64,000 bases of DNA from NCBI RefSeq assembly GCF_013141825.1, contig NZ_RZNH01000020.1:27493-91492 (forward strand), in the 5' to 3' direction. Every line of letters begins with the position of its first letter. The stretch's first letter is position 1. Positions 1-64,000 of the stretch are shown here, piece after piece. The notes under the pieces are model-generated. The model made no database searches, was not told where the DNA came from, and was given only the letters and a program-made list of their open reading frames with translations. The stretch comes from Marinifilum caeruleilacunae. GTDB lineage: Bacteria > Bacteroidota > Bacteroidia > Bacteroidales > Marinifilaceae. A program made the translations under genes and the position numbers.

Positions 1-2
1 TC

Positions 3-1826
3 GAAGAAACTTTAGGCAAAATTCTCAAAGATAGTAATGCTGATTTCAAACTTATCTCACTCTCTTCTGTTGATGATTTGAGTTCAGAGCTTGATGATGT
101 AGATGCGGTATACCTTTCTGGTGGACAATTTTATTCTGAAGAAGATCAGCAAAGAATGATCAACATGATCAATGACCGAAAATTACCATCCTATACATCC
201 ATGGATCAGAGATTTTCCGATTTTGGTATACTATTCAATTCTCAACCCGTGAATGAGCTCGATCAGTTTTTCAGAAGAATTGCCCTTACCATTGAAGCGG
301 CTGTGATGGGAAAGAAATTATCCGAACTTCCTATTTATTTGGATTTTGAGTCGAAACTTTTACTCAATATCGAAACATCGTTTAAAATTGAGTTTCCATT
401 AAAATACAGCTTTCTGATTCGTACCAATATCGTAGGTAGTGCTCAGAATATTCCTTTCCAAAAAAAATATTACCTCGACGATGTGGTTTATCAATTATTG
501 GAGAGTAACCTCAGTTTAAAGGCAAGTAAATACGATGTTGATTTGGCAAAAAAAGATGTTAAACTTGCAAACAGTGAATATTTGCCTAACCTATCTTCTT
601 CTCTTACGGGTTCTCATATCGATCCGGATCTTGCCAAAGCTTCCAATGGATCAAATCCAGAATTTTCGACCAGTGGAAATATTAGCTTGGAACAGGTTTT
701 ATTTTCGGAACAGGCAAGTGCCAATATCAAAATTCAGAAAGAACTGGAACAGGCTAGCCAGGAAAACTACAATGCAACAGAAAAGGATGCCATTTTGGAT
801 GCTGGTATCACCTTTTACAATGCGCTTATCGCGAAAGCAAATTTTCTGATAAATGATGAAAACCTAAGGGTTACCCGAAAGAATTTTGAAATCGCAAAAC
901 AAAACTATTCCGTAGGACAAACCGGAAAATCTGATGTTCTAAGATGGCGAAGTGAACTTGCCCTGGCCACCCAAAACATTGTAAATGCCTATACCAACTA
1001 TGTGCAAACCATACATGCACTAAACCAGGTTTTAAATAATCCTATCGATTTTAAAATTGATATTGCCCACGCTCTTGTTGATGAAGAAGCTGTAGATCAA
1101 TTTGATTACAAAGGCTTGATTCAACTGATTGACGATCCGATTCTAAGAAGCAAATTGCTAAACTTCCTGGAGCAGGTTGCAATTGAAAATGCTCATGAGT
1201 TAAAATCACTTCAGTTTAATATTTCGGCAAGTGAGCGTTCGGCCAAACTGTACCAACGCAGTAAGTTTTTGCCAACAGTGGCATTACAAGGAGCTTATAA
1301 TCATACGTTCACACGCGACGGAGAAGGCAGTTCATATCCTACAGGTTTTACTGCTCCTCCTGATGGATATTACAATGTAGGCGTTCAGCTGAGCCTGCCT
1401 CTTTTCAATAAAAATCAGCGTAATATCAATCGCCAAAAATCCCTAATTCAACAGGATCAGTTAAAACTACAGAAAGAAAATACCGAAAGTATAATTCGCC
1501 AGAATGTTAATGATATCGTTTATTCCATTTTGAACCTGTACACCAATATAGAATTGTCGAACCTGACAACCAAAACAGCAAAGGAAAGTTTGGACTTAAT
1601 GCAAATCTCTTACCTAAATGGTGCCGTGAGTATTACCAGCTTAATTGATGCTCAGCAAGCTTATTTTCAGGCTCAACAGCAACAGGCAAGTGCTGGTTAT
1701 AACTTTTACCTAAGCCTGTTACAAATGGAAAGAATTTTATCCTATTATTTCTTCCTGAACCCTGATGAAGAGAATCAAAACTTTATTCAGAACCTTCAGA
1801 ATTATCTTATATCAAACAATCAGTAA
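3..1826 (+). CDS. TolC-family outer-membrane efflux channel with N-terminal ABC-substrate-binding-like domain (5' partial)
   Basis: The frame is open to the left edge (from base 3), so the gene is cut by the window; the TTG at 78 is only an internal codon. About 607 residues are visible. The first ~140 resemble the C-terminal lobe of the ABC_sub_bind family (PF04392-like): a YLSGG strand, then LDQFFRRIALTIEAAVMGK and a segment ending in an IP-like leucine-rich strand. From about residue 150 the sequence is a typical TolC fold: two long alpha-helical repeats rich in Q, N, A and S (for example the VGQTGKSDVLRWRSELA and NGAVSITSLIDAQQAYFQAQ segments). It would form the outer-membrane exit duct for the adaptor and pump that follow 17 bp downstream. 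TolC assignment is firm; the role of the fused domain is unknown. Confidence 0.85.
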   Translation, partial: EETLGKILKDSNADFKLISLSSVDDLSSELDDVDAVYLSGGQFYSEEDQQRMINMINDRKLPSYTSMDQRFSDFGILFNSQPVNELDQFFRRIALTIEAAVMGKKLSELPIYLDFESKLLLNIETSFKIEFPLKYSFLIRTNIVGSAQNIPFQKKYYLDDVVYQLLESNLSLKASKYDVDLAKKDVKLANSEYLPNLSSSLTGSHIDPDLAKASNGSNPEFSTSGNISLEQVLFSEQASANIKIQKELEQASQENYNATEKDAILDAGITFYNALIAKANFLINDENLRVTRKNFEIAKQNYSVGQTGKSDVLRWRSELALATQNIVNAYTNYVQTIHALNQVLNNPIDFKIDIAHALVDEEAVDQFDYKGLIQLIDDPILRSKLLNFLEQVAIENAHELKSLQFNISASERSAKLYQRSKFLPTVALQGAYNHTFTRDGEGSSYPTGFTAPPDGYYNVGVQLSLPLFNKNQRNINRQKSLIQQDQLKLQKENTESIIRQNVNDIVYSILNLYTNIELSNLTTKTAKESLDLMQISYLNGAVSITSLIDAQQAYFQAQQQQASAGYNFYLSLLQMERILSYYFFLNPDEENQNFIQNLQNYLISNNQ

Positions 1827-1843
1827 AGAAAAACCATATCATT

Positions 1844-2929
1844 ATGAAATCATTATACACATTTCCAATTGCACTATTATTCGTTCTGTTTAGCGCATGC
1901 TCTGGTGGCGAAAAGGATCAAAAAACAGAGCGATTCCGACCCGTAAAATACCAGGAAGTAAACTATTCCGGAATTGGCCAGGTTCGATCCTTTAATGGTA
2001 CCGCCCGATCTGACAAGGAAATCAACCTTAGCTTTAGAACAGCCGGAATTCTTACTGTTTTAAATATTGCCAATGGTCAAAGCGTAAACAAAGGCGATTT
2101 ATTGGCCAGAATCGATAACTCGGAAGCCCAGCTATCTTTGGAACAGTCTATTTCAACCTTGAGTAGCTCAAAGGCCAATTTAAATACGGCCACATCAACA
2201 CTGGAACGAACCAGAACCCTTTTCGAAAAAGGAAGTGCCTCGCTAAGTGATTATGAGAACGCAAAAGCATCTTATGCTTCGGCCGAAGCCAATTATGAAT
2301 CGGCCAAACGAAGTGTTGAAATTCAGGAGAAGCAAGTGGGATATGGTATTATTAATGCGCCGGCCAATGGAGTAATTGCATCCAAAAATGTTGAAAACAA
2401 CGAGAATGTAAGTGCCGGACAAATTATTGCCGTTCTAAATGCAGGAAGCTTTATGGAGGTAAGCCTGGGACTGCCCGAAAATGTAATCAACAGGGTGAAT
2501 AAAGGGATGAATGTTACGGCTACTTTTCCAGCACTTCAAGGAAAAGAATATGAAGGAATTGTAAATGAAGTTTCTCCATCCATTAGTGAAGGTTCTGCTA
2601 CCTATCCGGTACGAATCAAATTAACTGGTGAAACATCCGAAGTAAAATCGGGAATGGCTGCACACATTAAATTTAAATTTGGTAAAACCGATAAAGGCGA
2701 TAGTCTTATTGTTCCGATATCAGCCGTAGGCGAAGATAGCAAAGGAAATTTTGTTTTTGTAATTGTAAAAGAGAACGAAAATGTTGGAGTGATTAAAAAG
2801 CAACATTTTACGGTTGGAGAACTTTCTCCCGTTGGATTTGAAGTAAAAAGTGGTTTAAAACCAGGTCAACTGGTAGCAACTGCTGGTTTACAAACCCTGC
2901 TCGACGGACAAAAAGTTAGCTTAAAATAG
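1844..2929 (+). CDS. RND efflux periplasmic adaptor (membrane-fusion lipoprotein)
   Basis: This is a periplasmic adaptor (HlyD/AcrA-like membrane-fusion protein), 361 aa. The N-terminus is a lipoprotein signal (hydrophobic run then LFSAC, lipid on Cys19), so it should be anchored in the inner membrane. It shows the first half of a biotinyl-lipoyl-like domain (GILTVLNIANGQSVNKGDLLARID), an alanine- and serine-rich alpha-helical hairpin (about residues 85-155), the second lipoyl half (YGIINAPANGVIASKNVENNENVSAGQ), and beta-barrel and membrane-proximal domains to the end. It sits between the TolC-like gene (17 bp) and the RND pump (24 bp), so the three form one operon and one tripartite pump. 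Substrate cannot be read from sequence. Confidence 0.9.
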   Translation: MKSLYTFPIALLFVLFSACSGGEKDQKTERFRPVKYQEVNYSGIGQVRSFNGTARSDKEINLSFRTAGILTVLNIANGQSVNKGDLLARIDNSEAQLSLEQSISTLSSSKANLNTATSTLERTRTLFEKGSASLSDYENAKASYASAEANYESAKRSVEIQEKQVGYGIINAPANGVIASKNVENNENVSAGQIIAVLNAGSFMEVSLGLPENVINRVNKGMNVTATFPALQGKEYEGIVNEVSPSISEGSATYPVRIKLTGETSEVKSGMAAHIKFKFGKTDKGDSLIVPISAVGEDSKGNFVFVIVKENENVGVIKKQHFTVGELSPVGFEVKSGLKPGQLVATAGLQTLLDGQKVSLK

Positions 2930-2953
2930 TATTCACCCCTTAACAATGCAATT

Positions 2954-5900
2954 ATGAACCTTACAAAATTTGCTATTGAAAAAAGCCGAATCACATTTAC
3001 ATTGCTAGCTGTGGTGGTGATACTAGGTTTGGCTCTATACGAAACATTGCCCAGGGACAGTATGCCACCTTATACCGTAAGAGTTGCAACTGTGGTTTCA
3101 TCTTTTCCTGGTGCCGGGCCAGAACGAGTAGAACTTTTGGTTACAGATAAAATTGAAAAGAAAGCCCAGGAAATTCCTGAGGTAAAAGAAATCAACAGTA
3201 CATCAAGAACAGGATTATCGGTGGTTACTGTAACACTGAAAGATGAAGTTGCGCCGGAAGATCTTCAATCCATATGGGACAAGCTAAGAAGAAAATTAAA
3301 TGACTTGCGTGACCTTCCACAAGGTGTTAATCCGAACCTTAACGACGATGATGTTGGTGTGGTTTATGGTATAATGGTTGGCCTGATAAGTGATGGTTAC
3401 TCCTATGTTGAAATGAAGGAGTTTGCCGATGATTTAAGAGATGCCTTAATTAAACTTGATGATGCTGCCAAAGTAGAACTTGGCGGCGTTCAGGACGAAA
3501 GGGTATTTATCGAGTTCGATGAATCCCAATTAAAAGAATATGGATTAACATCCTCCATGCTTCAAAATATTATTGCTTCTACAAACATTTTGGATTCGGG
3601 AGGTGAAGTGAACCTGGAATCGGAAAGAATTATACTTGAGCCAACCGGGAACTATGAATCACTGGAAAGCATTGAAAACACCCTGATTCCTGTAGGAGAT
3701 GGAAGCCAGGTGGTACAATTAAGAGATATTACCAGCATCAGGAAAGCTTATGTGGAACCTGCCAGCACCATTGTGCATGTGAATGGGCAACCTGCCATCT
3801 CTTTATCGATTTCACTAATGGATGGAGCCAATATCATTAAACTTGGCCAAGATGTAGATAAGGTATTAGCAGATTGGAACGAACGCTTGCCTATTGGCCT
3901 CGACGTTCAAAGATTGACTTCCTTAGATCACTATGTAGATAAAAGTATTGATAACTTTATCGGCAACCTGGTTCAATCTATCGTAATTGTATTGGTTGTA
4001 ATGCTGATATTTCTGGGTTTGAGAACCGGTTTGATTATTTCCAGTCTGATACCAATTGTTACCATTATGACTTTAATGCTAATGGGTTTAATCAATATGG
4101 GTTTAAACCAGGTAACTTTAGCAGCTTTAATCATGGCGCTTGGAATGATGGTTGATAATGCCATCGTGGTTTCTGAATCTATTATGGTAAAAATGGAAAA
4201 AGGCATGTCGGTGAAAGATGCTGCTGTTTCTTCCTGTTCGGAGTTAATTGTTCCACTTCTGATTTCGACATTGACCACATCGGTAGCATTTCTCTCTTTC
4301 TATTTGGCCGAATCGACCATGGGTGATATTGTTGGACCTATTTTCGTAGTCATTACACTGGCGTTGATCTCATCATGGATTGTTTCGCTTACCATTATAA
4401 CGATGCTTTGCTATTATTTCCTTAAGGTGAAACCTAAGGACGAGTCGAAGCCTAACTTCATGGATCGAATTTTTGGTACCCTAAAAGTATATTACAAATC
4501 GATTATTCTCTCGGCTCTAAACCGAAAAGGAATGGTAATTGGTGGCATTGTACTCTTATTTATTTTATCCTTAAAGGGATTTAGTTTGGTACCTTTCATT
4601 TTCTTCCCCGATAGTGATCGAAACATGATTACCGTTGATATCAACCTGCCATTGGGTACAAAGATTGAACAGACCGAGAAGGTGGTTAAAAGAATAGAAG
4701 GTTATATCACCAGTGATTTATTGGTGAACAATGATAGGGATAAAGGCATAATCGACTGGTCCTCCTTTATCGGTCAGGGTCCGGAATCTTATGACCTGGG
4801 TTACTCTCAGGATGAAGCAAATTCGAGCTATGCCCACATTCTTGTTAATACCAGCTCCTTCGAAGAAAACGCCGAAGTAATTCGAAAACTGGATGAATTT
4901 AGCTACCAAAGTTTCCCAAATGCTGATGTAAAAGTATCTGCCTTAGGATCGGGAGGTAGTGGCACTCCTATCGAAATAAAGGTAAAAGGAAATAATCCTG
5001 ATATTCTTGCCGAGCTATCTGAAAAAATAAAATCGAAACTTTCACAGGTTCAGGGAACCAAAAATGTAAAGGACGATTGGGGTCCAAAAACCAAAAAGTT
5101 TGTGATCAATATTGATCAGAACAATGCACAAATTGCAGGAATTACAAACCAGGATATTGCCACATCTTTAAAAACCGTGTTGGATGGTTTCCAAACGGGT
5201 GAATATCGCGAAGAAGATAAAAACATTCCAATTTTATTGAGAGGTTTCTCCAGTCAGAATCAAAGCTATGAAACCATAGAAACCATGAATGTATTTTCGC
5301 AGAGCTCTGGAAAGAGTGTGCCGCTTTCGCAGGTAGCCAGCATTATTCCGCAATGGCAATATGCCAAAATTAAGCGACTGGATTTGGCCCGAAGCATTAA
5401 TGTTTCCAGTGAAATAACCGAAGAGGGAAATGCATCTGCAATTATGGACGAAGTATTGCCATGGCTGGAAGAAGATGTAAAAACCTGGCCTGCCGGTTAC
5501 AACTATGAGCTGGGAGGTGAAAGTAAGAATACAGCTGAAAATATGGGTGCTGTAATTGCTTATTTACCATTGTCGGCATTTTTAATCCTGCTTCTTTTGG
5601 TGATCCAATTCAATTCATTCCGTAAAACCACCATGGTGGTTAGTACCATTCCTTTGGGTGTAATTGGTGTGGTTATTGGTTTAATAGCCCTTCGCTCCTA
5701 CTTTGGCTTTATGGCCTTTTTAGGTGTTATTTCTCTTGCCGGAATTGTAATTAACAATGCCATTGTATTAATCGACAGAATAGAAATTGAACTTACCGAA
5801 CTCAAACGGACTCCACAAGATGCAGTGATAGCAGCTTGTTTGCAGCGTTTCAGACCAATTCTTTTAACTACCTTCACTACATCATTAGGATTAATTCCAT

Positions 5901-6067
5901 TGTATCTTGGAGGTGGATTAATGTGGGAACCAATGGCTGCATCAATCATGATAGGGCTCCTGTTTGGTACAGTAATTACATTAATATTTATCCCTGCTTT
6001 ATATAGTGTGTTCTATAAAGTAAATTACAAGGATTATGAATTTAACGAAGCTCTTTTAAGCGACTAA
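2954..6067 (+). CDS. RND-family efflux permease
   Basis: Inner-membrane proton-driven pump of the RND superfamily, 1037 aa, normal length. It has TM1 near residues 12-30, a first large periplasmic loop, a TM2-TM6 block (about 335-480), a second loop, and a TM8-TM12 block (about 860-1020). The TM4 motif ALGMMVDNAIVVSESI carries the acidic proton-relay residue, but only one Asp is present, followed by Asn, whereas AcrB-type pumps have two adjacent Asp. The TM10 counterpart is GIVINNAIVLIDRIEIE. Position after TolC and adaptor genes fixes its partners. Export of hydrophobic compounds is typical for the family, but the substrate here is unknown. A strong terminator follows. Confidence 0.93.
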   Translation: MNLTKFAIEKSRITFTLLAVVVILGLALYETLPRDSMPPYTVRVATVVSSFPGAGPERVELLVTDKIEKKAQEIPEVKEINSTSRTGLSVVTVTLKDEVAPEDLQSIWDKLRRKLNDLRDLPQGVNPNLNDDDVGVVYGIMVGLISDGYSYVEMKEFADDLRDALIKLDDAAKVELGGVQDERVFIEFDESQLKEYGLTSSMLQNIIASTNILDSGGEVNLESERIILEPTGNYESLESIENTLIPVGDGSQVVQLRDITSIRKAYVEPASTIVHVNGQPAISLSISLMDGANIIKLGQDVDKVLADWNERLPIGLDVQRLTSLDHYVDKSIDNFIGNLVQSIVIVLVVMLIFLGLRTGLIISSLIPIVTIMTLMLMGLINMGLNQVTLAALIMALGMMVDNAIVVSESIMVKMEKGMSVKDAAVSSCSELIVPLLISTLTTSVAFLSFYLAESTMGDIVGPIFVVITLALISSWIVSLTIITMLCYYFLKVKPKDESKPNFMDRIFGTLKVYYKSIILSALNRKGMVIGGIVLLFILSLKGFSLVPFIFFPDSDRNMITVDINLPLGTKIEQTEKVVKRIEGYITSDLLVNNDRDKGIIDWSSFIGQGPESYDLGYSQDEANSSYAHILVNTSSFEENAEVIRKLDEFSYQSFPNADVKVSALGSGGSGTPIEIKVKGNNPDILAELSEKIKSKLSQVQGTKNVKDDWGPKTKKFVINIDQNNAQIAGITNQDIATSLKTVLDGFQTGEYREEDKNIPILLRGFSSQNQSYETIETMNVFSQSSGKSVPLSQVASIIPQWQYAKIKRLDLARSINVSSEITEEGNASAIMDEVLPWLEEDVKTWPAGYNYELGGESKNTAENMGAVIAYLPLSAFLILLLLVIQFNSFRKTTMVVSTIPLGVIGVVIGLIALRSYFGFMAFLGVISLAGIVINNAIVLIDRIEIELTELKRTPQDAVIAACLQRFRPILLTTFTTSLGLIPLYLGGGLMWEPMAASIMIGLLFGTVITLIFIPALYSVFYKVNYKDYEFNEALLSD

Positions 6068-6083
6068 ATAATTTACAAATTAG

Positions 6084-6114
6084 AAGCCTGTCACAAAACG
6101 ACAGGCTTTTTCTT
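6084..6114 (+). terminator. Rho-independent terminator of the efflux operon
   Basis: Perfect 9-bp inverted repeat (AAGCCTGTC at 6084-6092, GACAGGCTT at 6100-6108), loop of 7, then a T-rich tail. It lies 17 bp after the pump stop codon. Confidence 0.85.
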
Positions 6115-6203
6115 TATCCCATTTTTAACAAATCAATAACAAGCCAGATTATTCTGTTTCAACGATTAATGGTATATTTAATACTCACAAGTCTTATTTG
6201 TAC

Positions 6204-6692
6204 ATGATGATGAAACAACGATTATTTTACTTGTTGATTGTTTTAATATCCATTAGCCTAAATGGCAATTCCCAGGATTTTAAAACCATGGATTACGAAG
6301 CTTTAAAGCCAAGTTTTCATCAACAAAACGATACCACATATGTTATTAACTTCTGGGCCATGTGGTGTAAACCATGCGTGGAAGAACTTCCCGAATTTGA
6401 ACACATCAGAAAATCTTACGAAAACAAAAAAGTAAAAATCCTACTGGTAAGTTTGGATTTTGGTTCGAATGTAAAGGAACGTCTCACAAAATTCCTCAAG
6501 AAAAAAAACATCAATGCCGAAGTGGTAATCCTCGATGACCCCGATTCAAACGCCTGGATCGGTAAAGTTGATCAAAGTTGGGATGGTGCATTACCGGCAA
6601 CGGTTGTTTATAAAAAAGAAAATCGAAAATTCTTTGCCGGAAAAATTACCTACTCAGAACTGGCAGAGACCATTGATAATTTTAACAGATAA
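6204..6692 (+). CDS. Secreted TlpA-like thiol-disulfide oxidoreductase
   Basis: Thioredoxin-fold protein of about 162 aa with an N-terminal signal peptide (hydrophobic LFYLLIVLISISLNG). The active site is NFWAMWCKPCVEELPEF, the WCxPC form of TlpA/ResA-type periplasmic reductases. An upstream TTG extends the frame by two codons. I prefer one of the ATGs at 6204, 6207 or 6210 because the signal peptide starts cleanly with MKQ. The next gene, 29 bp downstream, is also an exported redoxin, suggesting a small envelope redox operon. Its partner protein is not visible. Confidence 0.85.
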   Translation: MMMKQRLFYLLIVLISISLNGNSQDFKTMDYEALKPSFHQQNDTTYVINFWAMWCKPCVEELPEFEHIRKSYENKKVKILLVSLDFGSNVKERLTKFLKKKNINAEVVILDDPDSNAWIGKVDQSWDGALPATVVYKKENRKFFAGKITYSELAETIDNFNR

Positions 6693-6721
6693 AATTTTAG
6701 TATTAACCAATTTTTATAAAA

Positions 6722-7321
6722 ATGAAAAAAGTATTATTACTATGCTTCCTACTCATATCATCTGTAGCAATTATGGCTCAGGGATATAAAGTTGGAGATT
6801 CAGCTGAAGATTTCAAGCTGAAAAACATCGATGGCAAACACATTTCTCTTTCAGATTACTCTGATGCCAAAGGATTTGTAGTAATCTTTACCTGTAACCA
6901 CTGTCCATATGCAGTGGCTTATGAGGATCGAATTATTGATTTCGATAAGAAGTATAAGAAAAAAGGCTTTCCTGTAATTGCAATTAATCCAAACGATCCT
7001 GCTGTTGTTCCAGGAGATTCGTTTGAAGGAATGCAAAAAAGAGCAAAGGAAAAAGGATTCACATTTCCTTATTTATTTGATGCAAAACAGGAAGTTTACA
7101 AGAACTTTGGTGCAACTAAAACTCCTCATGTTTACGTATTAAGTAAGGATAAAAGTAAATTAACTGTTGAGTATATTGGTACAATAGATAATAATTACAA
7201 AGATGCTTCTAAAGTGAGTACAAGGTATTTAGAAGATGCAGTTAATTCTCTGTTAATGAACAAAAAACCTGAAGTGACTTATACAAAGGCAATTGGATGT
7301 TCCATTAAGACAAAAGGATGA
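6722..7321 (+). CDS. Secreted thioredoxin family protein (AhpC/TSA-like redoxin)
   Basis: 199 aa, with a signal peptide ending near AIMAQG. The core matches the peroxiredoxin/TlpA-like redoxin fold: GDSAEDFKLKNIDGKHISLSDY near residue 25, then VVIFTCNHCPYAVAYEDRI, whose CNHCP replaces the usual WCGPC or TxxC catalytic motif and is typical of one redoxin subfamily with the CNHCPY signature. A cis-proline region (KTPHVYVL) follows. It lies 29 bp after another thioredoxin-like gene and is probably co-transcribed. Likely periplasmic thiol chemistry; whether it is a peroxidase or a disulfide reductase cannot be decided. Confidence 0.85.
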   Translation: MKKVLLLCFLLISSVAIMAQGYKVGDSAEDFKLKNIDGKHISLSDYSDAKGFVVIFTCNHCPYAVAYEDRIIDFDKKYKKKGFPVIAINPNDPAVVPGDSFEGMQKRAKEKGFTFPYLFDAKQEVYKNFGATKTPHVYVLSKDKSKLTVEYIGTIDNNYKDASKVSTRYLEDAVNSLLMNKKPEVTYTKAIGCSIKTKG

Positions 7322-7342
7322 GTATAGAGTATTCTTAATAAT

Positions 7343-7376
7343 AAAAAAAACACAGCCAATTAGCTGTGTTTTTTTG
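7343..7376. terminator. Bidirectional terminator between convergent genes
   Basis: Inverted repeat ACACAGC (7350-7356) and GCTGTGT (7363-7369), flanked by an A-run on the left and a T-run on the right, so it can work for the redoxin operon (+) and the MDR oxidoreductase (-). Confidence 0.85.
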
Positions 7377-7392
7377 TCTTTAAATCCGAAAC

Positions 7393-8340
7393 TTACTCCG
7401 TAATTTTCAACGACAATTTTCCAACTACTCTGCCCGATTCGCTATATTGATGCGCTTTTGCAATATCGTCTAACTCATAAGATTTATCGATATGGGTTTT
7501 TAATAAACCTGCATCCACAAAATCGGCCAATAGTTCAAGGTCTTTTTTGCTTTCCTGCACAAATATCTTTTTCATTTTCTTAGAGCTAACCATGTTATGA
7601 ATAGAACCTAGTAAAAGAATATTAAATGAAGGCAAAGTTGTAACATAAACACCGCCACGTTGTAACAAGTGTTTTACTTTCGAATATTCAAGATTTCCAA
7701 CAACATCGAAAAAAATGTCGTATTCTTCCTGTATTTCAAACAGATTCTCGTTTTGATAATCGACTACCCTATCGGCTCCCAACTCTTTTGCAAATTCTAG
7801 ATTTTTCGTGCTACACACTCCTGTTGCCTTACACTGAAAAGCTTTTGCCAACTGCAAGGCAAACGAACCAACTCCTCCGGAACATCCATTCACCAATACA
7901 CTCATTCCCTTTTTAATGCCGCCCATATCACGCAAAGCTTGTAAGGCTGTTAAACCTGCCAAGGGTAAAGTTGCTGCTTCCTCAAAATTCATATTCTGCG
8001 GCTTAAGAGCAAGATGATCGGGTGTAGTGGCAACATATTCGGCATATGCACCATTTTTAATGATATCTACCTTACCATACACCTCATCGCCAACACGATA
8101 AAACTGCACTTTTTTACCTACTTCCAAAATTCTGCCTGCAATATCGCCACCTAAAACACAAGGTAATTTTTTTCGCATGAACAGTTTCAGCATGCCTTTT
8201 CTAATCTTCCAATCAACAGGATTAACCGAAGATGCGTATACCTCTACCAATACCTGGTTGTCTTTTATTTTGGGTCGATCCAGATTTGCAATTTCCAACA
8301 CATCCGGAGAACCATATTTCCTCATTACAATAGCTTTCAT
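7393..8340 (-). CDS. Zinc-independent MDR-family NAD(P)-dependent alcohol dehydrogenase / quinone oxidoreductase
   Basis: 315-aa medium-chain dehydrogenase/reductase. The N-terminal GroES-like domain contains SSVNPVDWKIRKG and LGGDIAGRILEVGKKV. The Rossmann domain carries the nucleotide-binding loop VNGCSGGVGSFALQLAK (near residue 150). The zinc ligands of true alcohol dehydrogenases are absent, which places it with quinone reductase/zeta-crystallin-like enzymes. It is convergent with the redoxin operon. Substrate is unknown; reduction of quinones or enones with NADPH is usual for the family. Confidence 0.88.
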   Translation of the reverse strand: MKAIVMRKYGSPDVLEIANLDRPKIKDNQVLVEVYASSVNPVDWKIRKGMLKLFMRKKLPCVLGGDIAGRILEVGKKVQFYRVGDEVYGKVDIIKNGAYAEYVATTPDHLALKPQNMNFEEAATLPLAGLTALQALRDMGGIKKGMSVLVNGCSGGVGSFALQLAKAFQCKATGVCSTKNLEFAKELGADRVVDYQNENLFEIQEEYDIFFDVVGNLEYSKVKHLLQRGGVYVTTLPSFNILLLGSIHNMVSSKKMKKIFVQESKKDLELLADFVDAGLLKTHIDKSYELDDIAKAHQYSESGRVVGKLSLKITE

Positions 8341-8443
8341 CGTCGTTTTCTTTCAGTTAGGTTGAATCTTTTGTAAGTATAAAACTCACTATTCAAGTTA
8401 CGACAAGTTTGGCTCAATTTCAAGGCGTTAGAAGAACGCAAGC

Positions 8444-9160
8444 TTATTGTGTATCTAGCAGAAGATATGTGATTTCAACATGGTCCGTAAGAACAATAGG
8501 ATCTGGATTTGTGAATGATTGTGCCCCAGTGTATCCGGCCTTATCCATTCTCATTTCAGCCATATGCTGTTTAGGACCGTAAATGGTTTTTACCGTTCCG
8601 TAATTAATATTCTGAATGCTTCCCAATTGTACTTCTGCTGATTCGGCCAGCACCTTAGCTTTTGTTTTAGCATCCTTTACGGCCAATGCAATCAACTTGG
8701 CTTCTGTCGATTTAATCAATTCAGGACTTAGGCCATAGTTGGCATTATAATTCAAATCAACATTCGCCGATTTTAGGACTTCAAGGCATGAATGAATGGT
8801 TTTAGGCTTCGCTTCCAACTTCAGCTTAAGGCTGTAAATAACCCGATAGCCATCTGGTATTTGTCTGCCCGACTGGTAGGTTCTCTCTTCATTTACTCTC
8901 TGGCCTGAGTCGAAAATTTTCAAACTTTTAATTTTAGCAGATTCCAATGACTTTTTCAAACCATCCACATCAGAAAAGTTTTTATTTAAACAAGCCTCAT
9001 ATTCACTGGCCTTTGTACTTATAGTAAGCGATATTTCAACAATATCAGGCTGTTGAAAAATCTTACTTTCCCCTTTCACATGAAGTGTTGGCATTTCTGA
9101 TTGGGCTGCAGCAGCAATCGCTATAAATAGCATAAATACAATTGGAATTAACTTTTTCAT
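8444..9160 (-). CDS. SIMPL domain-containing exported protein (DUF541)
   Basis: 238 aa with a signal peptide (LIPIVFMLFIAIAAAAQ). The rest fits the SIMPL/DUF541 family: LHVKGESKIFQQPDIVEISLTISTKA at the start of the mature part, a central segment with LKSANVDLN, then AVKDAKTKAKVLAESAEVQLGSIQNINYG, a hallmark of the family, and a C-terminal VEITYLL strand. Members (such as BP26/OMP28) are periplasmic proteins of unclear molecular role that form oligomeric rings in some species. The gene stands alone on the minus strand. Confidence 0.88.
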   Translation of the reverse strand: MKKLIPIVFMLFIAIAAAAQSEMPTLHVKGESKIFQQPDIVEISLTISTKASEYEACLNKNFSDVDGLKKSLESAKIKSLKIFDSGQRVNEERTYQSGRQIPDGYRVIYSLKLKLEAKPKTIHSCLEVLKSANVDLNYNANYGLSPELIKSTEAKLIALAVKDAKTKAKVLAESAEVQLGSIQNINYGTVKTIYGPKQHMAEMRMDKAGYTGAQSFTNPDPIVLTDHVEITYLLLDTQ

Positions 9161-9331
9161 CTCTTATTTTTTATTGATTTATTGCCTCATTATCGAAGTC
9201 AAATGAATTATTACATAAAAAGCCACATCAATTAAAGATGTTTTAGTCTTTTTTTCATTATCTTGCGCCTTCTTTAATTCAAAATCACGATTGAATTAAA
9301 ATTGATAGAAAATATCACATAAATTATCAGC

Positions 9332-9364
9332 AAAAAAGGCTCTTCTTTGGAGAGCCTTTTTTAT
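9332..9364. terminator. Bidirectional terminator after the nitroreductase gene
   Basis: Perfect 12-bp inverted repeat with A- and T-runs (9332-9343 and 9351-9362, core GGCTCT/AGAGCC, loop TCTTTGG). It lies immediately downstream of the minus-strand nitroreductase, which stops at 9365. Confidence 0.85.
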
Positions 9365-9937
9365 TTATCTCATTTTCTCCCAATCGCCATCAAACAACAA
9401 TTGGGCCAGATTTTTTCTATCGCGTGTTGGCGATTCCATTTCCTTCATACTATCAGGTAGTTGATCAGGATCACCCAAGTACCCAACAGCAATCATGGTA
9501 ACAGGCTCAAAATCCTCAGGAATATCGAACACCTCTCGCGCTTTTTCGGTTGAAAAACCAGCCATCTGATGCATATACAAATCCATACTCAAAGCCTGTA
9601 GTGACATGTTGCCAATTGCCAGGCCTAAATCGTGTCGGGCATGATCGTTCGGATTTTGATTTCGCCCAAACTTTTTGGAAACAACGGTTAAAATAATCAT
9701 TGGAGCGGTCTTCACCCACATCTGGTTAAACTCGCCCAAACATGAAAACAGCTGATCGTATCGTTCCGGATAATCTTTTGTAGCGTATACAAAACGCCAA
9801 GGCTGCTCGTTGAAACATGATGCAGCATAAGAGGCTGCCTGAAATAGTTTTTCTATTTTTTCCTCATCAATGGACTGATTCGAAAATGCTCTCGGACTCC
9901 ATCTTTTATCGATTAATTCGTGTATTTGTTGTGTCAT
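9365..9937 (-). CDS. Nitroreductase family protein
   Basis: FMN-dependent nitroreductase-fold protein of about 190 aa. The N-terminal LIDKRWSPRAFSNQSIDEEKIEKLF matches the R-x-S-x-R-x-F phosphate-binding start of the family, followed by SCFNEQPWRFVYA and, near the C-terminus, VTMIAVGYLGDPDQLP. The frame extends 14 codons upstream to 9979. I prefer the ATG at 9937 (MTQQIHEL) because the family normally starts just before the R-S-x-R motif. Probable NAD(P)H-dependent reduction of nitro or quinone compounds; physiological substrate unknown. Confidence 0.87.
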   Translation of the reverse strand: MTQQIHELIDKRWSPRAFSNQSIDEEKIEKLFQAASYAASCFNEQPWRFVYATKDYPERYDQLFSCLGEFNQMWVKTAPMIILTVVSKKFGRNQNPNDHARHDLGLAIGNMSLQALSMDLYMHQMAGFSTEKAREVFDIPEDFEPVTMIAVGYLGDPDQLPDSMKEMESPTRDRKNLAQLLFDGDWEKMR

Positions 9938-10085
9938 ATGAATTGATTTAATGAAATCTACTCGGTTTTTTATAAACAAATCACAATTGCCATTTGTTTC
10001 AATCTTAAAATCTATTTTTTGTTGCCCGATAATGAATATAGCTCTTTTTTAACAATTATTAAGGACTAGGTAGTATTTTATTCTA

Positions 10086-10093
10086 TATATTTG
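10086..10093 (+). promoter_or_regulatory. Bacteroidota -7 promoter element
   Basis: TATATTTG matches the Bacteroidota -7 consensus TAnnTTTG and lies 41 bp upstream of the metallophosphoesterase ATG. No clear -33 TTTG is seen at the usual spacing. Confidence 0.4.
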
Positions 10094-10134
10094 GAGCTGA
10101 TTTAGAACAGATTGAAGGAATCTTTGAAACAAGA

Positions 10135-11403
10135 ATGAGAGCAAGCGTTTATTTGTTAATACCTCTACTATTATTTATGCTGCTGGTTGATATTTATACC
10201 TATCGTGGCATAAAACCTCTGATTGCAAGAATTAAGTATTCATTTGCACGACACACACTAACTGCTTTATTTTGGGGCATATCGGTTTTTATTTTTGCAG
10301 CATTTACCACATTCATGTTTGGTATTAAACATGTACAAAAATCCGAGGCCTACATTTATTCAGGCTACCTGGTAGCAGGCTTTGCCTTGTTCTATTTTCC
10401 AAAGTTCATATTCATATTTTTCGTCTTAATAAAGGATATACAAGGGGCGATAAGAAGAACCATTTCCTGGTTCAGAGAGAGAAAGAATAAAAGTGTACCA
10501 CAGTTTAATTCGAAGAGAAAGATGGAGAGATCCGAGTTTTTGTACCAAATGGGATTGATATTGGCTGCCATTCCGTTTGCATCTATCCTTTATGGAGTAA
10601 CCAAAGGGAAATTCAATTATCGGGTAATGCGCGAAAGAATTAGTTTCAACAATCTTCCGAAAGCATTTAAAGGATTAAAAATTGTTCAGATATCTGACAT
10701 GCACCTGGGAAGTTTTAACAAGAACTTCGAGAAGGTAGAAAAAGCCGTTGAGTTAATTAATGAACAAGAACCAGATTTGATTGTTTTTACCGGCGACCTT
10801 GTAAATAATTTTGCCGAAGAAACCGACGGATGGGCTCCTGTTCTGGGCAAGATGAAAGCTAAAATTGGCAAATATTCCATTTTGGGAAATCACGATTATG
10901 GCGATTACTCCTATTGGCGATCGGAAGAAGATAAGGCCAAAAACCTTGCTGCCATTAAGCATTTTCACAAGCAAATGGGTTTTCGCTTGTTGCTGAACGA
11001 AACAGAAACGATAAATATTAAAGGTGAAGAAATTGCCCTGGTTGGTGTCGAAAATTGGGGTAAACCTCCATTTCCGCAGCATGGCGATTTAAACAAAGCA
11101 ACCGAGGGCAAAGAGCATTTGCCTTTTAAAATATTATTAAGTCACGACCCTTCGCATTGGGACGAAGAGGTAATTAAAAATTCGGATATCGACCTAACCT
11201 TCGCAGGACACACACATGGAATGCAGTTTGGAATTGAGCGTGCCGGAATCAAATGGAGTCCGGTACAGTACAAATACCCACGCTGGGGCGGATTATATCG
11301 CGAGGGAGATCAGTACCTCTATGTAAACCGAGGCTTTGGATACATCGGTTTCCCGGGTAGAATAGGAATGCCACCGGAAATTACTGTGGTAGAATTGGCA
11401 TAG
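10135..11403 (+). CDS. Membrane-anchored metallophosphoesterase
   Basis: 422 aa. Residues 1-150 hold about four transmembrane helices separated by a basic loop. The calcineurin-like phosphoesterase domain follows, with all metal-ligand motifs in order: IVQISDMHLGSF, VFTGDLVNN, ILGNHDYGDYS, LSHDP and FAGHTHGMQFG. This arrangement is that of YkuE/YaeI-type enzymes, some of which hydrolyse UDP-diacylglucosamine or other lipid-linked pyrophosphates. Substrate here is not decidable. It is a single transcription unit with its own promoter-like element and terminator. Confidence 0.9.
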   Translation: MRASVYLLIPLLLFMLLVDIYTYRGIKPLIARIKYSFARHTLTALFWGISVFIFAAFTTFMFGIKHVQKSEAYIYSGYLVAGFALFYFPKFIFIFFVLIKDIQGAIRRTISWFRERKNKSVPQFNSKRKMERSEFLYQMGLILAAIPFASILYGVTKGKFNYRVMRERISFNNLPKAFKGLKIVQISDMHLGSFNKNFEKVEKAVELINEQEPDLIVFTGDLVNNFAEETDGWAPVLGKMKAKIGKYSILGNHDYGDYSYWRSEEDKAKNLAAIKHFHKQMGFRLLLNETETINIKGEEIALVGVENWGKPPFPQHGDLNKATEGKEHLPFKILLSHDPSHWDEEVIKNSDIDLTFAGHTHGMQFGIERAGIKWSPVQYKYPRWGGLYREGDQYLYVNRGFGYIGFPGRIGMPPEITVVELA

Positions 11404-11426
11404 GAAATAAATAAATTAGATAGAAT

Positions 11427-11456
11427 AAGGACACGTTTTTTCGTGTCCTTTTTTTG
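11427..11456 (+). terminator. Rho-independent terminator
   Basis: Perfect 9-bp stem AAGGACACG (11427-11435) / CGTGTCCTT (11442-11450) followed by a T-run, 23 bp after the metallophosphoesterase stop. Confidence 0.87.
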
Positions 11457-11580
11457 TACCATCCCTTTCTTTTAGAAACTACAACACTCTTATTTTTAAT
11501 GATAATGAATTAGCTCTACCATTATTACAGTAAATATTTTATAGTTAAATTTAACTGTATTAGTTCCTAATCCCTATCCA

Positions 11581-12231
11581 ATGAAAACAATCACATTTTT
11601 ATTATTACTAATTTCAACATCATTAATTGGACAAGAATATCAACCTAAGCTTATTGTATTGGATCCATATGAAAAAGTTATAGATGAAAAGTTCGAAAAG
11701 GAAATTAGAAAATATGAAATGAAACTAATTACCACTCCCGAGTACGATGAAAACATTCTTTCTTCAATAAAACAAAAAGCCAAGCAGGAAAATGAAGTTG
11801 TAATGGAATACAAAGACTATCTTTTTGCTAAAGAGATGAATTATTTCTCTAGAGTTAGTATTGGATTTTCGGGCTTTATCACTTATAAACTTTACAATTA
11901 CAATTCTAATTGCCTGGTATTCTCAGTTCATGAATCATCGAATGAAAGTATCGAAAACTATAAAAACATCACCAAAAAACACAAGGTAGATTGGCTGATC
12001 AATCCTATTTTGGTGAGAACATATATTGACGAAGGACAAACGTACACCGATATCCGAATCCAGCTTTACAATCGAAAAAAGAATAAAATCCAATTGGATT
12101 GCACTTATACGGGTAATTCAAAAAATCCTGGTTTTGAATGGGCATGTGAAGATGGATCGATTAATTGTACAGTAAATAATGCCCAAGCCCAAGCTATTAA
12201 TGAAATCATGAAATTTTTAATAAATAAATAA
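11581..12231 (+). CDS. Exported protein of unknown function
   Basis: 216 aa, not recognised. A signal peptide is clear (FLLLLISTSLIGQ, cleavage near Gly-Gln). The mature part is lysine- and glutamate-rich with a charged helical region (about 35-85), then strand-rich segments including VDWLINPILVRTYIDEGQTYTDIRIQLYNRKKNKIQLDC and a C-terminal helix. The pattern of a residue-specific query (IRIQLYN, DCTYTG) is reminiscent of small beta-rich lipid-transport or curli-assembly-type periplasmic proteins, but no family motif is firm. It lies 4 bp upstream of a small SEC-C-like ORF. Confidence 0.7.
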   Translation: MKTITFLLLLISTSLIGQEYQPKLIVLDPYEKVIDEKFEKEIRKYEMKLITTPEYDENILSSIKQKAKQENEVVMEYKDYLFAKEMNYFSRVSIGFSGFITYKLYNYNSNCLVFSVHESSNESIENYKNITKKHKVDWLINPILVRTYIDEGQTYTDIRIQLYNRKKNKIQLDCTYTGNSKNPGFEWACEDGSINCTVNNAQAQAINEIMKFLINK

Positions 12232-12235
12232 ATAA

Positions 12236-12559
12236 ATGTGGCTTACTGATAAGATCATTCATATCTTGAGTTCCATTATCCCAGAATACAAAATAGAGCA
12301 TCAAATTTTGGGAAAGAAAGAATCATGCCATTGTAAGAGTGGTGATCTATATTGGCACTGTTGTCATGATCGCGATACCCAAAAAAATGTTAAAGCTGTA
12401 ATTGTTATCAAGACAAATATCAGGACAAATAATTCCAAGCAAACAGTCAAATTATTCCCACTTCCCAGAAGAGGTATATTACATGTAAAAAAAGGTGATA
12501 TTAACCCTCTTAACAAAAGAGGGAATTATCAGCAAATTGGAATAGATAATGATTATTGA
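12236..12559 (+). CDS. Small protein with SEC-C-like zinc motif
   Basis: 107 aa, starting 4 bp after the preceding stop. Residues ~32-45 read CHCKSGDLYWHCCH, which matches the spacing of the SEC-C zinc-binding motif (CPCGSGKKYKKCCG in SecA and many small proteins). The last third is compositionally odd: it covers a short inverted repeat (CCCTCTT 12505-12511 / AAGAGGG 12517-12523) and has no recognisable structure, so the true gene may be degenerate or shorter. The motif supports a real product; the function is unknown. Confidence 0.45.
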   Translation: MWLTDKIIHILSSIIPEYKIEHQILGKKESCHCKSGDLYWHCCHDRDTQKNVKAVIVIKTNIRTNNSKQTVKLFPLPRRGILHVKKGDINPLNKRGNYQQIGIDNDY

Positions 12560-12638
12560 TAATGTACCAGCAAATCAGATTTGTAATTGTAAACTTAATA
12601 TGCAATAAACTCCATTTGTAACTTTTACCCCAAAATCT

Positions 12639-13142
12639 ATGAAACGTTTTTTTTACCTACTTCTACTTTTCTCTGTATTATTCAGTTCCTGCGATGAAGG
12701 TTGCGATAAAATTGACCTGACATTAGTCAACTGGAACGGATGTGGAGACTTTATCGTTTTTGATACGATCACACTTCCAAATCATGAGTTTACCTATATC
12801 AATGTGACTGTTGACCGGGAAAAATTGAATTTAAGTGGCAACTATAAGTCTTTCGAGATTCATCAAAACGAACACATCTTTTCGGATATTACGAAGTACA
12901 ATAAGCAAAGTCATGATTTCTGTAAAGATTACCCGGTGGACGGACTAGAAGTAGAAAACCTATGGTGGACCAAAGAAGGTACAGTTGAAATCAGGATTGT
13001 TCACGACAAAAATGAGTGTGAAGACAACTATGTCGTCACTTTAATTCTTAAAAATGTGACCTATATCGATTCTAATGGCCATGAAATAATCCTTAAAGAA
13101 AAAATAATTGAAAATGTTCTTGCAGGATATAAAGTTGGATAA
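12639..13142 (+). CDS. Putative lipoprotein of unknown function
   Basis: 167 aa, not recognised. The N-terminus is a lipoprotein signal: FFYLLLLFSVLFSSC, lipid on the Cys at about residue 19, followed by DEGCD. Since Asp follows the Cys, inner-membrane retention would be expected by the E. coli rule, but that rule is not established in Bacteroidota. The mature part has several Cys and alternating hydrophobic strands, consistent with a small beta-sandwich. The next gene starts 13 bp downstream (preferred start). Confidence 0.65.
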   Translation: MKRFFYLLLLFSVLFSSCDEGCDKIDLTLVNWNGCGDFIVFDTITLPNHEFTYINVTVDREKLNLSGNYKSFEIHQNEHIFSDITKYNKQSHDFCKDYPVDGLEVENLWWTKEGTVEIRIVHDKNECEDNYVVTLILKNVTYIDSNGHEIILKEKIIENVLAGYKVG

Positions 13143-13155
13143 GCCCCTTTTACCA

Positions 13156-13797
13156 ATGCATCAAATCAACTTCAAAACCTTCGAACTGATAGCCATTATC
13201 CTCACCGTATTGGGAAAATTCCTGTTTATGGATTACCTAAACTGGCGTTTCCCCTTTGTGTTGAGTGCAACGATATTGTGGTGCGCCTACATTTGGTACC
13301 GAAGCAAAACAAATAAAGGCATCTTAAAATACTGGGGCTTCCGAACCGATAATTTTACCAAGGTATTAAAAGTGGTTCTCCCCTTTGGTTTAACTGCAAT
13401 TCTTGCATTCTTTGTGATTGGTGGAATTCAGGGAAGCATCAATCCTACCTGGCACATCATTCCAGTTTTGTTATTTTATCCTCTTTGGGGCAGCATACAA
13501 CAATTCCTGTTGATTGGTTTGGTGGCTGGAAATCTGTACGACAATCCCAACAGAAAGCTTAGTAAGCATGCAATTGTTTTATTTGCCGCTGTTTTGTTTG
13601 CCTTGGTTCATTATCCCGATTATTGGTTAATTGGTGGCACTTTTATACTTGCCATCTTCTATGGCTATGTATACCTAAAAGAGAAAAATTTATACGTATT
13701 AGGAATTTTTCATGGCTGGTTGGGTGCACTGTTTTACTATACGGTCTTAGATCAAGATCCTTTCCTAGAAATCTTTGGAAAACTTTTGAATCTATAG
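13156..13797 (+). CDS. CPBP-like intramembrane protease homologue with altered EE motif
   Basis: About 213 aa with six or seven transmembrane helices. The layout fits the CPBP (CAAX protease and bacteriocin-processing) family: motif 1 region WGSIQQFLLIGLV, motif 2 FALVHYPDYW, motif 3 IFHGWLGALFY. In active members motif 1 is EExxxR; here the two glutamates are Gln115-Gln116 and the Arg is Ile, while both later histidines remain. It may be a catalytically dead or re-purposed member. The frame opens at 13108, overlapping the previous gene. The ATG at 13156 avoids the overlap and is preferred. It converges with the lytTR operon with only 20 bp between and no obvious terminator. Confidence 0.7.
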   Translation: MHQINFKTFELIAIILTVLGKFLFMDYLNWRFPFVLSATILWCAYIWYRSKTNKGILKYWGFRTDNFTKVLKVVLPFGLTAILAFFVIGGIQGSINPTWHIIPVLLFYPLWGSIQQFLLIGLVAGNLYDNPNRKLSKHAIVLFAAVLFALVHYPDYWLIGGTFILAIFYGYVYLKEKNLYVLGIFHGWLGALFYYTVLDQDPFLEIFGKLLNL

Positions 13798-13817
13798 ATG
13801 TTTAGTATTTGTAAGAA

Positions 13818-14522
13818 TTAAAGGTTTATTTTCTCTTTTAATTCTTTTCGATACGACCTCCCTATTGGTAAAGCAATATCGCCAAGAGAAAGTGTATTGC
13901 CTGATATCGATTCTATTTTTCCTATTGGCACAATAAACTGTCGATGAATACGAATAAAACGATCGGAAGGAAGCAGTTCCATTAAATGAGACATGGTTTC
14001 ACGACTAATGTATTTCGTATCATCACACCTGCAGATGGCGTAATCTCCAAAACTTTCGAAATACTTAATTTTATGCAAGGACAGACGCACAATCTTTTTA
14101 TCTACTTTTAAATTAATTACCTCTTCGCTAGGCGAGCAACTACCTTCAGTAAAGCCATTTTCCCGATAACGGTCGTGATAACGATTTACGGCCCTCGCCA
14201 TTCTCTCGAGCGAGATGGGTTTCATTAAATAATCAACTACATCTAAATCAAAAGCCTCAACAGCATAATTTCGATAAGCAGTGGTAAAAATCAGTGCAGG
14301 TGGATTTTGTAATGATTTCAGGAATTGCAAACCATTTATCTGCGGCATTTCTATATCAGAAAATATCAGATCAACCTCGTTCCCTCTCAAAAAACTCATT
14401 GCTGGTGGTGCAGAATGAAAACATCCAACTACTTCAATTTCGGGGAAGTTTTCCAGGTGTCTTTCAATAATTCTGATGGCAATGGGCTCATCATCCAATA
14501 ACAAACATTTTACCTTTTGCAT
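13818..14522 (-). CDS. LytTR-type response regulator
   Basis: 234 aa. N-terminal receiver domain (1-120): acidic pocket LLLDDEP, phospho-acceptor Asp56 in FSDIEMP, conserved Thr in FTTAYRNYAVEAFDLDVVDYLMKPI. C-terminal LytTR DNA-binding domain (about 135-234) with KKIVRLSLHKIKYFESFGDYAICR and RIHRQFIVPIGKIESIS. It lies 5 bp after the sensor kinase gene and is its partner. LytTR regulators bind pairs of direct repeats about 21 bp apart, and two such pairs are visible upstream of the operon. Confidence 0.93.
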   Translation of the reverse strand: MQKVKCLLLDDEPIAIRIIERHLENFPEIEVVGCFHSAPPAMSFLRGNEVDLIFSDIEMPQINGLQFLKSLQNPPALIFTTAYRNYAVEAFDLDVVDYLMKPISLERMARAVNRYHDRYRENGFTEGSCSPSEEVINLKVDKKIVRLSLHKIKYFESFGDYAICRCDDTKYISRETMSHLMELLPSDRFIRIHRQFIVPIGKIESISGNTLSLGDIALPIGRSYRKELKEKINL

Positions 14523-14527
14523 GTCTT

Positions 14528-15610
14528 TTAATTTAATATCATCAGGCTCAATTCAACCTCGTAATCTTGTTCGCTTTCGCGGATTTCCAAGCCATATTGC
14601 TCAGGATAAATCAGATCCAGGCGCTTCCTCAAATTGTCAATTCCAATTCCTCCATTTTTTTGACTCTTTCTTCCCAATCCAAGGGGATTTTTAATCTGAA
14701 ATATCAGGCTGTTATCTACTTTCATACGAATTGATATTTTGCTTGCCTCATTCTCTTTACGGGCAGCATATTTAAAACAATTCTCAACCAATGGAAGAAA
14801 AAGCAATGGTGCAATCGAGAGATTCAATTGCCTGGCTTCATGCATATCAATTTCTATGTCGAAGGAGTTAGCAAACCTTCCCTTCTGTATGGCCGCATAA
14901 TTCTCTATTAATTCAATTTCCTGATTCAGATCTACAAAATCGGAAGAACAACCATAAAGCGTATAATCTAAAATCTCGGAAAGCAGCATGATCATTTTTG
15001 GAGTTTCTTCCGATTTTTCAAGACTCAATCCGTAAATACTGTTCAAAGAATTGAACAAAAAATGAGGATTTACCTGTGCTTTTAATAAACTCAATTCTGC
15101 CTCTTTTAATCGAAGCTCTGTTTCCACTTTCATTTTATCCTGAAGCTCGCGCATTCTTTGTTCATTTAATATTCTCTGAAGTTGTCGGTAGGCTACTCCT
15201 ACAATAATAATAAAGTACAAGCCAACCAGCAGAAAGCGAATATCCATTGTTGCCGGGTCGATTCCTACAAGCGAATAATCCCAAACCAATATAAAAAGCC
15301 CGGCAATAATTAAAGTGGCAAGCCCAAGGCTAGCGCACAAAAGATAAAAAAGGAACAGCCAAAACCTGAAATATCTCTTTTTGAGTAGGTATTTGGGTAT
15401 CAGGAAATCGTTTAAAAAACGGGTACAAACATAAGCTAGTGGCACAAAACACAAGCAGAACACAAAGGCCGAGTAGTAATCCTGACTCGAAAGTCCAAAA
15501 AATACAGTGACAAATAAAATTGCCATAGACCAGCTCGAGATCGGTAGAATGATCTTCCTCCAGATTTTTGCTGCTTTTATTGTAAGTACCGTGTTTTGAG
15601 TCATAATCAT
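14528..15610 (-). CDS. LytS/YehU-type sensor histidine kinase
   Basis: About 360 aa with four N-terminal transmembrane helices (about residues 20-145), a coiled-coil linker (LQRILNEQRMRELQDKMKVETELRLKEAEL), then the His_kinase domain (PF06580-type) with the phosphorylated His in KAQVNPHFLFNSLNSIYG and an ATPase domain (LLFLPLVENCFKYAARK, GGIGIDNLRKRLDLIY). The frame opens at 15640, but the putative -7 element lies near 15628-15635, so I prefer the ATG at 15610 or 15604. It pairs with the LytTR regulator directly downstream. Confidence 0.9.
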   Translation of the reverse strand: MIMTQNTVLTIKAAKIWRKIILPISSWSMAILFVTVFFGLSSQDYYSAFVFCLCFVPLAYVCTRFLNDFLIPKYLLKKRYFRFWLFLFYLLCASLGLATLIIAGLFILVWDYSLVGIDPATMDIRFLLVGLYFIIIVGVAYRQLQRILNEQRMRELQDKMKVETELRLKEAELSLLKAQVNPHFLFNSLNSIYGLSLEKSEETPKMIMLLSEILDYTLYGCSSDFVDLNQEIELIENYAAIQKGRFANSFDIEIDMHEARQLNLSIAPLLFLPLVENCFKYAARKENEASKISIRMKVDNSLIFQIKNPLGLGRKSQKNGGIGIDNLRKRLDLIYPEQYGLEIRESEQDYEVELSLMILN

Positions 15611-15660
15611 TACGAAAATAAATAAATTAAAAATAAGCACACCTCTTTCTTTTTGATATA

Positions 15661-15688
15661 CGATAAACAGTTCAAATAATGCGATAAA
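15661..15688 (-). promoter_or_regulatory. Phased direct-repeat pair, likely LytTR site for the kinase-regulator operon
   Basis: CGATAAA occurs at 15661-15667 and 15682-15688, exactly 21 bp start to start. Read on the minus strand it is TTTATCG, the same element and spacing as the pair at 15825-15854 facing the other way. Two half-sites two helical turns apart is the known LytTR layout. A weak -7 (TATTTTTA on the minus strand, 15628-15635) lies downstream, so autoregulation is likely. Confidence 0.55.
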
Positions 15689-15824
15689 TGACCATATGTT
15701 TTTGCTTCACAAGACAAATCTTAATATCGTTTCTACTGATATAACAGGCATTTAGAAGCATAGCACAGAAACTTTCCAAAGAATGAGATCTTTGTAATGA
15801 TCATTGAACTGAAATCCCCTGTCG

Positions 15825-15854
15825 TTTATCGCAAGTATAGATCTACTTATCGCA
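15825..15854 (+). promoter_or_regulatory. Phased direct-repeat pair, likely LytTR site for the ExbB/MotA-like gene
   Basis: TATCGCA occurs at 15827-15833 and 15848-15854, again 21 bp start to start, within TTTATCGCA and CTTATCGCA. The second half-site ends 5 bp before the -33 element of a good promoter, the usual place for an activator. Confidence 0.6.
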
Positions 15855-15859
15855 TTTAA

Positions 15860-15890
15860 TTTGAAAAGAAAAGAACAGCTAATAAGTTTG
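15860..15890 (+). promoter_or_regulatory. Bacteroidota -33/-7 promoter
   Basis: TTTG at 15860-15863, 19-bp spacer, TAAGTTTG at 15883-15890: a full match to the Bacteroidota TTTG-N19-TAnnTTTG promoter, 35 bp upstream of the ATG at 15926. A second -7-like TATTTTTG is at 15896-15903. Confidence 0.6.
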
Positions 15891-15925
15891 ATTTGTATTT
15901 TTGTTTAACCAAAACCTATTAAAAC

Positions 15926-16297
15926 ATGTTTGATTTTATTATTGAAGGTGGTGTTATTGGAATGAGCACCGTTATGATATCGGGATTAGGAGCAATTGTG
16001 TGGTCAATTATTTCGGCTGCAAAATTTTCGAAAGCAGGTTGTATCACCAAAAGACACCTCGATGCCATTCTTTTTTTGGGAAGCTTAAGTTTTTTCTTAG
16101 GAGTACTATGGCAAGGTGTTGGACTATCCCAAGCCTTAAGCGTTATCCAGGAATATCCAGGAATTTCGCCTGCAGCCATTGCCGGAGGAATTAGGGTAAG
16201 TATGATTTCACCACTTACCGGGGCGGTTCTGTTTGCCATTTCCGGAATTTTCTGGATGAGCCTTCGTTATATGAATGCAAAAAAAGCTGAATCTTAA
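15926..16297 (+). CDS. Small membrane protein resembling a MotA/TolQ/ExbB channel fragment
   Basis: 123 aa with three predicted transmembrane helices (about 8-28, 46-66 and 88-115). The C-terminal stretch PAAIAGGIRVSMISPLTGAVLFAISGIFW resembles the conserved pore helices of ExbB/TolQ/MotA, but the usual cytoplasmic loops and about half the family length are missing, and no ExbD/TolR partner is adjacent. It is divergent from a LytTR two-component operon and has a matching phased-repeat site and promoter in front, so it is the probable target of that system. Channel activity is only inferred. Confidence 0.65.
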   Translation: MFDFIIEGGVIGMSTVMISGLGAIVWSIISAAKFSKAGCITKRHLDAILFLGSLSFFLGVLWQGVGLSQALSVIQEYPGISPAAIAGGIRVSMISPLTGAVLFAISGIFWMSLRYMNAKKAES

Positions 16298-16323
16298 AAT
16301 GATATTTGTCTTGTAATACCTAT

Positions 16324-16361
16324 AAAGCCACAACCTCTGTTTAGAAATTGTGGCTTTTTTA
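16324..16361. terminator. Bidirectional terminator between convergent genes
   Basis: Perfect 10-bp stem AAAGCCACAA (16324-16333) / TTGTGGCTTT (16348-16357), with a T-run to the right and A-rich sequence to the left. Confidence 0.82.
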
Positions 16362-16377
16362 TTGTGATAAAATGACT

Positions 16378-19300
16378 TTAGTAAGCTGTAAGACTAAACG
16401 AAATCAGGAAGTCAGCAAAAACTCCTTTACTTTGATTTTCATAACCAACACGAACCCCCAAATCAACAGGAGCTGAAAATCGCAAAACATGCAAATCAGT
16501 TCTTAATTCAAGTCCACCAGATATAAAGTCATCTTTAAACTGGAACAGTCCTTCTTCGTTTTCTATCCTTCTGTCCTGATATCCATAATCGATAAAGGCA
16601 TTCATTTTTAAACGCTTAAAATATGCCAATGGTCCAAGGTTCCAGTCCGGATAAAAAAGTGGCATGGCATAATCGGCACCAAGTGTTCCGATGTGTTTTC
16701 CGTACAAATCAAACATCCCTCTCGGACTTTTAATACTATTGGAAAATCTTGAGTTGTTTAGCGATCTGTACTGATACCCTCCATACAATTTAATTCCATG
16801 ATGCTTTACAAAGCCCGGGAAATACAAGTGAGCTTCTGCCGACCAGGTATTGCCCAAATCTCTATCTCCCCAAGGAGTATTACGATAGTTCAGCTCAAAA
16901 ATTTGCGCCCATTGGTACTGCACATCTCTGGGTGCTGTTCGGGCAATATTGTATCCAAAAAGCTGGTACTCCATAATTTCCTGCGTAAACGACTCATCGA
17001 TAAAATTGTAATTGCCCAATCCTAATGAATTGTTTGGAGTTGTTGCCAGGGCACGCGTATTTAAATCGGCAAATTTTACAAGACTGTAGGTGAATTTTGG
17101 AACGAGTTTTCTGCTATACTGCCCACTCGAAAAATTAAATGGCAAACTAATGCTGTTTTCCCACTCCCATTGTCTCCACTCTGTATTTACCTGTAGGGTA
17201 TCAACCTGCTCAGGCTGCTCACGTTGTGCCAAAGTAAGATAAGTACTGTTTCGGTCGCCAATAGAAAATTTCGAATCGACAATTGGAAACCATCCACGAT
17301 AGGAAAGGTTGGCATACAATTGTCCGTTATCGAATCCCTCTTCACGCTTGTACCCAATCGTACTAAACAAAGTGCTTAATTTATTCTGGCTTGCAATGGA
17401 TACACCTATATCGGCTTCAGCCTCCAATCCATCGATAAACACTGGTGCCCATGAATGGAAGTGAAAAAGGTTTGCAAGCTTCGAGTAGTTTTTAACTTCG
17501 AAACGATCCAGATTACTCGTATCAGCCTTCAATTTTCCCTCTTCTTGTTCAGAAAGTTTTTCCGCAATTGGATACTCATAATAGTCACCATTCCATTCTT
17601 TCCAATTCTCTTGATTGACAACAGTTTTTGCGATAAGATAACCATCCGATGTATAATCAGAATAATACAGCTGCTGATCTTCTCCGACAAAAGCATCTCT
17701 TGCTCCAAATCGCGAAGAGCTAAGCTGATAAAGCTTATTTGAACCTAGTTGCAATGCAAACAGGTTATCAATACCAGCAAATGAGGCATTAAAATAAATG
17801 GTATTGCCATTAGGCACAGGGCGCGACATATCGGCAAAACCCGAACTAAAAAGCACTTCCTTTTTTTGAGTGTTCAAATTCATTTTCACCAGGTGTTTTC
17901 CCTGCTGATTCAACAAAATTAAAACCACATGCTCATTATCTATAAAGCGAGGCGATTGATAATATTCATTTTTACCCGCCAAAATCCTTTGCCCAATTAA
18001 TCCAGTTTCGGTGTCAATGGTCAATAAACTGTTATCGCCTTTATGATCGGAACCTACAGCTACAATCTTTTTCCCATCTCTGCTAAATGAGGGCGAGAAA
18101 AGAGAGATATTATGCTGATATGTCCTCCTCTCTTTTGAATTGATATTGTAGCTTACAACAACACTCTTGTCAGCATGTTCCCATCGGATATCTTGTTTGT
18201 ATTCGGCCCACAACAAATGATCTTTTCTTGCGTCGAAATCAGTATTCGATAAATAGCCTGGCGTAAACAACTTTTCTGTTTTTCCATCAGGAGAAAGCAT
18301 TTCGAAATGCATCTCATCCGATAGACCTTGTTTTAAATATATCAGTTTACCTTCGCTTATTGAAGTAGGAATACGCTTGTTTGTATAATACTTTTCTCTC
18401 TCGCTTAACAGTTGTACTTCTGACAATTGCAATTCAGAATCTTTTATTTTCCATTCAAGCAATAACTCCTTCATACTATCGAAATAGAGCATCAATTTGC
18501 CATCGCTATACTCATTGGTATACTGTAGCGATTTTAAATCGATACCTTCAATCTTAAACTTCGCAGATTCCAGTTTCTCCTGCATTTTCAAATAAACTTT
18601 CTCTCTTTTATTTGTCATACTTTCTTTAATACCATTTGAAAAAGAGACAATGCCAAGAGGTTTACGAGCAACATTTGTAAGTGTCTTCTCCCAAATCTGA
18701 TCGCCATAATTAATTCTGGCTTTAGAAACCAAATAATATCCCAACTTATATCGGTCTGTGACATAATTTTTATAGGACCCATTTATGGCCTTATCGTATG
18801 AAAATTCACCTTTCTCCAGCAACTGAGCTCTTAGCTCCTGTTCAAATTGCGGCAACCTGCCCCTTCCCGAAAAACTCAAAGATGTTTCAAGACCAACTGC
18901 ATCGCCTTCCAAAAACCACGGAGGAAGATATAAACCTACAACAACAGCAGTTGCCTGCTGACCAAATATATAGTTTAATACTCGTGTAAAACCTTGTTCG
19001 ATTTTATCCAATTGTACCACATGACGATATTCATGAGTAGCAAGGTGGTCCAGCCAAATCTGTGCATCATTATCTGCCGATGATGTTGTATACAACTCTA
19101 TACGCTTTGGAGCCCAGGCCACAAGACCATTTGAAGTACTACTATGAGTATGAAGTACAACTGAAAATCTTTTTGGCTTTCTTTGAAGACTTTCTCCACC
19201 TTTTTCCATTAAATCTTCGAATAGTGCTGCCACATAACGTGCCTTTTCTTCCGATTCTTGTGGGAAAATAATTTGAAAATCGTCGGTTTTGATTTGTTTC

Positions 19301-19401
19301 CATTTGATGGAAGCAGGATCTTGCCCGGTATTGAAATATTGCGAATATCCAATGAGAGATAACAGTGTTAACAATACTGATATGGTCAAACTTTTAATCA
19401 T
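16378..19401 (-). CDS. Exported metalloprotease-like / beta-propeller / beta-barrel protein
   Basis: 1007 aa with signal peptide (LTISVLLTLLSLIGYSQ). Three regions can be read. Residues ~30-230 resemble a peptidase-MA-type gluzincin: HEYRH (His123, Glu124, His127) and a downstream Glu165 in PPWFLEGDA, the expected zinc-binding layout. Residues ~270-620 are TolB/PD40-like propeller repeats (FSPSFSRDGKKIVAVGSDHKGDNSLLTIDTE, SPRFIDNEHVVLI). Residues ~650-1007 are alternating amphipathic strands ending in FADFLISFSLTAY, a terminal aromatic typical of an outer-membrane beta-barrel. The product would be an outer-membrane-anchored enzyme with a periplasmic or surface propeller. Its substrate is unknown. 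Confidence 0.75.
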   Translation of the reverse strand: MIKSLTISVLLTLLSLIGYSQYFNTGQDPASIKWKQIKTDDFQIIFPQESEEKARYVAALFEDLMEKGGESLQRKPKRFSVVLHTHSSTSNGLVAWAPKRIELYTTSSADNDAQIWLDHLATHEYRHVVQLDKIEQGFTRVLNYIFGQQATAVVVGLYLPPWFLEGDAVGLETSLSFSGRGRLPQFEQELRAQLLEKGEFSYDKAINGSYKNYVTDRYKLGYYLVSKARINYGDQIWEKTLTNVARKPLGIVSFSNGIKESMTNKREKVYLKMQEKLESAKFKIEGIDLKSLQYTNEYSDGKLMLYFDSMKELLLEWKIKDSELQLSEVQLLSEREKYYTNKRIPTSISEGKLIYLKQGLSDEMHFEMLSPDGKTEKLFTPGYLSNTDFDARKDHLLWAEYKQDIRWEHADKSVVVSYNINSKERRTYQHNISLFSPSFSRDGKKIVAVGSDHKGDNSLLTIDTETGLIGQRILAGKNEYYQSPRFIDNEHVVLILLNQQGKHLVKMNLNTQKKEVLFSSGFADMSRPVPNGNTIYFNASFAGIDNLFALQLGSNKLYQLSSSRFGARDAFVGEDQQLYYSDYTSDGYLIAKTVVNQENWKEWNGDYYEYPIAEKLSEQEEGKLKADTSNLDRFEVKNYSKLANLFHFHSWAPVFIDGLEAEADIGVSIASQNKLSTLFSTIGYKREEGFDNGQLYANLSYRGWFPIVDSKFSIGDRNSTYLTLAQREQPEQVDTLQVNTEWRQWEWENSISLPFNFSSGQYSRKLVPKFTYSLVKFADLNTRALATTPNNSLGLGNYNFIDESFTQEIMEYQLFGYNIARTAPRDVQYQWAQIFELNYRNTPWGDRDLGNTWSAEAHLYFPGFVKHHGIKLYGGYQYRSLNNSRFSNSIKSPRGMFDLYGKHIGTLGADYAMPLFYPDWNLGPLAYFKRLKMNAFIDYGYQDRRIENEEGLFQFKDDFISGGLELRTDLHVLRFSAPVDLGVRVGYENQSKGVFADFLISFSLTAY

Positions 19402-19582
19402 AAATTCAGTTTTTTATTGAACGCCTTAAAATACCAAACTAATACACTGTAAACAAAATTAATTTACGGATGTTTTATACCTGTAATTTGATAAGTAATT
19501 TTCCATTTGCAAAAGTCAATTGCAATGCAGACCTTTGCCTCCTTAATAAAATTGATTAAATATATCTGAATAGATTTACACT

Positions 19583-20362
19583 ATGGGTAAAATTGTAATC
19601 AAAACACCGGAACAAATTGAAGGAATCAGAAAGAGTTCCCAATTGGCCGGTAACACTTTAAAATATATCAGTAATTACGTTGAAGAAGGCGTATCAACAC
19701 TTAAGCTTGATCAATTAATCGAAGAGTACATTCGTGATCATGGAGCCATTCCTGCTCCATTAAATTATCATGGGTTTCCCAAATCGTGCTGTATCTCATT
19801 AAACGATGTAATTTGTCACGGTATACCGGATGAAAAAACCATCCTGAAGGAAGGCGATATTTTAAATATTGACGTAACTACCATTTTGGATGGCTATTAC
19901 GGTGATACCAGCACCATGTTTACCATTGGTGATATTAGCGAAGAAGCTGCACGATTGGTAGAAGATACCGAACATGCTTTGTATTTGGGCATTGAACAGG
20001 TTCGACCGGGCAATTACTTTGGAAACATTGGCTTTATGATTGGTCGTTTTGCGCAATCGAAACGATACAGCGTTGTGTATGAATTTTGCGGTCATGGAAT
20101 TGGTTTAGAATTTCATGAAGAACCACAGGTAGAACATATTGCAGCAAGAAATTCAGGTCCAAAAATGAAAGAGGGCATGATTTTTACAATCGAGCCAATG
20201 ATAAACCTTGGCAAGGCACGTGCTGTAGTTGACGAAAACGATGGATGGACTGCCAGAACCATTGATCAAAAGCTTTCGGCTCAATTTGAGCATACCATTT
20301 TGGTAACAAAAGATGGGTACGACATCTTAACAGATGTTGGTGATTATGAAATCTTCAGATAG
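19583..20362 (+). CDS. map: Methionine aminopeptidase, type I
   Basis: 259 aa, which removes the N-terminal Met from new proteins. The five metal ligands of the pita-bread fold are visible: Asp in LNIDVTTILDGYYGDTSTMF (two Asp), His in FCGHGIGLEFHEEPQ, Glu in MIFTIEPMINLG, and Glu in AQFEHTILVT. The substrate His lies in VICHGIPD. Length fits a type I enzyme without N-terminal extension. It is monocistronic with a terminator. Bacteroidota often also carry a map copy next to ribosomal genes; that cannot be checked here. Confidence 0.95.
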   Translation: MGKIVIKTPEQIEGIRKSSQLAGNTLKYISNYVEEGVSTLKLDQLIEEYIRDHGAIPAPLNYHGFPKSCCISLNDVICHGIPDEKTILKEGDILNIDVTTILDGYYGDTSTMFTIGDISEEAARLVEDTEHALYLGIEQVRPGNYFGNIGFMIGRFAQSKRYSVVYEFCGHGIGLEFHEEPQVEHIAARNSGPKMKEGMIFTIEPMINLGKARAVVDENDGWTARTIDQKLSAQFEHTILVTKDGYDILTDVGDYEIFR

Positions 20363-20390
20363 ATAAAATTTCCCACTTATTGGAATATAG

Positions 20391-20427
20391 ACCGTCTTAA
20401 ATAAAATTTGGGACGGTTATTTTTTTT
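20391..20427 (+). terminator. Rho-independent terminator after map
   Basis: Stem ACCGTC (20391-20396) / GACGGT (20412-20417) with an AT-rich loop, then a T-run. Confidence 0.7.
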
Positions 20428-20482
20428 CACTTTCGCAATGAAAGAATTTGTATTAATTTAGCTCATCACTAAACTTTAAACT

Positions 20483-21178
20483 ATGAAGAAGGTTGCAGTT
20501 CTGTTGGCAGGCGGAAGCGGTAAAAGAATGGGAAGTGCTCTACCGAAACAATTCCTTACAATTGGAGATAAGCCAATTATTCAACACAGCATTGAAGCAT
20601 TCGAAAAGCACGATAATATCGATGAAATTTGCATTGTAATTCATGCCGATTATCATTCTGAAATAAACGAATTAATTTCCAAATACAACTACTCCAAAGT
20701 TCGCTATGTTTTAAGCGGTGGCAAAGAGAGAAGCGATTCGAGCCTGGCTGCAATCAATGCATATGAGCGTGAACAAAATGTTTACCTCATCTTCCACGAT
20801 GCTGTTCGTCCATTTGTGTCATCTCGCATTATTAATGATGTAATTAGCGAATTGCAATCAGGCAAATCAGTCGCTGTTGCGATTCCAACTACCGATACCA
20901 TCTTCTGTCTTACTCAGGATGAAACCATCGAATCGGTCCCGAATCGTAATTTATTAAGAAGGGCGCAAACTCCGCAGGCTTTTTCGTATAAGGTCATAAA
21001 AAGAGCGTACGACATAGCCATGGCCGATGAAAATTTTGTGGCAACAGATGATTGTGGCGTTGTGCTTAAATATCTACCAAAAGAAGCCATTCATATTGTT
21101 GAAGGTGATGAATCGAACATCAAAATTACTTTCGAACAAGATTTGCTGCAAGGCGCACAAATTGCTGATAAAAAATAG
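20483..21178 (+). CDS. IspD/TarI-family cytidylyltransferase
   Basis: 231 aa, normal for the family. CTP-binding start LLAGGSGKRMGSALPKQF, then VLSGGKERSDSSLAAINAY, FHDAVRPFVSS, and LRRAQTPQAFSYKVI with TDDCGVVLKYL near the end. This fold covers both IspD (2-C-methyl-D-erythritol-4-phosphate, isoprenoids) and TarI (ribitol-5-phosphate, CDP-ribitol), which are hard to separate by eye. The neighbours, a TagD-like nucleotidyltransferase, an SDR and a TagB/F-like transferase, favour a polyol-phosphate role, though an IspD housekeeping role stays possible. Confidence 0.85.
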   Translation: MKKVAVLLAGGSGKRMGSALPKQFLTIGDKPIIQHSIEAFEKHDNIDEICIVIHADYHSEINELISKYNYSKVRYVLSGGKERSDSSLAAINAYEREQNVYLIFHDAVRPFVSSRIINDVISELQSGKSVAVAIPTTDTIFCLTQDETIESVPNRNLLRRAQTPQAFSYKVIKRAYDIAMADENFVATDDCGVVLKYLPKEAIHIVEGDESNIKITFEQDLLQGAQIADKK

Positions 21179-21277
21179 ACCTTTCCCCACAATTTCAGGA
21201 TTAAAGCCAGAGCCTGGTTTAATTTTTGGTAAAAAAAAGTACCTTTACGCCTATTAATCAACAAACAGATAGCAGAG

Positions 21278-21751
21278 ATGGGCAAAAATCAGATAATCGT
21301 ATATACATCAGGCACTTTTGACATGTTTCATAGCAATCATTTAAAAATGATTAATTATGCCAAAGGACTAGGTGATGTTTTAATTGTAGGCGTAAGTACC
21401 GATGAGTTGGTAAGTTCGTATAAAGCTCCTCCTATTGTACCATTCGAAGAGCGTCTGGCCATTGTCGAGGGACTTAAAAATCCTGATATTGTAATCCCGC
21501 AAAGATCTTTAGATCACAAGGAAATCGTCAAAAAATTGCATATCGATATTTTTGTTGTTGGTGACGACTGGACAGGAAAGTATGACTATTTGGAAGAATA
21601 TGGAGTAAAAGTATTCTATTTTCCATATGGAGCAGGAACCAGTTCAACTGCACTAAAAAAGAAAATCTACGATAGTTATGCCGAGATTAAAAAACGCATT
21701 GATAATCATGCAAATCCGGACATAGTTCCAAGTAACGGACAAACGAAATAA
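21278..21751 (+). CDS. TagD-like cytidylyltransferase (glycerol-3-phosphate cytidylyltransferase family)
   Basis: 157 aa, slightly longer than TagD (about 130). N-terminal YTSGTFDMFHSNHLKMINYAK matches the FDLLHxGH core, but the second site is HSNH, with Asn where HxGH has Gly. VGVSTDEL, PFEERLAIVEGL, VVGDDWTGKYDYL and the terminal GTSSTALKKKI (family RTxGISTT-like) support the family. In the nucleotidyltransferase superfamily this motif binds CTP or ATP. The neighbours suggest CDP-glycerol or a similar polyol. Confidence 0.82.
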   Translation: MGKNQIIVYTSGTFDMFHSNHLKMINYAKGLGDVLIVGVSTDELVSSYKAPPIVPFEERLAIVEGLKNPDIVIPQRSLDHKEIVKKLHIDIFVVGDDWTGKYDYLEEYGVKVFYFPYGAGTSSTALKKKIYDSYAEIKKRIDNHANPDIVPSNGQTK

Positions 21752-21777
21752 TTAGATCACCTCATAATACACAGCAT

Positions 21778-22503
21778 ATGAAATACGCTTTTGTTAGCGG
21801 TTCTACCAAAGGAATCGGAAAAGCAATTGGTGTAAAACTTTTAAAGGAAGGATATTTCGTTTTATTCAATTACTCGAATTCAGAAGAAGCTTCAAATGCC
21901 TTAAGAAAAGAATTGAATGTCGACTTCCAAGGTCGTTTTGAAATTTTAAAGGCAGACTTGTCGGATGTACTGAAAATAAAAGAAGTAGGCAATCAAATTA
22001 GCGAGATTTTGCCACAAATAGACCTTTTGGTTTTTAATACAGGCCTAACCGATAGATCCCTTTATGGAGAAATAGAGATTGAGAATTGGATGAAAGTTTT
22101 CAATGCCAATTTAAATGTTCCATTCTTTTTAATGCAGGAACTAAAAGAGAAAATGACGAATGGTTCCAACATCGTTTTTATAGGTTCGATGCTAGGAAAT
22201 ATCCCACACTCGGTTTCTATTGCCTATGGTGTCAGCAAAAGTGCAATCCACTCCTTGGTGCAAAACATGGTTAAATTTCTGTCGAAAGATCAGATTCGAA
22301 TCAATGCCATTGCTCCAGGCTTTGTAGATACAGATTGGCAAAAAGATAAGCCTGACTGGTTGAGAGATAAGATAAAAGGAAAAATTGCCCTGAACAGATT
22401 TGCAGAAGAAAATGAAGTTGCCGAACTCTGTTGGCACATCACGAATAATCAATATCTAACCGGACAAATAATTCAAATGGATGGTGGATATTGCAGTGCA
22501 TAA
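21778..22503 (+). CDS. Short-chain dehydrogenase/reductase
   Basis: 241 aa SDR, classical FabG-like. Cofactor site VSGSTKGIGKAIG, NAG-type motif as FNTGLTDRS, catalytic Ser in FIGSMLGNIPHS, YGVSK (Tyr-x3-Lys), and the C-terminal YLTGQIIQMDGGYC. It starts 26 bp after the TagD-like gene and is co-directional with both cytidylyltransferases. In Haemophilus Bcs1 an SDR and an IspD-type domain make CDP-ribitol, so a keto-pentose-phosphate reductase role is possible. A simple FabG-like role is not excluded. Confidence 0.87.
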   Translation: MKYAFVSGSTKGIGKAIGVKLLKEGYFVLFNYSNSEEASNALRKELNVDFQGRFEILKADLSDVLKIKEVGNQISEILPQIDLLVFNTGLTDRSLYGEIEIENWMKVFNANLNVPFFLMQELKEKMTNGSNIVFIGSMLGNIPHSVSIAYGVSKSAIHSLVQNMVKFLSKDQIRINAIAPGFVDTDWQKDKPDWLRDKIKGKIALNRFAEENEVAELCWHITNNQYLTGQIIQMDGGYCSA

Positions 22504-22530
22504 AAAAAGAGGGCTAAACCCTCTTTTTTT
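22502..22530. terminator. Bidirectional terminator overlapping both stop codons
   Basis: Perfect 12-bp inverted repeat, A-run plus GAGGG at 22502-22513 and CCCTC plus T-run at 22519-22530, loop CTAAA. It overlaps the SDR stop (22501-22503) and the stop of the opposing gene (22529-22531). Confidence 0.88.
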
Positions 22531-23659
22531 ATGCTCTTATTTCATGTTGCTTCATCTTAGATGCATTTATCGAATGAAGATTTTCCAATAAATCCACCAT
22601 TCGAACCGACACCTTTCCGTCTACAGGGCCAATAATTTCATGAGTACATTCTGCTCTTCGATCCTTGTAGTTACAAGGATTTATTAATTCCTCTTCAACA
22701 GCTGCCTTTAGGTCTTTATAACGCCAGATGTTCTCGCCCAAATTTCGAAACTGATCCATAGCTGGTTCCATTCTTTTCTTGAACTTACGTTGTCCAAATA
22801 ATCTATATGTAAGTCGTAATTTCAAGAAACGATTCAGAATCACAGGTTTATCCAATGCTGCAAATTCAAATACCACCGAAGACTCATCAGAAATCAACAG
22901 GTCTGCCAATGCATAAAATGGTACAATATTGTAATCGTCGAATCCAGCCACATAAACATTATCATACTTAGCCCAATGCTCCAGCTTTCTTCTTTGGTTC
23001 TTATATTTTTTGCGAATATAAGAGAAGAAATGAGGTTTAATAATCAGGTTATAGTCTTTAAATTGCTCAGGAAAGTTATCAGGCATTTTTTCCAAAGAGC
23101 TTGGATAAAAGGTAGGAGCATAAAGAATCGTCTTTTTGTTCTGGTCTAAACCGTAATGATTATACAGTTTCTTAATTTCACCAGGTTTGTATGCCAAAAC
23201 ATCATCCAGCTTTGAAAAACCAACATTCTCCCATATGGTTTTTGCATCGGGGTAGAGTTCATTCAATCTTCTTAAACGAAAATCTCCTTCAACAAATCGA
23301 ATATCAAATTTATTTTTCTCTTCGGTAAAAGCACTTAATTTGGTTCCAATACCATGAACAATTAGAACTGATTTTTTGTACGAAATATCAACATTTGGGT
23401 GTTCATCTCCCCCACATATTAGATATTCAACATTTGCATTCTCTAATCCTTTTGTTCCAAGTTGAAAAGGCTGATTCTCAAGTTCGCATATCTTTACAAT
23501 TTTACTGTTCTGATCAAAGATGTCTCTACTGGTAGTTCCCTTCAAAACAATTAAATATGATAAGCCTCGCCTTTGCAACTCTTTAGCCACAGGTAAAAAT
23601 TGTGGCAAAAAGTAAATTTGCTCAGTATAAAACACTGCAAAATACTTTGTCACACTCAT
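22529..23659 (-). CDS. CDP-glycerol glycerophosphotransferase-like (TagB/TagF family)
   Basis: About 376 aa. GT-B-like two-lobe fold: VFYTEQIYFLPQFLPVAKEL in the first lobe; the second has YAPTFYPSSLEKM, LIIKPHFFSYIRKKY and LADLLISDESSVVFEFAALDKPVIL, the signature of TagB/TagF polyol-phosphate transferases (the SDxSS...E...KP pattern). It probably transfers glycerol-phosphate or ribitol-phosphate from a CDP-polyol to a lipid-linked glycan. The frame opens 15 codons earlier, at 23704, but MSVTKYFAVFY (23659) is the likely start. It faces the three possible CDP-polyol genes tail to tail. Confidence 0.82.
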   Translation of the reverse strand: MSVTKYFAVFYTEQIYFLPQFLPVAKELQRRGLSYLIVLKGTTSRDIFDQNSKIVKICELENQPFQLGTKGLENANVEYLICGGDEHPNVDISYKKSVLIVHGIGTKLSAFTEEKNKFDIRFVEGDFRLRRLNELYPDAKTIWENVGFSKLDDVLAYKPGEIKKLYNHYGLDQNKKTILYAPTFYPSSLEKMPDNFPEQFKDYNLIIKPHFFSYIRKKYKNQRRKLEHWAKYDNVYVAGFDDYNIVPFYALADLLISDESSVVFEFAALDKPVILNRFLKLRLTYRLFGQRKFKKRMEPAMDQFRNLGENIWRYKDLKAAVEEELINPCNYKDRRAECTHEIIGPVDGKVSVRMVDLLENLHSINASKMKQHEIRA

Positions 23660-23910
23660 AAATACGTTAATTAGTTGTAAGTAAGCGATCTTTCTACAAA
23701 GCATTCAGTATTAAATTCATAAGTAGTCGGATCGGCCCAAAGATAAACAACTGATTGAATATATTACATTTTTGTTTCCTTTTTATTGCTCTATGGCCTT
23801 AATTCAATCGGATTTTAAATTAAGAAACTGTCTCGATAAGTTATTTATAGAAGGCTTGCGGAGTTTAATAATTAAATTTTGAGATTGGAATTATTAATTA
23901 ATAAATCACT

Positions 23911-23918
23911 TATATTTG
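23911..23918 (+). promoter_or_regulatory. Bacteroidota -7 promoter element
   Basis: TATATTTG (TAnnTTTG) 52 bp before the GT2 ATG at 23971. The 311-bp divergent gap (23660-23970) holds no other recognisable feature. Confidence 0.5.
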
Positions 23919-23970
23919 CAAGCTTTAACACGACAAACATAAATTGTATTTAACAGAATTACATTCGCAT

Positions 23971-24771
23971 ATGAATAAAAATATTAGCGTATCACTTTTA
24001 ATTACCACCTACAATAGCCCAAAATTTTTAGACCTGGTTTTTAGAAGCATTCTTAAGCAAACTGTTCAGCCTGATGAAATTGTAATTGGTGATGACGGAT
24101 CGAAGGAAGACACAAAAGAGTTGATTGATTCATACCGAGAAAAGTTCAGCTGTAAATTGAAACATGTATGGCAGGAGGATGATGGCTTCCAAAGGTGCAG
24201 AATCTTAAATAAAGCAATAGCTGCGGTTAGTTCTGATTATATCCTTCAGCTCGATGGAGATGTAATGCTCCACCCTCAATTTATCGAAGATCACCTAAGT
24301 GTTGTTCAAGAAAAGCAATTTGTGTGTGGCAACAGGTGTTTTGTATTAAAATCTAAAACCGAAAAACTGGTGGCAGGTCCTTCTGATATTGGTTTAAACC
24401 TATTTAATATCAAAAAAAGAAAAAGATTTTTCAGAATTCCTGCCCTGTCACCTTTATACAGAAATAAACGAAACAATACCTCCAGAAAAGGGAATGTGGG
24501 ATGTCATATGGCTTATTGGAAAAAGGATATGGTTGCAATAAATGGGTACAACGAAGATTTTGTAGGCTGGGGATATGAAGACATTGAAATGGTGGAAAGA
24601 TTGATGAATTCAGGAGTTAAAAAAACAACATTATTGATGATGGCTCTTCAATATCATTTATGGCATCCAAAAAGTTCACGTGCTTTTTCTGCCAAAAACA
24701 AAAGCATGTATTACGACTGTAAAAACAATAAACTAGCTCATTGCCCAAAAGGAATTGACCAGTATTTATAA
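23971..24771 (+). CDS. Family 2 glycosyltransferase with Glyco_transf_7C-like C-terminus
   Basis: About 266 aa. GT-A fold: SVSLLITTYNSPKFLDLVFRSILKQT, VIGDDGSKEDTKELI, ILQLDGDVMLHPQF (DxD metal site), and C-terminal FVGWGYEDIEMVERLMNSG, the galactosyltransferase 7C-type (W-G-x-E-D) acceptor motif. The start at ATG 23971 drops an unlikely nine-residue TTG-started extension. It lies between two minus-strand glycan genes and is single. It probably adds one sugar to an LPS or capsule intermediate. Confidence 0.88.
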   Translation: MNKNISVSLLITTYNSPKFLDLVFRSILKQTVQPDEIVIGDDGSKEDTKELIDSYREKFSCKLKHVWQEDDGFQRCRILNKAIAAVSSDYILQLDGDVMLHPQFIEDHLSVVQEKQFVCGNRCFVLKSKTEKLVAGPSDIGLNLFNIKKRKRFFRIPALSPLYRNKRNNTSRKGNVGCHMAYWKKDMVAINGYNEDFVGWGYEDIEMVERLMNSGVKKTTLLMMALQYHLWHPKSSRAFSAKNKSMYYDCKNNKLAHCPKGIDQYL

Positions 24772-24784
24772 AGTAAATAGAATT

Positions 24785-24814
24785 AAAAAAGCGCTCCAAG
24801 GAAGCGCTTTTTTT
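24785..24814. terminator. Bidirectional terminator
   Basis: AAAGCGCT (24788-24795) / AGCGCTTT (24803-24810) flanked by A- and T-runs, between convergent genes. Confidence 0.82.
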
Positions 24815-24853
24815 ATGTCTTTTGCTCAATAATGAGAACATCTGTTGGGTGAA

Positions 24854-25762
24854 TTAAAACAAAGGCTCATCCCAAAAATTAGATGATCTTTTACCCTTTC
24901 CATAAACATGAAAATGCTGATTTTCGAATAATCGATGTCCGCTAATTCTCTCAAACCACATTAAAAATCGCTCTTTCGACTTGTAGTTTTTTATTTTGGG
25001 ATTGATATCGACTTTCCAGTCGATTTGCTTCATGCGATCTGTCATTACCGAAGGGTGTATTCCATCATATTCCACCACACAATCATAATCCCTACTAAAA
25101 TCGAATTCGCTTTCCTGTACCTTTCCTTTTCCCCAGAATCTCTTGTTCCAAAGCGAATTGTTTACCTTTTTCTTCATCAGTTTAGGCGATCGTACCCATC
25201 CATAATGATATACAAAAGCCTTTAATGGAACACCTATTGGTTTTTCTCCATCAACTTTTCGAAAGCCCTGTGCATCGTGCCACGAACGCACTTTTTTGTT
25301 GTTTCTAATGATTCTGGTATCCCTGCGATACCACTTTCGTCCGTAAGCCAGGTAATCGTAACTTCCCCAAAAATGCTTCCAATTGAATAAGAATCCATCT
25401 ACTTCTAAATCATCTTTGTATTTTTCCATGGCTTCCCTGATTTCCGAATAGTCATCTTCATGAAGTACCTCATCGGATTGAAGATAAAGACACCAGGTAT
25501 AATCATCGCTAATGCGATCTAAAGCTTTATTGGTTTCATCGCCTAAAAAGTGACCATTTTTATTATTGGTAGGCCAAACCGAATAGATGTATTCAATTTT
25601 ATCTGACTGAATGCTGCGAATTAATTCTTCAGTTTCATCATCGCTATCCCCAAGGGCAACTACGAATTTATCTACCAATGGCAAAGCCGATTTTATCGAT
25701 TCCAATACCGGATAATCATACTTAACTGCATTCTTAACAATTGTAAATCCGCAAACTTTCAT
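24854..25762 (-). CDS. Family 2 glycosyltransferase
   Basis: 302 aa. Starts MKVCGFTIVKNAVKYDYPVLESIKSALP, the GT2 strand 1 for enzymes of the FTIVKN type, then VDKFVVALGDSDDETEELI, CLYLQSDEVLHEDDY (the D-x-E metal site) and a long cationic C-terminal half. This is the type annotated in LPS loci as glycosyltransferase family 2, without transmembrane helices. It is the last gene of the minus-strand group (NUDIX, kinase, GT9, GT2), 13 bp after the GT9 gene. Confidence 0.84.
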   Translation of the reverse strand: MKVCGFTIVKNAVKYDYPVLESIKSALPLVDKFVVALGDSDDETEELIRSIQSDKIEYIYSVWPTNNKNGHFLGDETNKALDRISDDYTWCLYLQSDEVLHEDDYSEIREAMEKYKDDLEVDGFLFNWKHFWGSYDYLAYGRKWYRRDTRIIRNNKKVRSWHDAQGFRKVDGEKPIGVPLKAFVYHYGWVRSPKLMKKKVNNSLWNKRFWGKGKVQESEFDFSRDYDCVVEYDGIHPSVMTDRMKQIDWKVDINPKIKNYKSKERFLMWFERISGHRLFENQHFHVYGKGKRSSNFWDEPLF

Positions 25763-25775
25763 AGGGGGTGTGATT

Positions 25776-26810
25776 TTAGGGTAAAACTTCTTCTTTCTGC
25801 TTATGCACTATCAACGATAATTCATGTATTATTTGAGTCGGTGATATCTGAGATATAAATTTATCAACTTCAATTAAACTGTTTTCATTCTTTAGAAATC
25901 TGCCAAAATCCACTTTGGGTTGAACCGTGCAAAACGGACTGGTTGAACGTCCTAATAAAACTATAAATGGGATATTACACGCTGCAGCGATGTGCATTCC
26001 GGAGGAATCAACAGTAATTAAAGCATCTGCTGCCTTGATAAGATTAATGTGAGTATCCACATCGGTTTTGCCAGAGTAATTTCTCACATATTTTTTATCT
26101 TCAACAGATAAATTAGATTCGTACTCATTGTTCCTTTCTGCATCTTTTGCATCTCCAACAAATACCAAATTGTATCGCCTGCTCTTTACCAATTGCTGAA
26201 TTAATTCCCAGGACAGCTTTTGGGGATAGGCACGATTCATCTGTGCATCATTTCCTAAGCTCAAGGCAATTACCGGTAAATTATTGTCAAAATCCCATTT
26301 TTTAACCTCTCCTCCATTCCAAACGCGAAGAGCCGGTAACTTTTTGAATTTATTATTAAGATAATTATTTACAAGACCAGCAAATCTATTGATATAGTGA
26401 ATATTGCGATCCAATACAAATGAGCTATCTAAAAGAATGCCTCGAAGATCATTTTTATAGCCCACTAAGTTTCGAATTCTGCAGAAGCGAAATATAATGG
26501 CATTGGCAAGGCTATTTTGAAAGAGAATTCCAAGCTCGTATTTATTTTTTCTTATTTCTTTGATTAAACGAATGGCTTTAAAAATTCTATTTCCACCATT
26601 TTTTGTATCGTCAATAATTACTCTTTCCAGATTGGGTAATTTCTTAAAAACATCCTTTATTGGAGCTTTACAAACCAGGGTCAGACTTGCATTTGGATAA
26701 TTCTCTAACAACAAGCGTATTGCAGGGGTAGCCATAATCGAATCACCCAGAAAATTAGGAAGTCTGATAATAATTTTATTTGCGCTATGTAATGGTTTTT
26801 TATTGCCCAT
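25776..26810 (-). CDS. Family 9 glycosyltransferase (heptosyltransferase-like)
   Basis: 344 aa, the size of WaaF/WaaC. IIIRLPNFLGDSIMATPAIRLL (the N-terminal acceptor loop), VIALSLGNDAQMNRAYP, LVFVGDAKDAERNNEY, and the donor-site block DALITVDSSGMHIAAACNIPFIVLLGRSTSPFCT are the standard GT9 motifs. It would add an L,D-manno-heptose or related sugar to the LPS core. It overlaps the kinase upstream by 11 bp and precedes the GT2 by 13 bp. Confidence 0.92.
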   Translation of the reverse strand: MGNKKPLHSANKIIIRLPNFLGDSIMATPAIRLLLENYPNASLTLVCKAPIKDVFKKLPNLERVIIDDTKNGGNRIFKAIRLIKEIRKNKYELGILFQNSLANAIIFRFCRIRNLVGYKNDLRGILLDSSFVLDRNIHYINRFAGLVNNYLNNKFKKLPALRVWNGGEVKKWDFDNNLPVIALSLGNDAQMNRAYPQKLSWELIQQLVKSRRYNLVFVGDAKDAERNNEYESNLSVEDKKYVRNYSGKTDVDTHINLIKAADALITVDSSGMHIAAACNIPFIVLLGRSTSPFCTVQPKVDFGRFLKNENSLIEVDKFISQISPTQIIHELSLIVHKQKEEVLP

Positions 26811-27567
26811 TGCTTTTTTTCGAGTTTCGTAGTTTTGCTTTCAAAGCCAGTTTCTTGTTAATTTTGGCTTTGTGCTCCTTATCAAACTGGATTAATAGTC
26901 TTACGGCTTCCTCTTCATCTTTATCATTCAGTTTGGCATATTCTCGCGCCACAACCTCTAACTCCTCTTCACTTGCCCATATTTGAGAAAAATTCTTAAG
27001 CCCTTTAAGATAAGGCATCTTCTCAAACTTCATTCTATTAATGTCAACAACACTAAATCCATATCCATCTTCTTTTTTTGATATCAGGATATTACCTCTG
27101 GAATAGTCCAAATGGTGAATGCTGTTTTTGTGTAATTTCTGATATGTATATTCAGCAAAATATTTCAGTATATTGTCCTTATCCGGGAACTCAAATCCTA
27201 TTAAATCACGAATGGTAAAGTCATATTCATGATGAATACTCACATAATAACTTCTATTAAACAATCCATTTTTAAGAGTTTCAACACAAGCTACAGGCTC
27301 TGGTGTATCAGCTCCCAGGCGGATCATTTTCATGGCATACTCAAATGAATGCTTTGCCTTCGATCCCCTAATCCAGGCATAGGCAATTTTGTTAATCAAA
27401 TGTGGAATTTTAAAAGACTTCACATTCAATTTTATCCCATTGCAATGGAAAACCTTTATTTCGTTTCTTCCTTTGTAAATCGACTCACCTGTATTTTCAA
27501 AGTTTTCAGGCAAATTTTTCACAAAAGATTCCAGCGATTTATATTTAGGGTTAAGTACTATTCTCAT
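26800..27567 (-). CDS. LPS kinase-like (KdkA/WaaP/InaA family)
   Basis: 255 aa protein-kinase-like fold. The catalytic loop is HHLDYSRGNILI (His-x-Asp with downstream Asn) and the metal motif is VVDINRMKF, with Asp then Ile-Asn. The pattern fits Kdo/heptose kinases of LPS core rather than protein kinases. The C-terminus is a lysine-rich helix. Start ATG at 27567 overlaps the NUDIX stop as TAATG, and its end overlaps the GT9 start by 11 bp, so translation is probably coupled across the operon. It probably phosphorylates a core sugar on lipid A-core. Confidence 0.85.
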   Translation of the reverse strand: MRIVLNPKYKSLESFVKNLPENFENTGESIYKGRNEIKVFHCNGIKLNVKSFKIPHLINKIAYAWIRGSKAKHSFEYAMKMIRLGADTPEPVACVETLKNGLFNRSYYVSIHHEYDFTIRDLIGFEFPDKDNILKYFAEYTYQKLHKNSIHHLDYSRGNILISKKEDGYGFSVVDINRMKFEKMPYLKGLKNFSQIWASEEELEVVAREYAKLNDKDEEEAVRLLIQFDKEHKAKINKKLALKAKLRNSKKSNGQ

Positions 27568-28097
27568 TATTGCTTTGAATTTACAAAAGCTTTCACAATT
27601 TCTTTCATCGACACAGAACCAATCTCATTCAATGGAATTTCTTCTGGCTGATAAAATTCGAAAGCAGAAATATCATCTTTGGCTTGTATGCTCTCAAAAG
27701 AATCGATTTGGCAGATAAAAGCCAAATCTGTTGTGAAAACCGATAAACCACCAAAGACATATTCATTTGGAAATGACATAAAATAATTCATCTCCCTGAT
27801 CTTTAGATTTAATTCTTCCTTTATTTCTCTATGTATTGCGTTCTCCGCTGTTTCCATTACGTCTACAAAGCCCCCTGGCAAATCGAGCATACCAAACTGT
27901 GGCTCGATGGCTCTGCGGGTTAGCAACAACTCTCCTGCTTCATTTACAATTAAGGCAGCAACCGCTGCAGCTGAATTAATGTACAGGTGAAACGAACATA
28001 TACCGCACAAAAAGGAGTTATCCCTATTAAAATTAAAATCGATACTCCCACATTTAGGACAATATCTTATTACTTTTTGCGGAAATGTTGGACTCAT
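27567..28097 (-). CDS. NUDIX hydrolase with N-terminal zinc ribbon
   Basis: 176 aa. Residues ~12-35 form a Cys4 zinc ribbon (YCPKCG and LCGIC). The NUDIX box is complete: GFVDVMETAENAIHREIKEELNLKI (GX5EX7REUXEEXGU type). This zinc-ribbon NUDIX subfamily includes NADH pyrophosphatase-like and uncharacterised enzymes. It is the first gene of the LPS-modification operon. Its start lies next to a 478-bp gap. It may hydrolyse a nucleotide-sugar or dinucleotide, substrate undetermined. Confidence 0.9.
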   Translation of the reverse strand: MSPTFPQKVIRYCPKCGSIDFNFNRDNSFLCGICSFHLYINSAAAVAALIVNEAGELLLTRRAIEPQFGMLDLPGGFVDVMETAENAIHREIKEELNLKIREMNYFMSFPNEYVFGGLSVFTTDLAFICQIDSFESIQAKDDISAFEFYQPEEIPLNEIGSVSMKEIVKAFVNSKQ

Positions 28098-28348
28098 AAT
28101 TAAGTTTGTTACTGTGGAACAGAATGTTAACTTGACTGCACAACCTAAAATTCATCTATCCTAATAAATTCAGGCATACAAAGAAAAAGCAAATCTAACT
28201 TATTGTGATTTCTTTCCCAATATTCAGTCCTTAATTTTAACAGAAATCGATAAACATCGTGAATTATTCTTGCCAAAACAGTACTCAAATTTAGTGTTCG
28301 AGCTTATTTGGATTAATCCCAAATTACCTTTTAAATCGATTGCAAGAC

Positions 28349-28575
28349 TTTGATTATACCAAAATCTTATTACTTTTAGTGCCGAAGCAAATAACAATGG
28401 GTAGGGCTAAGCTTAACAATCAAATATCCTGACGAAAAAAAGCTTATATCTTATTCAAATCAAATGGTCGCTAATTTTACTTGAACAAGGTATCCAGGCC
28501 TCCCATTAATTTTGATTCTAACCCAAATACCATATATAAAGAGAGGCATTTCGAAATGAAATGCCTCTTTTGTTT
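28349..28575 (+). ncRNA. Candidate intergenic small RNA in the gap 28098-28575
   Basis: The 478-bp gap holds no ORF of note. On the plus strand I see a promoter-like TTTG (28349-28352), 18 bp, TACTTTTA (28371-28378), and at the far end a terminator-like hairpin (GAGGCATTT 28543-28551 / AAATGCCTC 28559-28567) followed by a T-rich run. A transcript of about 190 nt would fit. AATGGG and CCCATT near 28396 and 28502 could close a long stem. The hairpin may instead serve only the minus-strand ggt gene. Low confidence. Confidence 0.25.
28543..28575. terminator. Terminator-like hairpin downstream of ggt
   Basis: Perfect 9-bp stem GAGGCATTT (28543-28551) / AAATGCCTC (28559-28567), loop of 7. The T-run is better on the plus strand than on the minus strand. 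Confidence 0.7.
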
Positions 28576-30279
28576 TTAGTATCCACTTGCCTTGCTATCC
28601 TTGTGTCGAAGTGTATCGGCCGCTCCAATTCGTATTTCTCCTGGTTTTACGGAGATATTTGCCATCATACCAATCCTGGACTGATCGGCAATTTTATGAC
28701 CCGCTTTTATCAGCTGATTTCTGACCGAATCAGTTAATAAATCCTTTTCGGCATATATTTTATCGGGTAGCCATTGTGAATGAACTCTTGCTGCATTCAC
28801 ACACTCCTGTGGCGACATTTCAAATTCAATGGCATTTATCACATTTTGAAATACCGAGGTAATAATTGTTGAGCCTCCCGGTGATCCGGTAAGCATAAAA
28901 AGCTTGCCATTTCTTTCAATAATTGTTGGGGTCATACTGCTCAACATCCTTTTTTCGGGTTGAATGGCATTGGCCGTTCCCCCTACCAAACCATATTGAT
29001 TAGGAACTCCAGGTTTAATGCTGAAATCATCCATTTCGTTGTTCAGGAAAAATCCTCCTCCGGCTACAATTACCTTACTGCCATAATTCCCGTTTAAAGT
29101 CGTAGTGATTGCAATTGCATTTCCCCAACGATCTACCACCGAAAAATGAGTTGTTTCAAAGCTTTCAATAATTTCAACATTTCCGGCTTTTATATCCTGA
29201 GAATCCGATTTTTTTTCTAGACTGATATCCGAAAATCTTTCATCTAAATATTCATTGCTCAATAGTTTTTCGCATGGTACACAGCAATAATCGGGATCGC
29301 CAAGCCAGGTTGCTCTATCTGCATATACTCTTCTTTCCAGCTCTACCATTAAATGAATGTGTTCAAATGATCCAAACTCATATTGACTGAAATTAAATTT
29401 CTCTGCTCCCTTTAACAATTGAATCAAGGCTATTCCACCACTCGAAGGAGGAGGCATTGAAATGATTTTACAGTCGCGATATTTTCCATTGATTGTAGGG
29501 CGCCATACAGACTCATATTGCAATAAGTCTTCTTTAGAAATTAAACCCTTTCCTTTTTGCATTTCGTTTAGAATAAGCTGGGCGGTTTCTCCTTCATAAA
29601 AACCGCTTCTGCCTTCCTCTTTAATTCGTTCTAATACTTCAGCCAATTCGGTGTTAACAATCAACTCTCCTTCTTCAAAATCTGATTTGCGCACATAGCA
29701 ACAGCCCTCTTTATTGGCGTTTACTTTGTAAATTCTCTCCCTGTAGGCATTCAGTTTCTCAGCTTCCAGTTTGCTTAAGCGAACACCTTCCCTGGCTAAT
29801 TTTACTGATGGTTGAACAAGATCTTCCCAATTCAATTTGCCATATTTTTTGTGCAAGTTTACCATTCCATCAACACTTCCGGGAACTCCTACTGCCAAAT
29901 GACCAGTTTCGCTCAAATCCTCAATAACATTTCCCTTACTATCTAAATACATCTTCTCCGATGCTGTTTTTGGTGCTTTTTCTCTAAAGTCCAGACTCGT
30001 TGTTTCGCCACCGGCAGTTCGAATTACAGCAAAACCTCCTCCACCAATATTCCCGGCTCTAGGATATACCACCGCCAGGGCAAATTGCACAGCAACTGCT
30101 GCATCGAAAGCATTGCCTCCTTTTTGTAAAATTTCATTTCCAACTTCGGACGCTACAAAATGTGCTGTAACTACAACGCCATTCTTAAAAGCATTTTCCG
30201 ACTTCGATTTGTTAGGTTGGGTACATGCTACAAAGAATATCATAGCAAGAAGTACCGTAAGAGTTTTGTTTAGCTTCAT
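28576..30279 (-). CDS. ggt: Gamma-glutamyltransferase (glutathione hydrolase), lipoprotein
   Basis: 567 aa. Lipoprotein signal MKLNKTLTVLLAMIFFVAC. Family motifs: NAFDAAVAVQFALAVVYPRAGNIGGGGFAV near the start, DFREKAPKTAS, and the small-subunit start FETTHFSVVDRWGNAIAITTTLN, whose second Thr becomes the N-terminal nucleophile after self-cleavage. Also GGTANAIQPEKRMLSSMTPTI and the substrate-binding GSPGG. It cleaves gamma-glutamyl bonds of glutathione and related peptides in the envelope. The nearest neighbour, an Oar-like receptor, is separated by a terminator. Confidence 0.94.
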   Translation of the reverse strand: MKLNKTLTVLLAMIFFVACTQPNKSKSENAFKNGVVVTAHFVASEVGNEILQKGGNAFDAAVAVQFALAVVYPRAGNIGGGGFAVIRTAGGETTSLDFREKAPKTASEKMYLDSKGNVIEDLSETGHLAVGVPGSVDGMVNLHKKYGKLNWEDLVQPSVKLAREGVRLSKLEAEKLNAYRERIYKVNANKEGCCYVRKSDFEEGELIVNTELAEVLERIKEEGRSGFYEGETAQLILNEMQKGKGLISKEDLLQYESVWRPTINGKYRDCKIISMPPPSSGGIALIQLLKGAEKFNFSQYEFGSFEHIHLMVELERRVYADRATWLGDPDYCCVPCEKLLSNEYLDERFSDISLEKKSDSQDIKAGNVEIIESFETTHFSVVDRWGNAIAITTTLNGNYGSKVIVAGGGFFLNNEMDDFSIKPGVPNQYGLVGGTANAIQPEKRMLSSMTPTIIERNGKLFMLTGSPGGSTIITSVFQNVINAIEFEMSPQECVNAARVHSQWLPDKIYAEKDLLTDSVRNQLIKAGHKIADQSRIGMMANISVKPGEIRIGAADTLRHKDSKASGY

Positions 30280-30330
30280 GGGTTTTAAGTTTGTGAAGCA
30301 TAAAGATAGAAAAGATCAACTTATGTATAC

Positions 30331-30361
30331 AAAAAAAGCGGCTGCAATTGCAACCGCTTTC
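30331..30361 (-). terminator. Terminator of the Oar-like receptor gene
   Basis: Inverted repeat AAAGCGG (30335-30341) ... CCGCTTT with nested TGCAA/TTGCA, and an A-run on the plus strand (T-run on the minus strand). It lies 21 bp after the stop of the receptor gene at 30382. Confidence 0.8.
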
Positions 30362-30381
30362 TATATTTATCTGAAATGATT

Positions 30382-33300
30382 TTAGTTAAAAATATAACGC
30401 AAACCTATTTGTAACTGCCACTTCGATCTTACAGAAACATCATCAATGTATGAATCCTGTAGGTTCTTATCGAACTGCATCCAAGGTGTACCGTTATTGT
30501 CAACTCCGTTAACTGTAATTGGACGAGTTGTAGTTGCAAACTGACGAACTCCCCAATCAGAGCTAATCATATTTCCTAAGTTCAGAACGTCAATTGAGAA
30601 TTGAAGTGTATTCTTCTTGCCTCCAACTTCAAAATTATAATCCTGCATGAAACGGAAATCTAATTGTCCGTACCAAGGTAACATTGCACCGTTTCTTTGG
30701 GCATATTGTCCTCTGCGATCTTTCAGGTAATCATCCTGGCTAATGAAAGCATCTAATGCCGCCCATTGTTCAGCTGCATCAGCAGCTTCAATACCATTTC
30801 CACTACCATCCAGTGTACCAAAGTTGATATCTGCAGAGTTTCTCGGAACATAAATCAGGTCATTATTGCTAATTGCATCGCCGTTTACATCGCCTGTGTA
30901 GGTATAAGAATAACGATTTCCTTTACCTGCTTCGTAGAACATTGCAAACGAAGAAGCAAATTTACCATAGTTCACTCTATACATTGCAGAAGCAATAACT
31001 CTGTGCTTTAATCCGTAACGAGACCATGAGTAAGCAGGGTTGTTAGGATTGCCTACAACAGGATTTCTTTGGAAAGCATCTGCAGCAATTTCTGCAGGAA
31101 TAGAGGTTAAATCTTTTGCGTTCAAATAGGTATAGGCCACATCTGCCGATAGTCCCCAATCCCATTTCTTGGCCAATTTACCTGTCATTGTAAATTGATA
31201 TCCTTTACTTGTGTTATCCATTACAATGGCACCAGCATCAAGAAAGGCTTCAGAACCTGGATCTGCAGAATAAATATTTACTTCGTTAAAACCTGCGAAT
31301 CGCTGGCGGTTGTCACCAGTACCCGTTAACTGACCTGTTGGAGGTAGCATGTTATAGTTTCTATGAACTACAGCATTTACATCTTTCGAATAAATTCCCT
31401 CAACAGTTGCCAACCAACCATCGCCAAATTTCATATCCATAGCCACATTGTTTTTCCAAACTTGTGGGAATTTGAAATTATCAGCCGTAGCGTTTAACTG
31501 GAATTCATAACCTGCATCAATTCTCGCATTCGACGATTGGTTTCCTAACCATACAAATGGGATACGACCAGTAAAGATACCAGATCCACCTCGCAATTGC
31601 ATGGTGTTATCGCCTTTTACATCCCAGTTGAAACCAAATCTTGGAGACCACATTACTTTTGAATCCGGCCAGGTTGCAGGATCCAGTCTTACAGAGTTTC
31701 CTTTTTCATCAACCCATCCGTCGAAGTCTCTACCTCTGTTGGTAGCTTCGTCTTGTGGAATATCATTATAGTATTTAGGAAGATCTACACGCAAACCAAG
31801 AGTCAATTTTAAATCGTCGTTTACCTGGAATTCATCCTGGGCGTAAAACGCGATTTGTGCCACATCAACATCCGACCATGCATATGCATTCTGGTTCGCA
31901 TCTGTAACATCCTGATTCAGATCATTAGTAGGGTTTCCTACGAAATAAGCAAAGTTATCATCCAGGAAGTTCTGAGCACTAAATGCTGTAACCCAAGGAT
32001 AGTAGAATAAATTAAACGAGTTTTCGAACTTGAATCTTTCATAGTTAAAACCAACCGTAATGGCATGACGATCTGAATAGTAAGTCAGGTTATCGGAAAT
32101 TTGCCATACATCCTGGTTCAATCGGTTGTGAGTAGAGAACATTTCAGAACCAGCTGTTAATGCTACATTTCCACTTGCATCAAGAATATCAATTACTGGG
32201 AATGGTTCTGAATGAGGATTACGCTTATCGCGGAAAGCGGTAAAACCAACCATTAACTTGTTTGATATTTTACTTGAGAACATAGAGTGCAATTCTCCAA
32301 CCACCGAATGAATTTTATTAAAAATTCGATAGGATGAGTTCTCGAAAGGCAGACGGAAACTTGTTGGTCCACGACCACCTACTGCCTCAGGGTGAGGAAG
32401 AATATCTTTCCAGGCATCCAACATGTTGTAACGAATTACCATATTGTGTTTTCTGGATAAATTTGCATCCAGTTTAATCAGGAATTTATCGTTAGAAGTT
32501 TCATGATTGTATCCCTGGTAAGCTCCCGGATCGTAACCCCAACGGTTAATCAAGTGTTGCTGAACTGCAATTGCATCAGCTTCCGAAACGCTGGTTGTAT
32601 TTGAGTTTCCAGTATTCGATCCGTTATCGGCAACAAAACCATGAGCCAATTGATCTCTTCTTTCCTGCTCGTAATTCACGAAGAAGAACAATTTATTTTT
32701 AATGATTGGACCTCCAAGACTAATACCATATTGCTTGGTGCTAAAATCAAGATTTTCAACTTTCAGTCCACTTACTTTATCTCCAATCATATTTTCGTTA
32801 CGGAAATAATAGTAGGTAGAACCTTTAAATTCGTTGGTACCCGATTTTGTTACAGCATTTACACCAGCTCCGGTAAAACCACCCTCGCGAACGTCAAATG
32901 GAGCAAGAGATACCTGGATTTGATCGATTGCATCCAGCGAAACTGGCTGAGCGTCGGCCTGACCTCCAGGAGTTGCAACATCCAATCCAAAGGAGTTGTT
33001 GAAAATCGAACCATCCAGTGAGAAGTTGTTGTACAAGTTGTTTCTACCACCAAAGCTGTTTCCATCCGACTCAGGAGTTAACCTGGTCATGTCCGACTGA
33101 CTTCTGGAGATGGTAGGTAAAGCAGCAATTCTTTCACGATTCACATTGGTTTGTGCACCTGTTCTGTCCTGACTGATCACATCGTTTTTATCGTAAACAA
33201 CAGTGATCTCATCAATTTGAACATTGTCTTCGTGAAGAATTAAATTGATTTCCGCAGATTTATTCAACTGCAAGTAGATGTTCTCCTGCTTGGTTTCTTT

Positions 33301-33564
33301 ATAACCAATAAAAGTAACTGTTACAGTGTAAGGCCCACCAATTTTCATGTTTCGAATATCGAATCGGCCATCATCTTGCGTAATGGTACCATATTGTGTA
33401 CCTGTTGGTGTATGTGTTGCCACAACAGTTGCCGCAAAAACTGGTACATTCTGAGGGTCAACAATTTTTCCGCGCATAGACGAAGTTGTTACCCCCTGTG
33501 AAAAGGCATTGGGCAAATAGGCTGCCAATGCCATTACAAGAAATAAAAATTTTAATTTCTTCAT
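30382..33564 (-). CDS. Oar-like TonB-dependent outer-membrane receptor
   Basis: 1060 aa. Signal peptide MKKLKFLFLVMALAAYLPNAFSQ. Residues ~26-110 are a carboxypeptidase-regulatory-like beta-sandwich (MRGKIVDPQNVPVFAATVVATHTPTG). The plug domain follows (DRTGAQTNVNRERIAALPTISRSQSDMTRLTPE, then YNNFSLDGSIFNNSFGLD), then a long beta-barrel ending in LQIGLRYIF, with a terminal Phe before the last residue. This is the Oar architecture of Bacteroidota and Myxococcus, not the SusC type; no SusD partner is adjacent. Ligand unknown; Oar proteins have been linked to adhesion and to protease or siderophore release in other species. Confidence 0.88.
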   Translation of the reverse strand: MKKLKFLFLVMALAAYLPNAFSQGVTTSSMRGKIVDPQNVPVFAATVVATHTPTGTQYGTITQDDGRFDIRNMKIGGPYTVTVTFIGYKETKQENIYLQLNKSAEINLILHEDNVQIDEITVVYDKNDVISQDRTGAQTNVNRERIAALPTISRSQSDMTRLTPESDGNSFGGRNNLYNNFSLDGSIFNNSFGLDVATPGGQADAQPVSLDAIDQIQVSLAPFDVREGGFTGAGVNAVTKSGTNEFKGSTYYYFRNENMIGDKVSGLKVENLDFSTKQYGISLGGPIIKNKLFFFVNYEQERRDQLAHGFVADNGSNTGNSNTTSVSEADAIAVQQHLINRWGYDPGAYQGYNHETSNDKFLIKLDANLSRKHNMVIRYNMLDAWKDILPHPEAVGGRGPTSFRLPFENSSYRIFNKIHSVVGELHSMFSSKISNKLMVGFTAFRDKRNPHSEPFPVIDILDASGNVALTAGSEMFSTHNRLNQDVWQISDNLTYYSDRHAITVGFNYERFKFENSFNLFYYPWVTAFSAQNFLDDNFAYFVGNPTNDLNQDVTDANQNAYAWSDVDVAQIAFYAQDEFQVNDDLKLTLGLRVDLPKYYNDIPQDEATNRGRDFDGWVDEKGNSVRLDPATWPDSKVMWSPRFGFNWDVKGDNTMQLRGGSGIFTGRIPFVWLGNQSSNARIDAGYEFQLNATADNFKFPQVWKNNVAMDMKFGDGWLATVEGIYSKDVNAVVHRNYNMLPPTGQLTGTGDNRQRFAGFNEVNIYSADPGSEAFLDAGAIVMDNTSKGYQFTMTGKLAKKWDWGLSADVAYTYLNAKDLTSIPAEIAADAFQRNPVVGNPNNPAYSWSRYGLKHRVIASAMYRVNYGKFASSFAMFYEAGKGNRYSYTYTGDVNGDAISNNDLIYVPRNSADINFGTLDGSGNGIEAADAAEQWAALDAFISQDDYLKDRRGQYAQRNGAMLPWYGQLDFRFMQDYNFEVGGKKNTLQFSIDVLNLGNMISSDWGVRQFATTTRPITVNGVDNNGTPWMQFDKNLQDSYIDDVSVRSKWQLQIGLRYIFN

Positions 33565-33621
33565 TTGAACAAAGATTAGATTATAATTAGGTAGGCCTCA
33601 AAAATAGAAAAAATCGAAAAA

Positions 33622-33629
33622 CAAACCTA
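33622..33629 (-). promoter_or_regulatory. Bacteroidota -7 promoter element of the Oar-like gene
   Basis: Minus-strand TAGGTTTG (TAnnTTTG), 57 bp upstream of the ATG at 33564. No -33 at the usual spacing was found. The rest of the 288-bp gap (33565-33852) is AT-rich with no other feature. Confidence 0.4.
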
Positions 33630-33852
33630 AAGGTCTGTTAAGCAAATTTATTAACAATCAACACAATAGAGGCTTCTAGGATTATCTTATTGTTCAATTT
33701 GTAGATTTTTCAAAAACAAAAATGTTAAAATTTGTTAAAGAAATCAGCGCATTACAAGACATGAACTTATCTTAAGTATAAGTTCAAAATTTACATACTG
33801 TTATATGTATTTTTTTTAATTCAAATCCAGAAAAATATTTGTAGCATTTCGA

Positions 33853-34881
33853 TTATTCCGACCAAATTTTGCTTTCCTGATTGATGTACCAGTTTTTTCC
33901 ACTTTCACCTTTAATGGATATTAAAAATTGTCTGCTGGTGGTTTCTATGCTAATCTCATGATCCGAAGTAATCTTATCGAAGTACTTGCCATACTTTTTA
34001 AACATTTTTTTCTCTAGATAGTACAGCCTTATCAACTCCTTCTTTGTAGGATAATCCAAATCTTTTTTGGGAGACATCGATTTTTCCCCAACAGCCTGGT
34101 CCGAAAACTCTACATACCCCCAGGTTTCTGGCTGATGCATAGCTATTACCCCTTGTGGCGACCACACCCAATTGTGCTCGGGATAGGCTTTGCCAGTATC
34201 TGGATTGATTTTTTTCTGATATTTTCCATCTACAATTTCAATATCCCAGTTCACACGGGAAAAGTTCACTCTCCATTGCTCCCCCGATTTTGGCTTTCTT
34301 CCCTGGTAGGCACATTCTTTAAGCACCTGCCATGGAAATGCCATTTCGATGCACCATTTTTTATCCTTATCCGAAGGGTCGTTAAGCGTACCATAAACTT
34401 TTACAGCCGATTTCATCCCTTTAATATCCCAGGCATTAATGGCTGGAGCACCATCTCTGTATGGCTTGGCAATCAACAAATCCCATATGGTATTTAAGGC
34501 ATTTACCTCAAACTCATAATAGTTGTGGTTATCTCCTTGCGGATCAATAAAAACCTCAAAATCGTTATCGTAAAAAATCACGGTATCTCTTTGCTTTAGT
34601 TTGGCCCAAATATGAGGTTCCTCAAGTTCCGCTGCGATATAAAAGTAGTCCTCATCCCACAGCATTTTTACCCTGGTTTTATAGGTAGGCTTGGGCTTGG
34701 CATCTCCTTCAATATCTACAAATTTATTTGACCACTTTGCTTTTCCCCACTCTTCCTGCGAAAGCAAACCATCAATTTTCATTTCGGTATTGGTTTTAAA
34801 ACACATATAAGATTCGGGATAATCTTGTGCACAAACACCAAAGGCAACAAGTATCAAAAACATTGAGAAAAAGCGCTTCAT
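33853..34881 (-). CDS. Exported carbohydrate-binding (CBM9-like) protein
   Basis: About 342 aa. The start at MKRFFSMFLILVAFGVCAQ (34881) gives a clear signal peptide; the frame extends 24 codons further upstream without a plausible start. The mature part matches a family-9-like carbohydrate-binding module: TEMKIDGLLSQEEWGKAKWSNKFVDIEGD, VKMLWDEDYFYIAAELEEPHIWAKL, FYDNDFEVFIDPQGDNHNYYEFEVNALNTIWD, and WCIEMAFPWQVLKEC. The C-terminal ~80 residues are charged helices. It probably binds sugars in the envelope; no enzyme gene is adjacent. Confidence 0.82.
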   Translation of the reverse strand: MKRFFSMFLILVAFGVCAQDYPESYMCFKTNTEMKIDGLLSQEEWGKAKWSNKFVDIEGDAKPKPTYKTRVKMLWDEDYFYIAAELEEPHIWAKLKQRDTVIFYDNDFEVFIDPQGDNHNYYEFEVNALNTIWDLLIAKPYRDGAPAINAWDIKGMKSAVKVYGTLNDPSDKDKKWCIEMAFPWQVLKECAYQGRKPKSGEQWRVNFSRVNWDIEIVDGKYQKKINPDTGKAYPEHNWVWSPQGVIAMHQPETWGYVEFSDQAVGEKSMSPKKDLDYPTKKELIRLYYLEKKMFKKYGKYFDKITSDHEISIETTSRQFLISIKGESGKNWYINQESKIWSE

Positions 34882-35020
34882 AAGTCTATTTTTTATCAGA
34901 TTTAGGATAAAAATAATGAATATTTTCTCTTCTCTGTCATGAGACATTGCCATAGAAAGATGTATTTAGAACATACGATTTCTGTACCCTTAAAACTAAA
35001 CAGGTTTAGTTTATATTTTT

Positions 35021-35028
35021 TATTTTTG
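35021..35028 (+). promoter_or_regulatory. Bacteroidota -7 promoter element
   Basis: TATTTTTG (TAnnTTTG), 23 bp upstream of the ATG at 35052. Confidence 0.4.
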
Positions 35029-35051
35029 AAATGATTTAAAAGAAAATTACC

Positions 35052-35570
35052 ATGCTTGATATATTATACAAAAGAAGAAGTGTAAGAAGGTTTACATCTG
35101 AAGAAGTAGAAAAAGAAAAAATCGAAAGAATTTTACATGCAGGCCTACTGGCTCCATCGTCAAAAAGCAAATATCCATGTGAGTTTATTGTTTGCGATCA
35201 AGCTGAGCTTAATCAGAATTTGGCTGCAAGCAAACCCGGTGGTGCCAATTTCTTAAAATATGCACCTGTATCGATAGTAATTACCGGCGATGAGGAAAAA
35301 AGTGATGTGTGGATAGAAGATTGTTCCATTGCTGCCGCATACATGTTGCTTCAGGCAGAAAAGGAAAATCTGGGTGCCTGTTGGGTGCAAATCAGAGAAC
35401 GAAAATACGACGAAGATCAGTTGGCGGAAGCTTACATCAGGGAAGTACTTCAAATTCCAGAAAACCAGAAGGTATTGGCCATTATTGGTTTGGGAAAGAA
35501 GGATGGTGAGAAAGAAGGCAGAGATGAATCATTCCTGATGAAAGAAAAAATTCACTGGAATAAATTCTAA
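35052..35570 (+). CDS. Nitroreductase family protein
   Basis: 172 aa, shorter than the family average. Starts with ILYKRRSVRRFTSEEVEKEKIERILHAGLLAPSSKSKYPCEFIV, the FMN-binding RRSVRxF core, and has ENLGACWVQIRER and VLAIIGLGKKDG near the end. It probably binds FMN and acts on a quinone or nitro compound. It is the second nitroreductase in the window; the two are distant in sequence. A terminator follows. Confidence 0.87.
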   Translation: MLDILYKRRSVRRFTSEEVEKEKIERILHAGLLAPSSKSKYPCEFIVCDQAELNQNLAASKPGGANFLKYAPVSIVITGDEEKSDVWIEDCSIAAAYMLLQAEKENLGACWVQIRERKYDEDQLAEAYIREVLQIPENQKVLAIIGLGKKDGEKEGRDESFLMKEKIHWNKF

Positions 35571-35590
35571 AGGCAAATATTATAAAAGTA

Positions 35591-35630
35591 AAGCTTGTGG
35601 AAACCGTGTTTTTCACAAGCTTTTTTTTAT
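35591..35630 (+). terminator. Rho-independent terminator
   Basis: Stem AAGCTTGTG (35591-35599) / CACAAGCTT (35614-35622) followed by a T-run. Confidence 0.82.
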
Positions 35631-35832
35631 GAATTTATTGTTTGGATCTTTTCAATAAGGGTAGATAAAGGGTAAAGTGTGATACTTGATAGGAAAGTAA
35701 AATATGAAAAATAAAGAAGTTCATAGAAACACAATATCGCAGTTCAACACCTAAACCAATCAAATCATTTTTCTCATCTGTATGATTTTTCATTAAAATT
35801 ATTTATTTTGAGTGTTCAAATTTTCTTGCAGC

Positions 35833-37473
35833 ATGATCCGAATAAAGCTCCTGATATTTACACTCTTTTCCCTTATCATTGCCATTTCTTGTTCAAGAAA
35901 GAAAAGCGATATTTTAACCTTTAAAGAGCGTCAGTGGCTGGAAGATAATCCGCATGTAACAATTGCCATTTCTTCAGTTTTCCCGCCTTTTCAATATCTC
36001 GATGATGAAGGAAAACCAGTTGGAATCTCCATTGATATCCTAAAACTATTAGAGGAAAAACTCAATCACAATTTCGACAAAATTGTATTCGACAATTGGA
36101 AAAACATTTTGCAGGCTGGCTACAACAAAGAAGTTGATATCATACTGGAAATTCAGGAAACTCCCGAAAGGCGCAAATACTTTTTCTTTACTGAACCCTT
36201 TATATCGATCCCACATGTGATCTTTATGCGTGATGATGCACCGGATCATGTTAAAATTGAGGACCTGGAAAATTTAAAGGTTGGCGTGGTTGACCATTAC
36301 GCCATACAAGAGCACCTAAAAGTGATGTACCCAGAGCTAAGTTTGGTACCAGTAAAAGATGATTTAGAATGTCTTCAACAACTATCTGCAAAAAAAATTG
36401 ATGCGGTAATTACCCAGCAAGGATATGGTGTACAAATTATACACAACAAATTAATTCCCAATGTAAAAATTGTTGGCGATGCTAAATACGACAACAAACT
36501 TGGCTTTGCCGTAAGAAATGATCAACCCATGCTGGCCAGAATCATTTCTAAAGGCCTTGCTCAAATTACTCCTCAAGAACAGAGCCAGATTTACAATCAT
36601 TACATCCAAATTAATTCCAGACCATTTTGGCAAAAAGCAATATTCTGGATTGTGATTGGAATTGTTGTTTTGATACTTGGTTTAAGCCTCCTGTTTATGT
36701 GGATATGGAACAAAGCCCTTAGAAGAAATGTTGCCAAACAAACCAAAGAACTGCAGGAAGCAAAAGACAAAGCTGAGGAGAGCAACAAATTAAAAAGTTC
36801 ATTTTTGGCCAATATGTCTCACGAAATCAGAACTCCTTTAAACGCCATTCAAGGTTTTTCTGAACTTTTAACAGCCAAAGATTTAAATCCTGAAAAGACA
36901 GAACTTTTTGCAAATATTATTAAGACCAATTGTCATGATTTAACCCATTTAATCGACGAAATCCTTGACCTTTCAAAAATTGAATCCGGACAGATCAACC
37001 TGATCAAACAAAAGTTTGATCTCGTTCAGTTAATCCATGAAATTATTGAAGTACAAAGTAAAAACATCCCTGAAAATAAAGAGGTTAAGCTTTTATTTGT
37101 GAATCAGCTGAATGAAAGTGAATTTTATATGACTGCCGATCCGATTCGCTTGAAGCAAATTTTTAACAACCTGATTGAAAACGCTATTAAATTTACAGCA
37201 AACGGAAGCATTAAAATTTATGCCAATTACAACAGCAGCAGAGAGCTTATTTTTTGCGTAGAAGATACCGGAATTGGAATAGAAACTTCTTCTTTAAATT
37301 TTATTTTTGACAGGTTCCGTAAGGTAGAAATTGACAAAACTGTTCTCTACCGTGGCTCAGGTTTAGGATTGAATATCTGTAAAAAATTACTGAATATTAT
37401 GGATGGACAAATTTGGGTAAAATCCATATATGGAGAAGGCTCTTCCTTCTATTTCACCCTCCCCATACATTAA
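35833..37473 (+). CDS. Sensor histidine kinase with periplasmic SBP_bac_3 domain
   Basis: About 546 aa. N-terminal signal of lipoprotein type ([13 protein letters not shown]). Residues ~30-260 are an amino-acid-binding-like SBP_bac_3 domain ([42 protein letters not shown], then [13 protein letters not shown] and [11 protein letters not shown]). One TM near 270-295, a short coiled coil, HisKA with [24 protein letters not shown], and HATPase with [20 protein letters not shown] and [13 protein letters not shown]. No receiver or response regulator is adjacent. The start at ATG 35833 replaces an upstream GTG. Confidence 0.88.
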
Positions 37474-37478
37474 ATTGC

Positions 37479-38099
37479 TTAGTTCGAATGCCTTTGTTCC
37501 AATAAAGCCACGACCTGTTCAAGACTGTATCCTTTTGCCGACAATAAAACCAAATAGTGAAACATCAAATCAGCCGCTTCACCCATAAATAGTTCTTCAT
37601 TCTCATCTTTGGCTTCAATCACCAGCTCAACGGCTTCCTCACCCACTTTCTGGGCAATTTTATTAATTCCTTTCTGGAACAAACTTGCCGTATACGATTT
37701 CTCCGACAGATTCTTCTTTCTCTCGCCAATTACTTGTTGCAGCTGCAAAAGAAAATCAATGGAACTGGCCTCATTCTGCTCTTCCCAGCAGGTATCAGTT
37801 CCTTTGTGACAAACAGGACCAACAGGATCGACCTTAATCAGAAGTGTATCCTTATCGCAATCCAGGCTCAGGTCTTTCAATTCAAGAAAATTTCCACTCT
37901 CTTCACCCTTTGTCCACAAGCGCTCTTTACTTCGGCTATAAAATGTCACTTTTCCGGTTTCGATCGTCTTTTCGTACGACTCCTTATTCATATAACCCAA
38001 CATCAATACTTTTTGGGTTTTTACATCTTGTATAATGGCAGGAACTAATCCATCTCCCTTGTTAAAATCAATTTGGTTTGTTAGATCTTTAAAATTCAT
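37479..38099 (-). CDS. hisIE: Bifunctional phosphoribosyl-AMP cyclohydrolase / phosphoribosyl-ATP pyrophosphatase
   Basis: 206 aa. HisI part (1-110): VPAIIQDVKTQKVLMLGYMNKESYEKTIETGKVTFYSRSKERLWTKG and DPVGPVCHKGTDTCW with zinc-binding Cys and His. HisE part: TASLFQKGINKIAQKVGEEAVELVIEAKD. It performs steps 2 and 3 of histidine synthesis. Last gene of the operon, 43 bp after hisF. It is convergent with the kinase gene, with only 5 bp between stops and no hairpin there. Confidence 0.96.
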   Translation of the reverse strand: MNFKDLTNQIDFNKGDGLVPAIIQDVKTQKVLMLGYMNKESYEKTIETGKVTFYSRSKERLWTKGEESGNFLELKDLSLDCDKDTLLIKVDPVGPVCHKGTDTCWEEQNEASSIDFLLQLQQVIGERKKNLSEKSYTASLFQKGINKIAQKVGEEAVELVIEAKDENEELFMGEAADLMFHYLVLLSAKGYSLEQVVALLEQRHSN

Positions 38100-38142
38100 T
38101 GCTTACAATATTTAATATGAAAATGCAGTCAACATGCATCTG

Positions 38143-38898
38143 TTATATTCTTACAGGTATATTTTTTGTTTTCAGATATTTTTTCAGTTCCGGAATTTCG
38201 ATTTCCTTAAAATGAAATACGCTGGCAGCAAGGGCGGCATCGGCTTTTCCATCAATAAATGTATCCGCGAAATGTTCCATATTCCCCGCTCCGCCTGATG
38301 CAATAACCGGGATATTTACCATCTCCGAAATTCGGACCAATGTTTCGTTGGCAAACCCATTTTTCGTGCCATCATGATTCATGGATGTAAACAGAATTTC
38401 GCCGGCTCCTAACTTTTCCGCTTTACGAATCCATTCAAACAGATCAATTCCGGTTGGCACACGACCTCCGTTCAAATACACTTCCCACTTCCCATCAACA
38501 CATTTGGCATCAACAGCCAAAACAACACACTGGCTTCCAAATCTTTTCGCAAGATCAGAAATCAACTGTGGGTTTCTGACGGCCGATGAATTAATTGACA
38601 CTTTATCGGCACCAGCATTCAAAAGAATTCCAACATCCTCGGGCGTTGAAATACCACCTCCTACAGTAAAAGGGATATTCAATTCTTTGGCTACTTTTTG
38701 CACCAGGTCAACCAGGGTTTTTCTCTTTTCGTGTGTCGCCGTAATATCCAGGAAAACCAACTCATCGGCTCCCTGTTCTGCGTAGTAGGCTGCCAATTCC
38801 ACTGCATCACCTGCATCACGCAAATCAACAAAATTCACTCCTTTCACAGTTCTGCCATCTTTCACATCCAGGCAGGGTATAATTCTTTTCGATAGCAT
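38143..38898 (-). CDS. hisF: Imidazole glycerol phosphate synthase, cyclase subunit
   Basis: 251 aa TIM barrel. [23 protein letters not shown] has the catalytic Asp of the first strand; [19 protein letters not shown] and [19 protein letters not shown] hold the second catalytic Asp. Partner of HisH; together they make imidazole glycerol phosphate and AICAR. 3 bp after hisA. Confidence 0.97.
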
Positions 38899-38901
38899 AA
38901 C

Positions 38902-39633
38902 TTACAATATAAATTCATTTACCAATTGATTCAAATCAATTCGCTCCTCGTAAATGGCCTTGCCAATAATCACACCCCAACAGCCGATTTCATCCAAAAT
39001 CCGCACATCTTCGATATTGCTAACACCGCCACTGGCAATCAGTTCCAGTTCCGGAAATTCTTTTAAAATCCCCTGGTAAAGCTCAACAGCCGGCCCCTGT
39101 AGCATTCCATCTTTCGAAATATCTGTACATATAATGCTTTTCACTCCTTTAGCCTGATATTTTTCCAGAAACTTGTACAGGTGATAATCCGAATCTTTTT
39201 GCCAGCCAGAAATGGAAACCATCTCATTTCTAACATCTGCTCCCAGAATGATTTTTTCCGCTCCATACTTTTCCAGCCAACTTTCCATTAGTTCAGGATT
39301 CGATACAGCAATACTTCCTCCTGTTACCTGGTTTGCGCCCCACTGAAAGGCCAATTCAATATCTTTATCAGACTTTACACCGCCACCAAAATCTATCTTC
39401 AATTTGGTCCCAGATGCCACGCGTTGCAATACTTTAGCATTACAAATGTGTCCCGACTTCGCACCTTCCAAATCAACCAAATGCAGTCGGGTAATTCCCA
39501 ATTCTTCAAATTTCCTGGCTACTTCCAAAGGATCTTCACTGTATACCTTTTCCGTGTCGTAATCTCCTTTCGTGAGTCTAACACACCTTCCCTTTATGGT
39601 ATCTATTGCAGGTATTATTTTAATTTTTGCCAT
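38902..39633 (-). CDS. hisA: ProFAR isomerase
   Basis: 243 aa TIM barrel. IIPAIDTIKGRCVRLTKGDYDTEKVYSEDP, LHLVDLEGAKSG, and ICTDISKDGMLQGPAVELY give the first-strand Asp and the strand-5 Asp of HisA. Performs the Amadori isomerisation step. Lies between hisF and hisH. Confidence 0.97.
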   Translation of the reverse strand: MAKIKIIPAIDTIKGRCVRLTKGDYDTEKVYSEDPLEVARKFEELGITRLHLVDLEGAKSGHICNAKVLQRVASGTKLKIDFGGGVKSDKDIELAFQWGANQVTGGSIAVSNPELMESWLEKYGAEKIILGADVRNEMVSISGWQKDSDYHLYKFLEKYQAKGVKSIICTDISKDGMLQGPAVELYQGILKEFPELELIASGGVSNIEDVRILDEIGCWGVIIGKAIYEERIDLNQLVNEFIL

Positions 39634-39642
39634 GCTTTTTTC

Positions 39643-40233
39643 TTATAAATTGATAAAGTTTTTGAGAATTTTCACCCCTACTTCACCCGACTTTTCAGGG
39701 TGAAACTGACAGGCATAAAAATTATCCTTTTGTAAAGCTGCACTAAAGGGCAAAATATAATCACAGGCAGCTATTGTTTCGTTTACAATGGGTACATAGT
39801 AAGAATGAACAAAGTAGGTAAATTCTGCTGCATCAATTCCTTTTAGCAAATCCCCTTTCAGTTCACTTAACTGATTCCATCCCATGTGAGGGACTTTCAT
39901 TTCATTGGTAAATCGCTTTACCTTCACAGGAAAAATTCCCAGTGCCTTTGTATCACTTTCCTCAGTGCTTTCACACATCAATTGCATACCCAAACATATT
40001 CCCAAAACTGGTTGCTTCAGTTCCGGAATTAAATCGATTAAATCGTTCTCCCTAAGGGAATTCATGGCCCAGGAAGCTTCTCCTACCCCTGGAAAAATCA
40101 CTTTATCAGCCTTTCTAATCAATTCTTTATCCTTGCTTACAACAGGTGTAATGCCCAATCGTTCAAATGCATATTTTACCGATTGTATATTACCCGCATC
40201 GTAATCTATGATTACAATATTTTGATTTTTCAT
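39643..40233 (-). CDS. hisH: Imidazole glycerol phosphate synthase, glutaminase subunit
   Basis: 196 aa class I amidotransferase. IVIIDYDAGNIQSVKYAFE, FPGVGEASWAM, nucleophile Cys in GICLGMQLM, and ACQFHPEKSGEVG (His and Glu of the triad). It supplies ammonia from glutamine to HisF. Three bases separate it from hisB. Confidence 0.97.
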   Translation of the reverse strand: MKNQNIVIIDYDAGNIQSVKYAFERLGITPVVSKDKELIRKADKVIFPGVGEASWAMNSLRENDLIDLIPELKQPVLGICLGMQLMCESTEESDTKALGIFPVKVKRFTNEMKVPHMGWNQLSELKGDLLKGIDAAEFTYFVHSYYVPIVNETIAACDYILPFSAALQKDNFYACQFHPEKSGEVGVKILKNFINL

Positions 40234-40236
40234 TCT

Positions 40237-41382
40237 TTATAGTTTTCCTTTGGTTGATGGCAGCTGCAAACAGTTTACATCTCTTCTGATCGCCATGCGA
40301 ATGGCTCGTGCCAATGCCTTAAATATGCCTTCGATTTTATGGTGTTCGTTTTGTCCTTCTGCCTTTATATTTAAATTACAAGCCGCACCATCCGAAAATG
40401 ATTTGAAAAAATGAAAGAACATTTCGGTGGGCATTCCACCAATCATTTCGCGCTTGAATTCAGCCTCCCAAACCAGCCAGTTTCTTCCTCCAAAATCAAG
40501 AGCTACTTGTGCAAAACAATCATCCATGGGCAGAGAAAAACCATAACGATCCAATCCCAACTTCGAACCTAATGCCTGTTTAAAAGCCTCGCCCAGTGCA
40601 ATGGCAGTATCTTCAATGGTATGGTGCTCATCCACCTCTAAATCACCATTTACTTTTACCGATAAATCTACACCTGCATGTTTTGCAATCTGATCTAACA
40701 TGTGATCGAAAAATCCGATTCCTGTTTCAAACTGCCCTTTCCCTTCCCCATCCAAATCCAATTTAATTTCGATTTGCGTTTCTTTTGTATCTCTTGTAAC
40801 TGTAGCAGTTCGCTGCTCCAATCGAAGATATTCGTATATCTTCATCCAATTGTCAGTTGCAAGTGAGATACAAGCCTCAAGTTCAGTCTTTGATTCTTTC
40901 AGTTCATCATCGCCAATATTTCCACTCGAGGTGATAAAAATGGCTTGAGCTCCCAGGTTTTTCGCCAGTTCTACATCGGTCCACCGATCCCCAATTACAA
41001 AAGAGTTTTCCAGGTCATAATCTTGCGAAAAATATTTTGTCAACAAAGCAGTTCCCGGCTTTCTTGTAGGTGCGTTTTCCTCTGGAAAAGTTTTATCTAT
41101 GCAGATTTCATCAAATTCGATTCCTTCACCTGAAAATGTTTTCAGCATCTTATTTTGTGCGGGCCAAAAAGTTTCTTCAGGATAAGATTCAGTACCCAAT
41201 CCATCCTGGTTGGTTACCATCACCAATTCAAAATCCAACTGATCAACAATTTTCGATAAGGCTCGAAACACACCCGGGTAAAATTCAAGTTTTTCCAAAC
41301 TATCCACCTGGTAATCTACAGGTGGTTCTAAAATTAATGTCCCATCCCTATCAATAAAAAGAACTTTCTTTTTCGATTCCAT
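40237..41382 (-). CDS. hisB: Bifunctional histidinol-phosphatase / imidazoleglycerol-phosphate dehydratase
   Basis: 381 aa. N-terminal HAD phosphatase (1-165): [22 protein letters not shown], and KPGTALL, with [18 protein letters not shown]-terminal dehydratase (190-381): [37 protein letters not shown], and [20 protein letters not shown] with metal His clusters. It performs steps 7 and 9. The fused form as in enteric bacteria; many bacteria keep them separate. Confidence 0.97.
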
Positions 41383-41385
41383 AGT

Positions 41386-42438
41386 TTACGATTTTGAATT
41401 GTATTCAATTAATGATTCACACAAAAGTTGATTTTCCTTTTCGGTACCTATGCTGATTCTCACACAATTTTCAAGTCCGGCAATTTTTGAACGATCCCTG
41501 ATGATTATTCCCTTATCCAATAGAAAACTGTATAGTAGCTTTGCATCATCCACCTTTACTAAAATAAAGTTGGCATCCGATTCGTACACTTTTTGTACAC
41601 AGGATAAACTCGCAAGAAATTCACTCATTTTTACCCTGTCCTTTAGAATGCCATTTACCTGATTCAAATATTTCGCCTCATCATCGAGCAAATCGAGAGC
41701 CCTTTCCTGGCTTAATGAATTCACATTATAAGGAGGCTTGATACGATTTAAAATCTCTATAATTTCTTCAGAGGCAAAGCCAATCCCAAGGCGAATACCT
41801 GCCATTCCCCATGCTTTCGATAAAGTCTGGAGAATTACCAGGTTGGGATATTTTTCAAGTTTATCGATGAGTGATTTGCCTGGCGCAAAATCAATATAGG
41901 CCTCATCTACAATCACAATACCTGGGAAAGTCTCCAGCAAGCTAATCATTTTGTCTTCATTATAAAGATTGGCTGTTGGGTTATTTGGAGAGCATAAAAA
42001 CAGCATTTTTGAATACTCATTCATGGCTTTTTGTACTTCCTGAACATCGGGCTGAAAGTTCTCATCCAATGCCACCTCTTTTATTTCTATTGCATTAACT
42101 CCTGCGGCCACCTCATACATTCCATAAGTTGGAGTGCAGATGACCACATTATCGCGATTGGGCTCACAAAAAGCCCTAAACAAAAGGTCGATTACCTCAT
42201 CGCTTCCATTGCCCAATATCATTCTGCTTGGCGAAATTCCTTTAATCTGAGTCAGGCGCTTCTTCAATTCATTTTGCAAAGGGTCCGGATATCGGTTCAC
42301 ACCGTTTTCATATGGGTTTTCATTGGCATCTAAAAAAACAGAACCATTACCCGAAAACTCATCACGTGCTGAAGAATAAGGAACCAATTGTTTCACATTC
42401 TCCCGGGTAAGTTGGTCTAAAGAAAATATCGAATTCAT
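41386..42438 (-). CDS. hisC: Histidinol-phosphate aminotransferase
   Basis: 350 aa PLP fold type I. SARDEFSGNGSVFLDANENPYENG, NGSDEVIDLLFRAFCEP, CSPNNPTANLYN, VIVDEAYIDFAPG, and TLSKAWGMAGIRLGIG, where the Lys holds PLP. Transfers the amino group to imidazole acetol phosphate. Adjacent to hisD with a 2-bp gap. Confidence 0.97.
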   Translation of the reverse strand: MNSIFSLDQLTRENVKQLVPYSSARDEFSGNGSVFLDANENPYENGVNRYPDPLQNELKKRLTQIKGISPSRMILGNGSDEVIDLLFRAFCEPNRDNVVICTPTYGMYEVAAGVNAIEIKEVALDENFQPDVQEVQKAMNEYSKMLFLCSPNNPTANLYNEDKMISLLETFPGIVIVDEAYIDFAPGKSLIDKLEKYPNLVILQTLSKAWGMAGIRLGIGFASEEIIEILNRIKPPYNVNSLSQERALDLLDDEAKYLNQVNGILKDRVKMSEFLASLSCVQKVYESDANFILVKVDDAKLLYSFLLDKGIIIRDRSKIAGLENCVRISIGTEKENQLLCESLIEYNSKS

Positions 42439-42440
42439 AA

Positions 42441-43733
42441 TTAAGATTGCTTTTTTAATTTTTGTAAACGAACACTTACCGCATTACAGTGAGCATCTAA
42501 CTGCTCAGCTCGAGCCATTACCTCTATAACAGGTCCCAACTCCAGAAGGCCATTCTCACTAATTTTCTGAAAAGAAATGCTCTTCATAAAAGATTCAAGA
42601 TTCACGCCTGAATAGGATTTCGCAAAACCATTAGTTGGCAGAGTGTGATTTGTTCCCGAGGCATAATCACCAGCGCTTTCAGGCGTATAGTTTCCAAGGA
42701 AAACCGAGCCGGCATTGGTAATTTTATTCACACAAGTATCTTCATTTTCCACCGAAACAATAAGGTGTTCAGGAGCATATTCATTAGATAATTCCAAAGC
42801 CTCTTCAAGAGAATTCATAACAATGATTTTGGAATTCTTCAAGGCCAAGGCAGCAACTTCCTTTCTCGACAAATCTTGTAATTGCTTTTCCACTGCCTCC
42901 TGAACTCTTGCCACCAATTCAGGCATCCAGGTCACCAACACTACCTGGCTATCTGCACCATGTTCAGCCTGCGAAAGCAAGTCTGCAGCAATAAATTCAG
43001 GATCTGCACTTTTATCGGCCAAAACCAACACTTCTGAAGGACCTGCAGGCATATCAATGGCAACTCCAAGTTTGTTTACTCTCTGTTTTGCAGCTGTTAC
43101 ATATTGATTTCCCGGACCAAAAATCTTATATACATTGGGTATACTTTCAGTTCCAAATGCCATTCCTCCAATGGCTTGAATGCCTCCTACCTTAAACACT
43201 CGATCAACTCCAACCAACTTGCTGGCGTATAGAATAGCCGGATCTATTTTGCCATCTTCGCCCGGCGGTGTACAAAGAACGATTTCCTTACACCCTGCAA
43301 TTTTGGCAGGTATTCCAAGCATTAATACAGTCGAGAACAAAGGCGCACTTCCACCAGGCACATATAAGCCAACACGTTCGATAGGTGTAGATTTTCTCCA
43401 GCAATTCACCCCTTTGCTTGTTTCAATTTTGTCCGATTCCTGAAATTGGGCAGCATGAAACTTTTCCACATTCTTAGCAGCAATGGCTAAAGCATTTTTT
43501 AGATCTTCACCAACAAGGCTCTCTGCTTCCTCCATCTCTTCCTCACTCACCAGGAGGTCATCCACTTTTATCTTATCGTACAGCCATGTATATTTTTTCA
43601 ATGCCTTGTCGCCATCAATTTTAATCTCATTAAAAACCTGGCTCACCACTCCTTCCAACTCCTCTGTATCAATCGTCGGTCGTTCGAGAATAGTATTCCA
43701 TTCGGTCTTATTGGGGTAGTTTATTACTTCCAT
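42441..43733 (-). CDS. hisD: Histidinol dehydrogenase
   Basis: 430 aa, zinc enzyme. GLYVPGGSAPLFSTVLMLGIPAKIAGC, GGIQAIGGMAFGTESIPNVYKIFGPGNQYVTAAK, MPAGPSEVLVLADKSADPEFIAADLLSQAEHG, and NEYAPEHLIV are all present. Oxidises histidinol to histidine via the aldehyde. 41 bp after hisG. Confidence 0.97.
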   Translation of the reverse strand: MEVINYPNKTEWNTILERPTIDTEELEGVVSQVFNEIKIDGDKALKKYTWLYDKIKVDDLLVSEEEMEEAESLVGEDLKNALAIAAKNVEKFHAAQFQESDKIETSKGVNCWRKSTPIERVGLYVPGGSAPLFSTVLMLGIPAKIAGCKEIVLCTPPGEDGKIDPAILYASKLVGVDRVFKVGGIQAIGGMAFGTESIPNVYKIFGPGNQYVTAAKQRVNKLGVAIDMPAGPSEVLVLADKSADPEFIAADLLSQAEHGADSQVVLVTWMPELVARVQEAVEKQLQDLSRKEVAALALKNSKIIVMNSLEEALELSNEYAPEHLIVSVENEDTCVNKITNAGSVFLGNYTPESAGDYASGTNHTLPTNGFAKSYSGVNLESFMKSISFQKISENGLLELGPVIEVMARAEQLDAHCNAVSVRLQKLKKQS

Positions 43734-43774
43734 GATTAAATAAATTGCAGTTAACAGTTTGTTTCAAACAAGAA

Positions 43775-44635
43775 TTACAATACCATTTTTTGAATTGGAA
43801 TAATCAGAATTCCTTCAGCACCATTCAATTTAAGCTGATCTATTACTCCCCAAAAATCATTTTCATTGATAACGGAGTGCAATGAACTCCAACCTTCTTC
43901 GGCCAATGGCATAATGGTTGGGCTTTTCATTCCTGGCAATACCTCAATGATATCATCAATTTTATCATTTGGTGCATTCAGCAATATGTACTTGTTATTT
44001 TTTGCTGCCAACACCGATTTCAATCGGAATAGAAGTCGATCCAAAATGGCCTGCTTAATCCCATCTATATTGTTATTGGCTACCAAGCATGCCTCAGATA
44101 CAAGAATTTCTTCTACCTCTTTCAAACCATTTTTAAACAATGTACTGCCCGAGCTTACCAAATCACAAATGCCATCGGCCAAACCAATATTTGGTGCAAT
44201 TTCTACCGATCCCGAAATAACGTGTATTTCACTATTCAGATTATTCTTGTCTAAAAACTGTTGCAAAGAATTCGGATAAGAAGTAGCCAGTTTTTTACCA
44301 TTGAAATACTCCAAACCATTGTATTCAACATCTTTAGGAAGAGCCATTGCCAATCTGCATTTCGAGAACCCGAGCTTTTGTAGAATCTGCAACTCTTTCT
44401 GCTTTTCGATGATTACATTTTCACCAACTATGGCAATATCTGCAACTCCATCTTCCACATACTGAGGAATATCTGAATTTCTAAGATACAAAACTTCCAA
44501 TGGAAAATTAAAAGCACTGGCTTTTAGTTGATCTTTTCCATTATCGATAGAAATTCCACACTCTTTAAGGATTTTTAGGGAATCTTCTTTTAATCTTCCC
44601 GATTTTTGAACAGCAATCTTTAATTTTTCACCCAT
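43775..44635 (-). CDS. hisG: ATP phosphoribosyltransferase, long form
   Basis: 286 aa. MGEKLKIAVQKSGRLKEDSLKILKECGI, IPQYVEDGVADIAIVGENVI, ATSYPNSLQQFLD, and GSVEIAPNIGLADGICDLVSSGSTL. The last ~75 residues (MKSPTIMPLAEEGWSSLHSVINENDFWGVIDQLK) are the ACT-like HisG_C domain of the long form, which gives feedback inhibition by histidine. First structural gene of the operon, preceded by a leader with attenuator. Confidence 0.97.
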   Translation of the reverse strand: MGEKLKIAVQKSGRLKEDSLKILKECGISIDNGKDQLKASAFNFPLEVLYLRNSDIPQYVEDGVADIAIVGENVIIEKQKELQILQKLGFSKCRLAMALPKDVEYNGLEYFNGKKLATSYPNSLQQFLDKNNLNSEIHVISGSVEIAPNIGLADGICDLVSSGSTLFKNGLKEVEEILVSEACLVANNNIDGIKQAILDRLLFRLKSVLAAKNNKYILLNAPNDKIDDIIEVLPGMKSPTIMPLAEEGWSSLHSVINENDFWGVIDQLKLNGAEGILIIPIQKMVL

Positions 44636-44672
44636 GATTTAAAATTTTGAGACCACCTGATTCGTCACGGGT

Positions 44673-44705
44673 AAAAAAAATGCCCACCTGAATCAGGCGG
44701 GCATT
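44673..44705 (-). terminator. his operon attenuator terminator
   Basis: On the transcribed strand, a 12-bp stem (plus strand 44679-44690 and 44694-44705, one G-U pair, 3-nt loop) followed by eight U, 38 bp before hisG. It sits between the leader peptide stop and hisG, as expected for attenuation. Confidence 0.85.
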
Positions 44706-44748
44706 AATAATGTTAGTTAAATATCTTTTAGATTAAGGCATAACATCG

Positions 44749-44808
44749 TCAGCTCACCTGTTGGTAAGTAAAATGATGATGACGATGATGTAATGCAATA
44801 AACTTCAT
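44749..44808 (-). CDS. hisL: his operon leader peptide
   Basis: 19 codons, ATG at 44808 and TGA at 44749-44751, reading MKFIALHHRHHHFTYQQVS. Five His in six residues (HHRHHH) is the mark of a ribosome-stalling his leader. Its last codons contain CAGGUG, able to pair with CGCCUG of the terminator 5' arm and so to act as antiterminator part; just downstream AUGUUA (about 44746) and UAACAU (about 44711) can pair too. Too short for automatic gene callers. Confidence 0.85.
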   Translation of the reverse strand: MKFIALHHRHHHFTYQQVS

Positions 44809-44830
44809 TTTTTTCTTCTTTAATCTGTGG

Positions 44831-44862
44831 CAAAGATTAGCATTAATTTGTTTCCACGCAAA
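44831..44862 (-). promoter_or_regulatory. Putative his operon promoter
   Basis: Minus strand: TTTG (plus-strand 44859-44862), 20-bp spacer, AATCTTTG (44831-44838), one mismatch from TAnnTTTG. It lies 22 bp upstream of the leader ATG. Confidence 0.45.
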
Positions 44863-45003
44863 TCTTTCTTAAAAAAAATAAAACTCATTTTTTCCTTCAC
44901 CCATTAAAAAACACCATGTCGTGAAACAACAATTTGCATTTTTTTGAAATCAGGTGTCATTTTCAACGGGCAAAAAGTTTAAAAAAGAATATTTTTTCCA
45001 TGC

Positions 45004-45167
45004 ACCCCCTCTCCGAAAACGTTGCAAATTAAAAAAATGCAATTTTTCAAACATTACCCCCTCTTTTTTATTGCTTCGTTTTAATTTTTTAATACTTTTA
45101 CGAAATCAACCCCTAAATATGGCGGTTGGATTTTAAAATAATACACTTTTTTACAAAACCACCCCCT
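45004..45167 (+). repeat. Four phased ACCCCCT-type sites, 52-53 bp apart
   Basis: ACCCCCT at 45004 and 45056, ACCCCT at 45109, ACCCCCT at 45161: steps of 52, 53 and 52 bp, about five helical turns. A T-tract ending in C lies about 6-8 bp before each (44992-44998, 45043-45048, 45096-45101, 45147-45154). A weaker TTTTTTCC...ACCCA lies at 44888-44903, another two steps (105 bp) upstream. The rest of the 800-bp gap (44809-45441) is AT-rich and otherwise empty. Likely an array of regulator sites for glnK-amtB, his, or both. Confidence 0.5.
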
Positions 45168-45319
45168 TATTATTTAAAAGGGTATCGAAAAAAAGACCAT
45201 TTATTACTAACTATTATAAAAACCAAAATTAAACCACATGAAAGTCAATTTTCTTTCCTCACATGAAAAAGCTCTCATGCTTTTGATGAACAAACAAGAA
45301 CAAAAAATTTCTTCAATTT

Positions 45320-45392
45320 TTCGACAACGGTCGAATTTACGCTTGGTCTAAACGAAACCCGGGATTCCTTAATCCGGGGGATCCCGGTGTTT
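45320..45392 (+). promoter_or_regulatory. Structured leader upstream of glnK
   Basis: First hairpin TTCGAC-AACG-GTCGAA (45320-45335). Second: AAACCCGGGAT (45355-45365) pairs with ATCCCGG(T)GTTT (45381-45392), 11 bp with one bulged base; the loop can form a rival GGATT/AATCC pairing. No T-run follows, so it is not a simple terminator. It is the most GC-rich part of a very AT-rich gap and ends 50 bp before the P-II start codon. Confidence 0.4.
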
Positions 45393-45441
45393 TAAACAGC
45401 AGAAGAAAAATCGTATAAAAACCTAATAAACAAACTAGTTT

Positions 45442-45789
45442 ATGAAAAAGATCGAAGCAATTATTCGCAAAACAAAATTTGAAGACGTTAAGAAAGGCCT
45501 ACACGAAATAGGTATCGACTACCTAACATTCTGGGATGTAAGAGGTGTAGGAAAATCGGTAGAAGAAAGAGTATACCGTGGTATTAAATACGATACAAGT
45601 AGTATCGAGAGAACACTGGTCTCGTTTATTGTAAGAGACAAATTTGTAGACAGTTGTATTGTAAGCATTCGCGAAAATGCTTTCACAGGTGAAATTGGCG
45701 ATGGAAGGATATTCATTTATGATGTTCTTGATGCCTATAGAATCAGAACGGGAGACTCAGGTGATCGCTCATTGTACGACGAAGAGTAG
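45442..45789 (+). CDS. glnK: P-II nitrogen-regulatory protein (GlnB/GlnK)
   Basis: 115 aa, full length. MKKIEAIIRKTKFEDVKKGLHEIGI is the standard start. The T-loop has Tyr50 in VYRGIKY, equivalent to the uridylylated Tyr51 of E. coli, though the loop sequence differs. The B-loop is TGEIGDGRIFIYDV. It binds ATP/ADP and 2-oxoglutarate and, given the ammonium transporter 38 bp downstream, should gate AmtB as GlnK. Whether it is uridylylated cannot be told. Confidence 0.93.
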   Translation: MKKIEAIIRKTKFEDVKKGLHEIGIDYLTFWDVRGVGKSVEERVYRGIKYDTSSIERTLVSFIVRDKFVDSCIVSIRENAFTGEIGDGRIFIYDVLDAYRIRTGDSGDRSLYDEE

Positions 45790-45827
45790 ATCGACAAACA
45801 ACTATTAGCCACTTAAAAATTTTTATC

Positions 45828-47069
45828 ATGGAAGAAACACTTACTTTACATACAATTGAATCTACAGTCGCAGCTACAGGCCATTCTCTGGATGTAGTAT
45901 GGGTATTATTATCTGCTGCATTGGTTATGTTTATGCAGCCTGGCTTTGCAATGGCGGAGGCTGGTTTTACGCGAGCAAAAAATACAGCCAATATCTTAAT
46001 GAAAAACATGCTTGATTTTGGAGTTGGATCCATTTCATTCTTCTTAATCGGTTACGCATTGATGTTTGGAACCGACCTAGGTGGCTTCATTGGTAAATTA
46101 CCTTTCCTGGAAGAGTCAAGCGCAGAAATCGACTACTCTTTTTTAATGTTCCAGACTGTTTTTGCAGCAACAGCCGCAACCATAGTTTCGGGTGCTGTAG
46201 CGGAACGAACAGAATTTAAAACCTACTTATTCTTTAGCATTATAACAACAGCTCTTATTTACCCGATATCAGGACACTGGATTTGGGGTGGCGGATGGTT
46301 AAGCGATTTGGGATTCCATGATTTCGCAGGGTCAACGGTAGTTCACTCAGTGGGTGCCTGGATGGGATTGGTAGGAGCAGCACTAATTGGACCACGTATT
46401 GGAAAATACAACGGAAAAGCAAATGCAATACCTGGACATAACTTAACTTTTGCGGCTCTGGGTGTATTTATCCTGTGGTTTGGATGGTTCGGTTTTAATG
46501 CTGGGTCTCAGCTGGCTGCGGCAGGTAAAGAAAACACTGTTGCCATTTCTCATATCTTTCTAACGACTAACCTGTCGGCAGCTGGTGGAACCCTTGCAGC
46601 ACTTGCTGTAAGTTGGCTAAGGTATAAACGTCCGACTTTATCTCTTACTTTGAATGGTGCATTAGCGGGTTTAGTAGCCATAACAGCAGGTTGTGATATT
46701 GTAAGTCCACATGCTGCAATCATTATTGGAATTCTTGCTGGGATCACTTTGGTATTTTCTGTTGAATTTATCGATAAGAAGTTACGCATTGACGATCCGG
46801 TTGGTGCCATTACAGTTCATGGTGTAAACGGAGCTTTAGGCACAATCCTGGTTGGTGTATTTGCTACCGATGGTGGATTGCTTTACGGAGGTGGATTCGG
46901 CCTTTTGGGAATACAGGTACTAGGTGTAGTAGCCGTTGCTGCCTGGGCTTTGGGAACTGCATATGTCCTTTTCAAAATATTGGACAAGGCCATTGGTTTA
47001 CGAGTTCCTTCAATTGTTGAAGAGGAAGGTCTGGACATTTACGAGCACGGAGAAAAAGCATACCATTAA
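45828..47069 (+). CDS. amtB: Ammonium transporter
   Basis: 413 aa with eleven predicted helices and no obvious signal peptide. Family marks: VMFMQPGFAMAEAGFTRAKNTANILMKN, DFAGSTVVHSVGAWMGLVGA (first pore His with its Asp), FGWFGFNAGSQLAA, and DPVGAITVHGVNGALGTILVGVFA (second pore His). C-terminal tail VPSIVEEEGLDIYEHGEKA is the usual P-II-contacting end. It conducts ammonium/ammonia under nitrogen limitation; co-transcribed with the P-II gene. Confidence 0.96.
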   Translation: MEETLTLHTIESTVAATGHSLDVVWVLLSAALVMFMQPGFAMAEAGFTRAKNTANILMKNMLDFGVGSISFFLIGYALMFGTDLGGFIGKLPFLEESSAEIDYSFLMFQTVFAATAATIVSGAVAERTEFKTYLFFSIITTALIYPISGHWIWGGGWLSDLGFHDFAGSTVVHSVGAWMGLVGAALIGPRIGKYNGKANAIPGHNLTFAALGVFILWFGWFGFNAGSQLAAAGKENTVAISHIFLTTNLSAAGGTLAALAVSWLRYKRPTLSLTLNGALAGLVAITAGCDIVSPHAAIIIGILAGITLVFSVEFIDKKLRIDDPVGAITVHGVNGALGTILVGVFATDGGLLYGGGFGLLGIQVLGVVAVAAWALGTAYVLFKILDKAIGLRVPSIVEEEGLDIYEHGEKAYH

Positions 47070-47153
47070 TTACTACACAATAAATGAGTTCGATAATTAA
47101 TTCTATCTACAGAAAGTTAGCCTTGTAATTGAATACATACTCGTTTCTCAATT

Positions 47154-47192
47154 AAGATGATGTGAAGATCTTTCTTCCATCATCTTTTTTTT
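47154..47192 (+). terminator. Rho-independent terminator of glnK-amtB
   Basis: Stem AAGATGATG (47154-47162) / CATCATCTT (47178-47186) followed by a T-run, 85 bp after amtB. The rest of the gap to 47323 shows nothing clear. Confidence 0.82.
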
Positions 47193-47323
47193 GCTTAAAA
47201 ATACTTTGTAATTTCATAAATCGAATAATGGGCGCTAACCACAATATTTTATACAGATAACCCGTTCTTCGCAAAAAGTAAGAATCATTAAGAGCAAATA
47301 ATATTTATTTTAAACCGATTATC

Positions 47324-47905
47324 ATGAAAAAGATTAATGTTTTTCTATTAGCCTGCTTGTTTTTTACACTTAGCATTGGACAAACCGGATGTTACGGACC
47401 CTTTAGGTTGACCAAAAACCTACATGAATGGAACAGTACTGTTGGTGATAAGTTTACAAATGCACTTGTATTTTTTGCATTTGTGATTATTCCGGTTTAC
47501 CCGATTGCAGTATTGGCTGATGGCATTGTATTAAATACCATTGAATTTTGGTCTGGAGATAATCCTGTTGCAATGAAAGATGGTGAAAAGGATGTACAAA
47601 TTGTACAAAAGGATGGCAAAAAATACAGAATTACTGCCACAAAAAACAAATTCCACATTGAACAGATTAAAGGTCCGGACAAAGGCCAGTTTGCAGAATT
47701 GATATTCGATCCGATTACAAAAAGCTGGAACCTAAAAGATGGTGACAAAGAACTGCAAAAACTGGTTAGCTTTAATGAACAAGCTGAAACCATAGAAATC
47801 TACAAGCCAAACGGCGATGTAATTCTGGTGAATCCATACGATTATGATTTAGCCGAGCTCAAAAAGCAAATAAATGCCACGCCAGCAAACTGGGCAATGA
47901 AATAA
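47324..47905 (+). CDS. DUF3332 family lipoprotein
   Basis: 193 aa. Lipoprotein-like signal ending TGCYGPF (Cys at about residue 25). Then FRLTKNLHEWNSTVGDKFTNALVFFAFVIIPVYPIAVLADGIVLNTIEFWSGDNPV, the strongly conserved DUF3332 block with one internal hydrophobic segment (about 45-65). The last 100 residues are beta-rich and charged. Function of the family is not established. The gene has its own terminator and no operon partner. Confidence 0.85.
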   Translation: MKKINVFLLACLFFTLSIGQTGCYGPFRLTKNLHEWNSTVGDKFTNALVFFAFVIIPVYPIAVLADGIVLNTIEFWSGDNPVAMKDGEKDVQIVQKDGKKYRITATKNKFHIEQIKGPDKGQFAELIFDPITKSWNLKDGDKELQKLVSFNEQAETIEIYKPNGDVILVNPYDYDLAELKKQINATPANWAMK

Positions 47906-47911
47906 AAAATG

Positions 47912-47945
47912 ATCCCTGGTTACAAAATAACCAGGGATTTTTTTT
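47912..47945 (+). terminator. Rho-independent terminator
   Basis: Perfect 11-bp stem ATCCCTGGTTA (47912-47922) / TAACCAGGGAT (47928-47938), loop of 5, then a T-run. Confidence 0.88.
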
Positions 47946-48000
47946 GCTCTTATTTACTTATAGATGTAACTTTAATGAGAGTGTGTAAAATGCTGTTACT

Positions 48001-51000
48001 ATGACCAAAACTCTCCGAAAAAACCCTTTTTATCATCTGGTTTTAATCCTGGTACTTCAATTGGCGTCGGTAGTTGCATTTGCCAATACAAGCAATAAAG
48101 TACCAAGTAACAGTAAAATTCGTGTACAACTTAAGTACTATCACCAATTCCAATTTGCAGGCTACTACGCCGCTCTTCATAAAGGTTTTTACCAAAACGA
48201 AGGTCTCGATATTGAATTAATTGAAGGAGGAACTGTTAATGCGGTTGACATTGTATTAAACGGAGATGCAGAATATGGAATCAGTGCTAACGACATTTTG
48301 ATAGAAAGAATTAATAACAAGCCCGTTGTACTATTGGCTTCCATCTTTCAAAGTTCACCTTCTATTTTCCTAAGCTTAAAGAAATCGAATATTAATACGG
48401 CTCACGACCTAATCAACAAAAGAGTAATGTTACTCGACGAGTTTCGAGATCCCGAACTATTGGCCATCTTTTACAAAGAAGGAATCAAGCTGGATAATGT
48501 ACTACGCATTACCACCACCTATGATATTAAAGACTTGCTGGAAGGGAAAACAGATGTTCTAAATGCCTATTCTACAAATGAACCTTATTTCCTAAAAGAG
48601 CAGAACATAGCCTACTCCATTATTTTTCCCCAGAATTATGGAATTGATTTTTATGGCGATGGAATATTTACCACCGAAAAAGAAATTGAAGAGAATCCTG
48701 AAAGAGTAGATGCTTTTCTTCGTGCCAGTAAACAGGGTTGGGAGTATGCCCTACAAAATCCTGATGAAATTATCGACATCCTGATTAAGCAATATGGTGT
48801 AAAAAAAAGTAAGGAACACTTACGATTCGAAGCTGAAGAAATCAGAAAACTGATCTTAAACGATTATGTGGAAATTGGGCACATTAATCCGGGAAGATTG
48901 GACAATATTGCCAGGATTTGCGCACAAATGGGAATGATTCCTCCCAATTACGACCTAAGTGGATTTGTTTATAAACCAGAACTTTTCAGAACACCAAAAT
49001 GGTTAAAATGGGCTTTAATTGTTTCGATAATTATCATATCAATTATACTCATTATCCTATCCTATTTGTACCTTTTTACCAAACAATTAAAAAAAGCGGT
49101 TGATCGACAAACTGCTGATATTAGCAGAAAAAATGAAGAGTTGATTACATCTGAAAAACGATTTAGAGAGGTGATTGAAAATCTACCTTCGGGCGCTATT
49201 TTGGTGGAAGGCGAAAAGCTGTTTACCAACAAAAAAGTATTCGAAATTACGGAATATTTGAATGATGAAACACCTAATGTGAACACTTGGTTCAGCACAT
49301 TGTACCATGAGAACAAAGATCTAAACTATCAGATCTATAAAAACAGCAAACAAGAGAATTTTAAAAGCCCTACAATCACGTCTATTAGAACAAAATCGGG
49401 ACAAATTAAACAAGTAGAGTTTCACGCCTATAGTTTCGACAGCAAAGAAATCTGGCTGATGAACGATATCAGCAAAAGAATTGAAACTGAACAAGCATTA
49501 ATTGCAAGCGAGTACAAACTACGAACCTACATTGACGAGTCGCCAAATGGGCTGGTGATTTTCAACAGCAATACAAAAGTGAAATTTGCCAACCCTGCAT
49601 TCCTGCAACTTTTAGATATCGATTCAAGCACCGAAACAGAGTTCTACATCCGGGATTTCTTTTCGCCTCTCCAACTTGCCAAAAATATTGAGATGATGGA
49701 ACAACTCATCAGCACTGGTAAAGTGCAAGGGGAAGTAATGGTTAAATCGATTCAAAACAAAAACTTCCCAGCTTTTATTAGTGCAGTTAAGTTACACGAA
49801 GATGAATTCCTGGGATTTGTAATGGATACCTCATCGCTGAAAAAAGCAGAAAACGAGCTTAAAATTGCTTTGGAGAAAGCAGAAGAGAGCGACCGGTTAA
49901 AATCTGCCTTTCTTGCCAATATGAGCCATGAAATTCGAACTCCAATGAATGGAATACTTGGCTTTAGTCAGCTATTACTTAAAGAAAATTTAGAACAGGC
50001 CAAGAAAGAACAATACATCGATATTTTAAATCAGAATGGAAGGCAACTCCTGGAAATCATTAATAATATCATCGATATCTCATACCTTGAGGTGAGACAA
50101 CTCAAAGTCTTCAACAGTTCTTTTTCTATCGCGAAATTATTTAGAGACCTGGACACCTTTTTTAAAGTGGAGAAACAAAAGTATCATAAAGAAAAACTTG
50201 ACATTAGCTTTACCAACAAAGTTCCGGAACAACTCGATATCATTGAATCTGATATTGGTAAGATTAAACAAGTGTTAATTAACCTTGTAAACAATGCGCT
50301 TAAATTCACCAAAGAAGGATACATCAAAGTGAGCGTGAACCTTATTGAATCAGAGTTACAATTTGCAGTTGAAGATTCTGGCATCGGAATACCAAAAGAG
50401 AAGCATGATATCATATTTGAGCGTTTTGGACAAATCGAAAATGTATACACGCGGCAATTTGGTGGCGCAGGCCTTGGACTCCCTATTTCGAAAGGAATTA
50501 TAGAATTGATGGGTGGCAAGTTAGAACTTCGCTCTGATGAAAATAAAGGTTCTACTTTTCTATTTAATATCCCTGTAAAGGAAACTGAAATAGAAGTGCC
50601 TGCTAAAAGTGAAGAGCTTAATAAATTTGCCTGGAAAGGAAAAAACATCCTTATTGTTGAAGATGTGGATATCAACATTAGTTTTTTAGAGGAACTAATG
50701 GATAACACCAATGCCAATGTTAGCATCTGTAAAAATGGCAAAGAGGCAGTTGACTTATGCGAGTCGGGCTATCTGCCTGATTTAATCTTAATGGATATAC
50801 AAATGCCCGAAATGAATGGCATTGAGGCCACAAAAGAAATTCGTAAAATTTTACCATCTACGCCTATTATTGCCCAAACGGCTTATGCGTCCGAAAACGA
50901 CAGGGAGTTAGCCTTATCCGCAGGTTGCGACGAATTTTTCTCGAAACCTCTTAACTCCGATAAATTAATGAACAGGATGGATCAGTTCTTATTGGCAAGC

Positions 51001-51006
51001 AGCTGA
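48001..51006 (+). CDS. Hybrid sensor kinase with NMT1/THI5-like periplasmic domain
   Basis: 1001 aa. Signal segment at 10-28. Residues ~35-320 are an NMT1/THI5-like solute-binding domain (VQLKYYHQFQFAGYYAALHKGFYQNEGLDIELIEGG, EYGISANDILIER, NKRVMLLDEFRDPELLA). One TM near 333-357, coiled coil, two PAS domains (about 390-490, 500-610), HisKA with [21 protein letters not shown] (His near 644), HATPase (NLVNNALKFTKEG, DSGIGIPKEK, GGAGLGLPISKGI), and a receiver domain (ILIVEDVDINISFLEELM, LILMDIQMPEMNG with Asp near 934, and the Lys in FFSKPLNSDKL). It could sense a thiamine-pyrimidine-like ligand, but the ligand is unknown. Ends 25 bp inside the opposing gene. Confidence 0.9.
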   Translation: MTKTLRKNPFYHLVLILVLQLASVVAFANTSNKVPSNSKIRVQLKYYHQFQFAGYYAALHKGFYQNEGLDIELIEGGTVNAVDIVLNGDAEYGISANDILIERINNKPVVLLASIFQSSPSIFLSLKKSNINTAHDLINKRVMLLDEFRDPELLAIFYKEGIKLDNVLRITTTYDIKDLLEGKTDVLNAYSTNEPYFLKEQNIAYSIIFPQNYGIDFYGDGIFTTEKEIEENPERVDAFLRASKQGWEYALQNPDEIIDILIKQYGVKKSKEHLRFEAEEIRKLILNDYVEIGHINPGRLDNIARICAQMGMIPPNYDLSGFVYKPELFRTPKWLKWALIVSIIIISIILIILSYLYLFTKQLKKAVDRQTADISRKNEELITSEKRFREVIENLPSGAILVEGEKLFTNKKVFEITEYLNDETPNVNTWFSTLYHENKDLNYQIYKNSKQENFKSPTITSIRTKSGQIKQVEFHAYSFDSKEIWLMNDISKRIETEQALIASEYKLRTYIDESPNGLVIFNSNTKVKFANPAFLQLLDIDSSTETEFYIRDFFSPLQLAKNIEMMEQLISTGKVQGEVMVKSIQNKNFPAFISAVKLHEDEFLGFVMDTSSLKKAENELKIALEKAEESDRLKSAFLANMSHEIRTPMNGILGFSQLLLKENLEQAKKEQYIDILNQNGRQLLEIINNIIDISYLEVRQLKVFNSSFSIAKLFRDLDTFFKVEKQKYHKEKLDISFTNKVPEQLDIIESDIGKIKQVLINLVNNALKFTKEGYIKVSVNLIESELQFAVEDSGIGIPKEKHDIIFERFGQIENVYTRQFGGAGLGLPISKGIIELMGGKLELRSDENKGSTFLFNIPVKETEIEVPAKSEELNKFAWKGKNILIVEDVDINISFLEELMDNTNANVSICKNGKEAVDLCESGYLPDLILMDIQMPEMNGIEATKEIRKILPSTPIIAQTAYASENDRELALSAGCDEFFSKPLNSDKLMNRMDQFLLASS

Positions 51007-52448
51007 ACCTTTGATTTTCGTCCGTTTTTATGTCTAAAGCCACGGCGCTCCATTTTACCCCAGTTTCTATTCCCCCTGGCATATTGTATGTTCCCTTTTA
51101 TGGAGAAAAAGAGTGATATTGGATGCAGGATAAATGGCTCAAGCACTGCTGCAATCCATAGTCTGAATACATCACCTTTTCGTTCGTACCTATGGAAAGT
51201 TAACTCCTCGTACAAGATGGCCCAGGTGGTAAAAAACAGGGCGAAAGTATACACAAAAAGAAAGGTGATTAAGATAAAGTTTAAGCTTAAATTTCCGGTG
51301 GCATAAAGTACAATTGCATAAATGATACCAATGAGCTCAACCAATGGAGCCAACCACTCAAACAAAAACCAAAATGGATAACCCAACATGCCCATTGCCC
51401 CATAACGCGGCGAAAAGAAAATTTTAGAATGATCGGTTAAGGTTTCGATGGTTCCTCTTGTCCACCTGCTTCTCTGGCGACCAAAAGTTGAAATATTACT
51501 TGGTGCCTCGGTCCAGCATAAAGGATCGGGCACATATTCAATTTTGTACTTTTCTCTTTGTTCCGACATGTAACGACGAATACGAACCACCAGCTCCATA
51601 TCTTCTCCAATGGTATGTGCATAACCACCACTTTGCACCACCACATCGCGATCGAACATTCCCATGGCTCCTGAAATAATAATCAGACCATCGAGCTTGG
51701 CCCATGCCATTCGTCCCATTAAAAATGACCGGGTATACTCCAAAACCTGCATACGTGCCAATAAATTTTTAGGCACACAAACTTCTGCAATACGACCATT
51801 TTCTATCACACAAGAATTGGCAATACGTACCACTCCACCCGCAGCAATAACTCTCCTGTCCGTTCTTTCCAGGAAAGGCTTCACAAGCTTTAGCACAGCA
51901 TCAGGTTCAAGTATCGAATCGGCATCAATGGCCATAAACAAGTCTTTATCCGAAACATTAATAGCAACATTCAATGCATCTGCCTTCCCACCATTTTCTT
52001 TATCAACAACAATTAAATTCGAATAAGTTTCAATTTTCGATTTGTAAACTCCACGAACCTCTTTGGTTTCAATTTCATGATTTAATGCGAAATTTACCTT
52101 CTCCAGATCGAAGGCTTTTTGAAGCTCTTCAAAAGTTTCATCAGTACTGCCATCGTTCACAACAATCACATCGAAATTATTGTAATGAATGGTGTATATC
52201 GATTCCACATTATCGACAATGGTTTTGGCCTCGTTAAAAGCGGGCACCAATACCGAAACCGATGGTGCAAGAGGAGAATCCAGAATTACGCTGTAGTCAA
52301 CAAAACTATTCTTCTTTAGGTAATGATTTAAAGCAATACCCGACACAATACTTAGTGCTGTATAACTAAATACCAAGAGAAATGCATAAGATATAAATAC
52401 CTTATCCAGAAAATAGCTTATAAATCTTATTAACTCGTCGTAATTCAT
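50982..52448 (-). CDS. Membrane-bound processive family 2 glycosyltransferase
   Basis: 488 aa. TM near 15-40, then a GT2 domain (55-310): VSVLVPAFNEAKTIVDNVESIYTIHYNNFDVIVVNDGSTDETFEEL, MAIDADSILEPDA (DxD), GEDMELVVRIRRYM (ED catalytic base), and FGRQRSRWTRGTIE (QxxRW). Several TM follow (about 355-455). This set is that of processive synthases such as PgaC, HasA and BcsA. It likely polymerises and exports a sugar polymer. Last gene of a five-gene operon, 4-bp overlap (ATGA) with the HEAT gene. Its 3' end overlaps the hybrid kinase by 25 bp, tail to tail. Confidence 0.9.
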   Translation of the reverse strand: MNYDELIRFISYFLDKVFISYAFLLVFSYTALSIVSGIALNHYLKKNSFVDYSVILDSPLAPSVSVLVPAFNEAKTIVDNVESIYTIHYNNFDVIVVNDGSTDETFEELQKAFDLEKVNFALNHEIETKEVRGVYKSKIETYSNLIVVDKENGGKADALNVAINVSDKDLFMAIDADSILEPDAVLKLVKPFLERTDRRVIAAGGVVRIANSCVIENGRIAEVCVPKNLLARMQVLEYTRSFLMGRMAWAKLDGLIIISGAMGMFDRDVVVQSGGYAHTIGEDMELVVRIRRYMSEQREKYKIEYVPDPLCWTEAPSNISTFGRQRSRWTRGTIETLTDHSKIFFSPRYGAMGMLGYPFWFLFEWLAPLVELIGIIYAIVLYATGNLSLNFILITFLFVYTFALFFTTWAILYEELTFHRYERKGDVFRLWIAAVLEPFILHPISLFFSIKGNIQYARGNRNWGKMERRGFRHKNGRKSKVQLLANKN

Positions 52449-53644
52449 ATTCTAGGATCTAATACGTGGTTGATAATCCCTTTTAGTTCTTCATCGGCAT
52501 TTACTGCCAATGCATTTAATCTATTTATTCCTGTTTCACCCAATTTTGCAATAGACTTACAGGCTTCCATTCTAATTTTAAACTCTTCGTTTTTTAGTTT
52601 GTCTTCCAAAAAGTTAAGCTCGGTATCCATTTTCAATTGACCGATAGATTTCAAAATATTCAATTGATTTGGCAATTCTTCGAGATGATAAATTTCTTTC
52701 AGCTTGGCAATGGCCTCGTAACTCTCCAGGTCTACAAGAGTTTTTATCACTTTTCCCTTCACATAATCATTGTCATGATTGATCAGTTCAAGTACATATG
52801 GTGCAGCCTGTTTCTGCTTCAAAATCCTAATCATATCCAAACTAAACATCACTACCGAATCGTTCCAATGATTGAGCCACAAATGAAATTCAGGAATCTC
52901 GATTCTGTTCTTTCGAATCAGGTCGAACACATTAATTTGCTCCCAAACCGTAAAAGGCTTTTCCTGCGAATCCAAAAAGGCAAAAGGAACAAATGGCAGT
53001 AATTTAATCAAGCCCATTTGCGATTCGATTCGTAAAATATCGTTATTCTTTTGTTGGAAGGATATGATTTTTTGATTCTCAGATTTAACCCTCATATGAC
53101 TCAATTCGCGAATTCCAAAAATCTTCTTGTTCCAGGCAAACTTGCCCAGCTTTCGAATCGATTCCTTATCGAGCTTAAAATCCACATACAAGTTCCTGAT
53201 TTTATCGCTCACCTCTTTATTTTCTGCCTTATCAATCGCCATAAGTACATCAATCAATACATTTCGATGAAAACGACTTGATTTCAGTTTTTCCTTATCG
53301 GCAACCTCATTCTCCTCTTTGCTCCCAATTAAATATCCGATCACTGCCTGTGAATACTTTACGTGCAATTTATTGTACTTGGTTTTTCTGTACGCCAGGT
53401 ACAATTTAGATATAATAATGGTTGGCAAGAGCAGAACCAAAGCCACAAAGAATATCATGATCATGTAAATAATCATTCTATTCAAAGCATTATAAGGCAG
53501 TCTCTCGAAGGTATAGTTAATCACTGATTGAAAGAACTCAACAATGCCTTTCAGAAAATCTATGACAATAAACAAGAGATCAGGAGCTACTCTAAGCCAT
53601 TCCTGCAATTCAATCTGGATGATATGTTCATTAAATATCAACAT
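52445..53644 (-). CDS. Membrane-anchored HEAT-repeat protein
   Basis: 399 aa. A TM at about 50-75 (MIIYMIMIFFVALVLLLPTIIISKLYLAY), then a long cytoplasmic or periplasmic helical region. The last ~150 residues hold HEAT-like helical pairs: MKIPYVLELINHDNDYVKGKVIKTLVDLES-type units, ELNFLEDKLKNEEFKIRMEACKSIAKLG, and RLNALAVNADEELKGIINHVLD. HEAT repeats make protein-protein scaffolds. Its position between CotH and the GT2, 4-bp overlapping the latter, suggests a scaffold or co-factor of the synthase. Not otherwise recognised. Confidence 0.75.
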   Translation of the reverse strand: MLIFNEHIIQIELQEWLRVAPDLLFIVIDFLKGIVEFFQSVINYTFERLPYNALNRMIIYMIMIFFVALVLLLPTIIISKLYLAYRKTKYNKLHVKYSQAVIGYLIGSKEENEVADKEKLKSSRFHRNVLIDVLMAIDKAENKEVSDKIRNLYVDFKLDKESIRKLGKFAWNKKIFGIRELSHMRVKSENQKIISFQQKNNDILRIESQMGLIKLLPFVPFAFLDSQEKPFTVWEQINVFDLIRKNRIEIPEFHLWLNHWNDSVVMFSLDMIRILKQKQAAPYVLELINHDNDYVKGKVIKTLVDLESYEAIAKLKEIYHLEELPNQLNILKSIGQLKMDTELNFLEDKLKNEEFKIRMEACKSIAKLGETGINRLNALAVNADEELKGIINHVLDPRI

Positions 53645-53645
53645 C

Positions 53646-54959
53646 TTACTTATTTCTCTTGTTCTTTATATTCAACTCTTTCTTCACAGCTTTAATTCTC
53701 TTGTGCGTAAACTTCTTTAATCCCGGCACAAAGGCTCCCGGGTCATTTTCATCTCCCAAATGCGAGTGCAGGTTTTTTTCAAAATCGGCATTGCTATACA
53801 TTTTCATGCTGTCCTGGTATACAAACTTTCGAATCATAAGCGAAAGCCGATCAATTTCTGCACTCATCGCATCATCAGTAAATTTGCTTTCCAGTAATTC
53901 TCCAATGTATTTTGAATAAAAATCTCTGTATTTCTTTATCCCAAACAAGGTCTTCATTAAGGTATTCTCATACCTGTCGTTCAGGAAAAACACGCTTAAA
54001 TTCTCAGCCTCGTCCATGGTAAAAACCGGACTAAAGGCACAAAATGCATAATTACCATCGTATGGAATCCATTCAAACCTATTATCATGAGTATTTTTAT
54101 ACAAGTAATAATTATGGCGATACAAGAGGTTCATGGCATCTATATTCATGAACAAACTTGTGATGGCAAATATTTTTAAACATTCCGGCACATTAAAGAT
54201 CTGTTGAAAATGCTCCTGGGCATCCTCATCCATCTTCACACTTCTGTCCAGTGTTTTAATCAAATCCATTAACTCATGGTAATGATTCTCATCCTTCGAT
54301 TTTAACTTGTAGGCGCGTGCATACTTACTTCTCTCTTCACCTTGATAAAGCAAAGTTGCCTTGGGTTCACCTTTAAAAAATGCTCCTGTTTTGTTCCCGA
54401 AATTTCTTTGCACAAAGCCCTTATTAATCTCCTCTACCAAAACATATAAGCCGAAAAGCTCACCGTTCACATACACATTCGCATATGCAGCTCTTGGAAC
54501 CGGCAATCCTTCCGATCGCATAAAATCGAGGTACAATTTCTCACGCATAAAACTCGGGTCTTTAAAAGCATTGTTCAGGTTGATGGTTTTTAATCCATCC
54601 AATTTTTGCTTTTTCACGAACTCCCCAAAGTTTATTTTTATAGACTTCTTCCTTCCGGGATAATAGTCGTAAGACGACTCCCCTTTGATTCTAACTCCGC
54701 ATGAATAGTACTTTTTCCCGTTGACCTCAACATTTCCCTGCAAGTATCTTTTTTTGCGCATTGAATCGCGCATCTCCTTATGATTCACCAATGAATCCCA
54801 TGCTGAGCACTGCAGAAAACTTATCCTGATCTCATGCACTTTATCCTCTCCAAACAGTTCACTTCCAGCCATACTCTTCCCCTTATCCTCTTTGCCTGTA
54901 GCCAGCAAAACAGGAAGGAACATCGCAATGCATATTGATATGAGTACAACTTTCCGCAT
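53646..54959 (-). CDS. Exported CotH-family kinase
   Basis: 437 aa with a signal peptide (VVLISICIAMFLPVLLATGK). The CotH fold is shown by GVRIKGESSYDYYPGRKKSIKINF, INLNNAFKDPSFMREKLYLDFM, YANVYVNGELFGLYVLVEEINKGFVQRNFG (the K/E region), and the metal-site-like RFEWIPYDGNYAF. CotH proteins are atypical kinases known from spore coats; homologues sit in exported-polymer loci. Here it is 6 bp after the YaiO gene and 1 bp before the HEAT gene. Export implies it acts on an envelope protein or polymer. Confidence 0.88.
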   Translation of the reverse strand: MRKVVLISICIAMFLPVLLATGKEDKGKSMAGSELFGEDKVHEIRISFLQCSAWDSLVNHKEMRDSMRKKRYLQGNVEVNGKKYYSCGVRIKGESSYDYYPGRKKSIKINFGEFVKKQKLDGLKTINLNNAFKDPSFMREKLYLDFMRSEGLPVPRAAYANVYVNGELFGLYVLVEEINKGFVQRNFGNKTGAFFKGEPKATLLYQGEERSKYARAYKLKSKDENHYHELMDLIKTLDRSVKMDEDAQEHFQQIFNVPECLKIFAITSLFMNIDAMNLLYRHNYYLYKNTHDNRFEWIPYDGNYAFCAFSPVFTMDEAENLSVFFLNDRYENTLMKTLFGIKKYRDFYSKYIGELLESKFTDDAMSAEIDRLSLMIRKFVYQDSMKMYSNADFEKNLHSHLGDENDPGAFVPGLKKFTHKRIKAVKKELNIKNKRNK

Positions 54960-54965
54960 TATTCT

Positions 54966-56264
54966 TTAGAGTTGATATGATAATTTTATTGAAAGCGTTA
55001 CAATTCTTCTTTTCTCATCCACCTGGTACTCTTCTTTTTCATAGCCTGCACGAAGCAGGTAGGTCAGGCGCTTGTCAATCAACTGATCCTGGTAAGCCAA
55101 TCGCACTTTCCAGCTATCGTATTTATAGGTGTCAAAATTGGAAACATTGCCTCGAGCCTCATCTGGCGAAGTACCGGTTCCCAACTCCAGGCCTATGTAT
55201 TGTTTTGCATCTCTCAAATACCTTCGGGTAATTAAAAACACCGATCTTGAAACATCGCTATCCTTTGGCGTAAAGTATCCTCTCAGGGAAAACCAGTAAT
55301 TGCGATAATATTTTCCCACCGATCCGGTATAGATGTACACATTTTTATGTCCTGAACTCCCATCGAATCGTAAGAATCTCGCACCAGCCGACACTTCAAA
55401 TTTGGCAGGTAATTTTTGATAGAATTCCGCTCCTGCACGATGCTCCGGGAACAAATCATCAGCCGAATATCCATAATTCAGATACAAATAATTGGTTGCT
55501 GATACTCTTGGATAGGCATCAATTTCAAATTGTTTTGAAATTTCATTCGACCATAAGGCTTCTCCATCTTTTACCAAATCACCAAAATTCACTTTCCCGG
55601 TAAGGCTTCCCCATGAATTTCTTCTTTGCAATTGAACTGAAGTAACATGCCAGCGTCTAACGTAAGGCTCTTCGAAATGTTCAAAATCATGTTTCAGAAT
55701 CAGAGAATACTTTCTTTTAGCAGATTTATAGGCTTTAAAAAGTTTGATCCCTTCCTCGCTGCCCGGGTTAATTTCAAGAAGTTCGTTAATGGTTTGTAAT
55801 GATTTTGCCTCCAGTCCCTTCTCCTGCTGTATCTTAATTTTCTTTAGCAGGATATCCTCTTCTCTTGGGTAGAACGACTGACCATAATCGCAATAAAACA
55901 GAGCCTGCGACAGATCACCAGCCCATTTTTCCAAATCGATAATGGCAAGTATTGCATCTTTATTGTCGTAATCATTCTCCAAAACAAGTTGCAGTTCTTT
56001 TCTTCCTTTCTCATAAGATTTCTCCCAGGCATGGGTTCTCCCAATTAAAATTCGGGCATCATGATAATTGGGATCTTCTTCCAAAATTTTATAGCAAATT
56101 TTCCTGGCTTCTTCTTTTTCTCCATTAAATGCGAGTTGTTGAGCTTTTCTAAATTCAAGCGTCACTGGTCGCGACTGAAGCGAATCAATTTCCTGTGCAC
56201 TCAATAAATGTGAGCACAATAACAGCAGGCACAGGCTAATGGTTAGAGGTAAATATTTTGCCAT
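54966..56264 (-). CDS. TPR and YaiO-type outer-membrane beta-barrel protein
   Basis: 432 aa. Signal peptide (LPLTISLCLLLLCSHLLSAQ). Residues ~35-180 hold TPR-like helices (EFRKAQQLAFNGEKEEARKICYKILEEDPNYHDARILIGRTHAW, AKSLQTINELLEINPGSEEGIKLF). Residues ~190-432 alternate in strands (WHVTSVQLQRRNSWGSLTGKVNFG, ... SIKLSYQL) ending in an aromatic-Gln-Leu, the YaiO/UPF outer-membrane porin type. It is a natural candidate for the outer-membrane exit of the polymer made by the GT2, as AlgE/PgaA-like TPR-barrels are for other polymers. Confidence 0.85.
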   Translation of the reverse strand: MAKYLPLTISLCLLLLCSHLLSAQEIDSLQSRPVTLEFRKAQQLAFNGEKEEARKICYKILEEDPNYHDARILIGRTHAWEKSYEKGRKELQLVLENDYDNKDAILAIIDLEKWAGDLSQALFYCDYGQSFYPREEDILLKKIKIQQEKGLEAKSLQTINELLEINPGSEEGIKLFKAYKSAKRKYSLILKHDFEHFEEPYVRRWHVTSVQLQRRNSWGSLTGKVNFGDLVKDGEALWSNEISKQFEIDAYPRVSATNYLYLNYGYSADDLFPEHRAGAEFYQKLPAKFEVSAGARFLRFDGSSGHKNVYIYTGSVGKYYRNYWFSLRGYFTPKDSDVSRSVFLITRRYLRDAKQYIGLELGTGTSPDEARGNVSNFDTYKYDSWKVRLAYQDQLIDKRLTYLLRAGYEKEEYQVDEKRRIVTLSIKLSYQL

Positions 56265-56297
56265 ATTAATGTAAACTACAATTTGGTTTTTATCTGG

Positions 56298-57470
56298 TTA
56301 ATCCAGGTATTTTTTCTTTCTTTCTTGCTTCGCAGATATACTGTCCATAACAGTTTCCATAAAGGGTCGATAATATTTCCAGAAAAACATTTTTCTGTCT
56401 TTTACTTGGTTTGGACTGTAAAATGCACCACTAATGGTCTCAATTCCTCTGAAATACGATGAATAAATCCCCATTGGATTATCCGAAAAATCGCAGGCAA
56501 AATACAGGAATCGATAATCCTTATCGTGCTCGATAATCGCAGGGAATTGACTTGGCACTTTTAAGGAATCCATCAATTTTCTGCCATCGGCATTCACATC
56601 AATTTCGAAATTTGCCAGCACATGATTCCTTTCATCCGTACTGTTAATATCGAACCAATAAGGATAATACACTTTCTCAGGAACATTATATTCGAGTTGA
56701 GTACTCAGCTCCGATCTCAAAATTGGAAATTTATCATTCAGATGAGTTTTATCCTCAAGAATAATGATCCGTTCCCTGTTATCCACCAATACAATTCCTC
56801 CCTTTTTGAAATTGTACTTTTCTTTATAATTCTTTTCATACAAATCCGGAATCCATTTCGGAATCTCAGGATCCAAAACGGTATCCAATGTTGAGTAGTA
56901 TTTTCCGACCCAACCAGTCCATTTTACACCCAGCAATTCCTCGGTTTGTCTTCTAATTACCGAAGAAGTTGGAGATGCAAACAAATTAAATTCAGCAATA
57001 ATGGTTTTGCCTTTTCGCTTTAATTCCCTCAAAAGATTAAACTCATTGGCTTGCAATCCTCCATAAAACAAGGAAATTGTATCCTTGCCATAATCGGGAT
57101 GATCTTTCCAGTTGGAATTGTAAATGCCATAAGTATCAGCAAAAAACACTACATCCAGCGAATCTGCCAGTCTTTCACTGCTTCCTTCACCATAAATTTT
57201 CAGGTCCTTAATTACGTATTCTCCATCCTTATCGGGATGAAAACCAAGAAAATCTTCCGCAAAATCGTACTCCTCTCCCGTGCTCTTCACCCATTTGTTT
57301 TGGTTGGCAAGCCAGAAAAATGACAAATGCTCCGAAAAGTTCTTTTCCGGAGTGGTTTTATCGATTACGAGCAAATTGATGGGAATGTCTTTCTCCATCT
57401 TCCAGACAATCCATGAGATGACCGGAATAAGTAGAATCAGAAAAACAAATACCCTGACTAACTTCCACAT
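56298..57470 (-). CDS. Membrane-anchored periplasmic protein of unknown function, first gene of the exopolymer-like operon
   Basis: 390 aa, not recognised. One N-terminal TM (VRVFVFLILLIPVISWIVWKM) then a periplasmic domain. Segments such as LDVVFFADTYGIYNSNW, LLRELKRKGKTIIAEFNLFASPTS and RELKxKGK resemble the flavodoxin-like or GATase-like Rossmann folds seen in polymer-biosynthesis loci (for example the PelA N-terminal type), but no catalytic motif is clear. It starts the operon: 33 bp to the YaiO gene. It likely modifies or senses the polymer; the assignment is open. Confidence 0.7.
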   Translation of the reverse strand: MWKLVRVFVFLILLIPVISWIVWKMEKDIPINLLVIDKTTPEKNFSEHLSFFWLANQNKWVKSTGEEYDFAEDFLGFHPDKDGEYVIKDLKIYGEGSSERLADSLDVVFFADTYGIYNSNWKDHPDYGKDTISLFYGGLQANEFNLLRELKRKGKTIIAEFNLFASPTSSVIRRQTEELLGVKWTGWVGKYYSTLDTVLDPEIPKWIPDLYEKNYKEKYNFKKGGIVLVDNRERIIILEDKTHLNDKFPILRSELSTQLEYNVPEKVYYPYWFDINSTDERNHVLANFEIDVNADGRKLMDSLKVPSQFPAIIEHDKDYRFLYFACDFSDNPMGIYSSYFRGIETISGAFYSPNQVKDRKMFFWKYYRPFMETVMDSISAKQERKKKYLD

Positions 57471-57672
57471 TCGCGTTTTTTACTTTAAAATTACTTATTA
57501 TTCACCCTTATAACGGGAATGGCAACAAATAAGTTATACTTTTTTGATAAGTATTTTTAATTAATCCATATAATGCCTATTTTCCTATTTGATTAGATTG
57601 ACAGATTTTTTATAACTCTCAATTTTTTATATGAATATTACTTTTTGATTTATTAATTAAAATTAATCATCC

Positions 57673-58122
57673 ATGAAGAAGTTTTTAATTGTTTTTGTGA
57701 TTGCAGGTTTTATCTCTACAATTTCATTCGTAAATTGTAAGGCGAAAGAAGTGGAAAAACCAAAAGGTCAGACAGAAATGGAACAGGGCAAAAAACTCGC
57801 TGTAGTTTGGACAAGTGGCGACAAGGAAGTTGCTGAAAAAATGGTATTTATGTACACTTTTAATGCTAAAAAGTTTAATTGGTGGGATGAAATCAATTTT
57901 ATTATTTGGGGACCTTCCTCTAAACTTTTAAGCCAGGACAAAGACTTACAGGAGTACATTGCCAAAATGAAAGAAGTTGGAATTAAGGTTTATGCCTGTA
58001 AAGCTTGCGCTGATATGTATGGTGTTTCCGCAGATTTGGAAAAAATTGGAGCCGAAGTAAAATACATGGGAAAACCCTTAACAGAATACCTTCAGAGCGA
58101 TTATAAGGTAATTACATTTTAA
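57673..58122 (+). CDS. Exported DsrE-family protein
   Basis: 149 aa. Signal with VNC (Cys about residue 22), possibly a lipoprotein. The mature part is a DsrE/DsrF-like fold: KLAVVWTSGDKEVAEKMVFMYTFNAKKFNWWDEINFIIWGPSSKLLSQDKDLQEYI and the Cys-containing VYACKACADMYGVS. The DsrE family binds sulfur or persulfide; an exported member is uncommon. 12 bp upstream of the DUF2461 gene, so likely co-transcribed. Confidence 0.85.
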   Translation: MKKFLIVFVIAGFISTISFVNCKAKEVEKPKGQTEMEQGKKLAVVWTSGDKEVAEKMVFMYTFNAKKFNWWDEINFIIWGPSSKLLSQDKDLQEYIAKMKEVGIKVYACKACADMYGVSADLEKIGAEVKYMGKPLTEYLQSDYKVITF

Positions 58123-58134
58123 AAGAATAATTCA

Positions 58135-58797
58135 ATGCTTAATCAATCAATACTTGATTTCTTAACCGAACTGAGAGAGAATAACAATCGTGAGTGGTTT
58201 CATGCCAACAAGAAGAAATATAATGCTGCAAAAAAGGATTTTGAGCTCTTCGTTGAGTTAAGCATCGAGCAAATTAAGGCTTTCGATCCGGGCATATCAG
58301 GTGTGAATGCCAAAGATTGTTTGTTCAGGATTTTTAGAGATGTCCGCTTCTCGCAAGACAAGCGTCCGTACAAAACAAATTTTGGCGCTTTTTTAGCAAA
58401 AAATGGCAGAAAAAGTCGCTATGGCGGATATTACATACACATCGAACCCGACAATTGCTTTCTGGGTGGCGGTTGTTATATGCCTGAATCCAATGTTTTA
58501 AAAGCCATACGTACCGAAATTTTTCATCACCCTGAAGAATTCAAGGGCATAATCGAAAACCCTAAATTCAAGAAACATTTCCCAGAGATGTACGGCGATA
58601 AACTAAAAACTGCTCCACGAGGTTTTCCTAAAGATTTTGAGCACATCGATCTACTGAATTACAAACACTATGCAGTTGGTAAAATGATCTCAAATGAGAT
58701 TGTACAGTCGGATCAATTTGTGAGCGAAATTGATGAAAGTTTCAAAGCACTTTATCCATTGAATCGATTTTTAAACGAAATTGTTCAAGATTTATAA
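58135..58797 (+). CDS. DUF2461 domain protein
   Basis: 220 aa. TIGR02453/DUF2461 throughout: FLTELRENNNREWFHANKKKYNAAKKDFELFVE, CLFRIFRDVRFSQDKRPYKTNFGAFLAKNGRKSRYGGYYIHIEPDNCFLGGGCYMPE, and PEEFKGIIENPKFKKHFPEM. Function unknown in any organism that I know of. Second gene of the DsrE operon, followed by a terminator. Confidence 0.9.
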   Translation: MLNQSILDFLTELRENNNREWFHANKKKYNAAKKDFELFVELSIEQIKAFDPGISGVNAKDCLFRIFRDVRFSQDKRPYKTNFGAFLAKNGRKSRYGGYYIHIEPDNCFLGGGCYMPESNVLKAIRTEIFHHPEEFKGIIENPKFKKHFPEMYGDKLKTAPRGFPKDFEHIDLLNYKHYAVGKMISNEIVQSDQFVSEIDESFKALYPLNRFLNEIVQDL

Positions 58798-58810
58798 AAC
58801 AAAATAAAAA

Positions 58811-58846
58811 AAATGTCGTTTCAATAGCGAGACGACATTTTTTTTG
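58811..58846 (+). terminator. Rho-independent terminator
   Basis: Stem AAATGTCGT (58811-58819) / ACGACATTT (58832-58840) followed by a T-run, after the DUF2461 gene. Confidence 0.8.
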
Positions 58847-58936
58847 ATTTGGATTAACAAAGAATAACATCTTTTAAAACATTTCATTTTTTTGTTTCCA
58901 CGATCATTCCTTACTTCGCAGAGTAATACTTAATGA

Positions 58937-59539
58937 ATGTATCAAAGCAGTAAATACATAGCAAAAGTAGAAGAGTTTGTGAGTGAATTACTTTGTGATT
59001 TGCCGGATAACCTGTGCTATCACAATTTAAAGCATACAAAGGAAGTGGTCGAGGCATGTAAAACCATCGCTAAAAACTGCAAATTGTCTGCCTCTGATAC
59101 CGAAATTGTTATCATTGCCGCCTGGTTCCACGATTCGGGACATGCTATAACCTATTTTGGGCACGAGGAGGCGGGAACAAAAATTGCCACAGATTTTTTA
59201 CAGGAAATCAATTATCCAGGTTCAAAAATCAACAAAGTTGTGGATTGTATCCTGGCTACGCATTATCCTCCCAAACCCAAAAACGAACTGCAACGCATCC
59301 TGTGCGATGCCGATATGTATCACTTGAGTCTGGAAGATTACGAATCGCGTAGTTTTTCGCTTTTAAAGGAACTGGAAACCGTTACATCTACCGAGATTCC
59401 AAAGCAATATTGGTGCGATAAAAATGTAGAATTCCTGAAAGATCATTGCTACTTCACCAATTATGGTAAAAAGGTTTTACAGTTCCTGAAAGAAAAAAAC
59501 ATCAAAAAATACTTCACTTCTCATTGTAAAAATTGCTGA
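58937..59539 (+). CDS. HD-domain phosphohydrolase
   Basis: 200 aa. HD superfamily metal site: His in LCYHNLKHTKEVVEACK, HD in AAWFHDSGHAITYFGHEEAG, and Asp in ILCDADMYHLSL. The Cys-rich C-terminus (SHCKNC) is unusual and may bind metal. HD proteins cleave phosphate esters or cyclic dinucleotides; the target is not decidable. Single gene. Confidence 0.87.
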   Translation: MYQSSKYIAKVEEFVSELLCDLPDNLCYHNLKHTKEVVEACKTIAKNCKLSASDTEIVIIAAWFHDSGHAITYFGHEEAGTKIATDFLQEINYPGSKINKVVDCILATHYPPKPKNELQRILCDADMYHLSLEDYESRSFSLLKELETVTSTEIPKQYWCDKNVEFLKDHCYFTNYGKKVLQFLKEKNIKKYFTSHCKNC

Positions 59540-59636
59540 CCCCCTATTCATCAAGGTTTCAGAATGACTGGATAAATTAGGACAATTAATCTAAATTCAT
59601 TCTTAAAGCTTACTTTACTATATTATCCGCATTGTA

Positions 59637-59650
59637 AACTAAGCCTAAAT
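59637..59650 (+). repeat. Shared 14-bp leader motif, copy 1
   Basis: AACTAAGCCTAAAT lies just before the ATG of the first DUF3857 gene, and again at 61705-61718 before the second. Confidence 0.6.
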
Positions 59651-59654
59651 CTTA

Positions 59655-61634
59655 ATGAAAAACTTTACTATGATTAGAACATTCGCCCTGGCGATCACGA
59701 TTTTTTTCGTGAGTAACCTGGCTATTGCCCAGAAAGCCCCTATTAAATACGGCAAGGTTAGTATGGATGAACTATTAATGAAAACTTATGAGAAAGACAC
59801 CTCAGCCGTTGCAGTTTACCTGTGTGATTATGGTGTAAGCGAAATTCCGTTTATGACCACTACTTTCAGTTTCGATTACAAACACACCCGAATCATGAGA
59901 ATTAAAATCCTGAAAGATGAAGGTCTTGACTATGGTGATTTGGAATTCTCCTTTTACAAAGGCAGTTCAAATGTAGGTTCGGTTAAAGCCTGTACCTACA
60001 ACCTGGAAAATGGCAAAATTGTAAAAACAAAAATCAGTGCGAAAGACAGGATACTGGAAAAGTCTTCGGATGATGTTTATACCTACAAACTGGCATGCCC
60101 GAATGTGAAACCAGGCTCGGTTGTTGAGTTCATGTATTCCATTTCTTCGGATATTCCACCATATAAAATGGGTCCTTGGTATTTCCAAAAAAGTATTCCA
60201 ATTGTTTGGAGCGAGTTCAGGGTAAATGTACCTGAATATTTCCATTACAAAAAAAATGGAAAGGGTTACCTGACTTTTGATGTAAACGAACACACTTATG
60301 GCAACGGAAGTATTGCTCCACAGGAGCAATTTAGTATCGATAGATATCGCTTTGTGGTAAAAGATGCACCAGCATTTAAAAAAGAGCCATATACCACATC
60401 GAGCAAAAACTACATGTCGGCCGTAGAATTTGAACTTGCCGGCGTACAGGAGATCAGAGGTCCATATCACGATAGAATCGGTAGCTGGGAACAAATCAAT
60501 AAAGATTTGATGGAGAATCAATACTTTGGTGTTCAGCTAAAATCTGGTGGTTTCCTAAAAGATGTTGTAGCCGAAATCAGCGCCAAAGCAGAAACAGATG
60601 AAGAAAAAATTCTGGCTGCCTTTAACTATATCAAGGCAAATATGAAGTGGAACGATTACTATGGCAAGTATGTGACAACCAGTTTACGAGCTGCCTTTAA
60701 AGAGAAAAAAGGGAATGTTGCAGATATCAATCTCATGCTGGTTGTTTTACTGAATAAATTAGGTCTTAAGGCCGATCCGGTAATTCTTAGTACCCGAAGC
60801 AATGGTTTGTTAAGCTTGTTCTCGCCTAGCGAAAGAAAGTTTAACTATGTAATTGCCAGCTGTAAGCTAGGCGAAAACAGAATTTACCTGGATGCTACAG
60901 ATGCAAACTGTCCGTGTAATCTTTTGCCGGAGCGTTGTATCAACGATAAAGGTAGAGTTATCAGTAGTGCTGGTTCCTTTTTTGTAGACATCGAATCGAA
61001 AAGTGTTTCGAAATCGGCAACCATTGCAAAATTAAACTTGAGTGAAGATGGAATGGTTAGCGGAAATGTAGATCTATCGCTGAATGGATTTACTGCACTA
61101 CAGTTTAGAGATGCTATTCAAAATAAGAGCGAAGACGAACTTCTGGAAACCATGGATGAAGCTTATGAGCTGATTGATGTTGAAAGTGTAGAGCTTGAAA
61201 ACCTTAAAAATGTTGAAAAAAACGTGGTTTCAAAAATGGAAGTGGAACTGAGCGAAGAGGTAGAAAGTGTAAATGACCTGATTTACTTCAATCCTTTTGT
61301 TATCAACAAAATTGATGAAAATCCTTTCACACTGGAAGAGAGAAAATACCCAGTTGATTTTACCTATCCAATGGACAGAACATTTATGCTTGAACTTACT
61401 GTTCCTGAAGGATACACATTGGAAAGCAAACCGGCTCCGGCAAGAATTAACCTTCCTGAAAAATCAGGTCAGTTCATGTATTCAGTAAATCAGACTGGTA
61501 ACAAAATTATGGTAGTAAGCCGTTTTAAAATTAACAAACGCACCTTCTTTTTTGACGAATATGCCAACCTGAAAGAGTTCTACAATCTTGTTGTAGCAAA
61601 ACATGCTGAAATGCTTGTTCTGAAAAAAATCTAA
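59655..61634 (+). CDS. DUF3857 / transglutaminase-like protein lacking Cys and His
   Basis: 659 aa with signal peptide (TFALAITIFFVSNLAIAQ). DUF3857 at ~50-230 (FDYKHTRIMRIKILKDEGLDYGDLEFSFYKG, YKLACPNVKPGSVVEFMYSIS). Transglutaminase-like core at ~300-420, but where its neighbour has GDC-K it has GNVAD, so Val355 replaces the catalytic Cys; where the neighbour has NH it has NY398; the third acid is kept (LDATD413). It is therefore probably a non-catalytic member with binding or structural use. Paired with the next gene. Confidence 0.85.
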   Translation: MKNFTMIRTFALAITIFFVSNLAIAQKAPIKYGKVSMDELLMKTYEKDTSAVAVYLCDYGVSEIPFMTTTFSFDYKHTRIMRIKILKDEGLDYGDLEFSFYKGSSNVGSVKACTYNLENGKIVKTKISAKDRILEKSSDDVYTYKLACPNVKPGSVVEFMYSISSDIPPYKMGPWYFQKSIPIVWSEFRVNVPEYFHYKKNGKGYLTFDVNEHTYGNGSIAPQEQFSIDRYRFVVKDAPAFKKEPYTTSSKNYMSAVEFELAGVQEIRGPYHDRIGSWEQINKDLMENQYFGVQLKSGGFLKDVVAEISAKAETDEEKILAAFNYIKANMKWNDYYGKYVTTSLRAAFKEKKGNVADINLMLVVLLNKLGLKADPVILSTRSNGLLSLFSPSERKFNYVIASCKLGENRIYLDATDANCPCNLLPERCINDKGRVISSAGSFFVDIESKSVSKSATIAKLNLSEDGMVSGNVDLSLNGFTALQFRDAIQNKSEDELLETMDEAYELIDVESVELENLKNVEKNVVSKMEVELSEEVESVNDLIYFNPFVINKIDENPFTLEERKYPVDFTYPMDRTFMLELTVPEGYTLESKPAPARINLPEKSGQFMYSVNQTGNKIMVVSRFKINKRTFFFDEYANLKEFYNLVVAKHAEMLVLKKI

Positions 61635-61648
61635 TTAAATAATACTTC

Positions 61649-61690
61649 ATGATATCAATGCTTGGGCTTAGGCTTAAGCCTTGATATCAT
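61649..61690 (+). promoter_or_regulatory. Long hairpin between the two DUF3857 genes
   Basis: Perfect 10-bp stem ATGATATCAA (61649-61658) / TTGATATCAT (61681-61690) with an inner GGCTTAAGCC palindrome (61671-61680). GGCTTAG (61665-61671) can instead pair with CTAAGCC (61707-61713) in the next gene's leader, so two structures exclude each other. No T-run, so not a simple terminator. Confidence 0.55.
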
Positions 61691-61704
61691 TCAATTCATA
61701 GCCC

Positions 61705-61718
61705 AACTAAGCCTAAAT
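61705..61718 (+). repeat. Shared 14-bp leader motif, copy 2
   Basis: AACTAAGCCTAAAT repeated before the second DUF3857 gene, ATG at 61726; see copy at 59637-59650. Confidence 0.6.
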
Positions 61719-61725
61719 TTAAACT

Positions 61726-63636
61726 ATGAAACTACATTACTTTTATTTCCTGATTGCCGCCTTGTTGTTCTCAACAAACCTATCGGCAAAAAAAACACCC
61801 ATGTACCCGGTGAGCGATATCCCCGAAGAATTAAAAGAAGGTGCCAATGCGGTGATTCGTTTAGACAGAACCAATATCAAAATTAATTCGATTTACGATA
61901 TTGACTACAGGCACGAAACCGCCATTACAATTTTGAACGAATCTGGCGATTCTTATGCCGATGTGATGGTTGGATACAGCAAAACCATATCGCTTAGCAA
62001 CCTACAAATTGCTTTGTACGATGCACAAGGTGCATTGATTGAAAGGATAAAAAATCATGAAATTAATGATTACTCTGCCTCTGGTGAATCCATGTTTTCG
62101 GATGACAGGGTAAAACACTATGAACCCATTCAAAAGAATTATCCTTATACCATAGTGTATTCGTACACCCAGAAATTAAACGAATACACAACTATCGCTG
62201 GTTGGTATCCATATGCAGGCTCTAAATGTTCTGTGCAGAAAAGTTCGTATACCATTAGTTCGGCCAATCCTGAATTGTTCAAGTACAAAATGTACAATTC
62301 AGATCAAAAACCAATTATCCGTAAAGCAAGTGGAATCACTAACTATTCCTGGGAAGCCAATGATTTGAAAGCATACAAATATGAACCCTATGCATCTCCG
62401 TACTCATTAAGAGGTCCGTTTTTGCGTGTTGCTCCTACCACTTTCCAATATGATAAAATCAATGGAAGTACGGCATCGTGGAACGATTTGGCAAAATGGT
62501 TTTCAAAACTAAATGAAGGAAGAGATGTGCTGGATGAAAATACCATCGCCGAAGTTAAGAATATGGTAAAGGACTGCCCTACAGATTTCGAGAAAGTGAA
62601 AAAGCTGTATGAATACATGCAGAATAAAACCCGCTACGTGAGTATACAGGTAGGTCTGGGAAGTCAGCAGCCTTTCCCTGCACAGTATGTGCAAGATAAA
62701 TCGTATGGAGATTGTAAGGCACTATCGAACTACATGAAATCCATTTTAAAAATTGTTGAAATTCCTTCATACTATACCATTATTACTTCGGCAAATAAAC
62801 AAAGAGATCTTGACACAACCTTTGTTCGTAACTTTGGAAACCACATTGTACTGATGGTGCCAATGCAAAAAGATACGGTTTGGCTGGAGTGTACCAGCAA
62901 GTTTAGCCCCTGTGGTTTTCTGGGTTCAAGTACCGACGACAGAACAGTTCTTGCCATTAATGAAAATGGTGGGAAGCTTGTAAGAACATCGGTATATAAA
63001 ATGGAAGACAATACCCAGGAGAAAAGAGGTGAGATTATCGTAAAGGCAGATGGTACTGCCGAGGCACACATCACCGAAGTATGCAGAGGTCTTCAATATT
63101 CATACCTGGCCGGCATGTCGCACCTGAGTCCCGAAGACCAGAAGAAAAAGATTTACAGCGACCTGGAACTTCCAGACTTCAAAATTAAGAGTCATGCGGT
63201 ATCGAAAGAACTTACAAGGATACCAAGCTCAACTCTGGAACTTGATTTAGACATTAGAAATTATGCTTCCAAATCGGGAGACAGACTCTTCATTCCTCTG
63301 AACCTGATCAACAGGAGAAGCAATGTTCCCAAAAAAGTGAAAAATCGAGAAACAGACATTTATTACAAACGCGAATATTGCGATACCGACACCATCCATT
63401 TTAGCCTTCCTGAAGGTTATGAAATGGAAAGTATACCGGAAAAAAAGGTGATTGAATCAGATTTTGGAAGCTACACGAGCGAAGCAATAAAGGATGGCAA
63501 TAAAGTCACCTATATCCGCAAGATGGTCTACAAAAAATTCGAATACCCGGCAGAACGCTACGACGAGCTCAGAACCTACATCAAAGCAGTGGTAAGAGCT
63601 GACAAGGCGAAGTTGGTGTTGAAGAGAAAAGTCTAA
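61726..63636 (+). CDS. DUF3857 / transglutaminase-like protein with intact Cys
   Basis: 636 aa with signal peptide (YFYFLIAALLFSTNLSA). DUF3857 at ~45-240. Transglutaminase core with Cys330 in SYGDCKALSNYMKSIL, His373 in GNHIVLMV, and Glu388 (WLECTS) where Asp is usual, so a potentially active enzyme or peptidase. The C-terminal ~200 residues are beta-rich (LIPEGYEMESIPEKKVIESDFGSY-type, as in the first copy). Its last two codons begin an 8-bp tandem repeat. Confidence 0.88.
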   Translation: MKLHYFYFLIAALLFSTNLSAKKTPMYPVSDIPEELKEGANAVIRLDRTNIKINSIYDIDYRHETAITILNESGDSYADVMVGYSKTISLSNLQIALYDAQGALIERIKNHEINDYSASGESMFSDDRVKHYEPIQKNYPYTIVYSYTQKLNEYTTIAGWYPYAGSKCSVQKSSYTISSANPELFKYKMYNSDQKPIIRKASGITNYSWEANDLKAYKYEPYASPYSLRGPFLRVAPTTFQYDKINGSTASWNDLAKWFSKLNEGRDVLDENTIAEVKNMVKDCPTDFEKVKKLYEYMQNKTRYVSIQVGLGSQQPFPAQYVQDKSYGDCKALSNYMKSILKIVEIPSYYTIITSANKQRDLDTTFVRNFGNHIVLMVPMQKDTVWLECTSKFSPCGFLGSSTDDRTVLAINENGGKLVRTSVYKMEDNTQEKRGEIIVKADGTAEAHITEVCRGLQYSYLAGMSHLSPEDQKKKIYSDLELPDFKIKSHAVSKELTRIPSSTLELDLDIRNYASKSGDRLFIPLNLINRRSNVPKKVKNRETDIYYKREYCDTDTIHFSLPEGYEMESIPEKKVIESDFGSYTSEAIKDGNKVTYIRKMVYKKFEYPAERYDELRTYIKAVVRADKAKLVLKRKV

Positions 63637-63710
63637 AAGTCCAAAGGTCAAATAGTCTAAAAGTCCAAAGGTCGAATAGTCGAATAGTCGAAAAGTCTAT
63701 GGGTCCATTG
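63631..63710 (+). repeat. 8-bp tandem repeat, ten units
   Basis: GTCTAAAA, GTCCAAAG, GTCAAATA, GTCTAAAA, GTCCAAAG, GTCGAATA, GTCGAATA, GTCGAAAA, GTCTATGG, GTCCATTG follow each other without gap; the first three and next three also make a 24-bp duplicated unit. The array begins in the last codon and stop (GTC TAA) of the preceding gene. Confidence 0.8.
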
Positions 63711-63742
63711 GTTGTTGATAGGTGACTAAAAAATAGAATATT

Positions 63743-63790
63743 AAAAAAGCACAGTGCAAGTCGTAAGATTTTGCATTGTGCTTTTTTTTT
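63743..63790 (+). terminator. Rho-independent terminator
   Basis: Inverted repeat around GCACAGTGCAA (63749-63758 region) / TTGCATTGTGC (63771-63781), then a T-run, downstream of the DUF3857 gene and the tandem repeat. Confidence 0.75.
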
Positions 63791-63927
63791 ATTTGTTAAG
63801 GTTTTGCTCAAAGCTTATTAAAAGCCGCTGTGAAGGCAGCTAGTTTAAAAGGTCCAATAACTTCTCGCCGATATTCGCTGATTAATTCGCAGAGTTTCGC
63901 AGAGTGGCATCCGAATTGCACAACCAA

Positions 63928-63954
63928 GGGTTCCTGAGCGGAGTCGAAGGACCC
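63928..63954. repeat. REP-like intergenic palindrome
   Basis: Core TGAGCGGAGTCGA between near-inverted arms (GGGTTCC / AGGACCC). The TTCGACTCCGCTCA core is a frequent intergenic repeat in Bacteroidota and cyanobacteria (from memory). A TTCGCAGAG tandem (63886-63904) lies nearby. The last 190 bp otherwise hold no gene. Confidence 0.5.
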
Positions 63955-64000
63955 GGTATAAACTACTAGAATCAACAATTAAGAGATGTAGAAGTTCATA

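Follow-up and report, generated by a model that had tools for sequence, protein, structure and literature searches.

A probable Bacteroidota exopolysaccharide cassette with a replaceable CotH gene and a putatively phospho-decorated product

Background

When considering how a bacterial exopolysaccharide might come to carry phosphate, one of the closest described cases is the Bcs system that makes pEtN-cellulose in E. coli, where BcsG, a membrane-anchored periplasmic pEtN transferase, is described as associating with the synthase (PMC11379886). CotH genes have been reported beside polysaccharide genes as well. In Gram-positive Pel loci, a CotH gene adjoins the synthase-dependent polysaccharide operon (PMC7112168, PMC12345266), and deletion of the Pel-locus CotH of Streptococcus is reported to alter Pel levels and to lower aggregation (PMC12345266). 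Protein phosphorylation was suggested by the authors of the former report as a regulator of Gram-positive Pel, and the same paper names spore-coat proteins as the substrates of Bacillus CotH (PMC7112168). Finally, the twisted-stalk sfz cluster of Zetaproteobacteria combines a GT2 gene with the CotH-domain protein Sfz6 and is proposed to produce an exopolysaccharide (PMC8250860).

A preliminary description of the locus considered here knew of no described system with its composition. This stands for the five-gene set as such, which was not found described in the openly licensed literature (a scope that most subscription journals fall outside), but not for its CotH component, since CotH beside polysaccharide genes is known from Gram-positive Pel (PMC7112168, PMC12345266).

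The locus and its genes

The window, that is, the whole 64-kb stretch of DNA that was analysed, belongs to a marine Marinifilum genome. Its minus strand holds five ORFs at 50982-57470 which, in the direction of transcription, encode an unknown protein, a YaiO TPR-barrel, a CotH protein, a HEAT protein and a processive GT2:

56298-57470, minus strand: first gene, 390 aa; family without a name, probably periplasmic, one N-terminal membrane helix
54966-56264, minus strand: second gene, 432 aa; YaiO outer-membrane beta-barrel with TPRs and a signal-like N-terminus
53646-54959, minus strand: third gene, 437 aa; CotH-family kinase-like protein, predicted to be exported; the variable "modification slot"
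52445-53644, minus strand: fourth gene, 399 aa; membrane segment at residues 61-79, followed by HEAT repeats
50982-52448, minus strand: fifth gene, 488 aa; processive-type GT2 synthase, PgaC/BcsA-like, membrane-embedded, overlapping the HEAT gene by 4 bp

All five genes start with ATG and, read in the direction of transcription, are separated by 33, 6, 1 and -4 bp; no TTG-N17-23-TAnnTTTG promoter lies within 210 bases before the start of the first. The preliminary description had listed the same set, coordinates and spacings, with which the ORFs agree, and the same gene contents, with which the Pfam matches of four genes and the lack of a family for the first are in accord.

The synthase matches GT2 PF13641 (1.6e-23, Pfam) and carries hydrophobic segments at both ends; it belongs to the processive-type GT2 enzymes, as QxxRW, DxD and GED are unchanged across all 18 synthases that were aligned. 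The preceding gene matches HEAT_2 (1.4e-09, Pfam), and the topology inferred from its sequence places the repeats probably in the cytoplasm. The second gene product, matching PF19413 (1.9e-52) and TPR_19 (4e-08) in Pfam and exceeding the cut-off of TIGR04390 in NCBIfam (134.1 bits against 32), supplies the operon with a TPR-containing outer-membrane beta-barrel, which makes it the candidate export pore.

For the first-gene protein, which has a single hydrophobic segment (residues 4-22), there was no Pfam or NCBIfam match at E <= 0.1; 29 members of its family gave only weak, scattered matches to the same two collections, and a sequence search of the PDB returned none at E <= 1. An alignment of 29 homologues has 28 invariant columns. 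The predicted structure (mean pLDDT 68.3, pTM 0.70) weakly resembles ThuA-like (amidotransferase-like) alpha/beta proteins, the best Foldseek match being the ThuA-like 4pxy (E 1e-4, TM 0.36/0.53, rmsd 8.3). Among the 27 genomes that carry this family and were tested for the GT2 of the cassette, 14 lack it.

The third gene product is a CotH protein by both Pfam (PF08757, 1.1e-58, 199.7 bits against a curated cut-off of 23.8) and similarity to the solved CotH 5jd9 (5.8e-21). The aspartates of its NID and PYD motifs align with those of NFD and PWD in 5jd9, which we take to be the active-site acidic residues D228 and D251 of B. subtilis numbering. This acidic pair is retained in all 17 CotHs encoded directly upstream of HEAT, as well as in the CotH of the window (in L143 and L149 it was read by eye). 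The window CotH has a signal-like N-terminal segment, and the N-termini of the other slot CotHs likewise look exported, being lipoprotein-like in L143 and L149 (again read by eye). The periplasm should contain no ATP, so that an exported kinase would lack an obvious donor there.

Conservation of the cassette

All five genes occur in the same order in six of seven Marinifilum contigs, the seventh ending inside CotH. Six Labilibaculum contigs were available, two with all five genes, three with only remnants of CotH and one that ends after YaiO. The set thus recurs beyond the genome of the window, which is more than chance would give. CotH is intact in Labilibaculum filiforme and decayed in L. 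manganireducens.

The comparison across Bacteroidota covered 67 loci with a GT2 of at least 580 bits, reached via the first-gene family or via the synthase profile. L056, L060 and L140 were left out as lying on the same contigs as L069, L068 and L072, L059 as coming from a sibling genome (its GT2 shares 482 of 485 residues with that of L070), and G557 as a weak, broken match; at a few loci, such as L112 and L144, the view was short. HEAT immediately precedes GT2 in 65 of the 67 loci, which represent at least 24 family codes. YaiO is found no more than six genes away in 56 loci, and the first-gene protein, within the same distance, in 51, a share biased upwards because the loci were partly found through this very family. 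Outside the family of the window, 42 of 50 loci include a lone receiver.

The five genes are the form that a more widespread Bacteroidota cassette takes in Marinifilaceae. The preliminary description had treated the five genes as the system; set and order do recur in Marinifilum and Labilibaculum, but what is conserved is the pair HEAT-GT2, usually accompanied by YaiO and the first-gene protein and, beyond the family of the window, by the receiver.

The variable slot

CotH was found at 19 of the 67 loci, an LtaS/OpgB-like protein with its catalytic half at 20, and both together at none. The arrangement YaiO-X-HEAT-GT2 exists with X = CotH in four families (f1, f103, f117 and f130) and with X = LtaS-like in one genus (L152 and L153); these are the only two of the 20 LtaS-like genes to sit between YaiO and HEAT. 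Pedobacter is among the genera that carry the LtaS-like form. Elsewhere, the LtaS-like domain is fused to GT2 (L049 and L052, in one genome) or to HEAT (one locus, L099). These gene neighbourhoods suggest that CotH and an unrelated LtaS/OpgB-like enzyme alternate as the decorating part of one core, CotH being, on the same comparison, a replaceable part of the cassette. Strict mutual exclusion is not claimed: counted by family (7 and 7 of 26), the non-overlap has a chance of 0.08 and is not significant.

In 17 of the 67 loci neither enzyme lies within six genes and the slot shows no remnant or cut, which means that the system can do without decoration, unless divergent forms were overlooked. 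The CotH profile was rebuilt after the T9SS-type CotH of L108 had scored only 24 bits, and the profiles may still miss CotH or LtaS-like proteins of greater divergence; the 24 loci counted as "neither" include L110, L142 and L146, which are cut beside the slot.

As for the LtaS-like proteins, the LtaS and phosphoglycerol transferase I models outscore the sulfatase models in all six that were tested, and a plain sulfatase was rejected on these scores as the predicted function. The best scores are far under the cut-offs (48.1 against 970 for LtaS and 49.6 against 572 for phosphoglycerol transferase I, n=6), and by these scores the slot proteins are relatives, not members, of the LtaS/OpgB equivalogs and a family of their own. 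GRT[FY] is present in 19 of the 20 proteins (GRSF in L153) and GDH in all 20; the threonine is presumably the catalytic threonine of LtaS, and the enzyme probably transfers a phosphate group. The window contains no LtaS-like gene, and a single query found no match at E <= 1e-3 in its genome. Matches to the LtaS-like query in 43 of 58 genomes are probably general superfamily members, because identity is 22-35% in all but G321 (43%).

On the synthase tree, the slot label is strongly clustered, with 4 changes against 18.6 in shuffles, and hence exchange is rare; the CotH and LtaS-like states require at least 4 changes. A single synthase clade of CotH cassettes was rejected (AU p 1.7e-7), in a test that relied on a quickly built tree with converging long branches, with a group chosen after the first tree and remnants counted as CotH. 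On the CotH tree, the 13 slot CotHs tested group together among 26 CotHs; as the CotH cassettes do not form one clade on the synthase tree, this indicates that the part has been exchanged between lineages. The synthase tree, of 64 rows, was built without L110, L142, L145 and L146, the CotH tree without L064, L068, L141, L143 and L149, and L116, a CotH locus in the slot census, enters the trees as "none". The CotH gene of one Labilibaculum lineage is decayed, with the four genes around it still open; the decayed loci form one group, and so represent a single lineage and not four events.

Proposed function and alternatives

We propose, with a probability of roughly 0.55, that the cassette encodes a new type of synthase-dependent exopolysaccharide system, in which the exported CotH attaches phosphate, or a group linked through phosphate, to the polymer. 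The GT2 would polymerise a glycan and move the chain through the inner membrane. Its partner and probable controller would be the HEAT protein, which is anchored in the membrane and which most relatives encode near a lone receiver. In the periplasm, the first-gene protein and the TPRs of YaiO would lead the chain towards the barrel, its way out of the cell, and CotH would modify it. In other families, the same job would be done by the LtaS/OpgB-like phosphotransferase, much as BcsG decorates cellulose. The polymer, the CotH substrate, the topology and every activity are here what we infer from the observed genes, their order and conservation, the alternation, the fusions and the CotH decay. 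As to the exopolymer system of the preliminary description, gene content together with the conservation of gene order gives good support to its predicted role in synthesis and export; its phosphorylated polymer has become likelier, because CotH and the LtaS/OpgB-like protein take turns next to one core. The stricter proposal that CotH is an extracytoplasmic glycan phosphotransferase with a donor other than free ATP, evolutionarily interchangeable with LtaS/OpgB-like phosphotransferases within one secretion machine, is put forward only tentatively.

CotH could instead be a protein kinase that phosphorylates a component of the system in the periplasm or at the surface, such as YaiO, the first-gene protein or a matrix protein, and thereby controls synthesis or export, as might be expected from the spore-coat substrates of Bacillus CotH and from the regulation proposed for Pel (PMC7112168). 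Conservation of the CotH family and of its acidic positions fits this as well. We nevertheless consider it unlikely, given that an LtaS/OpgB-like enzyme, of a family that to our knowledge does not act on proteins, stands beside the same core in other families, and that the lineage which lost CotH has kept YaiO and the other three genes open. Kinase folds with other chemistries exist, and this, together with the lack of obvious periplasmic ATP, would allow CotH to catalyse some other transfer (e.g. of a nucleotide) or to serve as a non-catalytic polymer-binding protein; we regard this as improbable, the acidic pair kept in all 17 CotHs directly upstream of HEAT and in the window being needless for mere binding. 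Still another product, a glycolipid or a glycan bound to the cell wall or to protein, might be read from the LysM or SPOR domains, which bind peptidoglycan and which in relatives lie N-terminal to the HEAT repeats (L100 and L118) or are attached to GT2 (L111). A processive-type GT2 with QxxRW, next to a YaiO TPR-barrel, fits polymer export, which makes a glycolipid or a bound glycan very improbable. Decoration of an exported polymer by CotH thus remains the preferred reading.

Comparison with known systems

With E. coli Bcs, the cassette shares the GT2 synthase and the TPR-barrel outer-membrane exit; it differs in having the HEAT and first-gene proteins instead of the Bcs partners, and CotH in the place of BcsG. 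A cellulose system was rejected, since the GT2 of the window scores 34.9 bits on the CelA model (cut-off 699.1) and no match to BcsB, BcsZ or PilZ is listed for the five proteins in Pfam or NCBIfam. The Pga/Ica (PNAG) system likewise has a TPR-barrel exporter, and among the NCBIfam models the synthase scores best with PgaC_IcaA; this system was rejected as well, the score being 132.8 bits against a cut-off of 422.3 and the PgaB deacetylase missing (no deacetylase match among the five proteins in Pfam or NCBIfam).

Gram-positive Pel has different synthase and export genes. Its CotH is described as travelling with DUF4956 and a polyphosphate polymerase; in the genome of the window, these two are found with another CotH, distinct from that of the cassette. 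Sfz6, an SH3-CotH protein, is in part encoded outside the sfz cluster, and YaiO goes unmentioned in the text of that report (PMC8250860). For the slot protein of the relatives, the nearest named families are the LtaS/OpgB-type phosphoglycerol transferases of the sulfatase fold.

Taken together, these comparisons point to a Bacteroidota exopolysaccharide machine, not found described in the openly licensed literature, in which HEAT, a periplasmic protein of no known family and, as a rule, a lone receiver would stand where Bcs and Pga have their known partners. That CotH alternates with the LtaS-like enzyme would give CotHs outside spores a concrete role, phospho-decoration of polysaccharides. 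The same idea touches on the still unexplained CotH genes in Pel loci, and it poses the problem of how a kinase could act in a compartment that should hold no ATP. If true, glycan phosphotransfer would be a new CotH activity, and its product a new class of phosphorylated exopolymer.

The operon and its conservation

The preliminary description had presented five closely spaced genes as the operon of a probably novel exopolymer system. Its account of the genes themselves agrees with the ORFs at 50982-57470 of the window, all five of which start with ATG and are separated by 33, 6, 1 and -4 bp.

Features, in order of transcription:
50982-57470, minus strand: operon of five ORFs
first gene, minus strand, 390 aa: no known family
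second gene, minus strand, 432 aa: TPR-YaiO barrel (YaiO, 1.9e-52)
third gene, minus strand, 437 aa: CotH protein (CotH, 1.1e-58)
fourth gene, minus strand, 399 aa: HEAT protein (HEAT, 1.4e-09)
fifth gene, minus strand, 488 aa: GT2 synthase (1.6e-23)

At the level of sequence, the assignments of YaiO, CotH, GT2 and HEAT are firm. A hybrid sensor kinase gene with an NMT1-type domain (48001-51006) is convergent to the operon and shares 25 bp with the 3' end of the GT2 gene; in the six Marinifilum contigs that extend far enough, the operon is likewise followed by a gene of about this length.

The comparison of gene order that the preliminary description had suggested shows the set to be kept beyond this genome. 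The window is placed in Marinifilum, the first-gene relatives in seven Marinifilum contigs being 78-86% identical; six of these contigs carry all five genes in order and the seventh stops within CotH, while the six Labilibaculum contigs comprise two with all five genes, three with CotH remnants and one cut after YaiO. Identity to M. breve is 95% for the synthase, 86% for the first gene, 82% for HEAT and 73% for CotH. A search with one sequence detected the first-gene family in 11 of 296 genomes of the phylum; profile searches detected it in 26 of 395 genomes of the class, one of these by a weak and broken match, and in 24 of 198 genomes of the order, each count including the own genome. Surroundings were retrieved and their ORFs scored with profiles built in this analysis. 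Twenty-seven genomes with the family but no synthase of this type in view were searched, along with relatives that brought the total to 45 genomes: at E <= 1e-100, such a synthase lies elsewhere in 13 of the 27 and was not found in the other 14, all of the window's order.

A conserved core and an exchangeable slot

The cassette is conserved across many Bacteroidota families. The comparison covers 67 loci whose synthase is of this type, at >= 580 bits (window excluded; rows L056, L059, L060 and L140 dropped), and which span at least 24 family codes. In 65 of them the HEAT protein immediately precedes the synthase on the same strand; the exceptions are L156 and, with HEAT fused to an LtaS/OpgB-like (henceforth LtaS-like) protein on the opposite strand, L099. 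YaiO is present within six genes of the synthase at 56 loci and the first-gene protein at 51. A lone receiver is in view at 42 of the 50 loci outside the window's family, f1 (for example, PF00072 at 1.9e-29 in L076); no such gene is part of the window's operon.

The slot beside this core is exchangeable and probably phosphate-transferring, a stronger finding than the preliminary observation itself. Within the same six genes, CotH occurs at 19 of the 67 loci, an LtaS-like protein with its catalytic half at 20, both at none, the LtaS-like front part alone at four (L083, L084, L086 and L145, the last near a contig end) and neither at 24, namely four with CotH remnants, three cut at the slot and 17 with neither enzyme. 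CotH directly precedes HEAT in 17 of its 19 loci; that of L108, with a T9SS tail, stands at the cassette head, and that of L116 on the other strand. The order is YaiO-CotH-HEAT-GT2 in families f1, f103, f117 and f130, CotH-HEAT-GT2 in f120, and YaiO-(LtaS-like)-HEAT-GT2 in L152 and L153, both of genus g404. The LtaS-like gene follows GT2 in Pedobacter and Daejeonella. In genome G150, two loci (L049 and L052) carry it as a fusion with GT2; the fusion partner is HEAT in L099 and TPRs in L055.

The LtaS-like protein matches PF00884. Model ranking, structure matches and conserved residues mark it as a separate family, probably of phosphotransferases. In six of six such proteins the top NCBIfam model is lipoteichoic acid synthase or phosphoglycerol transferase I, with sulfatase models behind and all scores far under the model cut-offs. 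Solved structures matching the L076 protein are led by 3lxq (uncharacterised Vibrio VP1736, 1.7e-19), followed by sulfatase 6hr5 (3.2e-07) and lipoteichoic acid synthase 2, 2w8d (8.2e-06). GDH is kept in 20 of 20 proteins, and the position of the catalytic threonine holds Thr in 19 and Ser in L153.

In P. helvus, P. ureilyticus (Pedobacter) and Nubsella, the protein is reduced to its first 236 residues; in L083, L084 and L086 this front part is an ORF of equal length without the catalytic half and, being kept so in three genomes, may serve a separate function. In L086, FkbH-like, carrier protein, MBOAT and SGNH genes adjoin the first-gene homologue, and the same MBOAT stands beside that of L079; acylation possibly replaces the lost catalytic half in L086. 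A membrane protein of ~373 aa lies beside three LtaS-type cassettes (L045, 7122-8243; homologues in L047 and L048); in L045 it contains a phosphatase-like HCxxGxxR stretch and has no Pfam phosphatase match.

Exchange and loss

The CotH cassettes do not form one clade among 64 synthases (AU p 1.7e-7, in a quick tree with long branches, the tested CotH group having been named after a first tree), and at least four changes between the CotH and LtaS-like states are needed. The slot label is strongly clustered (4 changes versus 18.6 in shuffles), so that the exchange is real but rare. In a tree of 26 CotHs, 13 slot CotHs group together, along with a single outsider on a long branch; the CotH of L116 and the T9SS-type one of L108 branch elsewhere.

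That the two enzymes alternate in one slot has to be weighed against several counts. The chance of their non-overlap is 0.08 when counted by family, and just two of 20 LtaS-like genes occupy the exact position of CotH. The 17 loci with neither enzyme speak against a decoration step in every cassette, unless more distant forms went unrecognised there. Loss can be followed in Labilibaculum K2S, manganireducens and euxinus, where a C-terminal CotH scrap alone is left between open YaiO and HEAT genes, and in L087, which retains a 95-aa piece; since the four form one group on the synthase tree, the decay was probably a single loss. The K2S genome (taken to be G321) yielded no CotH match and has a second cassette, L114, with an LtaS-like protein. 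Decoration is replaceable and sometimes dropped, and the core is kept.

Proposed mechanism

The exopolymer reading of the preliminary description is probably right, judging from gene content and conserved order. GT2 and HEAT would synthesize and translocate the polymer, the first-gene protein and CotH would handle it in the periplasm, and YaiO would provide its exit. Ahead of its repeats, the HEAT protein is strongly hydrophobic over residues 61-79. In L100 and L118, LysM and SPOR domains precede the repeats on the N-terminal side, which suggests an N-terminus outside and repeats inside. The first-gene protein has one N-terminal helix. Its structure model is of moderate quality (pLDDT 68.3, pTM 0.70), and the four structure matches at E <= 0.001 (three ThuA-like chains and Salmonella STM1381) have low TM-scores, 0.30-0.36 by query length, at rmsd 7-13, so the ThuA-like resemblance is taken as a clue to the fold rather than to the function. 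CotH retains both acidic positions, and its N-terminus is signal-like (in L143 and L149, lipoprotein-like). Against this scheme stands that CotH kinases depend on ATP, which the periplasm is not expected to contain.

Relation to known systems

Elsewhere in the window, IspD-like, cytidylyltransferase-like, SDR and CDP-glycerol glycerophosphotransferase-like genes (20483-23704), with glycosyltransferase genes on to 26810, look like teichoic-acid-type chemistry in a Gram-negative; two DUF3857-transglutaminase proteins lie side by side at 59655-63636.

In the openly licensed papers searched, no description of the five-gene set was found, and CotH, YaiO and HEAT are absent from the main text of a survey of synthase-dependent systems (PMC7112194). 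CotH, a polyphosphate polymerase and DUF4956 accompany Gram-positive Pel operons (PMC7112168), and deletion of a Streptococcus CotH gene changed Pel levels and reduced aggregation (PMC12345266). In Zetaproteobacteria, a proposed exopolysaccharide of the stalk is linked to a protein with a CotH domain (PMC8250860). The other of the two CotH matches in the window's genome, at L061 (G000:C154:1-15000, 3121-6679, minus strand), belongs to a module VTC (polyphosphate polymerase-like)-DUF4956-DUF2490 barrel-CotH, which resembles the set beside the Gram-positive Pel operons with a beta-barrel gene added. For the cassette itself, the nearest mechanistic model is BcsG-modified cellulose (PMC11379886).
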